This document shows positions 1 through 49,642 of a stretch of 49,642 bases of DNA, in pieces. The notes under the pieces were generated by a model. That model worked only from the letters and a program-made list of their open reading frames with translations. It searched no databases and had not been told where the DNA came from. The stretch is from a virus. The stretch is taken from IMG/VR virus record IMGVR_UViG_3300022187_000045, positions 1 through 49,642 of that record; one strand, written 5' to 3'. A program made the position numbers and the translations under genes. Every line of letters begins with the position of its first letter. Position 1 is the stretch's first letter.

Positions 1-99
1 GATTACGACTTATTCGTTATTCGTATCAACAGCGATTACGATTTATTCGTTATTCGTATCAACAGTAAATGCGATTTGTGGGTTATTATAATAAGCGGG
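1..99. repeat. 33-bp tandem direct repeat, two near-identical copies plus a decayed third
   Basis: Bases 1-33 and 34-66 are the same 33-bp unit with only two differences (positions 9/42 and 33/66). Bases 67-99 keep the same period and match the unit well over their first ~21 bases. The unit is a multiple of three and all three forward frames are open through the two intact copies. The array starts at the window edge, so more copies may lie upstream. Confidence 0.8.
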
Positions 100-111
100 C
101 GTACCGTATAA
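1..111 (+). CDS. possible C-terminal end of a repeat-containing protein (5' end outside window)
   Basis: Frame 1 is open from the first base to a TAA at 109-111. It encodes two identical 11-residue units (DYDLFVIRINS) and a third diverged unit that still shares the D-L-aromatic-V-I pattern, which hints at constraint on protein rather than only on DNA. No start codon is visible and the frame is too short to identify. It could equally be a non-coding repeat. Function unknown. Confidence 0.25.
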   Translation, partial: DYDLFVIRINSDYDLFVIRINSKCDLWVIIISGRTV

Positions 112-219
112 AAACGCATAACTACCCTAACCTACAGAGGTGACAAAGCGCGAGAGTGATATAAGACTCTCAAAAAAAATCCAGGGGGGTATAAGAGTAG
201 TCTAAGAGGTTTATCAGAA

Positions 220-360
220 ATGAAAAAAAGACGACCGTATTGGAGTTTTTGGAAGGTTGTATTTGCGGGATGGTTGATCAGGTATCCGAAAGTATTTCTT
301 CGTATCTTATGGGTTCCGACAGGAATTGCAATAGTTTGCATATATAAAGCGGCAACATGA
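220..360 (+). CDS. small basic/aromatic hypothetical protein, 46 aa, one probable membrane segment
   Basis: A 46-residue reading frame with an AAGAGG Shine-Dalgarno-like sequence at about 205-210. Its TGA stop overlaps the ATG of the next gene (ATGA at 357-360), which suggests translational coupling. The product starts with a Lys/Arg cluster (MKKRRPYW), carries several Trp/Phe/Tyr residues, and ends in a hydrophobic stretch (residues about 29-41) that could cross or lie on a membrane. I do not recognise a family. The good ribosome binding site and stop/start overlap are the main evidence that it is real. Confidence 0.55.
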   Translation: MKKRRPYWSFWKVVFAGWLIRYPKVFLRILWVPTGIAIVCIYKAAT

Positions 361-590
361 TAAGAATGACTGAAAAAAAATCGGCGGTAAATTTTTATAT
401 GGATAAAGTCTATCACATATATGCAAAAGACAAATGCATTATGTATAATGTATCCGAGAAAGATTTTGATGTAGTATGGAAAACTTTGAATATCATGGTA
501 GAGTATTTAAATACAGAGTATAGGTCAGATGATCTAAGTTACTTAGAGTGTTTATGTAATAAGGATTCTACGATAAACTCATCGTATTGA
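357..590 (+). CDS. conserved small phage protein, 77 aa, unknown function
   Basis: The start overlaps the stop of the 46-aa gene upstream (ATGA). The 77-residue product is acidic in its second half. Its pattern (MDKVYHIYAKDKC, then DVVWKTLNIMVEYL and SDDLSYLECL) resembles short hypothetical proteins I associate with T4-like cyanophages, but that is recognition from memory and no function is known to me. It has no membrane segment or metal-binding motif. A late-promoter motif lies just after the stop, so this gene and the previous one probably form a unit separate from the glycosyltransferase that follows. Confidence 0.7.
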   Translation: MIRMTEKKSAVNFYMDKVYHIYAKDKCIMYNVSEKDFDVVWKTLNIMVEYLNTEYRSDDLSYLECLCNKDSTINSSY

Positions 591-595
591 CAAGA

Positions 596-603
596 GATAA
601 ATA
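596..603 (+). promoter_or_regulatory. late promoter motif GATAAATA
   Basis: Matches the NATAAATA motif used by gp55-programmed polymerase in T4-like phages. It lies 36 bases ahead of the glycosyltransferase start at 640, in a 49-base gap. Confidence 0.65.
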
Positions 604-639
604 AAACGTTAGGATTTGATTTGAGGTAATTATTCACTC

Positions 640-1428
640 ATGGCAAAAGGATTCACAGTAAAAGCAAAAACCCCGGCAGCGGGAAGTCAATCAGCACCAG
701 TTGAAGACTGGGATTATGAAGCAATCAAAGAGAGGATGCGAGGCAAGAGTATTGTATTCTGTCTACCAGGAAGGGGTTGTTCATTCACATTTCTAAAATC
801 ATTTGTACAGTTAGCATTTGATCTAGTACAAAATGGAATGAGTATTCAGATTTCTCAAGATTACTCATCGATGGTTAACTTTGCACGTTGTAAGTGTCTT
901 GGTGCAAATGTACTACGTGGACCTGATCAGATTCCCTGGGATGGAAAACTGCAGTATGATTATCAACTATGGATTGATAGTGACATTGTTTTCAATACTC
1001 AAAAGTTTTGGCAACTATGTGATCTAGCAGTACCAGTAGAAGGAGAAGAAAAAGAGATTGTTGCTGGTTGGTATTCTACTGAAGATGGAAGAACCACATC
1101 AGTTGCACACTGGTTAGAGGAAGATGACTTCCGTAGTAATGGTGGTGTCATGAATCATGAAATGGTTGATGGTATCAGCAAGCGTCGTAAGCCATTCACT
1201 GTTGATTATACAGGATTTGGATGGGTTATGGTTAAGAACGGTGTATTTGAGCATTCTGAAATGAAGTATCCATGGTTTGCACCTAAGATGCAAATCTTTG
1301 AGTCTGGTGCAGTACAAGACATGTGCGGAGAGGATGTGTCATTCTGTCTCGATGCTATTGAAGCAGGATTTGAAATCTGGTGCGATCCACGTATTCGTGT
1401 AGGACATGAAAAAACAAGAGTCATCTGA
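640..1428 (+). CDS. putative GT-A-fold glycosyltransferase
   Basis: A 262-residue protein with glycosyltransferase features: an N-terminal Rossmann-like start (KSIVFCLPGRG, residues 36-46), then a DxD metal/nucleotide-sugar motif in a hydrophobic strand (LWIDSDIVF, Asp113 and Asp115), and C-terminal GED and GHEK elements that could provide acid/base or metal ligands. The usual reaction is transfer of a sugar from a nucleotide-sugar donor; the acceptor here is unknown and could be phage DNA, a virion protein or a host surface glycan. Similar proteins occur beside structural genes in T4-like cyanophages. It follows a late-promoter motif, with GAGG about 12 bases before the start, so late expression and virion modification are plausible. 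Its last bases overlap the next small gene. Confidence 0.75.
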   Translation: MAKGFTVKAKTPAAGSQSAPVEDWDYEAIKERMRGKSIVFCLPGRGCSFTFLKSFVQLAFDLVQNGMSIQISQDYSSMVNFARCKCLGANVLRGPDQIPWDGKLQYDYQLWIDSDIVFNTQKFWQLCDLAVPVEGEEKEIVAGWYSTEDGRTTSVAHWLEEDDFRSNGGVMNHEMVDGISKRRKPFTVDYTGFGWVMVKNGVFEHSEMKYPWFAPKMQIFESGAVQDMCGEDVSFCLDAIEAGFEIWCDPRIRVGHEKTRVI

Positions 1429-1576
1429 TACAAAAGTTACAATCTATTATGAGGGAGAGATCCTTTATAAAGATTTAACTTATGAAGAAACAACTGAGAT
1501 GCTTGACGAAATGGCATCTCAGTTCTATGATAACAATACATACGATCCAAACAAAATAGAACTGGAGATTAACTGA
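1406..1576 (+). CDS. small acidic hypothetical protein, 56 aa
   Basis: The ATG lies inside the last 23 bases of the glycosyltransferase gene in another frame, and the frame runs for 56 codons. The product is acidic (MKKQESSDTKVTIYYEGEIL, then an E/D-rich helix and a short tail). The first part looks like a beta strand pair (VTIYYEGEILYKD). The overlap suggests coupling to the upstream gene, as does the two-base spacing to the next start. No family recognised. Its identity as a gene rests on context and compact spacing. Confidence 0.55.
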   Translation: MKKQESSDTKVTIYYEGEILYKDLTYEETTEMLDEMASQFYDNNTYDPNKIELEIN

Positions 1577-1578
1577 TT

Positions 1579-1722
1579 ATGGCGAAGCGACCTAGTTTTA
1601 CTGGCGGACAAAAAATTGAATCAAAACCCAAATCTACCCGTCAGGGTTCAGGGAAGCATACAAAATATGCTGCCACTTCTCGTAATAATGCTCGCAAACC
1701 TTACCGTGGGCAGGGCAAGTAA
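1579..1722 (+). CDS. small highly basic conserved phage protein, 47 aa
   Basis: A 47-residue, Lys/Arg/Gly-rich protein (MAKRPSFTGGQKIESKPKS to KPYRGQGK) with almost no hydrophobic residues, so it is probably disordered and may bind nucleic acid. I recognise the general sequence type as a short hypothetical protein common in T4-like cyanophages; no function is established as far as I know. It starts two bases after the preceding stop. Its own TAA overlaps the next possible ATG (TAATG). Confidence 0.65.
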   Translation: MAKRPSFTGGQKIESKPKSTRQGSGKHTKYAATSRNNARKPYRGQGK

Positions 1723-1850
1723 TGGAAGTCTTTGATGAATACTCACAAATTCATCAGAATGACCTTAGAGTTTATAATAAACTTATTTTAAGTCGGAAAC
1801 TTGGGTCCCTGTACCCAAATCCGACTTTTTTATTGTCAGATCATGTATGA
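1722..1850 (+). CDS. possible 42-aa hypothetical protein reading through a terminator
   Basis: The ATG overlaps the stop of the basic 47-aa gene (TAATG), continuing the chain of overlapping small genes. The N-terminal half (MEVFDEYSQIHQNDLRVYNK) looks like an ordinary helix-forming sequence. The second half is encoded by the stem-loop of a strong rho-independent terminator, so full translation would need transcripts that escape termination. It may be an authentic small gene, or only a chance open frame. Confidence 0.35.
   Translation: MEVFDEYSQIHQNDLRVYNKLILSRKLGSLYPNPTFLLSDHV
1790..1832 (+). terminator. rho-independent terminator
   Basis: An 8-bp outer stem (AAGTCGGA 1790-1797 with TCCGACTT 1820-1827) encloses a 6-bp inner stem (TTGGGT 1801-1806 with ACCCAA 1813-1818), followed by a T run to 1831. 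It closes the glycosyltransferase/small-gene unit before the baseplate block. Confidence 0.85.
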
Positions 1851-2052
1851 ATTTTATGTGTATGAGGCGCTTCGCTCGGTAAAATACATATAAAATCACG
1901 GAAAAGCTCTCTATAAGTAGAGATGAAACACCTAAAAATAGTAAATATAAGTATATGGAAGATCTAGATTATTTAAGAGAGGGATTTTAATAGATTGATA
2001 CGGGATAGAAACCCCGTAAAAAGTTCTGTTAACCTAAACAGGAGTAAAAAAG
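1851..2052 (+). other. 202-bp leader region before the baseplate block, with small hairpins
   Basis: No gene of useful length is visible. It contains a perfect 6-bp hairpin TCTCTA-TAAG-TAGAGA (1908-1923), a second 6-bp hairpin TACGGG/CCCGTA (1999-2018), and two TATAAGTA elements (1912-1919 and 1946-1953) that differ by one base from the T4 late consensus and might be weak late promoters. An AGGAG Shine-Dalgarno at 2040-2044 serves the gene at 2053. Confidence 0.5.
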
Positions 2053-2286
2053 ATGGCTATCCATCCAGAACCAGACAGAAATGTAAGTTACATGAAAGAA
2101 ATTTGGGGAACAACGAGCTTAATCACCGATTATTGGGCAGGTCGATCAAAGCCTAAAATGCTTCGTGAGATTGCAGAAGACGATATGACACCTAAAAAGC
2201 ATGATTTTAAGGTGCAAAAAGAGGTTCATGAAAGAATTGGTAATGATGATGATTTGGAACATGGAACAGAACCTATATTTGGGTGA
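2053..2286 (+). CDS. small hypothetical protein ahead of gp25, 77 aa
   Basis: A 77-residue hydrophilic protein preceded by a good AGGAG ribosome binding site about eight bases before the ATG. It begins MAIHPEPDRNVSYMKEIWGT and has a charged C-terminal half. I do not recognise the family. It lies directly ahead of the baseplate gene 25 and after a 200-base leader with candidate late elements, so a virion or assembly role is possible but is only inferred from position. The late-promoter motif for gene 25 overlaps its stop codon. Confidence 0.65.
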   Translation: MAIHPEPDRNVSYMKEIWGTTSLITDYWAGRSKPKMLREIAEDDMTPKKHDFKVQKEVHERIGNDDDLEHGTEPIFG

Positions 2287-2292
2287 TAAATA
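2285..2292 (+). promoter_or_regulatory. late promoter motif GATAAATA for the baseplate block
   Basis: A perfect NATAAATA match overlapping the TGA of the preceding gene and 22 bases ahead of the gp25 ATG. No Shine-Dalgarno is evident in the short leader. Confidence 0.75.
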
Positions 2293-2314
2293 AACATAGT
2301 TTAAGTACTATTAA

Positions 2315-2716
2315 ATGCCATTAGAACGGGTATCAGCGGGTTTTAAGGATATTAGTGCAAGTTTTCAGTTTAACCCACTGAATAGGGACCTTATTGCAAT
2401 CAAAAATGAGACCGCAATATCCCGTTCTATTCGAAATATTGTAATGACTACCCCCGAAGAAAAACCATTTAATCCAAGATTTGGTTCTAGGGTATCAGAA
2501 CTTTTATTTGATAACCTAGATTTTGCTACTGCAGCACTAATCAAGGATCAAATAACAAATTCTATTGAAAACTATGAACCAAGAGTAGAACTTGATACTG
2601 TTATTGTTACACCAGACTATGATAATAGCGAATTTAATATTACTATTAAGTATTTTATTATTGGTATAGATGCTTTACCACAACAACTATCGTTCGCACT
2701 GCAGCCTACTAGATAA
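2315..2716 (+). CDS. gp25: baseplate wedge subunit gp25
   Basis: A 133-residue member of the gp25/GpW family, the sheath-polymerisation initiator in the baseplate wedge of contractile tails. The N-terminal part (GFKDISASFQFNPL) and the core motif TPEEKPFNPRFGSRVSELLF are typical of the family, followed by the YEPRV element. The length agrees with T4 gp25 (132 aa). The gene lies behind a late-promoter motif, and its stop is immediately followed by the gp6 ATG, so the two are co-translated. gp25 binds gp6 and starts tail sheath assembly in T4; the adjacency fits. Confidence 0.95.
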   Translation: MPLERVSAGFKDISASFQFNPLNRDLIAIKNETAISRSIRNIVMTTPEEKPFNPRFGSRVSELLFDNLDFATAALIKDQITNSIENYEPRVELDTVIVTPDYDNSEFNITIKYFIIGIDALPQQLSFALQPTR

Positions 2717-4633
2717 ATGGCAATAGTAAACTTCACAAATTTAGATTTTGATCAGATAAAAGCTACTATAACGCAATATCTAAGGTCAAACTCAAACTTC
2801 ACAGATTATGATTTTGAAGGATCTAATCTGTCAACTATTGTTGATGCACTAGCATATAACAGTTACATATCGGCATATAATGCTAATATGATAACTAATG
2901 AAGTTTTTATTGACAGTGCTACCTTAAGAGAGAATGTAGTATCTCTGGCAAAGCATATTGGATACTTACCAAGATCTAGAAACTGTCCTAAAGCTATTAT
3001 ATCATTTATTGTTAATCTAGCATCGGGTAACAGATCACCAACTTACTTGACACTAAAATCTGGTATCATCTGCACAACCCAGGTTGGATTCAGTAAGCAA
3101 AACTATATTTTCTCTTTAAGAGATGATGTTGTTGCTCCTGTTATAAACGGGATTGCAGTTTTTAATAATATTGAGATTTTAGAAGGAAGTCTAGTCTCAC
3201 AAACGTTTACTGTTAATAGTATTCTTCCAAATCAAAGATATATTTTAGATAATCCAAATATTGACACTAATACTATTAGGGCAGTCATAAGAAAAAGTGC
3301 TGAAAGTTCTGTTACTGAAGTTTTTAGTCTTTGTAAGGACTTTTGTGCTATTGGATCAGAATCTAAAGTATTTTTCCTACAAGAGATTGAAGACCAAAGA
3401 TATGAGGTAATCTTTGGTGATGGAGTATTTGGTAGGAAACTGGAAGATAGTAATATTGTAGAACTTTCTTATATCGTTAGTGATGGTGGCGAAAATGCCA
3501 ATAATATTGACACATTTAAATATGTTGGTAAGATTTATGATAACAATAACAGATTTGTAGATGCTGGAATTTCTTTAGTATCTTCTGATGGACCATCTCA
3601 AGGTGGTAGAAACGTTGAATCTATTGATTCCATTAAAAAGTTTGCACCTAGATTATATTCTGCTCAAGGTAGGGCAGTGACTTCATCAGATTATGAATCT
3701 ATAGTCACTCAGATTTATCCAGAAGCAGAATCAGTTTCTGTATTTGGTGGTGAAGAGTTAGATCCACCACAATATGGTAAGGTTTTTATTACTATCAAAC
3801 CATATGAGGGAGAAATCTTACCAATATCAGTCAAAAATAATATTAAAGATTCTTTAAGTAAGTATGGTGTTGCTGGTATTCGACCAGAAATCATTGACCT
3901 TAAATACCTCTATGTTGAATATGATAGTAGCGTTTACTATGATATCAATAAAGTTGGTAGTGCAAATAGATTAAAATCAAACATTGCAGAATCTATTGAA
4001 AAATATGCAAACTCTGTTGAGTTAAATAAGTATGGTGCTAGATTTAAATATAGTAAGTTTTTAAAGATTATTGATGATACTGATACATCTATCACATCAA
4101 ATATAACAAAAATCTCCATGAGAAGAGACCTAAAAGCATCTATCAATGCTTTGGGTGAATATGAGATTTGTTTCGGTAATGGCATACATGTCAATAACTT
4201 TGATGGTTACAATATAAGGTCTTCTGGATTTAAAGTCTCTAACTACATTGATACCGTCTATATTACCGATATTCCCATGAGAGGGGGTATGGGTGAGATA
4301 ATCTTGTTTAAGTTGAATGGAGGCGTTCCTGTAGTGCTAAGAAGAAACTATGGAAAGATAGACTATAAGAAGGGTGAGATTGTTCTATATCCAACCATTA
4401 TTACCTCCACAGAAAAAATCAAGTTTAATACATCAATTATTGAAATCTCTGGATCTCCAGTTTCAAATGATGTGATTGGATTACAAGATTTGTATCTTCA
4501 GTTAGACACTACAAATAGTGTGTTAAATATGATTAGAGATTCAATATCTTCTGGAGAAGATACTTCGGGATCATCGTATATAACATCATCAAGCTACACA
4601 AACTCAACCAGCGGACAGTATATAAGAAACTAA
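2717..4633 (+). CDS. gp6: baseplate wedge subunit gp6
   Basis: A 638-residue homologue of T4 gp6 (660 aa), which forms the dimeric ring linking wedges around the baseplate hub. The N-terminus (MAIVNFTNLDFDQIKATITQ) and the helix-rich region SNLSTIVDALAYNSYISAYN are characteristic of the gp6/J-like family. A conserved gp6 middle region (YEVIFGDGVFGRKL, then GRAVTSSDYESIVTQIYPEA) follows. The C-terminus is a Ser/Thr-rich tail (residues about 610-638). The start directly follows the gp25 stop without a gap. The next gene, the giant wedge protein, begins four bases after this stop. Confidence 0.95.
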   Translation: MAIVNFTNLDFDQIKATITQYLRSNSNFTDYDFEGSNLSTIVDALAYNSYISAYNANMITNEVFIDSATLRENVVSLAKHIGYLPRSRNCPKAIISFIVNLASGNRSPTYLTLKSGIICTTQVGFSKQNYIFSLRDDVVAPVINGIAVFNNIEILEGSLVSQTFTVNSILPNQRYILDNPNIDTNTIRAVIRKSAESSVTEVFSLCKDFCAIGSESKVFFLQEIEDQRYEVIFGDGVFGRKLEDSNIVELSYIVSDGGENANNIDTFKYVGKIYDNNNRFVDAGISLVSSDGPSQGGRNVESIDSIKKFAPRLYSAQGRAVTSSDYESIVTQIYPEAESVSVFGGEELDPPQYGKVFITIKPYEGEILPISVKNNIKDSLSKYGVAGIRPEIIDLKYLYVEYDSSVYYDINKVGSANRLKSNIAESIEKYANSVELNKYGARFKYSKFLKIIDDTDTSITSNITKISMRRDLKASINALGEYEICFGNGIHVNNFDGYNIRSSGFKVSNYIDTVYITDIPMRGGMGEIILFKLNGGVPVVLRRNYGKIDYKKGEIVLYPTIITSTEKIKFNTSIIEISGSPVSNDVIGLQDLYLQLDTTNSVLNMIRDSISSGEDTSGSSYITSSSYTNSTSGQYIRN

Positions 4634-4637
4634 AAAT

Positions 4638-7600
4638 ATGGAAAAAGTATCTCTCAATAGTCTTGTAGAAAATCTTGTTCCCGAATATGTTAGGGAAGAG
4701 TATCCCCTGCTTGTAGAGTTTTTAAAAGAATACTATATCTCACAAGAAACTTCTGGACAATCTCTAGATCTTATTCAAAATCTGGCAGATTATGTTAAGA
4801 TTGATAGTTTGACAAACCTAGTAGATTCTTGCAATCTAACTGCTAACGTTTCTTACTACGAGAAGGATATCTTTGTAGATACTACTAGAGGATTTCCATC
4901 CTCACAAGGTCTTATCCAGATCAATGACGAGGTTATTTTTTATGATAAAGCAGTAGAAGATGAACCTATTGAGTTTGTTGGTAAGATTGATATTGGATTT
5001 AATGAGATTACCAGCACTGAAACTGAGGATACTACATCCACTATTGGTTGGTACGTAAGAGTTTATAACTTAGACGAATCCAAATTTATTGGTGAAGGAC
5101 TTGTAACTGGCAACAATGATGGTAATAATATCAAAGTCAACTTTACACCAGTACCTTCTTCAGATATTGAAGGATATGAAGCTTCTGACCTATACATCTG
5201 TAAGATTAACAGATCCAAGTTTACGGGGTGTAGAAGGGGTTTCTCGGGGGTTACAGGACTAAAGGATAGTGTAACGTCGGATAAACTGATTTTCACATCT
5301 ACAAAGGCATCTAAGCATAAGAATGGTGATGTTGTATCTAACTTAAATAATATCTTATTAAAAGAGTTTTTTAGAAAAATAAAAGTTCAGATTGCTCCTG
5401 GATTTGAAAATCAAGAGTTTTATGATGAAATTAATGAGTCAACTTTTGTAAAAAATATTAAAGACTTTTATAGATCTAAGGGTTCTGAATGTTCATTTGA
5501 ACTATTATTCAAAGCACTATATGGAAAGCCAGTAGATATTGTTATTCCAAGTAACTATCTGATAGAACCTTCCAGCTCAAGATATTCTATCACAAAAAAT
5601 CTTATTGTAGAACTTCTTGAAGGTGATCCAAACCATCTGCAAAATAGAACATTATATCAAGATACCCAGTTTAATATCCCAAATACAAGAGGTATTATTA
5701 CAAAACTGGAAAAACTGCAGAAAGATAATAAAGATTTTTATCGTCTATACATTGATAGCTCCATTGAAGAAAACTATGATTCTACATATGGAAACTTTAC
5801 TATTCATCCCAAAACTAAAAATACTGTAAAAATAGAGAGAAATCAATCATTTATTGATGTTGATTCAACCATTGGATTTCCTCTTAGCGGAACTTTAGTA
5901 TTAAAAGATGACTTTAACATAGAATACCGTGTAGAATACACTTCCAAAACATCTACACAGTTTTTGGGATGCACTGGATTATCAAAAGATTTTGAAGAAA
6001 ATATTGATATTAATCTAGATGCATATTCGTATGTTAATACTACATCTGGTCAAGTTAAGGTACGAGTAACAGGCGTTCTTGATAATGGTATTGAAACGAC
6101 CATATTGCCATCTGTAAAAAATTTAAAAAAAGACGATTATCTGCCAATAAAAACACTTGGCGCTGAAATAAAAAATGATCCAAGATCTTCTTCTTGGATT
6201 TATAATGTCCCTAAAACTTATGAAGTAAAATCTATTGAGTTGTTAGATAACACCGATTTTGCTTACAGAGTTTATTTTTACGAACAACATGATCTATCAG
6301 TCGGTCAGAATATTACTCTAGATCCAGTATCTAACAGTTCTGATGCTTATAATGGCACTGTTGTTGAATGGAACAACCAGTTTTCTGTTATTGTAAGAGG
6401 TAGTAGAGTATTCCTAAATGAAAATATTAAATATGATTTAAAGAAAAGACTAAACAAATCAAACTTTGATGGAATAATCAACTATCCAGCTGATGTTCAA
6501 AATACTTATTATGACAGAAAAACAGGTGATATTTATGTAAACTCACAATCTTTACCACTTTATAGACCATCTTTTGAAGTTGAAGAGTTAAACGTAAATA
6601 AAAGAATACGTGCATTTTCTGGTATCTTCAAAAATGAAGACACTTTAAATATTGGTAAACATGGGTTTATAACTGGAGATGCTGTAGTATACAAACCCAG
6701 AACTACTTCATATGTTCCAAGTTATACTCTTGATGCAAATGGTGTAAGAAGTTATAAGTTTATTAATAATGAAACTGGAACTTATGAGAATAATCCGACT
6801 TTGGTTTTAATCAGAGGTAAAAAGTATACCTTTAGAAATGTCATGAATCAACACCCATTCAGGATTCAGGTAGAGTCTAATGGGACAGTTAGTGACCAAT
6901 ACAATGATGGAATTAAAAATAATGATGTAAGTAATGGGGTATTAGTTTGGGAAGTCCAAGAAGATACCCCAGATGTTTTATATTATCAATGTTTGAACCA
7001 CCAAGCAATGGGCGGTGTAATCAATATTATTGATGAAAATCAGCAAAAATCTTTGGATATTGATAAAGGAATATATTTTATTGAAAAAGTATCACCAACT
7101 CAGATCAAACTTTATAGAAGTAGAACAAATATACTTAAAGGTCAGTCAGTATCATTTAGTGGTGTCGTTATCCAAGATACTATTGAATCATATGATTATG
7201 TTTACAAAAATCTTGATAGTAGAAAGATAGAACCTCAAGATATCATCAGAAAAATAGTTCGTCATCCAGGAAATGAAAATTCTAATGATCAGTCATCAAA
7301 GATTACTAAATCGGGTACTATAGGTATTTGGAGAAATGGTATTGAACTGTTAAACTACAAATCTAAAGATTTTATTTCTTATGGTAAAATAAAATCCGTA
7401 GATGTTATTTCAAAAGGTTCTGGTTATGATGTAATCAATGTTCCTCAGTTAAGAATTAGTGATTCAAACGGTTCTGGATGTGTATCTAACATTTCAGTAA
7501 AAGGTTATTTAAGTAAAATCGACGTATTAGATAAGGGATTTGATTATATTGAAACTCCAGTGATAACAATATCTGGTGGTAATGGAACTGGAGCAAAAGC

Positions 7601-10600
7601 AGAAGTAGAACTTGAAAAATATGTTCATTTTTCATCTTTTAGTGCTTCTGAAGTGGATCTTGTTAATGATAGTATTGGTTTTTCTACTTATCACAAGTTT
7701 AAAAATGGAGAATCTATTCAATATGAAACTTTGGGTCAAGTAGCTATTGCTGGTTTATCGACATCTTCATATTATTTTGTGTCTATTGTTGATAGTTACA
7801 ATGTAAAGTTACACAAATCTCAATCTGATGCTTTAAATAACAGAAATGCGATCAATCTGCATCAAGTTGGAACTGGAAAACACAATTTAAAGTCTACAAA
7901 TAGAAAAAATAGAGTAAAAAGAGTAAATATTTCTCAATCTGGATATAGTTATGAGAAAAAATACAGATCTTGCTCATCATCTGGGATTAGTACATATAAA
8001 AATTTGATTGAAATCAAAGATCATGGATATAAAAGTGGAGAAATAGTCACTTATAATCCAAAAATTGCTCCAGTATCTGGACTTTCATCTGGAACAGACT
8101 ATTATGTACTAAAAAATGACAATGATTCTTTCAGAATATGCAATATTTCAGGAATTTCAACACAAAAGGACATTTTTTATAAGCAGAAAAAGTATATTAA
8201 CTTCGATGGATTTGTAGAAGGCGACCATACTTTCAAATATCAGGATATTGTAGTCACAATTGACGGAAGATCTTCATTAAGTCAGGAAGATCTCAATGTA
8301 GATACAAATGCTAAAATAAGACCCATTTTTAGTGGAGAAATTGATAGTGTTTTTATTGAAAATACTGGTGAAAAGTATGGATCTGAAGTTTCAAACTTTG
8401 TTTCTCAACCAAATATTGATATTTTACAGGGCAGAAATGCTAGATTAAAACCTATTATTAAAAATGGTGAGATTATTTCGGTAATAATCCAAGATCCAGG
8501 AAAAGAATATTATTCTACACCAGATATTTCTATTATTGGTAGTGGAGTTGGTGCAAACTTGATTCCAATCGTGAAAGATGGTTATATTTCTGATATTATA
8601 ATCCAAAATCCTGGAATAGGATATAAATCTGAAGGTACTCAAGCACTTGTAGTCAATAGAGGACGATCTGCTAGTGTTTCTGCAAATATTCAGACTTGGA
8701 GAATAAATCTTGTCGAGAGATATGTTTCGACTGGATTGATTTCGCCAGAAGACTCTTTCTTATATGAAGGAAAAACAAAATCAAGAGGCATTCAATATGT
8801 TCATGCCTATGCACCAAGAAAACTTAGAGAGATTTCTCTTGCTAGTAGATTCTTGAATGGCGTTGAAGTTTTCAATCCAGATTTAGAACTTATTAATGGA
8901 TCCGAATCAGTTTCTTTGTCACATTCACCAATTCTTGGATGGGCATATGACGGAAATCCAATCTATGGTCCCTATGGTTATTCATCACAGACTGGTGGTA
9001 GAATAGTCCAGATGACTTCAGGATATACATTAAGAACTGATCTAAACAAAGACAAAAATAGACCAAATCTAATAGATTTTCCAGCTGGATTCTTTATTGA
9101 AGATTATACGTTTACTGGAAATAGCACATTAGATGAACATAATGGAAGATATTGTGTTACTCCAGAGTATCCAAATGGTGTTTATGCATATTTCTGTACT
9201 ATAAACACTCAAGTTGACGCAAATGGATTATTTAAATCTTATAGAAAACCCGTTTTCCCATATGTTATTGGAGATACATTTGTTTCTTCTCCTACAGAGT
9301 TTAACTTCAAATCAACATCAACTTTAGAATACTTTGATTTAAATACTTCAGATTTGATTAGAAATACTGCCCCATATAGTTTGCTGGCAAATACTATTGA
9401 TTATCCATTTTTAAAATATGATAAAGCGTATAGAAATCAAAACGCAATCGTAAAATCTACAAAGTTTGGATCAGTAACTAGTGTTGGCATTGTTACTGGT
9501 GGTTATAACTATAAAGTTGGAGATAGAGTTGTATTTGATGGGCAAATTGACACCTTTAAAGCAAAAGGTAGGGTTAGTAAAGTAAAAGGAGTAGATATCG
9601 AATCTGTCAGTTTACTTCACAATGAATCGAAAACATGTAATATCATAAAAAATAGTAAACTATTTACTGCATTTACTGCAGACCCACATGGTTATACTAC
9701 TGGGGAAAGTTTATCATTAACATTTAATAATGAGTTATTAACAACAACTGAAATAGATGTTAAGTATAACATAATAACATTAAAGCAAAATCTTGATATT
9801 CCTGCAGTAACTGGAGTTTCTACTCATATTTCTGTTGCAACTTTTTTTGATTCGATTTATCCAAATGATGTTTATCAAAATGGTATTGAAAAAATAAAGA
9901 TTTTAAGAGTAGAACCTAACAAGTCTAGATTATTAGTTCAAAGAGAATATGATGGTTCTATTGGAACATCTCATCAAGCAGCTTCAGGATTTGTTGAAGT
10001 TCCAAGAAAGTTTACCTTTAGTCCACAAAATTCGTTTATAACAACAAGTTTTACAAACTCTCTAGAAAATCCATTATATTTTATCACCTCGGAAGATGTT
10101 GGACTGAATACAGTAACAATCAATATGAGTAATCATCCTCTTGTTACTGGAGATTTGTTGGAGTATTCGAATGAAGGTGGGACTTCTATAACTGTAGAAA
10201 ATGAAAATGGAGCATTCTTACTTTCAGATGCTGAACAGATTTATGCTGTAAAAATAAATAGCAACTCGATTGGTTTGACAACCATATCTTCTGGAATTAG
10301 CACAAATCCACAACTATTAGTATTCACCAATGTTGTGCCAGAGATTCAGAGTTTAACACCAAGATATCCAAATATTTTAGAGTGTGATATTTCAGATGAT
10401 AGGGTATTAGTTACTACAAGTACTCCACATGGTCTTTCTGTTGGAGATAGTTTTGATCTTCATGTAAAATCAGGTATTTCTACAACTTATAAAGTAGAGT
10501 ATAACAAACAAAACAGAGCTGTTATCGTCGGAAGAAGAGATTTTGAGTCTTCTGATGTAAATACTTTAAAGAACTTCATTACAATTAGAAACCATAAGTA

Positions 10601-13600
10601 TCAAAGTGGACAAAAAGTAGTATATCTATCATCCAATCCAGCAATATCTACTGGATTAGAACATGATAAGGCATATTATGTGTCTGCTATCACTCCCGAT
10701 AGAATCAAGTTAGCAGAGCAGAAATACGATGCTCTCTTGGGTATAAACTCTGTAGATATTACAGCATCTCTTGCTGGGTCAATATTACCAATAAATCCAC
10801 CACTAGAAGTTGTAAAATACTCAGATATTATCTTTGATCTTTCCGATTCTTCATTATCAATCGATGATGAAAGAGAAAAAGAAGCATTTGATTTTAGATT
10901 ATATTGGGATCATATGTTAAACCATGAGTTCTATACAAGTGCAGAACAGCGTTCATTTGATCTCACGTATAACGGTTCTATGGGCATCTCAAGTGATGCA
11001 AAAGCAACTTTAAGAAATAGTTCAAATCTACCAAAAGAGATTTATTACAATCTAGTTCCAAAGAAGAGATTTGGAAATAATGTAGAAAATCTTGAACTTT
11101 ATGTTTATGAAAATAGATCGGATGATGGATATATTAATAACTCGATTAACATTATTGATAGTAAGTTTTCCAATACATTTAAAATCAACTCAAAAACATC
11201 AAACACATTTACGGCACCTATGTTTGATGCCCCAGAAAGATATGAATATACTTCTGGTAGAGGGAATGCTCTAAACTATTTCATCAAATCTTCAGTTGTT
11301 GAAGGATCTATTGCTGAAGTTGAGATTCAGTCTAGAGGTGAAGGATATAAGAGTATCCCCAAAATAGATAAGATCGTTTCAGAAAATGGTAGCGGTGCCA
11401 TTCTAAAAGTTGAAAGTGATAATATTGGTCTACCATTAAGTATCGAGTTTGACGATATTGGTTATGATTATTATTCTGATAATACTATTAGACCCTCATC
11501 AAAAACTCCCACAATTATTGAGTTAGATTACTTATCTTCTGTAAAAGAAGTTAAAGTTACCTCACCAGGTAAAAACTATTCTACTGCTCCAGATATCATT
11601 ATTATTGATGGTTTTACGAATAAGTTAGTAGAAGATTTGGAGTTTAAGTATGATATATCTTCAAGAAAAGTTGATATTATCAAAAATACATATAAATTAT
11701 CCGAATATTCTCCAAAAATCCTTACTATAAACAACTCAAATGGCATTGGAATCAATACCATTACATTTAATGATGTCAATAAGCATGTAACCGTAGAACT
11801 TTCTCCAACATATAGTTTCCTACAAGATTTTCCATTTGAGATTGGTGATAAAGTATTAGTTGAAAATGTAAGTGTTGGTATTGCAACTACTGGTACGGGT
11901 TATAACTCAGAAAACTACAACTATACTACATTTACTATTATCGATAGAGATCCTGCCCTTGGTGGTATTGGAGCAACTGTTACATACAGTCTAGAAAATC
12001 TTCTTGGAGATGGAGAATCTCCTGGTAAGTTTAATGTTTTCAACTCGGTAGGGAGAATAGTTCCATTAAAATATTTACCAACTTTTGAAATTGAAACTCA
12101 AAAGACTAAGTTCTTTAGCAATGAACCAGTTGTAGGAACTTCTGGTGCAAAAGGAAATATTCAGAGTATTGATTATGATAGAGATATTATTAAAGTTTAT
12201 ACACTAGATGATTTTAAAGTTGGAGACGTTCTTAGAGGATTAGTTTCTGGAAGAAGATCTAGAGTATTAAAAGTAACCTCAGATGAGATAGATTTTCCAG
12301 TTACTTCTGGATCTGTAGTTAGAAATGGATGGTCAACAAGAAAAGGTTTCTTAAATGATCCAGAGCAGAGAATACATGATAGTGATTACTATCAATATTT
12401 CTCTTATTCTGTAAAATCTGAAGTTGATTATGAAACTTGGAATCCATATGTTTCAAATTTAGTCCATACTGTAGGATTTAAAAAGTTTAGTGATATTTTA
12501 GTTCCATCAGAACCAAACTCTTTTGTGGGAATAGAAACTATTCAATCATCTGGAGATATTAGTGGTATTGCTGATATTCATCGAGTCATTGATATAGATT
12601 GCTACCAAGACTTTGATAGTGTTACAGAAACTACATCTATCATAAATGAGACTAGAAAGTCTAAGGAAGTTATTCTGAGATCTAGACTATTACAAGATTA
12701 TATTGAGTCCGTTGGTAATAGAGTATTAGAACTAGATGATATTTCTTCGGAGTTTAATCAGGCTGTAAGATCTACAAGATATTCAACTATTGATGCATAT
12801 GAAAAAGTCGTTGGATTTAGAAAATACTTTGTTATTGTTGAAAATATTGATAATCCATACGAAAGACAAGCAGGTGTAGTTCTACTACTCTCTGATGGTC
12901 TAACTGTATTTAATGTTGACTATGCAAAATTATTCCCGCAGACAACTATTGGAGATTTTGATGCGGAGATTTCTGGTAATGAAGTTTTATTGAGATTCTT
13001 CCCAATCAGTTATAAAACAACAAACTACTTAGTTTTTGTAACTTCTTTAGAAATCGATGCTTCTACAGTTGGTGTTGGATCAATATCAGAATCAGTTCTT
13101 GGAGATGCTGTTCACATGTATTCTGAGCAGATTCCAAGTATTGGTCCTGGTGAATCTGAGGTCTTCAGATTATCGCTGAATGATACTACTAACAAGTTGA
13201 TTATTCACGTTGGTGCTGACAATGGATATGTACAGACAGAAGAGTTGATTATTACCAATGATGGTACAGATCTATACATAAATGAATATGGATTTTTAAA
13301 TAGTTCTGGTGGTGGTTCTAATAGTACCCCAGGTATCGCCACTTTCACATATTCTATAGATGGATCTGAAATCATTGTAACTGGCGCATTTGACTCACCA
13401 AACTCAAATGATTTCCAAGTGGATGCATCTATTACAGCATTTTCCTCAACAAATACTGGCATAGGAACTGATGCAGTAAATGGTGCGCTACTAGAGACTA
13501 CATATACTTCTTTCCCCGCATCACCAACACCAACAGCAACTACATTATCATCTTTTGGCGGTAGATATGATGCAACTTATATGATTGCTTCTGTACAAGA

Positions 13601-16600
13601 TCTAACTAATGGTACTCACTTTGCAGAAGAGTTCGTTGTAATGTCAACCTGGAATAAACAGGTCGATTATGTTGCTTCTATCGTTTCTAGTGGAACTGAT
13701 ACTGGTATTGGAACATTTGGTGCAATATCTAATGGAGTTACTTGTAGTATAGTCTTTACTCCAGAACCAAACATTGATGTTGACGTTAGAACTTTTGAGT
13801 ACAAGATTGGATACTATGATGAAATAACAACTCCAGAAAAAATCATTGATCTTGGAAACATGAGAGTTGATTCTGGATTTGGCGATTATGAAGGAACTGA
13901 GCTTTCAATCAGAAAATCATTTGAACTGTATCATAAAGAACAACCATTATTCCAAAAAAATATTAATGCTACTCAAGAAAGTGAACTTGACATTGATAAT
14001 AATATCATTAGTACACCTGGACATTATTTTGTTACTGGAGAAGAGTTAGATTATTCATATAGATTCTCTGATGTTGGATTAACTGATAATGCCATTTCTA
14101 TTGCATCTACCACTGTTCCAGGAATAGGTCTTACTGATAAACTACCCACAACGGTATATGCTGTTAAAGTAGATGAGTTAAGTATTCAAGTTGCAGCATC
14201 TGCATCAGATGCATTAGCATTTAATCCAAAAATCTTTGAGTTTGCATCTTTGGGGATTACTACAGATCATAGATTTACATCAAAAAAACAAAATACAAGA
14301 ACTCTGATTAGCTTAGATAATATTGTTCAATCTCCAGTAGTTTCATCTGGAACAACCGCTATATTGGCAATAGATTCAACTCCATTTAATGCTATCCTTG
14401 AGTTTGAAGATGTTGATGGATTCCAAGGTGGAGATCTGATTCAGATTGATGATGAAATCATGAGAATCTTTGTTATTGGATTTAATGATAATCCAAACTT
14501 TGTTTATTGTATAAGAGGATTTATTGGTACTAAGAGGAATACTCATCCAGTTGGAAGTCTAGTAACAAAAGTAACTGCAAACTATAATATAGTTGGTAAT
14601 ACCATTTATTTCCCAGAACCGCCTTTTGGAAATATTCAATTTGAAAACTCTCTCAACAAACCAGATGAAGTTGATTACTTTGGTATTGATGTGAGATCTA
14701 AGTTTAATGGTAGAGTTTTCTTAAGAAGTTCTTCTTCTGGGTCTCAATATGGTCCATATACCAATAACTTTATCTTAGATACAGTATCTGATCAGTTTAA
14801 TGGGTATGATCATGAGTTTGCTATCAAAAGTCTTAGCAATAATGTGACAGGCATTTCATCCCTAAATGCTGCAGTTCTTGTTAATAATGTTTTCCAAATT
14901 CCAGATGGTCCATTTAATAATGGAAACTATTCACTGCTGGAAGTTGGCGGTGAAACTAAAATCAAGTTTACTGGATTTAGTAGCACTAGTTATTATGACA
15001 TTAACCAATCTGGTTTGCCCAGAGGCAGAATCATCCTTTCAGTTGGTTCTACTGCTGGACTTGGTTATCAACCTTTAGTTTCTGCTGGAGGAACCGCTAC
15101 AATATCTGGTACAGGATCAATTTCTAATATTTCTATTGGAAACTCTGGTTCTGGATATAGATCTGGAATCCAAACTCATGTCAAGATTGGTGTTGTAACA
15201 ACATCTTTAGATTCTGATATTGAATATATTGGATTTGCAACTGTTTATAATGGGTCAGTAGTTTCTATTGCTATTACAAATCCAGGAACTGGTTATACCT
15301 CATCAAATCCACCAGAAGTTATATTTGATGATCCAGAACCATATTGGAATATTCCTCTTCAATATCAAGCACCTTCTAGCGGACTTGGAACTGAGGCATA
15401 TGTAGATCTTGTCGTAAGTCAAGACTCTAGTATTTTTAACTTTGAGGTAAGAAACTATGGTTATGGATTTAATGTTCGTGACCTATTAACAGTTCCCGTT
15501 GGTGGTGAGACTGGTATTCCAACTACGTCGGATTATGGTTCATTTGAATACTTCACCATTATTGTGGATCGTTTATATGCAGATGATTTCTCTGCATGGC
15601 ATTTCGGAGAGTTGCAACCTATTGATTCTATTCAAGACCTGATTGACGGAAATAGAAGATTCTTCCCAATCTTTATTAATGGTCAACAAACAACTATTAG
15701 ATCAAAACCAGGATCTGGTATTGAAGTTAAATCTACACTTCTAGTATTTGTAAATGATGTTCTACAAGTTCCAGATGAAGGTTATATCTTTGAAAATGGA
15801 AGCGTTATCGAGTTTCCAGTTCCTTTAGAAATAGGAACAAAGGTAGATATTGTATTTTATAAAGGTTCTGGATCAGTTGACACTAGAAATGTAGATATTG
15901 TTGAATCAGTCGAAGAAGGTGACCTATTTACTATTAATAGCGATAATCCATTATATGCACAAAATGAGCGTCAAGTATCTGATATTGTGAATACAAATAC
16001 AGTTGAAACTATTGCATATCCAGGTCCAGGATTAGATAAAAGCGAATCTATTGTCAGATCTATTGCTCTCTGCCAACAAAAGCATGATATTGCAGTGAAT
16101 GGTAGTTATGTTGGAAAATCTAGATCAAGTTATGAGCCATACATGTCTCCAGTCGCAAAAGTGATTAATAGTGTCAATACAACTTCAACAGATATTTACG
16201 TTGATGGTGTTAAGATTTTCTTTGATGATCTTAGAGAATATTCTACTGATCCAACAAAGAAGCAAACGATAACAGTAGTGTCACAAGAACCCATCGTTTC
16301 AGCTGCTGCAACTGCTATTGTTTCTGCTGCTGGAACTATTACTGGTGTCGTTATTAGTAATAGTGGTCTTGGATATACGTTTGCACCATCTGTATCTATA
16401 CCAAACTCAGATAATCAAACATTTACAAATAAGAATAACTTTTATACTAACCAAACAGTTCTACAAAGTAGTATCACTAATGGATTAGTAGATTCAATAA
16501 CTGTTGTTTCTTCTGGATCTGGGTATACGACAACAAATCCACCACAAGTCATTATTGAGTCTCCTAGAGCATCATATGAAGTTATGGAAAACGTTAGTTA

Positions 16601-17129
16601 TGAAGGAGATTTTGGTGATGTGATTCAGATTAATAATGGAAATACATATCTAGATTTAGATTTATTTGTTCCATTAGATTCATATCTGAGAAATACTGAT
16701 GTTGCTTCTGTTGGAGTTGCATCTACTGGATTATCTGCAGTACAAGTGGGCGATTATTTCATTCTAGAAAATACAAATGTTGGTGATGGAATAACATCTA
16801 AAGATACTTTAGGTGTTGGTAATGTTTCTATTGGTAATAGTTTCTTAGATAATGTTTACCAAGTACAAGCAGTTTCTACAACATCATCTACTGTTCCAGG
16901 GGTAGGTGTTACCTTTATAACCAGAGTGAGAGTAAACGTAGATTCTTCTACAAATAATGCTCCTGTAGGAATAACTACCAGAGCAGGAACTTATACGTGG
17001 GGTAAAATAAGTAATCTAGGGAGAAGAAGACCAATGAGTTTTGCGGTTAATAGCAATCGCTTATCTGGAATAAATACATCACCTGTTGTTGTCAGGAAAA
17101 ATCGTTTAGATTATAGATCATACGTGTAA
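4638..17129 (+). CDS. giant 4163-aa baseplate protein in the gp7 position, with cupredoxin-like and YHYH domains
   Basis: A single uninterrupted frame of 4163 codons between gp6 and gp8, where T4 has gp7 (1032 aa). It is therefore probably a baseplate wedge/periphery protein, but I see no direct sequence similarity to T4 gp7. The N-terminus (residues about 1-330) looks like a wedge-anchoring region (LVPEYVREEYPLLVEFLKEY; FYRSKGSECSFELLFKALYG). A cupredoxin-like domain spans about 700-800 with ligands His739, Cys785, His788 and Met791. A YHYH-type domain lies at about 1430-1550 (WAYDGNPIYGPYGY), with the name-giving histidines replaced (YAYF at 1516-1519). The rest is mostly repeated beta modules: GSGY-type repeats (about 920-990, 1235-1335, 2226-2322, 3490-3615, 3885-3975), HG-x3-GD-type repeats (at least eight) and QIDDE...RG-type repeats. 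The C-terminal ~45 residues are Arg-rich. A likely role is tail-fibre attachment or host recognition. Confidence 0.85.
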   Translation: MEKVSLNSLVENLVPEYVREEYPLLVEFLKEYYISQETSGQSLDLIQNLADYVKIDSLTNLVDSCNLTANVSYYEKDIFVDTTRGFPSSQGLIQINDEVIFYDKAVEDEPIEFVGKIDIGFNEITSTETEDTTSTIGWYVRVYNLDESKFIGEGLVTGNNDGNNIKVNFTPVPSSDIEGYEASDLYICKINRSKFTGCRRGFSGVTGLKDSVTSDKLIFTSTKASKHKNGDVVSNLNNILLKEFFRKIKVQIAPGFENQEFYDEINESTFVKNIKDFYRSKGSECSFELLFKALYGKPVDIVIPSNYLIEPSSSRYSITKNLIVELLEGDPNHLQNRTLYQDTQFNIPNTRGIITKLEKLQKDNKDFYRLYIDSSIEENYDSTYGNFTIHPKTKNTVKIERNQSFIDVDSTIGFPLSGTLVLKDDFNIEYRVEYTSKTSTQFLGCTGLSKDFEENIDINLDAYSYVNTTSGQVKVRVTGVLDNGIETTILPSVKNLKKDDYLPIKTLGAEIKNDPRSSSWIYNVPKTYEVKSIELLDNTDFAYRVYFYEQHDLSVGQNITLDPVSNSSDAYNGTVVEWNNQFSVIVRGSRVFLNENIKYDLKKRLNKSNFDGIINYPADVQNTYYDRKTGDIYVNSQSLPLYRPSFEVEELNVNKRIRAFSGIFKNEDTLNIGKHGFITGDAVVYKPRTTSYVPSYTLDANGVRSYKFINNETGTYENNPTLVLIRGKKYTFRNVMNQHPFRIQVESNGTVSDQYNDGIKNNDVSNGVLVWEVQEDTPDVLYYQCLNHQAMGGVINIIDENQQKSLDIDKGIYFIEKVSPTQIKLYRSRTNILKGQSVSFSGVVIQDTIESYDYVYKNLDSRKIEPQDIIRKIVRHPGNENSNDQSSKITKSGTIGIWRNGIELLNYKSKDFISYGKIKSVDVISKGSGYDVINVPQLRISDSNGSGCVSNISVKGYLSKIDVLDKGFDYIETPVITISGGNGTGAKAEVELEKYVHFSSFSASEVDLVNDSIGFSTYHKFKNGESIQYETLGQVAIAGLSTSSYYFVSIVDSYNVKLHKSQSDALNNRNAINLHQVGTGKHNLKSTNRKNRVKRVNISQSGYSYEKKYRSCSSSGISTYKNLIEIKDHGYKSGEIVTYNPKIAPVSGLSSGTDYYVLKNDNDSFRICNISGISTQKDIFYKQKKYINFDGFVEGDHTFKYQDIVVTIDGRSSLSQEDLNVDTNAKIRPIFSGEIDSVFIENTGEKYGSEVSNFVSQPNIDILQGRNARLKPIIKNGEIISVIIQDPGKEYYSTPDISIIGSGVGANLIPIVKDGYISDIIIQNPGIGYKSEGTQALVVNRGRSASVSANIQTWRINLVERYVSTGLISPEDSFLYEGKTKSRGIQYVHAYAPRKLREISLASRFLNGVEVFNPDLELINGSESVSLSHSPILGWAYDGNPIYGPYGYSSQTGGRIVQMTSGYTLRTDLNKDKNRPNLIDFPAGFFIEDYTFTGNSTLDEHNGRYCVTPEYPNGVYAYFCTINTQVDANGLFKSYRKPVFPYVIGDTFVSSPTEFNFKSTSTLEYFDLNTSDLIRNTAPYSLLANTIDYPFLKYDKAYRNQNAIVKSTKFGSVTSVGIVTGGYNYKVGDRVVFDGQIDTFKAKGRVSKVKGVDIESVSLLHNESKTCNIIKNSKLFTAFTADPHGYTTGESLSLTFNNELLTTTEIDVKYNIITLKQNLDIPAVTGVSTHISVATFFDSIYPNDVYQNGIEKIKILRVEPNKSRLLVQREYDGSIGTSHQAASGFVEVPRKFTFSPQNSFITTSFTNSLENPLYFITSEDVGLNTVTINMSNHPLVTGDLLEYSNEGGTSITVENENGAFLLSDAEQIYAVKINSNSIGLTTISSGISTNPQLLVFTNVVPEIQSLTPRYPNILECDISDDRVLVTTSTPHGLSVGDSFDLHVKSGISTTYKVEYNKQNRAVIVGRRDFESSDVNTLKNFITIRNHKYQSGQKVVYLSSNPAISTGLEHDKAYYVSAITPDRIKLAEQKYDALLGINSVDITASLAGSILPINPPLEVVKYSDIIFDLSDSSLSIDDEREKEAFDFRLYWDHMLNHEFYTSAEQRSFDLTYNGSMGISSDAKATLRNSSNLPKEIYYNLVPKKRFGNNVENLELYVYENRSDDGYINNSINIIDSKFSNTFKINSKTSNTFTAPMFDAPERYEYTSGRGNALNYFIKSSVVEGSIAEVEIQSRGEGYKSIPKIDKIVSENGSGAILKVESDNIGLPLSIEFDDIGYDYYSDNTIRPSSKTPTIIELDYLSSVKEVKVTSPGKNYSTAPDIIIIDGFTNKLVEDLEFKYDISSRKVDIIKNTYKLSEYSPKILTINNSNGIGINTITFNDVNKHVTVELSPTYSFLQDFPFEIGDKVLVENVSVGIATTGTGYNSENYNYTTFTIIDRDPALGGIGATVTYSLENLLGDGESPGKFNVFNSVGRIVPLKYLPTFEIETQKTKFFSNEPVVGTSGAKGNIQSIDYDRDIIKVYTLDDFKVGDVLRGLVSGRRSRVLKVTSDEIDFPVTSGSVVRNGWSTRKGFLNDPEQRIHDSDYYQYFSYSVKSEVDYETWNPYVSNLVHTVGFKKFSDILVPSEPNSFVGIETIQSSGDISGIADIHRVIDIDCYQDFDSVTETTSIINETRKSKEVILRSRLLQDYIESVGNRVLELDDISSEFNQAVRSTRYSTIDAYEKVVGFRKYFVIVENIDNPYERQAGVVLLLSDGLTVFNVDYAKLFPQTTIGDFDAEISGNEVLLRFFPISYKTTNYLVFVTSLEIDASTVGVGSISESVLGDAVHMYSEQIPSIGPGESEVFRLSLNDTTNKLIIHVGADNGYVQTEELIITNDGTDLYINEYGFLNSSGGGSNSTPGIATFTYSIDGSEIIVTGAFDSPNSNDFQVDASITAFSSTNTGIGTDAVNGALLETTYTSFPASPTPTATTLSSFGGRYDATYMIASVQDLTNGTHFAEEFVVMSTWNKQVDYVASIVSSGTDTGIGTFGAISNGVTCSIVFTPEPNIDVDVRTFEYKIGYYDEITTPEKIIDLGNMRVDSGFGDYEGTELSIRKSFELYHKEQPLFQKNINATQESELDIDNNIISTPGHYFVTGEELDYSYRFSDVGLTDNAISIASTTVPGIGLTDKLPTTVYAVKVDELSIQVAASASDALAFNPKIFEFASLGITTDHRFTSKKQNTRTLISLDNIVQSPVVSSGTTAILAIDSTPFNAILEFEDVDGFQGGDLIQIDDEIMRIFVIGFNDNPNFVYCIRGFIGTKRNTHPVGSLVTKVTANYNIVGNTIYFPEPPFGNIQFENSLNKPDEVDYFGIDVRSKFNGRVFLRSSSSGSQYGPYTNNFILDTVSDQFNGYDHEFAIKSLSNNVTGISSLNAAVLVNNVFQIPDGPFNNGNYSLLEVGGETKIKFTGFSSTSYYDINQSGLPRGRIILSVGSTAGLGYQPLVSAGGTATISGTGSISNISIGNSGSGYRSGIQTHVKIGVVTTSLDSDIEYIGFATVYNGSVVSIAITNPGTGYTSSNPPEVIFDDPEPYWNIPLQYQAPSSGLGTEAYVDLVVSQDSSIFNFEVRNYGYGFNVRDLLTVPVGGETGIPTTSDYGSFEYFTIIVDRLYADDFSAWHFGELQPIDSIQDLIDGNRRFFPIFINGQQTTIRSKPGSGIEVKSTLLVFVNDVLQVPDEGYIFENGSVIEFPVPLEIGTKVDIVFYKGSGSVDTRNVDIVESVEEGDLFTINSDNPLYAQNERQVSDIVNTNTVETIAYPGPGLDKSESIVRSIALCQQKHDIAVNGSYVGKSRSSYEPYMSPVAKVINSVNTTSTDIYVDGVKIFFDDLREYSTDPTKKQTITVVSQEPIVSAAATAIVSAAGTITGVVISNSGLGYTFAPSVSIPNSDNQTFTNKNNFYTNQTVLQSSITNGLVDSITVVSSGSGYTTTNPPQVIIESPRASYEVMENVSYEGDFGDVIQINNGNTYLDLDLFVPLDSYLRNTDVASVGVASTGLSAVQVGDYFILENTNVGDGITSKDTLGVGNVSIGNSFLDNVYQVQAVSTTSSTVPGVGVTFITRVRVNVDSSTNNAPVGITTRAGTYTWGKISNLGRRRPMSFAVNSNRLSGINTSPVVVRKNRLDYRSYV

Positions 17130-17133
17130 ACCT

Positions 17134-17141
17134 ACTAAATA
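17134..17141 (+). promoter_or_regulatory. possible late promoter element ACTAAATA before gp8
   Basis: One mismatch to NATAAATA, located in the 28-base gap between the giant gene and gp8, with the ATG 16 bases downstream. Confidence 0.4.
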
Positions 17142-17157
17142 GATAAAAAGTCTACCA

Positions 17158-18732
17158 ATGTCAGCAATTATAACTGATCAACTAAGAATACTTAATGCGG
17201 AGAACTTTGTCAATGCCATTGGAGTTTCTTCAAACTATTATTATGCATTCATTGGTCTCCCAAATGCGACTGATTATGACTCTGAGTGGGATATAACACC
17301 ACCATCTCCCAAAGATTGTTTTGATGAAGAGAATGATTATTGGGACACTATGACATCCTTAAAAAGGATTTCTAAAAATGATGTCAAAAGGGTTATTAGA
17401 AAAATTCAATGGGAAAGTGGATTTACTTATGACATGTATAGACATGATATAAGTAGAACAAACTTATCACAACCATCTGAAGCAACTAGTTTATATTATT
17501 CAAACTTTTATGTAGTTAATAAAGATTATAAAGTTTATATTTGTATTCATAATGGAACTGACGAAAATAACTTTTCGGGTAAGCCTTCATTAGATGAACC
17601 ACTGTTTACCGATTTAGAACCAAAACCTGCTGGTAGTAGTAATGATGGTTATTTGTGGAAATATTTGTATACTATTAATCCATCAGATATTATTAAGTTT
17701 GATGGCATTGATTATATCCCACTTCCAGATGAGTGGGGTTCAGATGAATCATCTTCAGCAATCAAACTTCATGCTTCTACTAGTGGACAGATAAAAAATG
17801 TAGTAATCGCTGATAGTGGCGCAAATATTGGTCCAGCAAATCAAGTCTATAATAGAGTACCTATTAAAGGTGACGGGTCTGGAGCGGAAGCTACAGTTAT
17901 TGTCGATTCGGAATCTAGGTTAGATTCTGTTATCGTTACCAATGGTGGATCTGGATACACGTATGCAGTATTAGATTTTGCTGGGGGTGGTTTACCAGTA
18001 GATACTATTGGTTATGAAGAACCAGATGTTGATGTTATCATTCCACCTCAAGGAGGTCATGGATATAACGTTTATAAAGAGTTGGGTGCAACGAGAGTAT
18101 TAGTTTACTGTAGAATTGAAAATGATTTGCAAAATCCAGATTTTATTCTTGGAAATCAAGTTGCTAGATTTGGTATTGTAAAAAATCCATTAAAATTTGG
18201 ATCTAATGATATTCTTGATGATGACAAGGTAAGTGCATTACACGCAATCAAGCTTATTGGAAATATTTCTGACGGTAGATATTTACCAGATAGTATTATT
18301 TCGCAAAATATTTCCACAGGTACTACTGCTGTCGGAAGAGTAGTTTCTTACAATGAAAATACTGGAGTTATTAAATATTGGCAAGATAGATCTCTTTATG
18401 GATTTAACTTCGACAAGTCTAGAAACTATAATCCATCATATGGATATGGTAAAGTTGACTTTACTTCCAATATTGGTGATGGTGGGAGTTTATTGATTAT
18501 TGGTGAAGTTTCTTCATTAGAGATTGATACAGATTTTGGAACAGAATCTAATCCTGGTATAACAACTGTAATAAATAATAGGACCTACAGTTTGGGTCAA
18601 GAATTTCAGAATGGGGTATCAAATCCAGAAGTTAAAAAATATTCTGGAGACATTATCTACGTCGATAATAGACCATCCATTACAAGATCCCAAAACCAAA
18701 AAGAAGATATCAAGGTAATCTTGCAATTTTAA
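17158..18732 (+). CDS. gp8: baseplate wedge subunit gp8 with an inserted repeat module
   Basis: A 524-residue homologue of T4 gp8 (334 aa), the wedge subunit that bridges gp7 and gp10. Family features are the N-terminal helix region with NAENFVNAIG, the segment SSNDGYLWKYLYTINPSDI (T4 has the similar DGYVWEYLFEI), and a C-terminal signature VDNRPSITRSQNQKEDIKVI that lines up with the T4 ending ENRPPIIMAMDQTEEINILF. The excess length is largely a middle region (about 205-290) with the GSGY beta module (VIVTNGGSGYTYAV) also found in the giant protein and gp14. It sits between the giant protein and the DUF4815 protein, where gp8 is expected. Confidence 0.92.
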   Translation: MSAIITDQLRILNAENFVNAIGVSSNYYYAFIGLPNATDYDSEWDITPPSPKDCFDEENDYWDTMTSLKRISKNDVKRVIRKIQWESGFTYDMYRHDISRTNLSQPSEATSLYYSNFYVVNKDYKVYICIHNGTDENNFSGKPSLDEPLFTDLEPKPAGSSNDGYLWKYLYTINPSDIIKFDGIDYIPLPDEWGSDESSSAIKLHASTSGQIKNVVIADSGANIGPANQVYNRVPIKGDGSGAEATVIVDSESRLDSVIVTNGGSGYTYAVLDFAGGGLPVDTIGYEEPDVDVIIPPQGGHGYNVYKELGATRVLVYCRIENDLQNPDFILGNQVARFGIVKNPLKFGSNDILDDDKVSALHAIKLIGNISDGRYLPDSIISQNISTGTTAVGRVVSYNENTGVIKYWQDRSLYGFNFDKSRNYNPSYGYGKVDFTSNIGDGGSLLIIGEVSSLEIDTDFGTESNPGITTVINNRTYSLGQEFQNGVSNPEVKKYSGDIIYVDNRPSITRSQNQKEDIKVILQF

Positions 18733-18738
18733 AGAATT

Positions 18739-21700
18739 ATGCCATCAAAAACGAATATAAACGTCTTTCCTTATTTTGATGACTTTGATGAGGACAAAAA
18801 CTACTATAAAGTTCTTTTTAAACCTGGATATCCCATTCAGGCTAGAGAGTTATCAAATGTGCAATCGATATTGCAAAATCAGATCGAACAGTTTGGAAAC
18901 CATGTTTTCAAAGAAGGATCCGTTGTAATTCCAGGTAATATTAGTTTTACCAGGATTACTGGCGTTGAAGTTCAAAATACATTTAATGCTATTGATATTG
19001 ATCAATACATTAATGATGCTAAGTTATATGGATACGTTATTGTTGGCAGAGATAGTGGTCTAAGAGCTAAAGTTGTTAAAGTACTTAGAAAAAGTGATTA
19101 TCCAGATTTAAATAATACTTTGGTATATTTTCAGTATTTAAATACTGGATCTGATAATCAAACTGAGTTTGAACCAGGAGAATCTCTCTATGCAGAATCT
19201 GAGATTCTTCCCGTATTGAGGCGTGGTGTAACTTCTTCCACTGTCGTAAATGTAACAACTCAAAATAATGAAGACATTTATGGTGATCAGGGTGTACAAA
19301 GTAGTATTGTAACTGCTTCAAGATCATCAAACAACATTTCTGGACAGTACCAATACGAAAATGTTAGTACTGTTGATGATATTACTCTTAGAAGTGGTCA
19401 AGATTTTTTATTAGTAAAAACTCCTATTATTGGATCAGCAGCTATTATTAGCGAAGGTGTATATTTTATAAGAGGAAACTTTGTTAATGTTGCTGAAGAG
19501 TTGCTAGTTGTAGATAAGTTTAGTTTCTTAGCAAATGTAAAGATCGGATTAAGTGTTACTGAACAGATTATAACTTCCGATAATGATCCAACTTTATTTG
19601 ATAACTCTAGAGGATTTTCAAACTATGCTGCTCCTGGAGCAGATAGATTAAAAATCACAGCAAGATTGGCATCTTTAGATTTAGATGATGATCAAACAGA
19701 TAACTTTATTGAACTTACAAGAGTAGAAGAAGGTAATATTGTATTCTTGAATAGAAATCCTCAATATAATGAGCTTGGTAATGAACTTGCTAGAAGAACT
19801 TACGATGAGTCTGGAGATTATTATATTACACCATTTACTATAAGTGTAGATGAATCTCTGAATGACTTAGAAGGTAGCAGAGGTGTATTTAAGGAAGGAG
19901 AAAAAACTAGAGAACAAAATACTCCTAGTGAAAGTATGGGAGTATACAAACTATCTCCAGGAAAAGCATATGTTAAAGGATATGAGATTGAAAGGTTATC
20001 TAGTACTTTAATCGATTTTGATAAACCTAGAGATACTAAAACATTATCTAACCAGTCTATCCAGTATGCCCCTGGAACAGGTCTAACTCTCAATAGGGTA
20101 CATGGGACACCAAAGATTGGTATTTCAACTTATCACGTTTCTTTGAGAGATTCTAGACTAGGAGTAAATAATTTAGAAGCGTCTGGCAAAGAGATTGGAT
20201 TGAGTAGAGTATATGATTTTGCCCTAGAATCTGGTGCATATAATACAAGTAATCTAGATCTTAATGAATGGGATCTAAATGCATATGATTTAGATTTTTA
20301 TACAGAGATTACATTAAACCAACCAGTAACAGAAACTATTCCATCAAAAATTGATGGTAGATATACTGGAGCATTTTCTTTCTTAAGATTTGGCGCGTCA
20401 AATGCAGGTGTCATCACCGCATATAGTAGTTCTGGAAAATATTCTATTGGAGAAAAGATTACTTTTAGTAATGGAGAAACTAGAGTAATCACAAATATTA
20501 GATCTTATGGCATTGACGATATTAAGTCAGTTTATGGAAATGTAGGACTATCTACATTTACTGGAGATCTAAAGCAATCTAAAAAAGTTTCCTTAGGAAG
20601 TGTTACTATTCAAGGTGAATCTGCTGGTGTATCTACAGTAACATCACCATCAACCATATTTACCAGTATTTGTGAGGATGGAGATTTAGTATCTTATAGT
20701 ATTGGCGAAAATACTATACCAAACTTTGCAAAAATCCAATCAGTATCCTCTAATAGTATTGTTATTGAACCAGTTCAATCTGTTTCTGGTATTTGTATAG
20801 GAACTCTTCCATTATCAACAACTACTGGATTGGATTTTTCTATTTTAACTACGGAAAGGCAAGTCGGTAATAATGCATTGTATACCCCCCTCCCCAAGGA
20901 AAATATTGAATCTGTAGACCTTAGCGAGTCTAGAATTTCTATTAGAAGAGAGTATTCTGTTACTATTGCTAGTAACGGTTTTAACATTTCAGCTTCTACA
21001 TTAGCAGCAAATGAGTCTTTTCAACCATATGATGAAGAAAGATATTCTTTGATAGCTCTTGATGGAACTATTATTCCATTAGAAAGTGGAAACTTTGCAT
21101 TTTCAAATGGTGGCAGAGAAGTTACATTAACTAATCTTACCACTAACGGTCAAGCAAGATTTATTGCTTCACTTTACAAAACAACAGTCAAGAGTAGGGC
21201 AAAAGTTAAAAAGATTGAAGTTGCTACATTCTCAAAATCATCCATTGAGCAATCTGGCGTAAATATATCTGGTGTTGGTGTAACAACTTTAAATGATGGA
21301 TTGACATATGGAAACTATCCATATGGCACAAGAGTTCAAGATGACAGAATCTGTTTAAATCATCCAGAAATCATTAGATTATATGGTGTTTTTGAATCGA
21401 GAACTACAGAAGATCCGATTTTACCAAAGTTAATAATAACAAATGCTCTAACTTCTGAAAAGACCCCAACTACTGCAAATAATATTAAAGTTGGTGAGCG
21501 TTTAGTTGGAGGTACTTCAGAATGTGTTTTAGTATGTACTGCTATTATAAATTCTTCAACTATTGAAGTTGTATCAGTAAACCAAAAAACTCCTGCTACT
21601 TCAGAAGTAATAAAATGCAAAGAAACTGGAATAACAGCACAAGTAGTAAACTATATTGATACACAAAGTGTTAATATCACTGATAGATATTTACTTGAAT

Positions 21701-24700
21701 CTGGAGAGACTTCTCAAGCATATAGATACTCCTTTTTAAAGAGAGTTTCTAGTTCAGCATCTCCAAGAAAAAGGATTAAAGTCGTTTATGACAGAGTATA
21801 TATTCCATCTGACGATTCTGGAGATATCGTATGTGTAAACTCATATTCTAGTATTCCTAGAAATAGAATTTCATCAGCACCAGGTCAGATATCAAAAACT
21901 GATATTTTAGATTTAAGACCTATTCCAGATCCTTTCCTCGTTTATGAGGGTCAAAGATCTCCATTTGAGTTCTTCGGAAAGAACTACAGTGAAACTAATA
22001 ACTCATTTAAGGATATTTTAGTTGCAGATGAAGATATTATCTTAAACTATACATTCTATCTCGGTAGAATAGATAGAATATTCTTAGATATTAATGAGCA
22101 GATTATTGTCAAGAAAGGTGTTTCATCAGAATATTTAGATCCTCCAGAATCTCCATCAAATGCTCTTGAGATTGCTAGGGTTACTTTGAAACCATATGCA
22201 GAAAATGCAAGAAAATCATCAGATATTCAACTTTTAACTCATAAAAGATATAGAATGTCTGATATTTCTAAGTTAGAGAATCGCATTAAAAATCTTGAGT
22301 ATTATACAACATTAAATTTACTAGAGCAATCAACTTCAGCATTATCTGTTCCAGATGCTAATGGACTGAATAGATTCAAGTCTGGTTTTTTTGTCGATGA
22401 TTTCTCAAATAGAAATAATCAGTATATTGTTCAGGGTCAGATTAAGAACTCAAATGATAAAGTAAATCGAGAACTACGTCCATCTTGTTATACTACAGAG
22501 CTTGATTTAACTTTAGCAAATAATGTTAACTATAACACTAATAATGCTCCATCTGTTCATCCAGTAAAAGGTATTTCAAGAAGTGTATATGATGATATCA
22601 AGTTTACTGAAATAGGAAATATTATCGGAAATAACATCCAAATAACTGGTGGTAGCGGATCTCGTAATGAGAATACGGGTAAAGGACTACTAACTTTAGC
22701 ATATGATGAGCAGATTAGAATTAGACAATCTTTCTCTACAAGAGTAGTAAATGTTACTCCATATCTTGTAACAAACTTTTATGGTCAAATTGACTTAAAC
22801 CCATCTTCTGATGTTTGGAGCGAAGAAACTATTCTAGAACCACTAATCATTACTGGTATTGAAGGTAGAGTTATTGAAGAAAGTCCTACTTTTACTGCTC
22901 AAGAGTTTGCATCTCAAGATGGATTTGATCCTGTAAGTTGGGGATCTTGGACAAACAACTGGACTGGATCTTCTCAAGCAGTTATTGGTAGAGGATCATT
23001 TAGTAGATCTTCAACATCACAAACAGGAAACAGAGTAACTGCTACTACAACAACAACTAGTGGTAACATTGTACGAACTACTAATACTGGTACTGCAACT
23101 CAGCAAGGCACATCTACTAGGATAACTAATCCTATTGAAGATAAAAATCTAGGAAATAGAGTTGTATCTGCTTCTAGTGCTACTTACTTGAGATCAAGAA
23201 ATGTTGAATTCATCGCTAAAAAGATGAAACCAAGTACAAGATTATATACTTTCTTTGATGATCAGGATGTTACTTCGCTTTGTACGCCAAAACTATTAGA
23301 AATAGAAATGGTCGATGGATCATTTACTATTGGTGAAGATGTTATCTTCTATGACGAAAATAACTTTGTAATAGCAGGATATCGTTGTGCAGCACCAAAT
23401 CATCAATATGGCAATATTAATGATCCAGATGCTCAAACTTTCTATACTAGAAATCCTTATGATCAGAGCTCGTTGCCAACTGTTTACACAGAGTCCTCAA
23501 ATATTTTAAATCTAGATACAACTTCTTCTGGCGATTATTCTTCTGGTTATGGTGGAAACGTTTTAATAGGCGCTAGAGCGGAAGGTGTTACGAGTGGAGC
23601 AGTTGCTACGATTTCAAATAAGAGATTATTTACAGATCAAGTTGGTGTTGTTATTGGATCATTATTTGTACCAAATCCAAACGATGACACAAATCAAAGA
23701 TTTACTACTGGTGCTATTTCGTTCAAAGTTTCGAATGATCAAACTAATGATATTATTCTTGGCGTAGAAACTACAGAAGCTACTGGACAGTTCTTCTCTT
23801 CTGGATTTATTACACAGACCCAGGAAACTACAATCCAAGTAAGAAATACTCTGATTGAATCTGCCACTATTAGTAGAGAAAGAGAGATTGTTTCTACCTC
23901 TACAAGATTTGTACCAACTAATAGAACTACAAGTAGTCGTTCATTCACAGTATCTCCACCTAGACCACCAGAACGCCAGGATCCACTAGCACAGTCATTC
24001 TTTATTTCAAATGCTGCTGGTGTATTTGTAACTCATATGGATTTGTTCTTCCAGGCAAAATCTGAAGATCTTCCATGTTATGTTGAACTAAGATCCATGG
24101 AACTTGGATTGCCCACAACAGAGGTATATCCATTAAGCAGAGTTGAGTTACTACCAGATCAAATCAATATTTCTGATGATGCTACAGCTGCAACTAGAGT
24201 TACTTTCCAAGGACCAGTTTACCTTGAAGGTAATAAAGAGCACTGTGTAGTTCTTCTATCTGATGTTACTGATTATTATGTTTGGATTTCTAGATTGGGA
24301 GAAACTACATTCAATATTAATGGTGAAGAGATTGCTATTACAACCCAAAATGAACTAGGATCTCTATTCAAATCTCAGAATGGATCAACTTGGACTCCAA
24401 GTCAATATGAAGATCTTAAGTTTACTCTTTTTAATGCAAGATTTGTAGATCAAGGTAGCGTAACTCTTGTTAATAGTGACGTTTCTCAAGCAAATAATCT
24501 CTATAAAGATCCACTCAGAACATATTCTAAAACACAGAGAGTTTCTCTTGGTGCGACTATAACTGACACAAACTTAAGGATTGGAAATACAATATACCAA
24601 GAAGGTTCTAATGCAAGTGGTGTTTATATTGGAAATGCTGGTATTGTAACTGGAGATCTTTCTTTAGCAAATGCTGGTATTGGATATACTCCTTTTGAGT

Positions 24701-26460
24701 TTGGAGCACCTGCATTTACTTTTGAAGATGTTCCTTTAGTTTCATTAACAGGTGATGGAAGGAATGCTACTGTTGATATTACAATCGATGGCGGTGTTGC
24801 TATTGCTGCAACTATCGTAAATGGTGGTTCTGGATATGTTATTGGCGAAGAACTGACAGTATCTCAACTAGGAATCTCTTCTGTCGGAAGAAACCTTGTA
24901 TTGTCGGTAACTGATATTTTTGGTGTCAATCAAATCATTATGGATGAAATCCAAGGTGATTTTGATGTTTCACCTACTAAATCTCTATACTTCTATAGTA
25001 ATGATCCTGTCGTTGGATTTGGAACAACTACTATAAATGCATTAGGTAATGGTGGAGACGATACTGATGTAACAGTTCAATCTATAGAAACTGTTTATGA
25101 TGGATTGCATATTGAAGTTAATCATAAAAATCACGGAATGCATTCTCTACAAAATAGAGTATTGATTTCTGGTGTAGAATCTGATGTTTCTCCTGCTACA
25201 TTAGTAGGATCACTTTCAGGAACATCCACTGAGGATATTGAGTTAGATATTGATAATATTTCAGTATTTGAAACTTTTGAAAACATTCCAGTTTCTGCCC
25301 AGAATCCTGGTTATGTTTCTATTGGAAATGAAATTATTTCATATACTGGCATTAATGGAAATAGTTTAACAGGTATTGGAAGAGATATTGATACATCATC
25401 AATAGCAATTCCTCGTATTGTTAACCATAATCCAAAAGTATATAAGTATGAATATAATGGTATTTCTTTAAGAAGAATCAATAAAGAACACTTCTTACAA
25501 GATGCTACAGTAGAAAATCCAATTGATCTGGACAGATATAATATTAAAATAGATACTTCAACTAATGGAGTAGATAGATCTACTGGAGTTGCATATCCAA
25601 AACTATTCTTAAATGAAACTAAGAGTGGTGGTGGACCTGGAGTCTACGGTTCTAAGAACATTGCATATGAAATGATTCATCCCATTATAAATGCATTAGT
25701 TCTTCCAGATGCAACACTAACTGCTACTGTTAGAACAACATCTGGTACTAGCATTGGCGGAAATGAGGAATCATTCATTGATTCTGGAACCGTTCCATTA
25801 ACTATTAATGAAGATAACTATTTTGATTCTCCTAGAGTTATTGCTTCTAGAATCAATGAACTTGCTTTTGCAGATCAAATACCTGGAAACAAATCTCTAG
25901 AAATCACTTTAAATCTATCGACAGATCAACAAGTTATCAGTCCTATTATTGATCTGGATCGTTTGGGTGCTGCATTTGTATCCAATAGAGTAAATAATCC
26001 AATCACAGATTATATTAATGATCCTAGAACATCTAGTAGTATAGAAGATCCAACCGCATTTACATATCAAACAAAACCAGTCCAACTAGAGTTCCCAGCA
26101 ACTTCTATAAAGGTTCTTGTTGAATCATATATAAATCAATATACTGATGTTAGAGCATTCTTTGCTGTTATGAAGTCTGCAGAGGAAGAACCAATTTATT
26201 ATCCATTCCCTGGATTTAGAAATAGATTGGCATCTGGTGAAGTTATTGATATTACCAAAAATGATGGAACTCCAGATAAACAATATAGTAGAAATAATGC
26301 TCTAGGGTATGAGCAAGGTGACATTAGCTATATTGATTTGGAGTTTAATATTGATAACCTTGAGCCATTTAACTTCTTCTCAGTGAAGTTGTTAGGCACC
26401 TCAACAAATCAGGCATTCCCACCAAGATTTAGAGATTTAAGAGTCATTGGATTAGCATAA
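18739..26460 (+). CDS. 2573-aa DUF4815-type baseplate/tail structural protein
   Basis: The N-terminus (NINVFPYFDDFDEDKNYYKV, then LFKPGYPIQARELSNVQSIL and QNQIEQFGNHVFKEGSVV) is the signature of DUF4815, a domain of very large phage virion proteins encoded beside baseplate genes. By position it corresponds to the gp9/gp10 part of the T4 cluster, the outer wedge to which fibres attach, but homology to gp10 is not visible to me. A Ser/Thr/Gly low-complexity linker lies at about 1410-1465, a GSGY module at about 2029, and a QIDDE/RG-type module at about 2190-2235. The C-terminus (about 2460-2573) is a separate beta domain rich in aromatic residues. The start follows the gp8 stop by six bases. 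Late expression with gp8 is inferred. Confidence 0.82.
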   Translation: MPSKTNINVFPYFDDFDEDKNYYKVLFKPGYPIQARELSNVQSILQNQIEQFGNHVFKEGSVVIPGNISFTRITGVEVQNTFNAIDIDQYINDAKLYGYVIVGRDSGLRAKVVKVLRKSDYPDLNNTLVYFQYLNTGSDNQTEFEPGESLYAESEILPVLRRGVTSSTVVNVTTQNNEDIYGDQGVQSSIVTASRSSNNISGQYQYENVSTVDDITLRSGQDFLLVKTPIIGSAAIISEGVYFIRGNFVNVAEELLVVDKFSFLANVKIGLSVTEQIITSDNDPTLFDNSRGFSNYAAPGADRLKITARLASLDLDDDQTDNFIELTRVEEGNIVFLNRNPQYNELGNELARRTYDESGDYYITPFTISVDESLNDLEGSRGVFKEGEKTREQNTPSESMGVYKLSPGKAYVKGYEIERLSSTLIDFDKPRDTKTLSNQSIQYAPGTGLTLNRVHGTPKIGISTYHVSLRDSRLGVNNLEASGKEIGLSRVYDFALESGAYNTSNLDLNEWDLNAYDLDFYTEITLNQPVTETIPSKIDGRYTGAFSFLRFGASNAGVITAYSSSGKYSIGEKITFSNGETRVITNIRSYGIDDIKSVYGNVGLSTFTGDLKQSKKVSLGSVTIQGESAGVSTVTSPSTIFTSICEDGDLVSYSIGENTIPNFAKIQSVSSNSIVIEPVQSVSGICIGTLPLSTTTGLDFSILTTERQVGNNALYTPLPKENIESVDLSESRISIRREYSVTIASNGFNISASTLAANESFQPYDEERYSLIALDGTIIPLESGNFAFSNGGREVTLTNLTTNGQARFIASLYKTTVKSRAKVKKIEVATFSKSSIEQSGVNISGVGVTTLNDGLTYGNYPYGTRVQDDRICLNHPEIIRLYGVFESRTTEDPILPKLIITNALTSEKTPTTANNIKVGERLVGGTSECVLVCTAIINSSTIEVVSVNQKTPATSEVIKCKETGITAQVVNYIDTQSVNITDRYLLESGETSQAYRYSFLKRVSSSASPRKRIKVVYDRVYIPSDDSGDIVCVNSYSSIPRNRISSAPGQISKTDILDLRPIPDPFLVYEGQRSPFEFFGKNYSETNNSFKDILVADEDIILNYTFYLGRIDRIFLDINEQIIVKKGVSSEYLDPPESPSNALEIARVTLKPYAENARKSSDIQLLTHKRYRMSDISKLENRIKNLEYYTTLNLLEQSTSALSVPDANGLNRFKSGFFVDDFSNRNNQYIVQGQIKNSNDKVNRELRPSCYTTELDLTLANNVNYNTNNAPSVHPVKGISRSVYDDIKFTEIGNIIGNNIQITGGSGSRNENTGKGLLTLAYDEQIRIRQSFSTRVVNVTPYLVTNFYGQIDLNPSSDVWSEETILEPLIITGIEGRVIEESPTFTAQEFASQDGFDPVSWGSWTNNWTGSSQAVIGRGSFSRSSTSQTGNRVTATTTTTSGNIVRTTNTGTATQQGTSTRITNPIEDKNLGNRVVSASSATYLRSRNVEFIAKKMKPSTRLYTFFDDQDVTSLCTPKLLEIEMVDGSFTIGEDVIFYDENNFVIAGYRCAAPNHQYGNINDPDAQTFYTRNPYDQSSLPTVYTESSNILNLDTTSSGDYSSGYGGNVLIGARAEGVTSGAVATISNKRLFTDQVGVVIGSLFVPNPNDDTNQRFTTGAISFKVSNDQTNDIILGVETTEATGQFFSSGFITQTQETTIQVRNTLIESATISREREIVSTSTRFVPTNRTTSSRSFTVSPPRPPERQDPLAQSFFISNAAGVFVTHMDLFFQAKSEDLPCYVELRSMELGLPTTEVYPLSRVELLPDQINISDDATAATRVTFQGPVYLEGNKEHCVVLLSDVTDYYVWISRLGETTFNINGEEIAITTQNELGSLFKSQNGSTWTPSQYEDLKFTLFNARFVDQGSVTLVNSDVSQANNLYKDPLRTYSKTQRVSLGATITDTNLRIGNTIYQEGSNASGVYIGNAGIVTGDLSLANAGIGYTPFEFGAPAFTFEDVPLVSLTGDGRNATVDITIDGGVAIAATIVNGGSGYVIGEELTVSQLGISSVGRNLVLSVTDIFGVNQIIMDEIQGDFDVSPTKSLYFYSNDPVVGFGTTTINALGNGGDDTDVTVQSIETVYDGLHIEVNHKNHGMHSLQNRVLISGVESDVSPATLVGSLSGTSTEDIELDIDNISVFETFENIPVSAQNPGYVSIGNEIISYTGINGNSLTGIGRDIDTSSIAIPRIVNHNPKVYKYEYNGISLRRINKEHFLQDATVENPIDLDRYNIKIDTSTNGVDRSTGVAYPKLFLNETKSGGGPGVYGSKNIAYEMIHPIINALVLPDATLTATVRTTSGTSIGGNEESFIDSGTVPLTINEDNYFDSPRVIASRINELAFADQIPGNKSLEITLNLSTDQQVISPIIDLDRLGAAFVSNRVNNPITDYINDPRTSSSIEDPTAFTYQTKPVQLEFPATSIKVLVESYINQYTDVRAFFAVMKSAEEEPIYYPFPGFRNRLASGEVIDITKNDGTPDKQYSRNNALGYEQGDISYIDLEFNIDNLEPFNFFSVKLLGTSTNQAFPPRFRDLRVIGLA

Positions 26461-26461
26461 T

Positions 26462-26689
26462 ATGAGCAGATTAAAAGTAAAAGATCAATCCCATTTATAT
26501 AGAGATAGTAATAGCAATGCTATTATTAATACTGACAAGAGTCAGTATGATCTCTATATAACAAGGAGGGAGAAGCAACAGAGTGAAAATAGTAAAATTG
26601 AACACATTGAAAATGATTTAAATATGTTAAAATCGGATATAAATGATATAAAATCATTACTTATGGAGATTAAAAATGGATCCCTCTGA
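26462..26689 (+). CDS. small coiled-coil virion-associated protein, 75 aa
   Basis: A 75-residue protein with an N-terminal motif MSRLKVKDQSHLYRDSNSNA followed by IINTDKSQYDLYITRRE, a pattern I recognise from short proteins in many T4-like phages near baseplate/neck genes. The C-terminal 35 residues form a heptad-patterned coiled coil (IEHIENDLNMLKSDINDIKS). It starts one base after the DUF4815 gene and overlaps the next small gene. Function unknown; an assembly-adaptor role is inferred only from the coiled coil and position. Confidence 0.8.
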   Translation: MSRLKVKDQSHLYRDSNSNAIINTDKSQYDLYITRREKQQSENSKIEHIENDLNMLKSDINDIKSLLMEIKNGSL

Positions 26690-26840
26690 GATAACTTTAG
26701 ACTCTGTTGCAAAAAACTTTACGTATGAAAAAATTGCTAGAAACATAGATAGTATAAGTGATATTGAGATTTTGCGAAATATTGCTAAGTCAATGCATAA
26801 ATTATACTTAAAACAGCAAGAAGTCCTTTCTGAACTATAA
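26676..26840 (+). CDS. small conserved hypothetical protein, 54 aa
   Basis: The ATG lies inside the end of the coiled-coil gene, and the TAA overlaps the gp13 ATG (TAATG), so this gene is locked into a translational chain. The product (MDPSEITLDSVAKNFTYEKI; then DIEILRNIAKSMHKLYLKQQ) is predicted all helical and resembles short cyanophage hypotheticals ending in a LYLKQQE motif. No function known to me. The double overlap and sensible amino-acid composition support it as a real gene. Confidence 0.7.
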   Translation: MDPSEITLDSVAKNFTYEKIARNIDSISDIEILRNIAKSMHKLYLKQQEVLSEL

Positions 26841-27682
26841 TGGCACAACCATCAACGAGACAAGAACTAATAGACTACTGCTTAAGAAAACTTGGCGCTC
26901 CAGTTTTAGAGATAAACGTTGCCGAAGAGCAAATCGAAGATCTCGTTGATGATTCCTTACAGTTCTTCCATGAGCGTCATTTTGATGGCGTCTATCAAAC
27001 ATTCTTAAAGTATAAGATTACTCAAGCGGATATTGATAGAGGAAAAGCAAAATCTGTATCTGATGTTGGAGTAGATGTTACAGATGTTTCTACTAATGTT
27101 GCTGGAGTTGGAGTAACATTTTCATACTTTGAAAATGGCAACTACTTAAAAGTTCCCGATTATGTTACTGGTGTAAATAAGATTTTTAGATTTGAAGGTT
27201 CTAACTCAGTATCTTCTGGGATGTTTAGTATTAAATATCAACTATTTTTGAATGATATTTACTATTGGGGTTCTACTGAGTTACTTACATATGCTATGAC
27301 AAAAACATATCTTGAAGATATTAATTTCTTATTAACTACACAAAAACAAGTAAGATTTAATAAAAGACAAGATAGACTTTATTTGGATATTGATTGGAAC
27401 AACGTTAGTGTTGGTCAATATTTTGTTATCGATTGCTACAGATTGTTGAATCCTACTGATTATTCAAGAGTTTGGAACGATTCTTTTATCAAAAAATATT
27501 TAACTTCTTTGATTAAAAGGCAATGGGGACAGAACCTAATCAAGTTTAATGGAGTTAAGTTGCCAGGAGGAGTTGAGTTTAATGGAAGACAACTCTACGA
27601 TGATGGTCAATCTGAGATAGATTTATTAATGCAGCAAATGACATTTGACTACGAGTTACCACCTCTAGACATGATAGGTTGA
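26840..27682 (+). CDS. gp13: neck protein gp13
   Basis: A 280-residue homologue of T4 gp13 (309 aa), which with gp14 forms the neck (collar) ring that completes the head and joins it to the tail. The start resembles T4 (LIDYCLRKLGAPVLEINVAE, with T4 VILRRLGAPIINVELT), followed by FFHERHFDGVYQTF. The ending KLPGGVEFNGRQLYDDGQSE and final PPLDMIG correspond to the T4 LPGGVTIDGQRLIEEA and PPFGILVG. Its start overlaps the preceding stop. gp14 begins four bases downstream. Confidence 0.93.
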   Translation: MAQPSTRQELIDYCLRKLGAPVLEINVAEEQIEDLVDDSLQFFHERHFDGVYQTFLKYKITQADIDRGKAKSVSDVGVDVTDVSTNVAGVGVTFSYFENGNYLKVPDYVTGVNKIFRFEGSNSVSSGMFSIKYQLFLNDIYYWGSTELLTYAMTKTYLEDINFLLTTQKQVRFNKRQDRLYLDIDWNNVSVGQYFVIDCYRLLNPTDYSRVWNDSFIKKYLTSLIKRQWGQNLIKFNGVKLPGGVEFNGRQLYDDGQSEIDLLMQQMTFDYELPPLDMIG

Positions 27683-27686
27683 TACT

Positions 27687-29135
27687 ATGCCATTAAATCC
27701 ATTTTTTCTACAAGGTTCTAAACTTGAACAAAATCTAGTTCAAGATTTAATAAATGAACAGTTGCGAATGTATGGCATTGATGTATATTACATGCCAAGA
27801 CAGTTTATAAAGAAAAACTCTATCATAAAGGAAGTTGTAAAATCAGAGTTCAGTAATGCTTATCCACTTGAAGCATATTTGGAAACTTACGATGGATATG
27901 GTGGGCAAGGTACTATATTATCAAAGTTTGGTATAGAAGAAGTTGATGACATTACTTTGATTATTTCTAGAGATAGATATGAGACTTATATAAAACCATT
28001 AATAGAAAATCTAGATGATGTAGAGTTAGGAGATAGACCAAAAGAAGGAGATTTAATCTATTTTCCTTTAGGGGACAGATTATTTGAAATCAAATATGTT
28101 GAGCATGAAAAACCTTTTTATCAACTCAATAAAAACTATGTTTATGAGTTAAGATGTGAACTCTTTAGATATCAGGATGAAGTTATTGATACAACAATTG
28201 AAGATATTGACGATAACACTAAAGATATTGGATATATCCAAACTTTACAGATGTTTACTGGTGCTGGTGTAACTGCTACAGCATATATTAGCAATATTGT
28301 TAGGGATGGTATTAGAAGATTTATTTTAAATAGTGGTGGATCTGGATACACAAGTCCACCAAAAGTCAGAGTATCAATGCCACAAGATGTTCTTGGATTT
28401 GGTACTGAGTTTTCTGGTGCTCCTGCTGCTGGTATTGCTAGTATGTTTGGTCCACAAACATTCCAGTCAATAAAATCTATTGAGATTACTAATAGTGGAT
28501 TTGGATATACTACAAGTGCTCCACCACAAGTTATATTCTTAGAAGGTGGTGGAGCAGGAGCAGCTGCAACTGTTGAGATTGGTAGAGGAGTTCTACAAGA
28601 GATTAGACTTATTCAAGGTGGTGGTGGATATTTAAATCCTCCTATTGTAACTATTTCTGAACCTGTTGGAACTCCAACTGGAATCACTACAAGTCAAGCA
28701 GAAGCAGTTGCAAGAATAAACAGTGCTGGTATAGTCACATCCATTGCATTTACGAATGCTGGTTTGGGATATACAAGAACTCCTACAGTATCATTCTCCA
28801 CTCCAGATTTAATGGTTCCTGGAATAGGAACATTTAGGTATAATGAATCTGTAACTGGTGAACAAAGTGGTGCAACTGGTATTGTAAAATCTTGGAACGT
28901 TGTTACTGGAGTATTAGAACTTTCTAATGTTATTGGTCAGTTTAATGCTGGAGAAGATATTGTTGGTGCAAATTCTGAAGCTTCATATACATTAAGAATA
29001 GGTTATACAGATAATCTGGCAGATGCTGGAGATTCTACTAATAAATATGGTAAGTATGAAGATAACTACGACATACAAGTTGAAGCTGATGGAATACTTG
29101 ACTTCACTGAAGAAAATCCTTTTGGAAGAGTATAG
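27687..29135 (+). CDS. gp14: neck protein gp14 with a C-terminal beta-repeat extension
   Basis: Residues 1 to about 190 match the T4 gp14 neck protein type: MPLNPFFLQGSKLEQNLVQD, INEQLRMYGIDVYYMPRQFI, FGIEEVDDITLIISRDRY and the NKNYVYELRCELFRYQDEVI core. T4 gp14 is 256 aa, while this protein is 482 aa. The extra part (about 195-400) contains four GSGY-type repeats (at about 216, 270, 311 and 359), each with a Pro-Pro or Thr-Pro and beta-strand follow-up, the same module as in the giant baseplate protein. The C-terminal 60 residues are acidic. The extension may decorate the neck, as whiskers do in T4, but this is inference. Confidence 0.9.
   Translation: MPLNPFFLQGSKLEQNLVQDLINEQLRMYGIDVYYMPRQFIKKNSIIKEVVKSEFSNAYPLEAYLETYDGYGGQGTILSKFGIEEVDDITLIISRDRYETYIKPLIENLDDVELGDRPKEGDLIYFPLGDRLFEIKYVEHEKPFYQLNKNYVYELRCELFRYQDEVIDTTIEDIDDNTKDIGYIQTLQMFTGAGVTATAYISNIVRDGIRRFILNSGGSGYTSPPKVRVSMPQDVLGFGTEFSGAPAAGIASMFGPQTFQSIKSIEITNSGFGYTTSAPPQVIFLEGGGAGAAATVEIGRGVLQEIRLIQGGGGYLNPPIVTISEPVGTPTGITTSQAEAVARINSAGIVTSIAFTNAGLGYTRTPTVSFSTPDLMVPGIGTFRYNESVTGEQSGATGIVKSWNVVTGVLELSNVIGQFNAGEDIVGANSEASYTLRIGYTDNLADAGDSTNKYGKYEDNYDIQVEADGILDFTEENPFGRV
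29040..29047 (+). promoter_or_regulatory. possible internal late promoter AATAAATA upstream of gp15
   Basis: A perfect NATAAATA match within the 3' end of gp14, 100 bases before the gp15 ATG. In an AT-rich coding region it could be chance. Confidence 0.3.
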
Positions 29136-29146
29136 GGGACTAAAAA

Positions 29147-30148
29147 ATGTTTGAATATTTTTACCACTCAATAATGAGAAAAACCATTGTTGGTTTTGGT
29201 ACGCTTTTTAATAACATTAGAATAAAAACTACTAATGCAGAAAATGATGTAATCTCGGAGATAAAAGTTCCGATTGCATACGCCCCTATGCAAAAGTTTT
29301 TGGCAAGACTTGAGCAGTCACCAGATCTGAACAATCCAGTAAGAATGACTCTTCCAAGGATGTCATTTGAACTTGTAGGTTTAACTTATGATAGCTCAAG
29401 AAAGGTAACTACTACTCAATCATTTTTGGTTTCAGATAGAACTCAAAAATCAAAAATGAAGAAGGTTTATATGCCAGTTCCATATACAATGGAATTTGAG
29501 CTAAATATTATGGCTAAGCATAATGACGATGCCCTACAGATTGTAGAGCAGATTTTACCATATTTTCAACCATCATATACTTTAACAATCGATTTGATTG
29601 AATCTATTGGTGAAAAGAGGGATATTCCATTTACACTCAGTAATATTACCATGGAAGATCGATATGATGGTGATTTTAAAGATAGAAGAGCGATTATTTA
29701 TTCATTAAAGTTCACTGCAAAAACGTATCTATTTGGACCAGTACCAAAGACAGAATCTGGAGATATCATCAAAAAAGTTCAGGTTGGATATTTTGCTGGC
29801 GACAGAGAATCTTCTACAAGAGAGATTACTTATCAAACAACTCCTGTTGCATCTGTTAACTATACAAATGTTGTAGTTACAACAACTGCTTCTGACATGG
29901 AAATAGGAACAAATGAGTTCGTTGTTATTGACGCAAATGTATTGTTTGTAGATAGTTATATTACTGTTGATAGTGAAACTATGAAGATAATTCAAATCAG
30001 TGGTAATAATATTAGGGTTGAAAGAGGATCTTATGGGACAAAGATTACTCAACATGTTTCTGGAACAGCAATCAAGAACATTACTGTAGACGATAATGAC
30101 TTGATTGAAGTTGGAGATAACTTTGGATTTGATATGTCATCTTTTTGA
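29147..30148 (+). CDS. gp15: tail completion/sheath stabiliser gp15
   Basis: A 333-residue homologue of T4 gp15 (272 aa), the hexameric terminator that caps the tail and connects it to the neck. Shared features are the start MFEYFYHSIMRKTIVGFGTL (T4 MFGYFYNSSFRR), the segment VPIAYAPMQKFLARLEQ, and the nearly identical QIVEQILPYFQPSYTLTIDL. The C-terminal ~90 residues are not T4-like. They carry a module (FVDSYITVDSETMKIIQI, then VERGSYGTKITQHVSGTAI; about 262-309) that matches one in the giant baseplate protein at about 3265-3312. An AGGGGA ribosome binding site precedes the ATG. Confidence 0.92.
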   Translation: MFEYFYHSIMRKTIVGFGTLFNNIRIKTTNAENDVISEIKVPIAYAPMQKFLARLEQSPDLNNPVRMTLPRMSFELVGLTYDSSRKVTTTQSFLVSDRTQKSKMKKVYMPVPYTMEFELNIMAKHNDDALQIVEQILPYFQPSYTLTIDLIESIGEKRDIPFTLSNITMEDRYDGDFKDRRAIIYSLKFTAKTYLFGPVPKTESGDIIKKVQVGYFAGDRESSTREITYQTTPVASVNYTNVVVTTTASDMEIGTNEFVVIDANVLFVDSYITVDSETMKIIQISGNNIRVERGSYGTKITQHVSGTAIKNITVDDNDLIEVGDNFGFDMSSF

Positions 30149-30156
30149 GGTAGGAT

Positions 30157-30615
30157 ATGAAAAAAGCATTTGATGGATTAGATGATGCATTTGATATCAA
30201 AGATGATATTGATGAAAATGAAAATAAAGAAAAAACAAAAGAAGTTGAAGTTTTACCAGATAATGACCAAAAAATAGTAAAACAAAGTAAAGAAGAGCAT
30301 ATTAATAAAGATTATGATTATACTAGAGGAAACCTTTACTCTATCATAGAAAAGGGTCAAGAAGCTATTAATGGTGTTTTAGAGTTGGCACAAGAAACTG
30401 ACTCTCCAAGAGCATATGAAGTTCTTGGGCAACTTATTAAAAACGTATCTGAGACCACAGATAAGTTAATGGATCTTCAGAAGAAGATTAAAGATATGGA
30501 GGAAGAAAAGAAAAAAGGTCCCACAAATGTTACCAATAATGCAATGTTTTTTGGATCCACAGCAGATCTATCTAAGCTTTTAAAGCAACAGCAAAATAAT
30601 ACTGAAGATAAATAA
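30157..30615 (+). CDS. gp16: terminase small subunit gp16
   Basis: A 152-residue homologue of T4 gp16 (164 aa), which regulates the gp17 packaging motor and recognises DNA for packaging. The central helices (RGNLYSIIEKGQEAINGVLE, LAQETDSPRAYEVLGQLIKN, TTDKLMDLQKKIKDMEE) are the family core and should oligomerise. The C-terminal NNAMFFGSTADLSKLLKQ segment is also typical. The N-terminal ~50 residues are acidic and variable. GAGGTAGG is the ribosome binding site. The late-promoter motif for the next unit overlaps its stop codon. Confidence 0.92.
   Translation: MKKAFDGLDDAFDIKDDIDENENKEKTKEVEVLPDNDQKIVKQSKEEHINKDYDYTRGNLYSIIEKGQEAINGVLELAQETDSPRAYEVLGQLIKNVSETTDKLMDLQKKIKDMEEEKKKGPTNVTNNAMFFGSTADLSKLLKQQQNNTEDK
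30607..30614 (+). promoter_or_regulatory. late promoter motif GATAAATA
   Basis: Perfect NATAAATA match overlapping the gp16 stop, 24 bases ahead of the gene at 30639. Confidence 0.65.
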
Positions 30616-30638
30616 TACGTGGAAGATTAGTAATAAAA

Positions 30639-31628
30639 ATGTCAGCATCATTCAATCATCCTATTAATAAAAAAGCACATTCTTCTGCTAGAAAGCAGAA
30701 TAAAATTGCTGCTATGAAAAAATCTCCAAATAAAAATGAAAGGGAGGTTGCTGACAGAAAGTTACGTCCATCTGCAAAAGTTGATACTCCAGACTTTCTG
30801 AAAAATGAAGTTTCATTAGTCGATAAAATCGTAGAAGAAATCATTCAAGAGAAAAAAAACAAAGGACTCTGGTCAAATATTCATGCTAAACGTAAGCGTG
30901 GAGAATCGCCAGCGAAACCTGGGGATAAGAATTATCCAAAGACTTTGAATGTTGAAGAAAAAGAAAATAAAGTAACTATAGAAGATGCTGATGGCAACAC
31001 ATTTTTAAAAGTTGTCGATTTAATCACTCCAGATCCACTAGTTTCGGAGGGGATTGTAAGAATCCCAGCTAAAACTGGGAACATTGTTTTAGTGGGTCTT
31101 ACTTGGAGAGGAAGATATCATTCAATAAAGATGTTCTTCCCACAAACAAAGTTTCCCACAAGATCTGAAGTTCAAAATGAAATAGAAAAGGTCTACCCAG
31201 GCGCACGAGTATACAGTTTTAACGTATCCGAGTATGAGCCAGGAAAACCAATGGTCCAAGTCACAGAAGGAGCAGAGAAACGATACTGCCCCAAGTGTAA
31301 GAAAATGGAAACCAGAGCAGAGTGTGCCTATGGAGTCTCCTACTGGGACAAGTATGCCACCAAAAACTTCAAAGAGTCAGTCCTCGGAGAAGCAGCCTGG
31401 ACCAAAAAAGAAGGACAAAACAAATCTGGAGGACTCAACGAAAAAGGAAGAAAGTCTTATGAAGAGGAAAATCCAGGATCTGACCTTAAAGCACCAAGCA
31501 AGAAGGTTGGAAATCCCAGGAGGGCATCCTTCTGCGCTAGAATGAAAGGTATGCGTAAGAGACAAAAACCCTCCAACAATACAGGCGATGATCGTCTGTC
31601 TAAGTCCCTTAGAGCGTGGAACTGCTGA
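30639..31628 (+). CDS. DUF6321-type protein with a Cys-rich knuckle, three-part architecture
   Basis: A 329-residue protein made of distinct parts. The N-terminal ~100 residues are very basic and include GLWSNIHAKRKRGESPAKPG, typical of small marine-phage proteins. Residues about 150-205 form a beta/alpha domain (LTWRGRYHSIKMFFP, then YPGARVYSFNV) that resembles the next gene product. A Cys motif follows (YCPKCKKMETRAECAYG, Cys217, Cys220, Cys229), which may bind zinc. The C-terminal ~80 residues are the DUF6321 signature (EAAWTKKEGQNKSGGLNEKG, then GNPRRASFCARMKGM and final SLRAWNC). Function is not established. The gene lies between the two terminase subunits behind a late-promoter motif, so a head or packaging role is possible. 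Confidence 0.8.
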   Translation: MSASFNHPINKKAHSSARKQNKIAAMKKSPNKNEREVADRKLRPSAKVDTPDFLKNEVSLVDKIVEEIIQEKKNKGLWSNIHAKRKRGESPAKPGDKNYPKTLNVEEKENKVTIEDADGNTFLKVVDLITPDPLVSEGIVRIPAKTGNIVLVGLTWRGRYHSIKMFFPQTKFPTRSEVQNEIEKVYPGARVYSFNVSEYEPGKPMVQVTEGAEKRYCPKCKKMETRAECAYGVSYWDKYATKNFKESVLGEAAWTKKEGQNKSGGLNEKGRKSYEEENPGSDLKAPSKKVGNPRRASFCARMKGMRKRQKPSNNTGDDRLSKSLRAWNC

Positions 31629-31629
31629 T

Positions 31630-31965
31630 ATGAAATCATTCAAACAGTTTTTATCGGAAAGTGTCACTATTAATGGAGATTTCAATGGAACTCTCAACAT
31701 TGGCGATTCTCATCAGGAACAGACTAAAGAAGAAAATAGTTTCTATGCTGATCTTGTTTGGGAAGGAAAACTATATAGAATGCAGTTTATGACAAATGAA
31801 GATACTCTTCCAACTCCTGCAAACTTAGCAAATCAACTGCAAAGTGAGTATCCAGGAGGAATAGTTCATAATGTTTATCCGATTACAGAAAAAAATAGAA
31901 ACTATAGAGTCAAATCTATAAAGAGGTATCAACCAGAAGCATTGACTTGGAAAACTGAACTTTAA
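31630..31965 (+). CDS. small virion-type protein beginning MKSFKQFLSE, 111 aa
   Basis: I chose the ATG at 31630, one base after the preceding stop, because the N-terminus MKSFKQFLSESVTINGDFNG is the common start of small capsid-associated proteins in marine T4-like phages; an in-frame ATG at 31588 lies inside the upstream gene and adds an unlikely leader. Residues 42-83 (LVWEGKLYRMQFM, then YPGGIVHNVYP) parallel a domain of the 329-aa protein before it, suggesting duplication. Probably a virion protein; exact role unknown. Confidence 0.75.
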   Translation: MKSFKQFLSESVTINGDFNGTLNIGDSHQEQTKEENSFYADLVWEGKLYRMQFMTNEDTLPTPANLANQLQSEYPGGIVHNVYPITEKNRNYRVKSIKRYQPEALTWKTEL

Positions 31966-31973
31966 GGTAGATC

Positions 31974-32687
31974 ATGGCAAAAGATTTTTTATGGGGTGAA
32001 GAGTTTAAACTTGATGTTGCTCGCGGTAAAGCTAGAGGAGCATCAGTAGTTAATATCTTTGGAAACAATGATTCTCAAACAAATACTTTCAGAGCAGTTT
32101 GGGAAAACTCTGATAGTGATGATTATGTGTTTCCACCTTCCCCTCTACAGATGGATGTGAATAGTAATGCCGCAGATGCTGGTGTTTCTATTAAGATTAT
32201 TGGATTGACTACTGATTATGCAGAAGCAGAAGAAGTTGTGACACTTGATGCTACTGGAATTTCAACGACATCTACACCATTTCTTCGCATTAATACAGTA
32301 GTAACAATTGCAGGAAATGCAGCAAATGATATTACGGTAGGTCAAGGGTCTACAACATATGCTCAGATTGATGCTGGTAGAGGTAGAAATCAAGCAGCAA
32401 TTTATACAGTCCCAGATAGATGTGAATTCTATCTTTACAGGATTGATGCATTTACTGCAGATGGTTCTCAACAAAAGGCAGGTAAGTTTAGAAACTTTGT
32501 AAGTCTACCTAATGGTGTTGACTTGAGAGTGGCAGAGGTATCATTCTTCAATAATATGAATATTCAAAGAAGACTTCCTTTTAAATATTCATCAAGAACT
32601 GATATTGCTTTCCAAATGGCAACATTTAGTGGAACTCATCCATGTGCAGTATTTGGTGAAGGTATCTTAGTAAAAGAACTTATGTGA
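31974..32687 (+). CDS. structural-type protein between the terminase subunits, 237 aa
   Basis: A 237-residue protein with no membrane segments and a composition rich in Gly, Ala, Thr and Asn, consistent with a beta-sandwich virion protein. The start MAKDFLWGEEFKLDVARGKA and the end GTHPCAVFGEGILVKEL are of a type I associate with structural proteins located between genes 16 and 17 in cyanophages. Segments QAAIYTVPDRCEFYLYRIDA and RRLPFKYSSRTDIAFQ look like exposed beta strands. It begins nine bases after the preceding stop and ends seven bases before gp17. A capsid- or tail-surface role is inferred. Confidence 0.7.
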   Translation: MAKDFLWGEEFKLDVARGKARGASVVNIFGNNDSQTNTFRAVWENSDSDDYVFPPSPLQMDVNSNAADAGVSIKIIGLTTDYAEAEEVVTLDATGISTTSTPFLRINTVVTIAGNAANDITVGQGSTTYAQIDAGRGRNQAAIYTVPDRCEFYLYRIDAFTADGSQQKAGKFRNFVSLPNGVDLRVAEVSFFNNMNIQRRLPFKYSSRTDIAFQMATFSGTHPCAVFGEGILVKELM

Positions 32688-32694
32688 GTGATTT

Positions 32695-34341
32695 ATGAGT
32701 GAAGTATATCTAGGCAATCCTAATCTAAAAAAAGCAAATACTCCTATTGAGTTTACCGAAGACCAGATTGCAGAATTTATTAAATGCAAAAATGATCCTG
32801 TCTATTTTGCACATAATCACATTAAGATTGTCTCCCTTGATGAAGGTCTGACACAGTTTCATCCTTACGATTTTCAAGAGAAGTTAATATGTAACTTCCA
32901 CAAAAATAGATTTAATATATGCAAAATGCCTCGTCAGACTGGAAAGTCTACAACTGTTGTATCATACCTTCTACATTATCTCATTTTTAATGATAGCGTC
33001 AATATTGGCATTCTTGCAAACAAAGCAGCAACTGCTAGAGAACTTTTAGGGAGGTTAGCTACTGCATATGAAAACTTGCCGAAATGGATGCAACAGGGTA
33101 TTATTGCATGGAACCGTGGTAACATTGAGTTAGAAAATGGCAGTAAGATATTGGCAGCTTCTACGTCTGCAAGTGCTGTCCGAGGTATGTCGTTTAACAT
33201 CCTCTTTCTAGACGAGTTCGCGTTCGTCCCAAATCACATTGCTGACTCGTTCTTTGCATCTGTTTATCCTACTATTACGTCTGGTAAATCAACCAAAGTA
33301 ATCATTGTCTCAACGCCACATGGTATGAATCATTTCTACCGTATGTGGCACGATGCGGAAAGAGAGAAGAACGAATACATACCAACAGAAGTTCATTGGT
33401 CTGAGGTTCCTGGTAGAGACACTGCTTGGAAAGCACAAACTATTGCCAATACTTCAGAACAGCAGTTTAAAGTTGAGTTTGAATGTGAGTTCTTAGGATC
33501 TGTTGATACTCTTATTGCACCATCAAAGTTAAAATCTCTAGTATATTCAGACCCAATAAAAAGAAATGTTGGATTAGATATTTACGAACCTTCTAAAGAA
33601 AACCATGATTATGTCATTACAGTAGATGTTGCCAGAGGAGTTAGTGAAGACTATTCGGCATTTATTGTTGCAGACATAACAGAGTTTCCCCATAGAGTAG
33701 TTGCAAAGTATAGGAATAATGAGATTAAACCTATGCTATTTCCAAATATCATATATGAAGTGGCAAAAAGTTATAATGGAGCATATATTTTATGCGAAGT
33801 AAATGATATTGGAGATCAAGTAGCATCATTGCTACATTATGATCTAGAATATCAAAATGTTTTGATGTGCTCTATGAGAGGAAGAGCAGGTCAGATCGTT
33901 GGGCAAGGATTTTCAGGCAAAAAAACTCAGTTAGGAGTTAAGATGTCCAAGACTGTTAAAAAAGTCGGTGCTCTTAACTTAAAAACTATGATTGAAGAAG
34001 ATAAACTAATCTTCAATGATTATGAGATTATATCTGAGTTGACAACCTTTATTTCAAAAAACAACTCATTTGAAGCGGAAGATGGGTGTAATGATGACCT
34101 TGCTATGTGTTTGGTAATATATGCTTGGTTAGTTGCCCAAGATTATTTTAAAGAACTTACAGATCAAGATATTAGAAAAAGACTATATGAAGAACAAAAA
34201 AATCAAATAGAACAAGATATGTCTCCATTTGGATTTATTGTAGATGGGTTAGATGATAATCAATCTTTTGTAGATGAATCTGGAGACAGATGGTTTACCG
34301 ATGAATATGGTGATATGTCTTATATGTGGGAGTACATGTAA
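32695..34341 (+). CDS. gp17: terminase large subunit gp17 (packaging ATPase/nuclease)
   Basis: A 548-residue homologue of T4 gp17 (610 aa), which translocates DNA into the prohead and cuts concatemers. The ATPase domain has a Walker A (PRQTGKST, 79-86), a Walker B with catalytic Glu (ILFLDEFAF, Asp173-Glu174) and a coupling motif III (VSTPHG, 205-210). The RNase H-like nuclease domain has acidic residues in ITVDVARGVSEDYSAF (Asp311), LCEVNDIGD (Glu368) and GCNDDLAM (Asp467/Asp468). All expected catalytic motifs are present and in order. It ends in a Tyr/Trp-rich acidic tail, and its stop overlaps the next ATG (TAATG). Confidence 0.97.
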   Translation: MSEVYLGNPNLKKANTPIEFTEDQIAEFIKCKNDPVYFAHNHIKIVSLDEGLTQFHPYDFQEKLICNFHKNRFNICKMPRQTGKSTTVVSYLLHYLIFNDSVNIGILANKAATARELLGRLATAYENLPKWMQQGIIAWNRGNIELENGSKILAASTSASAVRGMSFNILFLDEFAFVPNHIADSFFASVYPTITSGKSTKVIIVSTPHGMNHFYRMWHDAEREKNEYIPTEVHWSEVPGRDTAWKAQTIANTSEQQFKVEFECEFLGSVDTLIAPSKLKSLVYSDPIKRNVGLDIYEPSKENHDYVITVDVARGVSEDYSAFIVADITEFPHRVVAKYRNNEIKPMLFPNIIYEVAKSYNGAYILCEVNDIGDQVASLLHYDLEYQNVLMCSMRGRAGQIVGQGFSGKKTQLGVKMSKTVKKVGALNLKTMIEEDKLIFNDYEIISELTTFISKNNSFEAEDGCNDDLAMCLVIYAWLVAQDYFKELTDQDIRKRLYEEQKNQIEQDMSPFGFIVDGLDDNQSFVDESGDRWFTDEYGDMSYMWEYM

Positions 34342-34568
34342 TGGATTTAGATGATCAGTTTCAAACAGAACATTTATATCTCACAGAAAGAAAATGTAGA
34401 AGTTGTGGTGAAACTAAAGACCTTATCGATGGTTTTTACAAGATGAGAAAAAACAAATATAATCTATCATCATATTCATATGAGTGCAAAGAATGCTCAA
34501 TAAAGAGAGTTATATCTAACAGAATGACCAATAAAGTCTTTGATAAATGGGAATATCCCGACTGGTAG
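34341..34568 (+). CDS. small zinc-ribbon protein, 75 aa
   Basis: I prefer the ATG at 34341, which overlaps the gp17 stop, over an upstream in-frame GTG at 34326. The product has two CxxC knuckles (RKCRSCGETK and YECKECSIKR) separated by about 30 residues, the pattern of the small zinc ribbon that precedes the nuclease domain in phage endonuclease VII/HNH proteins. Here no catalytic His/Asn domain follows, so it is either a stand-alone zinc ribbon that may bind DNA or the remnant of a homing-type endonuclease. It sits between packaging and tail genes. Function unknown. Confidence 0.7.
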   Translation: MDLDDQFQTEHLYLTERKCRSCGETKDLIDGFYKMRKNKYNLSSYSYECKECSIKRVISNRMTNKVFDKWEYPDW

Positions 34569-34608
34569 TTGTTCATGCATGGTTTTCGCACATGAAAGTA
34601 TCATTTTT

Positions 34609-34616
34609 AATAAATA
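34609..34616 (+). promoter_or_regulatory. late promoter motif AATAAATA for gp18
   Basis: Perfect NATAAATA match in the 82-base gap before gp18. A 6-bp hairpin TTTCAG/CTGAAA (34618-34634) and a CGGAGA ribosome binding site follow before the ATG at 34651. Confidence 0.75.
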
Positions 34617-34650
34617 TTTTCAGATAAACTGAAATACGGAGAACTTAAAA

Positions 34651-36855
34651 ATGGCAACTCCTCAATTGTCTCCTGGCGTTTTAGTCAGGGAAGTTGACTT
34701 AACTGTAGGAAGAGCTGATAATGTACTTGACAATATTGGGGCAATTGCTGGTCCCTTCGTAAAAGGTCCAGTTAATGAACCGATTGATATTACTACAGAG
34801 CAAGAACTTATTGATGCATTTGGCAAACCAAATAGCACAGATGCTCAATATGAATATTGGATGTCTGCATCATCATATCTATCATACGGTGGGGTTCTGA
34901 AAGTAGTCAGAACTGGAGATGATAATTTTAAGAACGCTTCTGCTATTAGAGATTCTGAAGGGGTTTCTATCGCTTCTACTAGTAATCTTAATATCTTAAA
35001 CTACGACAACTACGAAGAGTATTGGGCAGACGATATTGCCGATTACATCTTCGCTGCAAAGAACCCAGGTTCATGGGCGAATGATCTAAAAGTTTGTATT
35101 GTTGATGACAAAGCAGACCAAACTCTTACCGTTGCAGGTTCTGTTAGCAATATTGCAGTAGGTTTAGCAGTAACTACAGCACTAACAAATATTCCATCAG
35201 CAGGTATTGGAACAACCTCACTATTCAATGGATACTTAAAAGGTATCGTTACTGGAATTGGTGCTAGCACAATTGATGTTAAAATCGCATCAATCGTTAA
35301 CTCTGTTGGGGATGAAACACCAGTTCAATACAAAGAAAGAAGCCAACTAAGATCTTTTAGACCTGGAAATAGTCTTAAGTTTATTAGTACTGGTGGCGGA
35401 GAAGTCTCGGCTGCATCTACTACACTTGGAGTTTCTGAAGAAAGTGTGCTTGATTGGTATGACCAACAAAAGATTGAACTAGAAAATGCTATTATTTTCT
35501 GGAAATCTATTGCACCAAAACCAGTAACAAGTGCTTACGTTTCCGAAAGAAGTGGTAGAAATGATGCAATTCACATTGCAGTTATTGATGATACTGGATC
35601 TGTAACTGGAATTCAAGGAAATCTACTAGAAAAGCATTTATTCCTTTCAAAAGCAACTGATGCAGTTTCTGCAGAAAATGCTCCACTAAGAATCTGGTGG
35701 AAAGAATATCTTGCTAAGTATTCTGATTATATCTATGCTGGCGATAACCCTTCCGATAATCTAAATGCAAATGAGGAGGTGTATGCTACTGGATTTGGAA
35801 CTGCTACTACACCAGTAACAGATTCCGATGGTATATGGAACGAACCAGCACAGAGCAAGGTCTTTAGTGCTATTGGTAACGTAACATACACACTAGTTGG
35901 GGGTAAAGACTATAACAACAAAGAAAATACTACAGAAACTGGTTCACTACAAGCAGATTTAGGAAGTCTTTTTACTTCGTACAGTCTCTTTGAGAATAAA
36001 GATGAAATCGAAGTTGACTATCTAATCATGGGTCCTGGAATGGACAACAAGTTTGCTTCTCAAGCAAAAGCAAATCATTTAATCTCCATTGTAAATGGAA
36101 GAAAAGATTGTATTGCTGTTGTTGGACCACATAGAACTGATCTTGTTGGAGTAACAAATAAATCAAAACAAACTGATAATCTTATTGAGTACTTTGCTCC
36201 TCTAGAGTCTTCATCATATGCTATTTTTGATAGTGGATATAAGTACACTTATGATAGATTTAATAACAAGTTCCGTTACATTCCTTGTAACGCTGACGTT
36301 GCAGGTTTATGCGTAAGAACTTCAATCTTTGCTTATCCATGGTTCTCACCAGCAGGTCAGCAAAGAGGTATATTAAATAATGCTATTAAACTAGCATATA
36401 ATCCATCAAAGCCCCAAAGAGATAAGTTATATCCATCCAGAATTAACTCTATTATTAATAAGCCTGGTCTTGGCATCTTACTCTTCGGTGATAAAACTGC
36501 TTTAGATTACGCATCTGCATTTGATAGAATCAACGTTCGTAGATTGTTCTTGACCGTTGAGCAAGCACTCGCTAGAACTGCAGAAGCACAACTATTTGAA
36601 CTAAATGATGAGATTACAAGAGCGAACTTTGTAAATATTGTTGAACCATATCTCAGAGATATTAAAGCTAAGAGAGGACTTTATGGATTTTTAGTTGTAT
36701 GTGATGAATCAAATAACACACCCGATGTTATCGATAATAATGAGTTTAGAGCAGACATTTTCATGAAACCTGCTAAATCCATTAACTATGTTACTCTCAC
36801 ATTCGTAGCAACTAGAACAGGTGTTGCGTTTGAAGAAGTTGTTGGTACTGTTTGA
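34651..36855 (+). CDS. gp18: tail sheath protein gp18
   Basis: A 734-residue homologue of T4 gp18 (659 aa), the contractile sheath subunit. The N-terminus (LSPGVLVREVDLTVG, then IGAIAGPFVKGPVNEPIDI) and the C-terminal core (PGLGILLFGDKTALDYASAF, INVRRLFLTVEQALARTAEA) are typical of contractile sheath proteins. The inserted middle (about 140-270) is Ala/Thr/Gly-rich and probably forms the exposed, variable domains. The gene has its own late-promoter motif and a clear ribosome binding site, as expected for an abundant virion protein. It is followed at once by the tube gene, the same order as in T4. Confidence 0.96.
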   Translation: MATPQLSPGVLVREVDLTVGRADNVLDNIGAIAGPFVKGPVNEPIDITTEQELIDAFGKPNSTDAQYEYWMSASSYLSYGGVLKVVRTGDDNFKNASAIRDSEGVSIASTSNLNILNYDNYEEYWADDIADYIFAAKNPGSWANDLKVCIVDDKADQTLTVAGSVSNIAVGLAVTTALTNIPSAGIGTTSLFNGYLKGIVTGIGASTIDVKIASIVNSVGDETPVQYKERSQLRSFRPGNSLKFISTGGGEVSAASTTLGVSEESVLDWYDQQKIELENAIIFWKSIAPKPVTSAYVSERSGRNDAIHIAVIDDTGSVTGIQGNLLEKHLFLSKATDAVSAENAPLRIWWKEYLAKYSDYIYAGDNPSDNLNANEEVYATGFGTATTPVTDSDGIWNEPAQSKVFSAIGNVTYTLVGGKDYNNKENTTETGSLQADLGSLFTSYSLFENKDEIEVDYLIMGPGMDNKFASQAKANHLISIVNGRKDCIAVVGPHRTDLVGVTNKSKQTDNLIEYFAPLESSSYAIFDSGYKYTYDRFNNKFRYIPCNADVAGLCVRTSIFAYPWFSPAGQQRGILNNAIKLAYNPSKPQRDKLYPSRINSIINKPGLGILLFGDKTALDYASAFDRINVRRLFLTVEQALARTAEAQLFELNDEITRANFVNIVEPYLRDIKAKRGLYGFLVVCDESNNTPDVIDNNEFRADIFMKPAKSINYVTLTFVATRTGVAFEEVVGTV

Positions 36856-36892
36856 TCATTTTTACCATAAAAACTAAGGAGGCACTAAGAAA

Positions 36893-37513
36893 ATGGCATC
36901 ACTAAAATCTCTATCGCAGTTTAAAAGTAAACTGATTGGAGGTGGAGCAAGACCAAACCTATTTGAAGTTCAGTTACCATCCGTTCCTGCTGGAATAGAT
37001 CTAGGTATTCAGAGAGATGGAACTGGAATATATGATTCTGAGAACTTTACATTTTTATGTAAAGCAGCTGCTCTTCCAGCATCAACAATGAATCCTATTG
37101 AGGTTCCTTTTAGAGGTCGCACTATGAAAGTTGCTGGAGATAGAACATATGATGTATGGACAATTACTGTCATCAATGATGAGGCATTTGATCACAGAAG
37201 AGTATTTGAATCCTGGATGCAGAATATCAACCAATACTCTGATCATAGTGGACTAACAAATCCAGCTGATTATATGACAGATGCTACTGTTCTTCAACTA
37301 GGCAGAGGAAAAGTAAACAGAGAAACTGGAACTGGTAGTGATGGAAATGCAAATATCCTTGCACAATATAAGTTCAAGGATATTTTCCCAACTAACATTT
37401 CTGCTATTGATCTTAGTTATGAAACCAGCGACACCATTGAAGAGTTTACTGTAGATTTCCAAGTTCAGTTCTGGTATCCAGAAAAAGCAGGAACTAACAC
37501 TGCTCAGGGATAA
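36893..37513 (+). CDS. gp19: tail tube protein gp19
   Basis: A 206-residue homologue of T4 gp19 (163 aa), the hexameric inner tube. Matching elements are GGARPNLFEVQLP, FLCKAAALPASTMNPIEVPF, the near-identical KVAGDRTYDVWTITVINDEA, and the end DTIEEFTVDFQVQFWYPE. A strong AAGGAGG ribosome binding site precedes the ATG. It lies 37 bases downstream of gp18 and is probably co-transcribed with it. The small length excess is in the loop after residue 115 and a short C-terminal tail. Confidence 0.95.
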   Translation: MASLKSLSQFKSKLIGGGARPNLFEVQLPSVPAGIDLGIQRDGTGIYDSENFTFLCKAAALPASTMNPIEVPFRGRTMKVAGDRTYDVWTITVINDEAFDHRRVFESWMQNINQYSDHSGLTNPADYMTDATVLQLGRGKVNRETGTGSDGNANILAQYKFKDIFPTNISAIDLSYETSDTIEEFTVDFQVQFWYPEKAGTNTAQG

Positions 37514-37519
37514 TAAATA
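37512..37519 (+). promoter_or_regulatory. late promoter motif AATAAATA for the head block
   Basis: Perfect NATAAATA match touching the gp19 stop, 28 bases ahead of the gp20 ATG. Confidence 0.7.
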
Positions 37520-37547
37520 GAAACAGTAAATAGAATCTAGGTTAATA

Positions 37548-39194
37548 ATGTCGAGATTATTTGGTTTCTCTATTGAGGAAGATAAAAATAACATCTCAAA
37601 GAACATAGTCTCCCCCGTTCCTCAAAACAATGAGGACGGGGTTGACCACTATCTTACGAGTGGATTTTTTGGTACTACAATAGATATTGAAGGTGTTTAT
37701 AAGACTGAACATGATTTAGTCAAAAGATATCGTGAGATGTCGCTTCATCCAGAAGTTGATAGTGCTATCGAGGATATTGTAAATGAAGCTATTGTATCTG
37801 ACACTTATGATACCCCAGTAGAGATAGAACTGTCAAATTTAAATGCTAGTGATGGATTAAAGAAAAAAATCCGAGAAGAGTTTAAAACAATACTAGAAAT
37901 AATGGACTTTGCTAGAAAGTCTCATGAAATCTATAGAAACTGGTATGTTGATGGAAGGATTTATTATCACAAACTTATTGATGTAAAAAATCCTCAAGAG
38001 GGAATACAAGAGTTAAGGCACATTGATGCCTTAAAAATGAGATATGTAAGGACAAAGAAAAAGAAAAATAGATTAGATATTAACATCACAAATGGAAGAT
38101 CTGACGATCCCATGAATTTGGATTTTCCAGTTATTGATGAGTATTTTGAGTATAGTCCAAAGACTAGTGGATTAAATACACAAAATAATCCAACTGGTTC
38201 TATCAAAATTGCAAAAGATTCTATTGCATATTGTAGTTCTGGACTAGTTGATAGGAACAAAAATACTGTCCTATCATATCTACATAAATCAATCAAAGCA
38301 GTAAATCAACTTCGCATGATTGAAGATTCTCTTGTAATCTATAGATTATCAAGAGCACCAGAACGTCGTATTTTTTATATTGATGTTGGAAATCTACCAA
38401 AGGTAAAAGCAGAGCAATATCTCCGTGACGTAATGATGCGTTACAGAAACAAGTTAGTTTATGACGGAAGCACAGGGGAAATCAAAGATGATAAAAAATA
38501 CATGTCAATGCTTGAAGATTTTTGGTTGCCTCGCAGAGAAGGCGGAAGGGGAACAGAAATCACAACTCTGCCAGGCGGCCAAAACCTTGGAGAAATCACT
38601 GATATTGAATACTTTAAGAAAAAACTATACAGAGCACTCAATGTTCCACCCTCAAGAATGGATGGAGAAGGTGGGTTTAACCTGGGTAGATCTTCTGAAA
38701 TCTTAAGAGATGAACTTAAGTTTACTAAGTTTGTTGGTCGTTTAAGAAAAAGATTCTCAAATCTATTCAATGATATTTTGAGAACTCAACTTATTTTGAA
38801 AAATATTGTGACTCCCGAAGATTGGGAAAAGATGTCAGAACATATTCAATATGATTTCTTATATGACAATCACTTCTCAGAACTTAAGGATGCTGAGTTG
38901 ATGACTGAGAGATTAAATCTTGCAGTGACTGCAGAACCTTATATTGGCAAATATTTTTCTCAAGATTACGTCAGAAGAAAAATCTTAAGACAGACTGATG
39001 AAGAAATCGTTGAACAAGATAAGTTAATCAAAAAAGAAATCAAAGATGGTGTTGTTCCTGATCCAAATGCACCAATAGATCCAGAAACTGGTATGCCTTT
39101 AGATGACACTATGAGTGGTGAAATGGGCGCAGTTCCTTTAGATCCAGGTATTAATGAAAAACCAGTAGAAACTCCCAAAGGAGGAGAAATATAA
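37548..39194 (+). CDS. gp20: portal protein gp20
   Basis: A 548-residue homologue of T4 gp20 (524 aa), the dodecameric portal through which DNA enters and leaves the head and which starts prohead assembly. Highly conserved stretches include HPEVDSAIEDIVNEAIV, RRIFYIDVGNLPKVKAEQYL, MRYRNKLVYDGSTGEI, MLEDFWLPRREGGRGTEITT, LPGGQNLGEITDIEYFKKKL and YRALNVPPSRM. The C-terminal ~50 residues are Pro/Gly-rich and acidic. The downstream gp67 motif overlaps its stop codon. gp20 is the usual marker gene for cyanomyoviruses. Confidence 0.97.
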   Translation: MSRLFGFSIEEDKNNISKNIVSPVPQNNEDGVDHYLTSGFFGTTIDIEGVYKTEHDLVKRYREMSLHPEVDSAIEDIVNEAIVSDTYDTPVEIELSNLNASDGLKKKIREEFKTILEIMDFARKSHEIYRNWYVDGRIYYHKLIDVKNPQEGIQELRHIDALKMRYVRTKKKKNRLDINITNGRSDDPMNLDFPVIDEYFEYSPKTSGLNTQNNPTGSIKIAKDSIAYCSSGLVDRNKNTVLSYLHKSIKAVNQLRMIEDSLVIYRLSRAPERRIFYIDVGNLPKVKAEQYLRDVMMRYRNKLVYDGSTGEIKDDKKYMSMLEDFWLPRREGGRGTEITTLPGGQNLGEITDIEYFKKKLYRALNVPPSRMDGEGGFNLGRSSEILRDELKFTKFVGRLRKRFSNLFNDILRTQLILKNIVTPEDWEKMSEHIQYDFLYDNHFSELKDAELMTERLNLAVTAEPYIGKYFSQDYVRRKILRQTDEEIVEQDKLIKKEIKDGVVPDPNAPIDPETGMPLDDTMSGEMGAVPLDPGINEKPVETPKGGEI

Positions 39195-39197
39195 ATA
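39190..39197 (+). promoter_or_regulatory. late promoter motif TATAAATA for gp67
   Basis: Exact T4 late consensus overlapping the gp20 stop, 27 bases before the gp67 ATG. Confidence 0.75.
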
Positions 39198-39224
39198 ATA
39201 TTATTGCAAATATAACATTAATCT

Positions 39225-39398
39225 ATGGATGACTTAATCGACATGATCATTGCTGATAAATCTGCTTCTAGTGTCAGTGACAAAATCAAAGACGTTTTGT
39301 ACTCAAAAGCGTCTGAAAGGGTGGATTCTTTAAAACCATCAGTATCAACTTCTATTTTTGGTGATGAAGAATATGAAGATGGCACTGAACAAGAATAA
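39225..39398 (+). CDS. gp67: prohead core protein gp67-like, 57 aa
   Basis: A 57-residue acidic protein with the start MDDLIDMIIADKSASSVSDK, then IKDVLYSKASERVDSLKP and an acidic tail (DEEYEDGTEQE). This start and layout are typical of gp67-like prohead core proteins encoded between genes 20 and 21 in T4-like phages (T4 gp67 is 80 aa). Such proteins are internal scaffold components cleaved by gp21. It has its own TATAAATA element and no evident Shine-Dalgarno. Assignment rests on position plus short similarity. Confidence 0.78.
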   Translation: MDDLIDMIIADKSASSVSDKIKDVLYSKASERVDSLKPSVSTSIFGDEEYEDGTEQE

Positions 39399-39401
39399 AT
39401 A
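39394..39401 (+). promoter_or_regulatory. late promoter motif AATAAATA
   Basis: Perfect NATAAATA match overlapping the gp67 stop, 18 bases before the ATG at 39420. The predicted leader is very short and has no Shine-Dalgarno. Confidence 0.6.
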
Positions 39402-39419
39402 TCTTAAAAAATAACTACG

Positions 39420-39698
39420 ATGACACAAAGAACAAGACTGATTGCAGGAGAAACTGGATTAACAACATCCAGCTCTGATGTAAATACACTTTCAAATGCT
39501 ACTTGCATTCGAGTATGGAACGGTCATACAGATATTGCAACTGTAAGCATTGGTAAAAGTACAGAATCTGGTTATTCAGGTATTACAACATTAACTATGG
39601 CATCTAAAACTGTTGAGTTTTTAGAAAAAGATGCACAAGATATTATTTGGTCAAATAATACTGCAGTATTGGCAGCAAAAGTAGCATTCACAAACTAA
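39420..39698 (+). CDS. small structural-type protein between gp67 and gp21, 92 aa
   Basis: A 92-residue protein (MTQRTRLIAGETGLTTSSSD, then VSIGKSTESGYSGITTLTMA and WSNNTAVLAAKVAFTN), rich in Thr, Ser and Ala and predicted mainly beta. It is in the place of T4 gene 68, a prohead core protein, but I see no similarity to gp68. Its beta-rich character argues for a capsid- or tail-associated virion protein. It has its own late-promoter motif and ends four bases before gp21. Function unknown. Confidence 0.7.
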   Translation: MTQRTRLIAGETGLTTSSSDVNTLSNATCIRVWNGHTDIATVSIGKSTESGYSGITTLTMASKTVEFLEKDAQDIIWSNNTAVLAAKVAFTN

Positions 39699-39702
39699 TC
39701 CA

Positions 39703-40353
39703 ATGAAACTAATCAGAGAAGAAATCGAAAAAGTTGAAGTTCTCAGAGAAGGAACTGGAAGAGAGGCAAAACTTTATATTAAAGGACCATTCCTACAAGC
39801 AGAATGTGTAAATCGTAATGGGCGTATGTATCCTATGCCCATTATGGAGAAAGAGGTAAAGCGTTATAACGAACAATATGTTCAAAAAGGACGTGCTCTT
39901 GGAGAGCTTGGTCATCCTGATGGTCCCACAGTAAACCTTGATAGAGTTTCACATAAAATTGTAGAGCTTTATAAAGTAGGTAATAACTTTGAAGGTAAGG
40001 CACAAATCCTTTCCACACCTATGGGTAAGATTGCAGAATCCTTACTCAAAGATGGTGTAACTCTTGGTGTTTCTTCTCGTGGTATTGGTTCTTTAGTTAC
40101 TACTAAAGAAGGATATAAACAAGTTGGTGAAGATTTTATGTTGGCAACTGCTGCTGATATTGTTGCCGATCCATCTGCACCTGACGCTTTTGTTCAGGGA
40201 ATTATGGAAGGAAAAGAATGGGTTTGGGATGGCGGTGTTCTTCGTGAAAAACTTGCCGAACAAACAAAACGCAGAATCAATACTCTTGTTGATCAAAAAA
40301 GATTAGAAGAGCATAAGATTGATCTCTTTAACAACTTTTTAAATTCACTATAG
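39703..40353 (+). CDS. gp21: prohead core protease gp21
   Basis: A 216-residue homologue of T4 gp21 (212 aa), the serine-type maturation protease that degrades the scaffold and trims gp23. Catalytic elements are visible: His71 in GELGHPDGPTVNLDRVSHKI and the Ser pair in TLGVSSRGIGSL (Ser124/Ser125). The substrate-side segment AECVNRNGRMYPMPIMEKEV is also conserved in the family. It lies between core genes and the scaffold gene gp22, as in T4. A predicted cleavage site of its (L/I)xE specificity exists in gp23 of this phage. Confidence 0.94.
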   Translation: MKLIREEIEKVEVLREGTGREAKLYIKGPFLQAECVNRNGRMYPMPIMEKEVKRYNEQYVQKGRALGELGHPDGPTVNLDRVSHKIVELYKVGNNFEGKAQILSTPMGKIAESLLKDGVTLGVSSRGIGSLVTTKEGYKQVGEDFMLATAADIVADPSAPDAFVQGIMEGKEWVWDGGVLREKLAEQTKRRINTLVDQKRLEEHKIDLFNNFLNSL

Positions 40354-40376
40354 TATATATGTGTAAATCATTAAAA

Positions 40377-40388
40377 TATAAATAAATA
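40377..40388 (+). promoter_or_regulatory. overlapping pair of late promoter motifs before gp22
   Basis: TATAAATA (40377-40384) and AATAAATA (40381-40388) overlap, 40-50 bases ahead of the gp22 ATG. A GGAGAG ribosome binding site is at about 40415-40420. This is probably the main promoter for gp22 and gp23. Confidence 0.75.
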
Positions 40389-40427
40389 TAGATTTAATAC
40401 AGTTTAACGTAAATCGGAGAGTTTTAA

Positions 40428-41576
40428 ATGTCTAGTGGAGAAAACTTACAAGAAATGGAAGTAGGCACTGCTCAATCCAAGACTGCTGTTAATTCTGGTG
40501 CTAAATCAGCAGATCCAATGCCTTCAGCAGGAAGCAATGCATCTGGTGTTTCAACTCCAGGTCAAACTGGTAGTTGGGTAGATTTAGGCGGTCCTACTCC
40601 AGAAAACTATAAGTCTGATGACGATTCAGCTAAGTTCAAAGAACCTTCACTTAAGACAGTGAATGATGTGGTAAACAGAGGTGCTAAACCTGCTGAACCA
40701 ATGCAAAAACTTACTGGAGCAGTTAAGGAAGAAGAAGAGATTGACGATGAAGTAATCTCTGAAGATGATGAAGTCGAAACCGAAGAGGATCAAGATTTTG
40801 TATCCGAAGAGGAAGTAGAGGAAGAAGAAGAGATTACTGAAGAAGAGTATGACATCGAAGAAGATGTTAATGCTATTCTCGAAACTGACGAAGTAGAACT
40901 CTCCGAAGAGTTTAAAGAAAAAGCAAAACTAGTATTTGAATCTGCACTCAAGACTAAAGTTGGAGAAATCCAAGAAGCTCTTGAGATCAGATACGAAGAA
41001 AGACTCGCTGAAGAAGTTGCTGAAATCAAAGAAGCACTTCAAGAGCGTGTTGATTCTTATCTAGAGTATGTTGCTGATGAGTGGATTGCTGAAAATCAAC
41101 TCTCAGTAGAGCAAGGTCTGAAAGAAGAACTCTCCGAGTCCTTTATGTCAGGTCTACGTGATCTTTTTGAAGCACATTATGTACACATCCCTGAAGATAA
41201 ATATGATGTTCTAGATAGTATGACAGAAAAACTTGATGAAATGGAGACAAAACTCAACGAGCAGATTGAGAAGAATGTTTCCCTTAACAAGCGTCTCGCA
41301 GAGTCGGTTGCTGATGGAATCTTCGATGATATTGCAGAGGGTCTAGCATTCTCGCAAAAAGAAAAGCTCGCTTCACTTGCAGAAAGTGTTGAGTTTGGAA
41401 GTGAGACAGAATATCGTGAAAAGTTGGTAGCATTAAAGGAATCATATTTCCCAACAAAAAATGCTAACCCCAAGGTGGTTTCTGAGAACCTAAGCGAAGA
41501 AGTAGAAACTCCAGAAGCTTATAGCAAAGAGATGGATGCTTACCTAGCAATGGTAAACAGAATCGCTAAAAACTGA
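40428..41576 (+). CDS. gp22: prohead scaffold protein gp22
   Basis: A 382-residue acidic, helical protein in the gp22 position (T4 gp22 is 269 aa), the major scaffold that fills the prohead and is digested by gp21. Residues 1-100 are Gly/Ser/Pro-rich and contain two related elements (NSGAKSADPMPS and NRGAKPAEPMQK). Residues about 100-155 are an extreme Glu/Asp tract. From about 155 to 360 long coiled-coil helices follow (KLVFESALKTKVGEIQEALE, MTEKLDEMETKLNEQIEKN). The C-terminal EVETPEAYSKEMDAYLAMVN resembles other gp22 ends. It is immediately followed by gp23. Scaffold identity is firm from composition, fold and context. Confidence 0.88.
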   Translation: MSSGENLQEMEVGTAQSKTAVNSGAKSADPMPSAGSNASGVSTPGQTGSWVDLGGPTPENYKSDDDSAKFKEPSLKTVNDVVNRGAKPAEPMQKLTGAVKEEEEIDDEVISEDDEVETEEDQDFVSEEEVEEEEEITEEEYDIEEDVNAILETDEVELSEEFKEKAKLVFESALKTKVGEIQEALEIRYEERLAEEVAEIKEALQERVDSYLEYVADEWIAENQLSVEQGLKEELSESFMSGLRDLFEAHYVHIPEDKYDVLDSMTEKLDEMETKLNEQIEKNVSLNKRLAESVADGIFDDIAEGLAFSQKEKLASLAESVEFGSETEYREKLVALKESYFPTKNANPKVVSENLSEEVETPEAYSKEMDAYLAMVNRIAKN

Positions 41577-41617
41577 AGTCAACATTAAAACAAACACACT
41601 TTTAGAGGTACACGTAA

Positions 41618-43054
41618 ATGTTCCATTCAGAGCATCTGCAGGAAAAGTGGGCACCCCTTCTAAATGCTGGTGATCCTATTAAGGATCACCACAGAAGAGC
41701 AGTAACCGCAGTCCTGCTAGAGAACCAAGAAAAATTCCTAAGAGAGCAACAATCTTTCAACCAATCAGGATCATTCCTAACCGAATCACCAACTAACTCA
41801 GCTGGTACAGGTGGTTATACTGGAGCTTCCGCTGAAGGCGGTCCAGTTGCAGGTTTTGATCCAGTTCTGATTTCCCTAATCAGACGCTCCATGCCTAACT
41901 TGGTCGCATACGACCTCGCAGGCGTACAACCAATGAGCGGTCCTACTGGACTAATCTTCGCAATGCGTTCACGCTACACTGATCAGAACGGTCAGGAAGC
42001 ACTATTTGACGAAGCAGATACTCGCTTCTCTGGTCAGAACGCTGCAGGTAGCCTTGCACAAACAGGTTATACCAGCCCAACAGGCGATGTTGGTATCGGT
42101 ACTACCGCAGGAGCATCTGCTAACACTAACCCTGGTCTTCTAAACGCTTCTGGCGAATATAACGTTTCTGGTGGCATGAACACTGGAGATGCAGAAGGTC
42201 TAGGTTATGGCGATAACTCTGGTTTCAACGAGATGGCCTTCTCAATCGAGAAGATCACTGTTGCTGCAAAATCCAGAGCACTCAAAGCTGAGTATTCACT
42301 AGAACTAGCTCAAGACCTCAAGGCAATCCACGGTCTAAATGCTGAAGCAGAACTCGCTAATATTCTTTCTAGCGAGATCCTTGCTGAAATCAACCGTGAG
42401 GTTATCCGTAGCATCTACATCACTGCAGAAGCTGGTGCTCAGCAGAACGTTGCTACCGCAGGTTCATTCGACCTCGATGTTGACTCCAACGGTCGCTGGT
42501 CAGTTGAGAAGTTCAAAGGTCTACTCTTCCAAATCGAGCGCGATGCTAACCAGATCGCAACTAGAACTCGTAGAGGAAAGGGCAACATTATCCTCTGCTC
42601 TGCAGACGTTGCTTCCGCTCTAACCATGGCAGGTGTACTCGATTATACTCCTGCACTAAATGCAAACCTAAGCGTAGATGAGACTGGCAATACATTTGCT
42701 GGAACTCTAATGGGCAAGTATCGCGTATACATTGACCCATATGCTGCAAACCTAACCAACCGTGCTGGCGCTGCTGGTAACGTTGGTGGTAACCAGTACT
42801 ACGTTGTTGGTTATAAGGGTTCTTCACCTTATGACGCAGGTCTCTTCTACTGCCCATATGTACCTCTCCAGATGGTACGTGCAGTTGGCGAGAACAGCTT
42901 CCAGCCTAAGATCGGCTTCAAGACCCGTTACGGTCTAGTTGCTAACCCATTCGCTGAAGGTGGACTTGCATCAGGCACATCAACAGCTCTTGGTCGCCTT
43001 GCAGCAGATACCAACCGCTACTACAGAAGAGTTCTTGTTAAGAACCTCATGTGA
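41618..43054 (+). CDS. gp23: major capsid protein gp23
   Basis: A 478-residue homologue of T4 gp23 (521 aa), the HK97-fold hexamer subunit. Conserved stretches are LISLIRRSMPNLVAYDLAGV, QPMSGPTGLIFAMRSRY, EMAFSIEKITVAAKSRALKA, EYSLELAQDLKAIHGLNAE and the C-terminal FQPKIGFKTRYGLVANPFAE. A likely gp21 cleavage site, Leu54-Thr55-Glu56, would remove the N-terminal peptide (T4 gp23 is cut after residue 65). Codon use differs from its neighbours, with more AAC, GAC, CGT/CGC and CTC, as expected for a very highly translated gene. A GAGG ribosome binding site is present, but no late-promoter motif lies in the short gap to gp22. Confidence 0.98.
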   Translation: MFHSEHLQEKWAPLLNAGDPIKDHHRRAVTAVLLENQEKFLREQQSFNQSGSFLTESPTNSAGTGGYTGASAEGGPVAGFDPVLISLIRRSMPNLVAYDLAGVQPMSGPTGLIFAMRSRYTDQNGQEALFDEADTRFSGQNAAGSLAQTGYTSPTGDVGIGTTAGASANTNPGLLNASGEYNVSGGMNTGDAEGLGYGDNSGFNEMAFSIEKITVAAKSRALKAEYSLELAQDLKAIHGLNAEAELANILSSEILAEINREVIRSIYITAEAGAQQNVATAGSFDLDVDSNGRWSVEKFKGLLFQIERDANQIATRTRRGKGNIILCSADVASALTMAGVLDYTPALNANLSVDETGNTFAGTLMGKYRVYIDPYAANLTNRAGAAGNVGGNQYYVVGYKGSSPYDAGLFYCPYVPLQMVRAVGENSFQPKIGFKTRYGLVANPFAEGGLASGTSTALGRLAADTNRYYRRVLVKNLM

Positions 43055-43077
43055 TCTATTAGGTTCACATTTTCTCA

Positions 43078-43107
43078 AGGACCCCTCTTGGAGGGGTCTT
43101 TTTTTTA
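43078..43107 (+). terminator. rho-independent terminator after gp23
   Basis: A perfect 8-bp stem GACCCCTC (43080-43087) / GAGGGGTC (43091-43098) with a 3-base loop, followed by a run of T. It ends the gp22-gp23 unit. Confidence 0.93.
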
Positions 43108-43111
43108 TCTA

Positions 43112-43119
43112 AATAAATA
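43112..43119 (+). promoter_or_regulatory. late promoter motif AATAAATA after the gp23 terminator
   Basis: Perfect NATAAATA match directly behind the terminator T run and 15 bases before the ATG at 43134; the leader would be only about ten bases long. Confidence 0.7.
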
Positions 43120-43133
43120 AAAAGGTTATAGAA

Positions 43134-43721
43134 ATGCCTGAAAGTTACAGAAAGTTTGAATATGAAACTGTAGAGAATAGAAACCTTTTATCTTCTGTAA
43201 AGTTTAGATTTATATTAAACAGAGCGCCAAAAGTTTCTTTTCTTTCAAACTCAGTTAATATTCCTGGCATGACATTAGGAGTTGCTGAGCAACCAACATA
43301 TCTAAACGATATTCCTCATCCTGGAGATAAGATTCAGTTTGAAGATTTTAATCTAAAATTTTTGGTTGATGAGGATTTGACAAACTACTTAGAACTCCAA
43401 CATTGGATAAGGGGACTTGGATTTCCAGAAAACTTAAAAGAAATATACGATCTGCAAGATGATGATGATAACTATGTCAGTATGAAATGGGGAGCAGCAA
43501 TGAATGTATATTCAGATGGCACATTATTAGTGAAGACAAGTAATGAACGTAATAACTATAATATAATATTTAAAGGAATGTTTCCTTATCGATTAGGAGA
43601 GTTAAACTTTGACGCTACAAACACCGATGAAGATTACTTCACAACAGATGTTAGTTTTAAATATATGATGTATAATATAACAGACTCAAAAGGAGAAATC
43701 TTAAGACCTAAGTATGATTAA
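43134..43721 (+). CDS. gp3: gp3-like tail completion protein (tube-type fold)
   Basis: A 195-residue protein in the position that gene 3 takes in T4-like cyanophages, between gp23 and uvsY. gp3 terminates the tail tube in T4 (176 aa). The sequence looks like a tail-tube relative: KFRFILNRAPKVSFLSNSVN, then IPGMTLGVAEQPTYLNDIPH, GDKIQFEDFNLKFLVDEDL and LELQHWIRGLGFPENLKEIY. Direct similarity to T4 gp3 is not obvious to me, so the name rests on position and tube-like character. It follows its own late-promoter motif. Its end overlaps the uvsY start by eight bases. Confidence 0.75.
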   Translation: MPESYRKFEYETVENRNLLSSVKFRFILNRAPKVSFLSNSVNIPGMTLGVAEQPTYLNDIPHPGDKIQFEDFNLKFLVDEDLTNYLELQHWIRGLGFPENLKEIYDLQDDDDNYVSMKWGAAMNVYSDGTLLVKTSNERNNYNIIFKGMFPYRLGELNFDATNTDEDYFTTDVSFKYMMYNITDSKGEILRPKYD

Positions 43722-44148
43722 TATTCAAACCCTTCAAGGAATGTGGGAAAAAGATTCTAAAATAGACATTGATAATCTACATCACGAATCTTTAAAAATT
43801 CCATTATTACATGCAAAATATTTTGATCTGTATAATGATCTAGTTTTACTTAGAAAGCAAGCAGAGCAGCAGAAAAAAAATATAAGACATGATAGATATC
43901 AATATTATTCAGGTAGAGCAGATCCAGAAGTATATGTTGAAAATCCTTTCCCCAAAAAGGTTAGGGACAAAAGTGATATGGAACGATACCTAGATGCTGA
44001 TGAAAAGTTATCAAAGATTATTTTAAAAATAGATTATTATGAAGTAATGCTTAAATATATTGAAGATATTTTAAAGCAGATTCATAATAGGTCATATCAA
44101 ATCAAAAACTCAATCGATTATATGGCATTTCAATCTGGGTTAGGATAA
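43714..44148 (+). CDS. uvsY: recombination mediator UvsY
   Basis: A 144-residue homologue of T4 UvsY (137 aa), which loads the UvsX recombinase onto gp32-coated single-stranded DNA. The most telling match is the basic RHDRYQYYSGRADPEVYVEN segment (T4 LKARLDYYSGRGDGDEF), followed by DKSDMERYLDADEKLSKIIL, helix DYYEVMLKYIEDILKQIHNR and the end SIDYMAFQSGLG (T4 DMRAFEAGK). The start overlaps the upstream gene, so it is probably translated from the same message. In T4, uvsY is expressed from a middle promoter; here I see no separate promoter. Confidence 0.92.
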   Translation: MINIQTLQGMWEKDSKIDIDNLHHESLKIPLLHAKYFDLYNDLVLLRKQAEQQKKNIRHDRYQYYSGRADPEVYVENPFPKKVRDKSDMERYLDADEKLSKIILKIDYYEVMLKYIEDILKQIHNRSYQIKNSIDYMAFQSGLG

Positions 44149-44151
44149 GCA

Positions 44152-44159
44152 GATAAATA
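44152..44159 (+). promoter_or_regulatory. late promoter motif GATAAATA of uvsW
   Basis: Perfect NATAAATA match in the 39-base gap before uvsW. By T4 geometry (start about six bases after the motif) transcripts would begin near 44165, inside the 5' arm of the inverted repeat that covers the uvsW start codon. Confidence 0.75.
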
Positions 44160-44160
44160 G

Positions 44161-44189
44161 ATATAACAAAGATGATTTTTTTGTTATAT
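44161..44189 (+). promoter_or_regulatory. inverted repeat covering the uvsW start codon
   Basis: ATATAACAAA (44161-44170) pairs perfectly with TTTGTTATAT (44180-44189) around a 9-base loop. The 3' arm includes the first two bases of the uvsW ATG (44188-44190). No Shine-Dalgarno is seen. Full-length read-through RNA could mask the start, while RNA from the late promoter would lack half of the 5' arm. Confidence 0.7.
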
Positions 44190-45651
44190 GTGTGATGTAA
44201 AAATTTATAAAAAGAATGAGGTTTACATTAAACTAGAATGTGAACCTCATATTTTGTATGAGATGCAAGAATATTTTACGTTTGAAGTTCCTGGTGCAAA
44301 GTTTATGCCTCAGATGAGGAATAAGCACTGGGATGGAATGGTTCGTCTTCTTTCAGTTTATACTGGAGAAATATATGTTGGTCTTTTGGACAAACTTATT
44401 TCAAAATTAAAGTTACATAACTATACTTATGAGTTTGTAGAAAATACGTATTATGGTCTTCCATTTGAGTATAATGAAGAGATTTCAATGGAAGGTGTAA
44501 AAGATTACATGACATCTATTTGCTCTTTTTCTCCAAGGAGTTATCAAGTTGAGGGAGTATATAGTGCATTAAGGTATAATCGAAAACTATTGATAAGCCC
44601 CACTGCCAGTGGCAAATCTTTGATGATTTATTCTGTTGTAAGATATTATGTGGATAAAGGTAAAAAAATTCTTTTAGTTGTTCCAACGACATCTCTTGTA
44701 GAACAGATGTATAAGGATTTCCAAGAGTATGGTTGGGATGCTGAATCATATTGTCATAAGATTTATGGTGGAAAGGAAAAAACAAATCAAGCACCAGTCA
44801 CTATAACAACTTGGCAATCTATTTACAAGCTAGATAAAAAGTTTTTTAATGAGTATGAGGTAGTGATTGGAGATGAAGCACATTTATTCAAAAGTAAGTC
44901 TCTAGTCAATATCATGAGTAAATTGCACTCATGTAAGTATAGATTTGGGTTCACTGGTACTTTAGACGGATCACAGACGCATAAGTGGGTATTAGAGGGT
45001 CTTTTTGGACCATCATACAAAGTGACCAGAACTAAAGAACTTATGGATAAAGGTCATCTTTCAAAGTTAAATATTATTTGTTTAAACTTGAAGCATAAAC
45101 CCCAGAAGTTTAATACATTTGAAGATGAAGTTCAGTTCATCATAGGTAATCAAAAAAGAAATAAGTTTATTAAAAATCTAGTACTAAGTATTAATGGAAA
45201 TAGCCTTGTACTGTTTTCACGAATAGAAGGTCATGGAGTACCATTGTTTAATTTAATAAATAGTTCTACTGAAGAGGACAGAAAAGTATTTTTTGTCCAT
45301 GGAGGTGTTGATACAGTGGAAAGAGAAAAAGTCAGAGAAATAACAGAAAGAGAAAATAATGCAATTATTATTGCATCTTATGGAGTATTTTCTACTGGCA
45401 TTAATATAAAGAATCTGCATAATGTTGTTTTTGCTTCACCGAGTAAATCTAGGATTAGGAACCTACAATCAATCGGAAGAGTATTGAGAAAAGGCAATAA
45501 TAAATCAAAAGCAGTTTTATATGATATTGCTGATGATTGTACATATAACTCGCAGAAAAACTATACACTAAATCATTTTATTGAAAGAATAAAAATATAT
45601 AACGAAGAAAACTTTAACTATGAAATAATCCCAGTTAACTTATCTCTATGA
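44188..45651 (+). CDS. uvsW: RNA/DNA helicase UvsW
   Basis: A 487-residue homologue of T4 UvsW (503 aa), an SF2 helicase that unwinds R-loops and branched DNA, shutting off origin replication and promoting recombination-dependent replication. The N-terminal substrate domain resembles T4 (PQMRNKHWDGMVRLLSVYTG). Helicase motifs are complete: Q-like RSYQVEGV, Walker A SPTASGKS (137-144), DEAH-type GDEAHLF (228-234), FGFTGTLDG (motif III) and IGRVLRKGNNKSKAVLYDIA (motif VI). The start at 44188 fits the T4 N-terminus, but it has no visible Shine-Dalgarno and lies in a hairpin. The stop overlaps the next ATG (ATGA). Confidence 0.95.
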   Translation: MCDVKIYKKNEVYIKLECEPHILYEMQEYFTFEVPGAKFMPQMRNKHWDGMVRLLSVYTGEIYVGLLDKLISKLKLHNYTYEFVENTYYGLPFEYNEEISMEGVKDYMTSICSFSPRSYQVEGVYSALRYNRKLLISPTASGKSLMIYSVVRYYVDKGKKILLVVPTTSLVEQMYKDFQEYGWDAESYCHKIYGGKEKTNQAPVTITTWQSIYKLDKKFFNEYEVVIGDEAHLFKSKSLVNIMSKLHSCKYRFGFTGTLDGSQTHKWVLEGLFGPSYKVTRTKELMDKGHLSKLNIICLNLKHKPQKFNTFEDEVQFIIGNQKRNKFIKNLVLSINGNSLVLFSRIEGHGVPLFNLINSSTEEDRKVFFVHGGVDTVEREKVREITERENNAIIIASYGVFSTGINIKNLHNVVFASPSKSRIRNLQSIGRVLRKGNNKSKAVLYDIADDCTYNSQKNYTLNHFIERIKIYNEENFNYEIIPVNLSL

Positions 45652-46043
45652 TAGAAGAAGACTTTTACGCATCAATAAAATTTAAAAGTGGTGAAGAAGT
45701 ATTTGCTAAGGTGCTACCTACGGATGAAGATGGGGAAAACATATTGGTTGTAACTAACCCCGTTATTATTAAAGAAATAAAAACAAGACAAGGTTATGGA
45801 TATAAAATAGAACCCTGGTTAAAGACTACTGATGATGACATGTTTATTGTTAATCTAAATGATGTATTAACTATTAGTGAATCTACTAATAATGAAATCA
45901 TTAAAATGCATACTTCATTTATTAGAAGATATGACAATATAAAAAGATTTAATAATACAACTGGTATAACTAGAGAAATGGGGTATCTCTCTAGTGTATC
46001 TAGATTTAAAAAACTCTTAGAAAACATCTATAATAATAGCTAA
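45648..46043 (+). CDS. small beta-rich protein downstream of uvsW, 131 aa, unknown function
   Basis: A 131-residue protein starting inside the uvsW stop codon. The first ~85 residues are predicted beta (FYASIKFKSGEEVFAKVLPT, ILVVTNPVIIKEIKTRQGYG, MFIVNLNDVLTISESTN), a pattern reminiscent of a five-stranded Sm/LSm-like barrel. The C-terminal part is helical and basic (SFIRRYDNIKRFN, RFKKLLENIYNNS). I recognise it only as a conserved neighbour of uvsW in cyanophages and know no function. An RNA-binding role would fit the LSm-like look but is speculation. Confidence 0.72.
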   Translation: MIEEDFYASIKFKSGEEVFAKVLPTDEDGENILVVTNPVIIKEIKTRQGYGYKIEPWLKTTDDDMFIVNLNDVLTISESTNNEIIKMHTSFIRRYDNIKRFNNTTGITREMGYLSSVSRFKKLLENIYNNS

Positions 46044-46104
46044 AGCTAACTCATTCAACCCTGACAAAGGTATTATACAAAGAATCTGTAGGTATTGTCA
46101 AGCT

Positions 46105-46132
46105 TTGACTATCTTGGTTTATGTGGTATAAT
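46105..46132 (+). promoter_or_regulatory. host sigma-70 type promoter for gp55
   Basis: TTGACT (46105-46110) and TATAAT (46127-46132) are separated by 16 bases, and no NATAAATA motif is near. It lies in the 112-base gap before gp55, the longest gap in this part of the window. It points to early transcription of gp55, gp47 and gp46 by host polymerase. Confidence 0.8.
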
Positions 46133-46155
46133 GTCTACATATTAGTATATTAAAT

Positions 46156-46701
46156 ATGGCAATGACCTTTACCACAATGACAAAAAGAAAAAGATCAGAA
46201 CATTATGTGAATAACAAAGAGTTTTTATCTGCTCTTATTGATTATCAATATGCCGTAGAAAAATCTTATGTTGAAGAGTTTGGAGAAGTTCCAACAAAGG
46301 ATAAAAAAGGAAAAAAATGGAGTACTAAACCTGTTATTCCAAAATATATTGGAGAGTGCTTTTTAAAGATTGCCACCCACCTATCATATAAAACTAATTT
46401 TATCAACTATCTTTTTATTGACGATATGGTGTCCGATGGTATTGAAAACTGTGTGCAATATATTCATAACTTCAATCCAGATAGATCTAAAAATCCTTTT
46501 GCCTATTTTACACAAATCATTCATTATGCTTTCTTGAGAAGGATTCAAAAAGAAAAAAGGCAGTTAGAGATTAAAAGTAAGATTCTTGAAAAAACTGGAT
46601 TTGATGAAGTCTTTTGGGATGACAATAACACTATTGACAACTCGAACTACTCTGACTACAATAGCATCAAAGAAAGTGTTCACATGAAAATTCGTTACTA
46701 A
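46156..46701 (+). CDS. gp55: late-transcription sigma factor gp55
   Basis: A 181-residue homologue of T4 gp55 (185 aa), the minimal sigma factor that recognises the late motif TATAAATA. Family matches are HYVNNKEFLSALIDYQ (T4 NYVNNKELLQAIIDWK), DDMVSDGIENCVQYIHNFNP (T4 [20 protein letters not shown]) and KNPFAYFTQIIHYAFLRRIQ followed by KEKRQ, which is the region-2 core. The ATG has no clear Shine-Dalgarno; in-frame ATGs at 46162 and 46177 are alternatives. It follows a sigma-70 promoter, so it is made early and then turns on the late promoters found elsewhere in this window. gp47 begins directly after its stop. Confidence 0.94.
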   Translation: MAMTFTTMTKRKRSEHYVNNKEFLSALIDYQYAVEKSYVEEFGEVPTKDKKGKKWSTKPVIPKYIGECFLKIATHLSYKTNFINYLFIDDMVSDGIENCVQYIHNFNPDRSKNPFAYFTQIIHYAFLRRIQKEKRQLEIKSKILEKTGFDEVFWDDNNTIDNSNYSDYNSIKESVHMKIRY

Positions 46702-47751
46702 ATGAAAGTTGCTATTATAACAGATACTCATTATGGTGCCCGTAAAGGGTCTAAAGTTTATCATGATTATTTTGAACTATTTTATAAAAATGTATTTTTT
46801 CCAACACTAGAAGAACATAATATTGATACCATCATTCATATGGGCGATGTCTTTGATAGTAGAAAATCTATCGATTATACGTCTTTAGAGTGGGCAAAGC
46901 GAGTTGTCTTTGAACCTTTATCAAAGTATGACGTTCACATGATTATTGGAAATCATGATACTTACTATAAAAACACAAATAGAGTTAACTCTCCAAACTT
47001 ATTATTAAAGTCATATCCAAATATTAAAACATATTCTGACCCTACAGAAGTAAACATTGGTGGACTAAATATTTTACTTTTACCTTGGATCAATGAAGAC
47101 AATCAAGAACTTTGCTATAAACACATTAAAAATACAAGTAGCAACTGTGCGATGGGGCACCTTGAGCTTAATGGATTTAGAGTTAATTCGCAAATCGTCA
47201 TGGACCATGGTCATGAGAGCAAACTATATTCAAAGTTCACCAAGGTCTTCAGCGGTCACTTTCACACTAGATCAGACGATGGACGAATCTTTTACTTGGG
47301 AAACCCATACGAAATGTTCTGGTCAGATGTCGGTGATCGGAGAGGATTCACCATCTTTGATACAGAAACTCTTGAACATTTTCCAGTAGATAATCCTTAT
47401 ACTCTATATCATATTGTTGAGTATGATGATTTGACTATGGATTCTTTTAAACTAAACCATTTTAATGCCAGTAAATACGAAGATAAAATTGTAAAAGTCA
47501 TCGTCAAAAATAAAACAAAACCTAAAGTGTTTGATAAGTTTTTAGATAAAATATATTTGGCAAATCCGTATGAAGTTAAGATAACCGAAATACTTCAAGA
47601 AAGTAGTATTCAAAATGAGGAAGATATTGAAATTGAAAATACAATGACAATACTTTCAAAATATATTGAAAATGCTGATGTTGACATAAATAAAAACAAA
47701 GTTCAAAATCTCGCACGTAAGATTTATAAACAAGCTTGTGATATTAGTTAA
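46702..47751 (+). CDS. gp47: recombination nuclease subunit gp47 (Mre11-like)
   Basis: A 349-residue homologue of T4 gp47 (339 aa), the nuclease partner of gp46 in the Mre11/Rad50-type complex that processes DNA ends and degrades host DNA. All metallophosphoesterase motifs are present: DTHYGARKGS (Asp8, His10), HMGDVFDSRKSIDY, GNHDTYYKN, the AMGHLELNGF element and SGHFHTRS. The start codon follows the gp55 stop without a gap, indicating co-translation. The C-terminal ~100 residues should contain the gp46-binding part. Confidence 0.96.
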   Translation: MKVAIITDTHYGARKGSKVYHDYFELFYKNVFFPTLEEHNIDTIIHMGDVFDSRKSIDYTSLEWAKRVVFEPLSKYDVHMIIGNHDTYYKNTNRVNSPNLLLKSYPNIKTYSDPTEVNIGGLNILLLPWINEDNQELCYKHIKNTSSNCAMGHLELNGFRVNSQIVMDHGHESKLYSKFTKVFSGHFHTRSDDGRIFYLGNPYEMFWSDVGDRRGFTIFDTETLEHFPVDNPYTLYHIVEYDDLTMDSFKLNHFNASKYEDKIVKVIVKNKTKPKVFDKFLDKIYLANPYEVKITEILQESSIQNEEDIEIENTMTILSKYIENADVDINKNKVQNLARKIYKQACDIS

Positions 47752-47756
47752 AGGAT

Positions 47757-48011
47757 ATGTTCATAATCACTATTGCTGGGAAAGAAGATGAAGGAGCTTA
47801 TTCAGTCAAAGATGAGTTTGGTGAAAAAGTTCTTTACATCTTTGAAGATGAAGATGATGCAACTAGGTTTGCCATGATGCTTGAGGATCGAGGCACTCCT
47901 GAAATGTATGTTATGGAAGTTGAGGAACATAGTTTAATCCAAGCATGTGAAATGCATGATCATAAATATCAAATATTTACCGTAGACGATTTTGTAATAC
48001 CACCAGAATAA
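47757..48011 (+). CDS. DUF3110 protein between gp47 and gp46, 84 aa
   Basis: An 84-residue protein with the DUF3110 pattern: FIITIAGKEDEGAYSVKDE, then VLYIFEDEDDATRFAMMLED and TPEMYVMEVEE. DUF3110 proteins are known mainly from cyanobacteria, plastids and their phages, which supports a cyanobacterial host. The fold is probably a small alpha/beta domain like an ACT/ferredoxin-like domain. It starts five bases after gp47 and ends four bases before gp46, so it is translated with the nuclease complex. Function unknown. Confidence 0.85.
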   Translation: MFIITIAGKEDEGAYSVKDEFGEKVLYIFEDEDDATRFAMMLEDRGTPEMYVMEVEEHSLIQACEMHDHKYQIFTVDDFVIPPE

Positions 48012-48015
48012 AAAC

Positions 48016-49642
48016 ATGATTCTTTTTGAAAAAATTCGTTATAAAAACTTTCTTTCTACTGGAAATAGTTTTACTGAACTAGATTTAAATCGCTCAAATA
48101 CTACACTAATTCTAGGAACAAATGGATCGGGAAAAAGTACTTTTCTGGATGCTTTAACTTTTGGATTGTTTGGAAAATCTTTTAGGGGCATTAATAAACC
48201 TCAACTAATAAACTCTACAAATGAAAAAGATTGTTTAGTTGAGATTGAGTTTACTATTGGAAGTATTAAGTGGAAAGTTCGTAGGGGTATAAAACCTGCA
48301 ATCTTTGAAATCTATAGAAACGATCAACCCTTAGATCAAAATGCTTCATCAATTGAGCAGCAAAAGTGGTTTGAGCAAACTATTCTGAAAATGAACTATC
48401 GTTCATTTACTCAGATTGTTATTTTGGGAAGTAGTAACTTTGTTCCTTTTATGCAACTTACTGCATCTAGTAGGAGAGAAGTTATTGAAGATTTATTGGA
48501 TATTAAAATATTTTCTTTGATGAGTTTGGTTATAAAAGAAGATATTAAAATGCTCAAAAGCAATCTTAATAATCTGACTTTAAAACGAGAATCTTTGCAT
48601 GAAAAAATATCTATGCAGAAAGGATTTCTTGAAGATATTGAAAAGCGAGGCAACGAGTTTATTGCCGAAAAATCAAATAAGGTAAACGAACTTATCCGAG
48701 AAGAAAATGAAGTTGAAAAATCTACTGAAGAGTTACTTCTTAAACTTGAAAAGATGGATGATGAACTTCAACAGTACTCTAATGCTAGAGAAAAACTTCG
48801 TAAGTTGGGAAATCTGAAAGGAAAAATCACTCAAAAAATAGCAACGATTACAAAAGAGTATAAGTTTTTCAATGATAATACGGTATGCCCTACCTGCACC
48901 CAAAGCATTGAAGAAACTTTTCGGTTAAATAGAATAGGTGATGCCAAACAAAAGGCAAAAGAACTTAAATCTGGTTTTGAAGAACTTGAAAGGACTATTC
49001 GTGGTGAGGAAATGCGGGAACAAAAGTTCAATGACATTTCTTCTAAAGTAACTAACGTAACACATGGTATTTCTACAAACAATACTCGGGTTTCATCAAT
49101 ACATCAAGAAATCCAAAGTCTACAATATGAAATTCAAAAAACTTCCGAAAATATTCAAAACCGAAATATTGAGCATGATAAACTAGAAGAGTTTCAGAAA
49201 AAGTTAGATTCTTGTTTAGATGAGATTGAAACCACCCAAGAAGAAATAGTAAATCATGATTTTATCTATGGATTGCTAAAAGACTCTGGCGTTAAATCTA
49301 AAATCATTAAAAAATACATTCCCGTTATTAATCAGCAGATTAATCGATATTTGCAGTTGATGGATTTTTATGTCAACTTTAAACTTGATGAAGAGTTTAA
49401 AGAATCTGTTGAGTCACCTATTCACGAAGATTTTTCTTATCAATCTTTCAGTGAAGGTGAAAAGCAACGGATTGATCTTGCTCTACTGTTTACATGGAGA
49501 GAGATTGCGAAGATTAAAAACTCAGCAAATACAAACTTGCTGATAATGGATGAGATCTTTGATAGTTCTCTTGATGGGTATGGTACTGAAGATTTCTTGA
49601 AAATCGTTCGGTACATTATTAAAGATAGTAATATCTTTGTAA
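48016..49642 (+). CDS. gp46: recombination nuclease subunit gp46 (Rad50/SbcC-like), cut by window end
   Basis: At least 542 residues of a homologue of T4 gp46 (560 aa), the SMC-like ATPase partner of gp47. The N-terminal Walker A is GTNGSGKST (34-42). A coiled coil follows (about 160-440) with a CPTC zinc-hook motif (Cys291, Cys294) at its apex. The ABC signature SFSEGEKQR is at 477-485, and the Walker B LLIMDEIFDSSLDG at about 508-521. The start at 48016 fits the family (MILFEKIRYKNFLS). The frame is still open at the last base, so about 20-30 C-terminal residues are missing here because the window ends. Confidence 0.95.
   Translation, partial: MILFEKIRYKNFLSTGNSFTELDLNRSNTTLILGTNGSGKSTFLDALTFGLFGKSFRGINKPQLINSTNEKDCLVEIEFTIGSIKWKVRRGIKPAIFEIYRNDQPLDQNASSIEQQKWFEQTILKMNYRSFTQIVILGSSNFVPFMQLTASSRREVIEDLLDIKIFSLMSLVIKEDIKMLKSNLNNLTLKRESLHEKISMQKGFLEDIEKRGNEFIAEKSNKVNELIREENEVEKSTEELLLKLEKMDDELQQYSNAREKLRKLGNLKGKITQKIATITKEYKFFNDNTVCPTCTQSIEETFRLNRIGDAKQKAKELKSGFEELERTIRGEEMREQKFNDISSKVTNVTHGISTNNTRVSSIHQEIQSLQYEIQKTSENIQNRNIEHDKLEEFQKKLDSCLDEIETTQEEIVNHDFIYGLLKDSGVKSKIIKKYIPVINQQINRYLQLMDFYVNFKLDEEFKESVESPIHEDFSYQSFSEGEKQRIDLALLFTWREIAKIKNSANTNLLIMDEIFDSSLDGYGTEDFLKIVRYIIKDSNIFV

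Follow-up and report, generated by a model that had tools for sequence, protein, structure and literature searches.

The small gene that separates gp47 from gp46 in the window (the whole 49,642-nt stretch of viral DNA analyzed here) encodes a protein which, judged by its sequence, is a member of a known cyanomyovirus family (T4-GC 142, PHROG 470, DUF3110, PF11360), and its predicted structure has, at the level of fold only, the architecture of one lobe of Tic22. We tentatively favor, at somewhat less than even confidence, the reading that the protein is a single-lobe Tic22-type chaperone or adaptor which is produced between gp47 and gp46, its likely clients, and is fitted to cyanobacterial hosts. 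The S-PM2 and P-SSM2 records give the number T4-GC 142 to the gene between gp47 and gp46, and S-PM2p117, P-SSM2 PSSM2_146 and syn9 gp147 belong to the same family and occupy the same place as the window gene. As far as the available text of Sullivan et al. (2010, PMC3037559) goes, the cyanophage core holds 16 hypothetical genes. In the literature found, no function is given for DUF3110, and the accessible part of PMC3597751 notes only co-occurrence. New here are the fold assignment, the link to the host family and the exchange of genes in the slot.

The DUF3110 gene and its joints with gp47 and gp46

The open reading frame occupies positions 47757-48011 on the + strand, from an ATG start to a TAA stop, and its product is matched by Pfam DUF3110 (E 3.5e-16, 59.6 bits against a gathering cut-off of 20.2) and by PHROG 470 (E 3.1e-27). 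The coordinates and both matches bear out the first-pass annotation, which had described an 84-aa DUF3110 frame 5 nt past gp47 and 4 nt ahead of gp46. The protein carries a net charge of -16 and is predicted to form a β-β-β-α-β-α-β domain. Its family motif FEDEDDATRFA (residues 29-39; 47841-47873, + strand) covers, by alignment and model, the end of strand 3 and the start of helix 1, and the core motif of the family (F, DDA.R and a terminal PP) is present in the window copy; F29, D33, D34, A35 and R37 are invariant across the 35 phage and host sequences of alignment A2.

On the same strand, the late sigma factor gene gp55 (46156-46701; phrog_234, E 6.4e-60) has a stop codon abutting the ATG of gp47 (46702-47751), which encodes a 349-aa SbcD/Mre11-like nuclease subunit (phrog_100, E 4.5e-112; PF00149, E 2.5e-12). 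A 5-nt spacer (47752-47756) leads to the DUF3110 gene, and a 4-nt spacer (48012-48015) leads from it to gp46 (48016-49641), whose product is an SbcC/Rad50-like ATPase subunit with 542 aa up to the window end, where the frame is still open (phrog_77, E 3.6e-167; AAA_23, E 9.4e-17). By Pfam and PHROG, the order upstream of DUF3110 is uvsY, uvsW, an Sm-like gene, gp55 and gp47, which recurs in S-PM2 and elsewhere, sometimes with small additional genes; one locus in this comparison (L087) carries no annotation. Inspection by eye found no good ribosome-binding site at either DUF3110 joint in the window. Elsewhere in the window, frames of 4163 and 2573 aa (4638-17129 and 18739-26460) perhaps encode virion or fibre proteins.

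The joints were measured in 142 loci, obtained from 333 sources, of which 243 held all four genes, by thinning at 92% gp47 identity. The joint between gp47 and DUF3110 is an overlap in 101 of the 142, by one nucleotide at stop and start in 99 of these, and that between DUF3110 and gp46 is an overlap in 125, overlap lengths being approximate as a script assigned the start codons, taking the nearest in-frame ATG and looking upstream before downstream. Inserts of at least 60 nt were found in 1/142 loci at the first joint and in 3/142 at the second, against 37/142 between gp55 and gp47. The tight coupling to both neighbors that had been claimed is upheld: most joints are overlaps, and few contain inserts. 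The window copy itself differs from its relatives in having gaps of 5 and 4 nt where they have overlaps, and its nearest loci (L002-L005) likewise show small gaps (the gap list covers 90 loci, two of which, L001 and L090, are the window itself); we count the lack of overlap in the window against the chaperone reading. Since the stop and start codons overlap or nearly touch, gp47, DUF3110 and gp46 are probably translated together. In two loci, homing-endonuclease-like frames lie inside the DUF3110/gp46 joint (L066:4688-5254, GIY-YIG-like by eye, and L076:5251-5814, NUMOD3 by Pfam), and the gp55 frame of the former locus (L066:1746-3212, 488 aa) has an apparent intein, seen by eye, within the sigma factor.

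A single-sequence search matched DUF3110 in 372 of 50,697 phage records, and the syn9 copy as query in 404. In either search, each matched record has a single place; the first word in the names of the matched records is Synechococcus, Cyanophage, Prochlorococcus or Marine. Among the 'Synechococcus' records, gp47 was matched in 376 and DUF3110 in 285 (single-sequence search) or 312 (syn9 query), figures that are totals over all such records. In 80 IMG/VR loci found through DUF3110, gp47 lies directly upstream in all and gp46 directly downstream in 75; for the other five, gp46 lies about 700 nt away in three, an interval that in L066 and L076 holds the homing-endonuclease-like frames, and the few hundred nucleotides left in two hold no gp46 match. 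Moreover, three scans anchored on gp47 returned 240 loci, of which 239 were tested (L062 was excluded as fetched before), a set that includes contigs shared with the DUF3110-found loci, plus near-copies. DUF3110 follows gp47 in 236 of them, and in the other three less than 300 nt are left, so that the gene was never absent from the cyanophage-like loci examined where the contig reached the slot. Relatives with the gene elsewhere, which the earlier annotation had named as evidence against its proposal, were not encountered among the cyanophage-like loci. As the gp47-anchored loci show the same arrangement, we rejected search bias as the source of the association.

Joints are tight on both sides in 212 of the 239 loci, extra DNA is present in 17 and no gp46 start was seen in 7. 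Among the 229 loci with both joints visible, the extra DNA lies on the gp47 side in 9 and on the gp46 side in 8, which we also count against the chaperone reading. To call the gene 'inserted' between gp47 and gp46, as had been done, is misleading, because this order and near-contact are the usual state in the cyanophage group. The conservation is far above chance and DUF3110 is under purifying selection: median dN/dS is 0.108 for DUF3110, 0.073 for gp47, 0.087 for gp46 and 0.037 for gp55, and none of the 340 usable DUF3110 pairs out of 395, which are non-independent, exceeds 1. No plasmid relatives of the protein were found at E <= 1. A known defence gene or NCBI family was considered and rejected, with no match in PADLOC or NCBIfam.

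Occupants of the gap in phages of other hosts

HTVC008M, which infects Pelagibacter and is assigned to the Kyanoviridae, has a similar gene order, and in its slot lies a 2OG-Fe(II) oxygenase (Pfam 2OG-FeII_Oxy_5; HTVC008M 82129-82842, or 32129-32842 of locus L450) that overlaps both gp47 and gp46. Among 31 gp47-anchored HTVC008M-like loci, which include many near-copies and for which the host is known for HTVC008M only, three end before the slot (L467, L479 and L482). In the 28 that reach it, DUF3110 was found in none and the oxygenase in 24, HTVC008M's own IMG/VR record (L453) included; three others have another frame (L477, L478 and L481) and one has none (L480). Encoded outside the slot, one HTVC008M protein weakly resembles DUF3110 over one stretch (E 0.027, profile positions 7-55 of 86); Pfam DUF3110 gave no match to it at E <= 1, and it was left uncounted, though it may be a distant relative. 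The slot of T2 contains 46.2, 46.1, a homing endonuclease and another frame, that of nt-1 one small frame, and those of EspM4VN and K493 nothing. The T4-type genes 46.1 and 46.2 and the HTVC008M oxygenase fill the same gap as DUF3110 but belong to other families (T4_Y03C, DUF5487 and 2OG-FeII_Oxy_5).

Because these five slots differ, the gap is a lineage-linked berth, whose content follows the phage lineage, and the host as far as it is known. The conservation of gene order expected across phages therefore holds throughout the cyanophage-like loci (236/236 assessable) but does not extend to T2, nt-1, EspM4VN, K493 or HTVC008M. Moreover, gp46/gp47 nucleases do not all need DUF3110, as related phages of other hosts do without it in the slot; a subunit of the Mre11/Rad50 type would be present wherever gp46 and gp47 are, and the slots of the same five phages lack DUF3110. 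For the 'inhibitor-binding subunit' suggested earlier, nothing was found in favor.

These comparisons could also mean that the gap is an ordinary berth for small, lineage-specific genes, and that DUF3110 was acquired by a cyanophage ancestor with a function unrelated to its neighbors. The different genes in the T2, nt-1 and HTVC008M slots and the empty slots of EspM4VN and K493 fit such cargo, but the 236 assessable cyanophage-like loci show neither loss nor exchange, the dN/dS of DUF3110 resembles that of gp46, and inserts are far fewer at its joints than between gp55 and gp47, so that we regard this explanation as improbable.

Fold of the predicted model

The window protein was modeled confidently with AlphaFold2, at a pLDDT of 93.3 and a pTM of 0.81. 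Among 631 PDB chains aligned to it by a second-look aligner, the best matches were 4e6z (Plasmodium Tic22; Z 9.2 over 73 residues at 1.9 A), 8xks_I and 8xqw_Q (Z 8.2 and 7.8; chloroplast FtsHi motor complexes) and 4ev1 (Anabaena; Z 7.6), followed by TTHA0547 (2z0r; Z 7.0) and a drop to 4.5; with this aligner, best Z values of 7 to 8 are common without a clear match, and 9.2 is barely higher. The depositors name all four top chains Tic22, and these match a cyanobacterial Tic22 in sequence. A model of the host family, built from an alignment with a host protein as its lead sequence, retrieved the same five chains first, with the four Tic22 chains at Z 8.3 to 6.4, the two models being not fully independent because their alignments share members. 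Foldseek alone gave no PDB match for the window model at E <= 0.001 (best E 0.14), and its top match for the host-family model was Anabaena Tic22 at a weak E of 0.022, above 0.001. One lobe of Tic22 (Anabaena 4ev1, Plasmodium 4e6z) aligns structurally with the phage model across 73-76 residues at 1.9-2.9 A; Tic22 differs in having two lobes per chain (lobe-lobe profile score 64.1), whereas the phage protein would be a single lobe.

Sequence profiles point weakly in the same direction. The comparison of DUF3110 (alignment A3) with 23 cyanobacterial Tic22 sequences scored 26.4. The highest of 200 column shuffles reached 19.5 and the reversed alignment 11.3, while gp47, gp46 and gp55 scored 15.9, 11.4 and 11.0. 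The HH probability of the DUF3110 comparison is 14%, and its score comes from the C-lobe only (25.3; N-lobe 11.6). Earlier runs against Tic22 gave 18.9 with phage rows alone and 19.3 with host rows alone. Pfam Tic22 (PF04278) did not match the window protein at E <= 1, and a search of the PDB by sequence yielded no credible relative of DUF3110 (best E 1.5). Common ancestry of DUF3110 and Tic22 is likely, though not proven. The available part of PMC3652856 presents Tic22 as a chaperone whose hydrophobic pockets resemble those of ClpS and BamB, and the available part of PMC9503650 ties another domain, SseB, to Tic22 chaperones. Moreover, the record of phage S-SCSM1 already labels its DUF3110 protein 'Tic22-like'; among titles and shown abstracts on Tic22 and phages, or on T4 46.2, none was about the DUF3110 gene.

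The acidity of the protein could point to a different role, in which it would act as a DNA mimic or acidic regulator, occupying the DNA channel of either gp47/gp46 or a host nuclease. Besides the 16 net negative charges in 84 residues, mean charge per residue over the 142 loci is -0.145 for DUF3110, compared with -0.044 for gp47 and -0.010 for gp46, and DUF3110 is the most acidic per residue of 31 window frames picked for the count. Nevertheless, its charge varies among phages from -0.25 to -0.024 per residue, which ill suits a mimic, the invariant residues include G, F, A, R, C and P and not acidic ones only, and the protein that its fold matches is a chaperone; we therefore consider a DNA mimic very unlikely. 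The only other strongly acidic frame of the 31 lies at 40428-41576 (-0.168 per residue) and perhaps encodes a prohead scaffold.

Covariation gave little direction as to a partner. Across the 142 loci, distances for DUF3110 correlate with those of gp46 at r 0.82, and with those of gp47 and gp55 at 0.79 each; the partial correlation with gp46 given gp47 is 0.39. This slight lean to gp46 could be explained by shared ancestry. Mutual-information peaks also look like shared ancestry, because those for gp55 and for gp46 fall on the same DUF3110 columns.

Cyanobacterial relatives and candidate roles

Among 292 Cyanobacteriota genomes, DUF3110 was found in 138 and Photo_RC in 136; 135 have both, 153 neither, three DUF3110 alone and one Photo_RC alone (the four discordant genomes are G122, G165, G189 and G057). 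DUF3110 thus looks like a marker of oxygenic cyanobacteria. Host proteins measure 115-154 aa (25 aligned), with a single match in 133 of the 138 genomes, and share with the phage proteins the invariant G13, F29, D33, D34, A35, R37, E43, C64 and P82. They differ in carrying an acidic linker and a conserved C-terminal helix, LDxIRRxLEGLL (modeled with low and moderate confidence, respectively), while phage copies consist of the domain only. Their neighborhoods also differ, having no nuclease genes: a SIS-domain gene, which we take to be MurQ-like, adjoins in 28 of 45 loci, and DUF3084 in 6. Neither tblastn with the phage proteins nor profiles of the 142 gp47 and gp46 sequences revealed gp46- or gp47-like frames near host DUF3110 in 79 loci, which are short, 27 of them reaching 8 kb; the same profiles find both genes in 5/5 control phages.

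The 45 host loci remained from 47 genome loci after exclusion of two phage-like contigs (L091 and L092), and 25 of them entered alignment A3 and the tree, for which host rows were cut to 110 aa. In the tree, the 25 host and 24 phage rows form two sides of one branch (support 99/96) with a length of 1.94 changes per column; two phage branches are long (L082 and L086) and the bootstrap is unsettled. As phage and host rows split on this single branch, the sequences fit one ancient transfer between phage and host, in either direction. The earlier proposal that the gene was taken from a host accordingly stands as to kinship with the cyanobacterial family, and one old transfer would fit it, with the direction going either way; a recent host capture is rejected, since one long branch separates the phage and host copies. 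Both excluded contigs belong to a 'Candidatus Woesearchaeota' bin and have phage DUF3110 matches, and L091 contains a uvsW-gp55-gp47-DUF3110-gp46 block of cyanophage type, which is probably phage DNA that was binned wrongly.

Cyanobacterial fusions add to this picture. We observed a Clp_N-DUF3110-TPR-CHAT protein of 1581 aa (L175:5245-9990), a DUF3110-TPR-CHAT protein of 1353 aa (L174:1294-5355), a further fusion of 1131 aa (L176:4193-7588) and a tandem DUF3110 protein (L177:1903-2850); PADLOC matched neither of the CHAT proteins. The domain composition suggests that DUF3110 may be an adaptor-like domain adjoining a protease.

This host family is the basis for a competing explanation, which we consider possible and nearly as likely as the chaperone reading. 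The phage domain would imitate cyanobacterial DUF3110 and occupy or block its partner, and the slot would set only the time and dose of expression. The co-occurrence of DUF3110 with Photo_RC among the 292 genomes speaks for such a host-directed adaptor or mimic, as does its absence from the slot loci of the same-family Pelagibacter phage. Moreover, the phage form lacks the host's linker and C-terminal helix, as a decoy would, and two of the genomes have host DUF3110 in fusions with TPR and CHAT protease domains, one of them with Clp_N as well. However, a protein aimed at the host needs no one place, yet its place is unchanged in all 236 assessable loci, with fewer inserts at its joints than between gp55 and gp47, and the distance between the phage and host groups argues against close mimicry.

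The chaperone reading starts from the observed gene, its order, the near-contact joints, purifying selection and the fold match of the predicted model. Coupled translation would make gp47, DUF3110 and gp46 together, and the DUF3110 domain may then bind an exposed segment of gp47 or gp46 during assembly, thus working as an assembly chaperone or adaptor, with peptide binding, client and timing as proposed steps. Alternatively, DUF3110 might carry the finished complex to, or from, a partner present only in cyanobacterial hosts. Against the chaperone reading we also count the other slot contents in related phages, the host DUF3110 genes with no gp46- or gp47-like frame beside them, the weak Foldseek result, the low HH probability, the lack of a Pfam Tic22 match, and gp55 correlating as well as gp47. 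A more specific form, which we hold to be doubtful, is that DUF3110 is a third, host-adapted component of gp46/gp47, namely a single-lobe Tic22-type chaperone supplied by coupled translation and swapped for the 2OG-Fe(II) oxygenase in the same-family Pelagibacter phage.

Overall, DUF3110 occurs in 135 of the 136 sampled genomes with Photo_RC and in all assessable gp47-anchored cyanophage-like loci, yet has no function in the literature found. Assigning it the fold of Tic22, which belongs to a lineage of chaperones in cyanobacteria and plastids, opens the family to testing, and the comparison of slots separates the needs of the nuclease from the possible demands of a given host. If the more specific, third-component form of the chaperone reading is true, the DUF3110 protein that nearly all oxygenic cyanobacteria possess would be a cousin of Tic22 and would bind peptides by the same chemistry.
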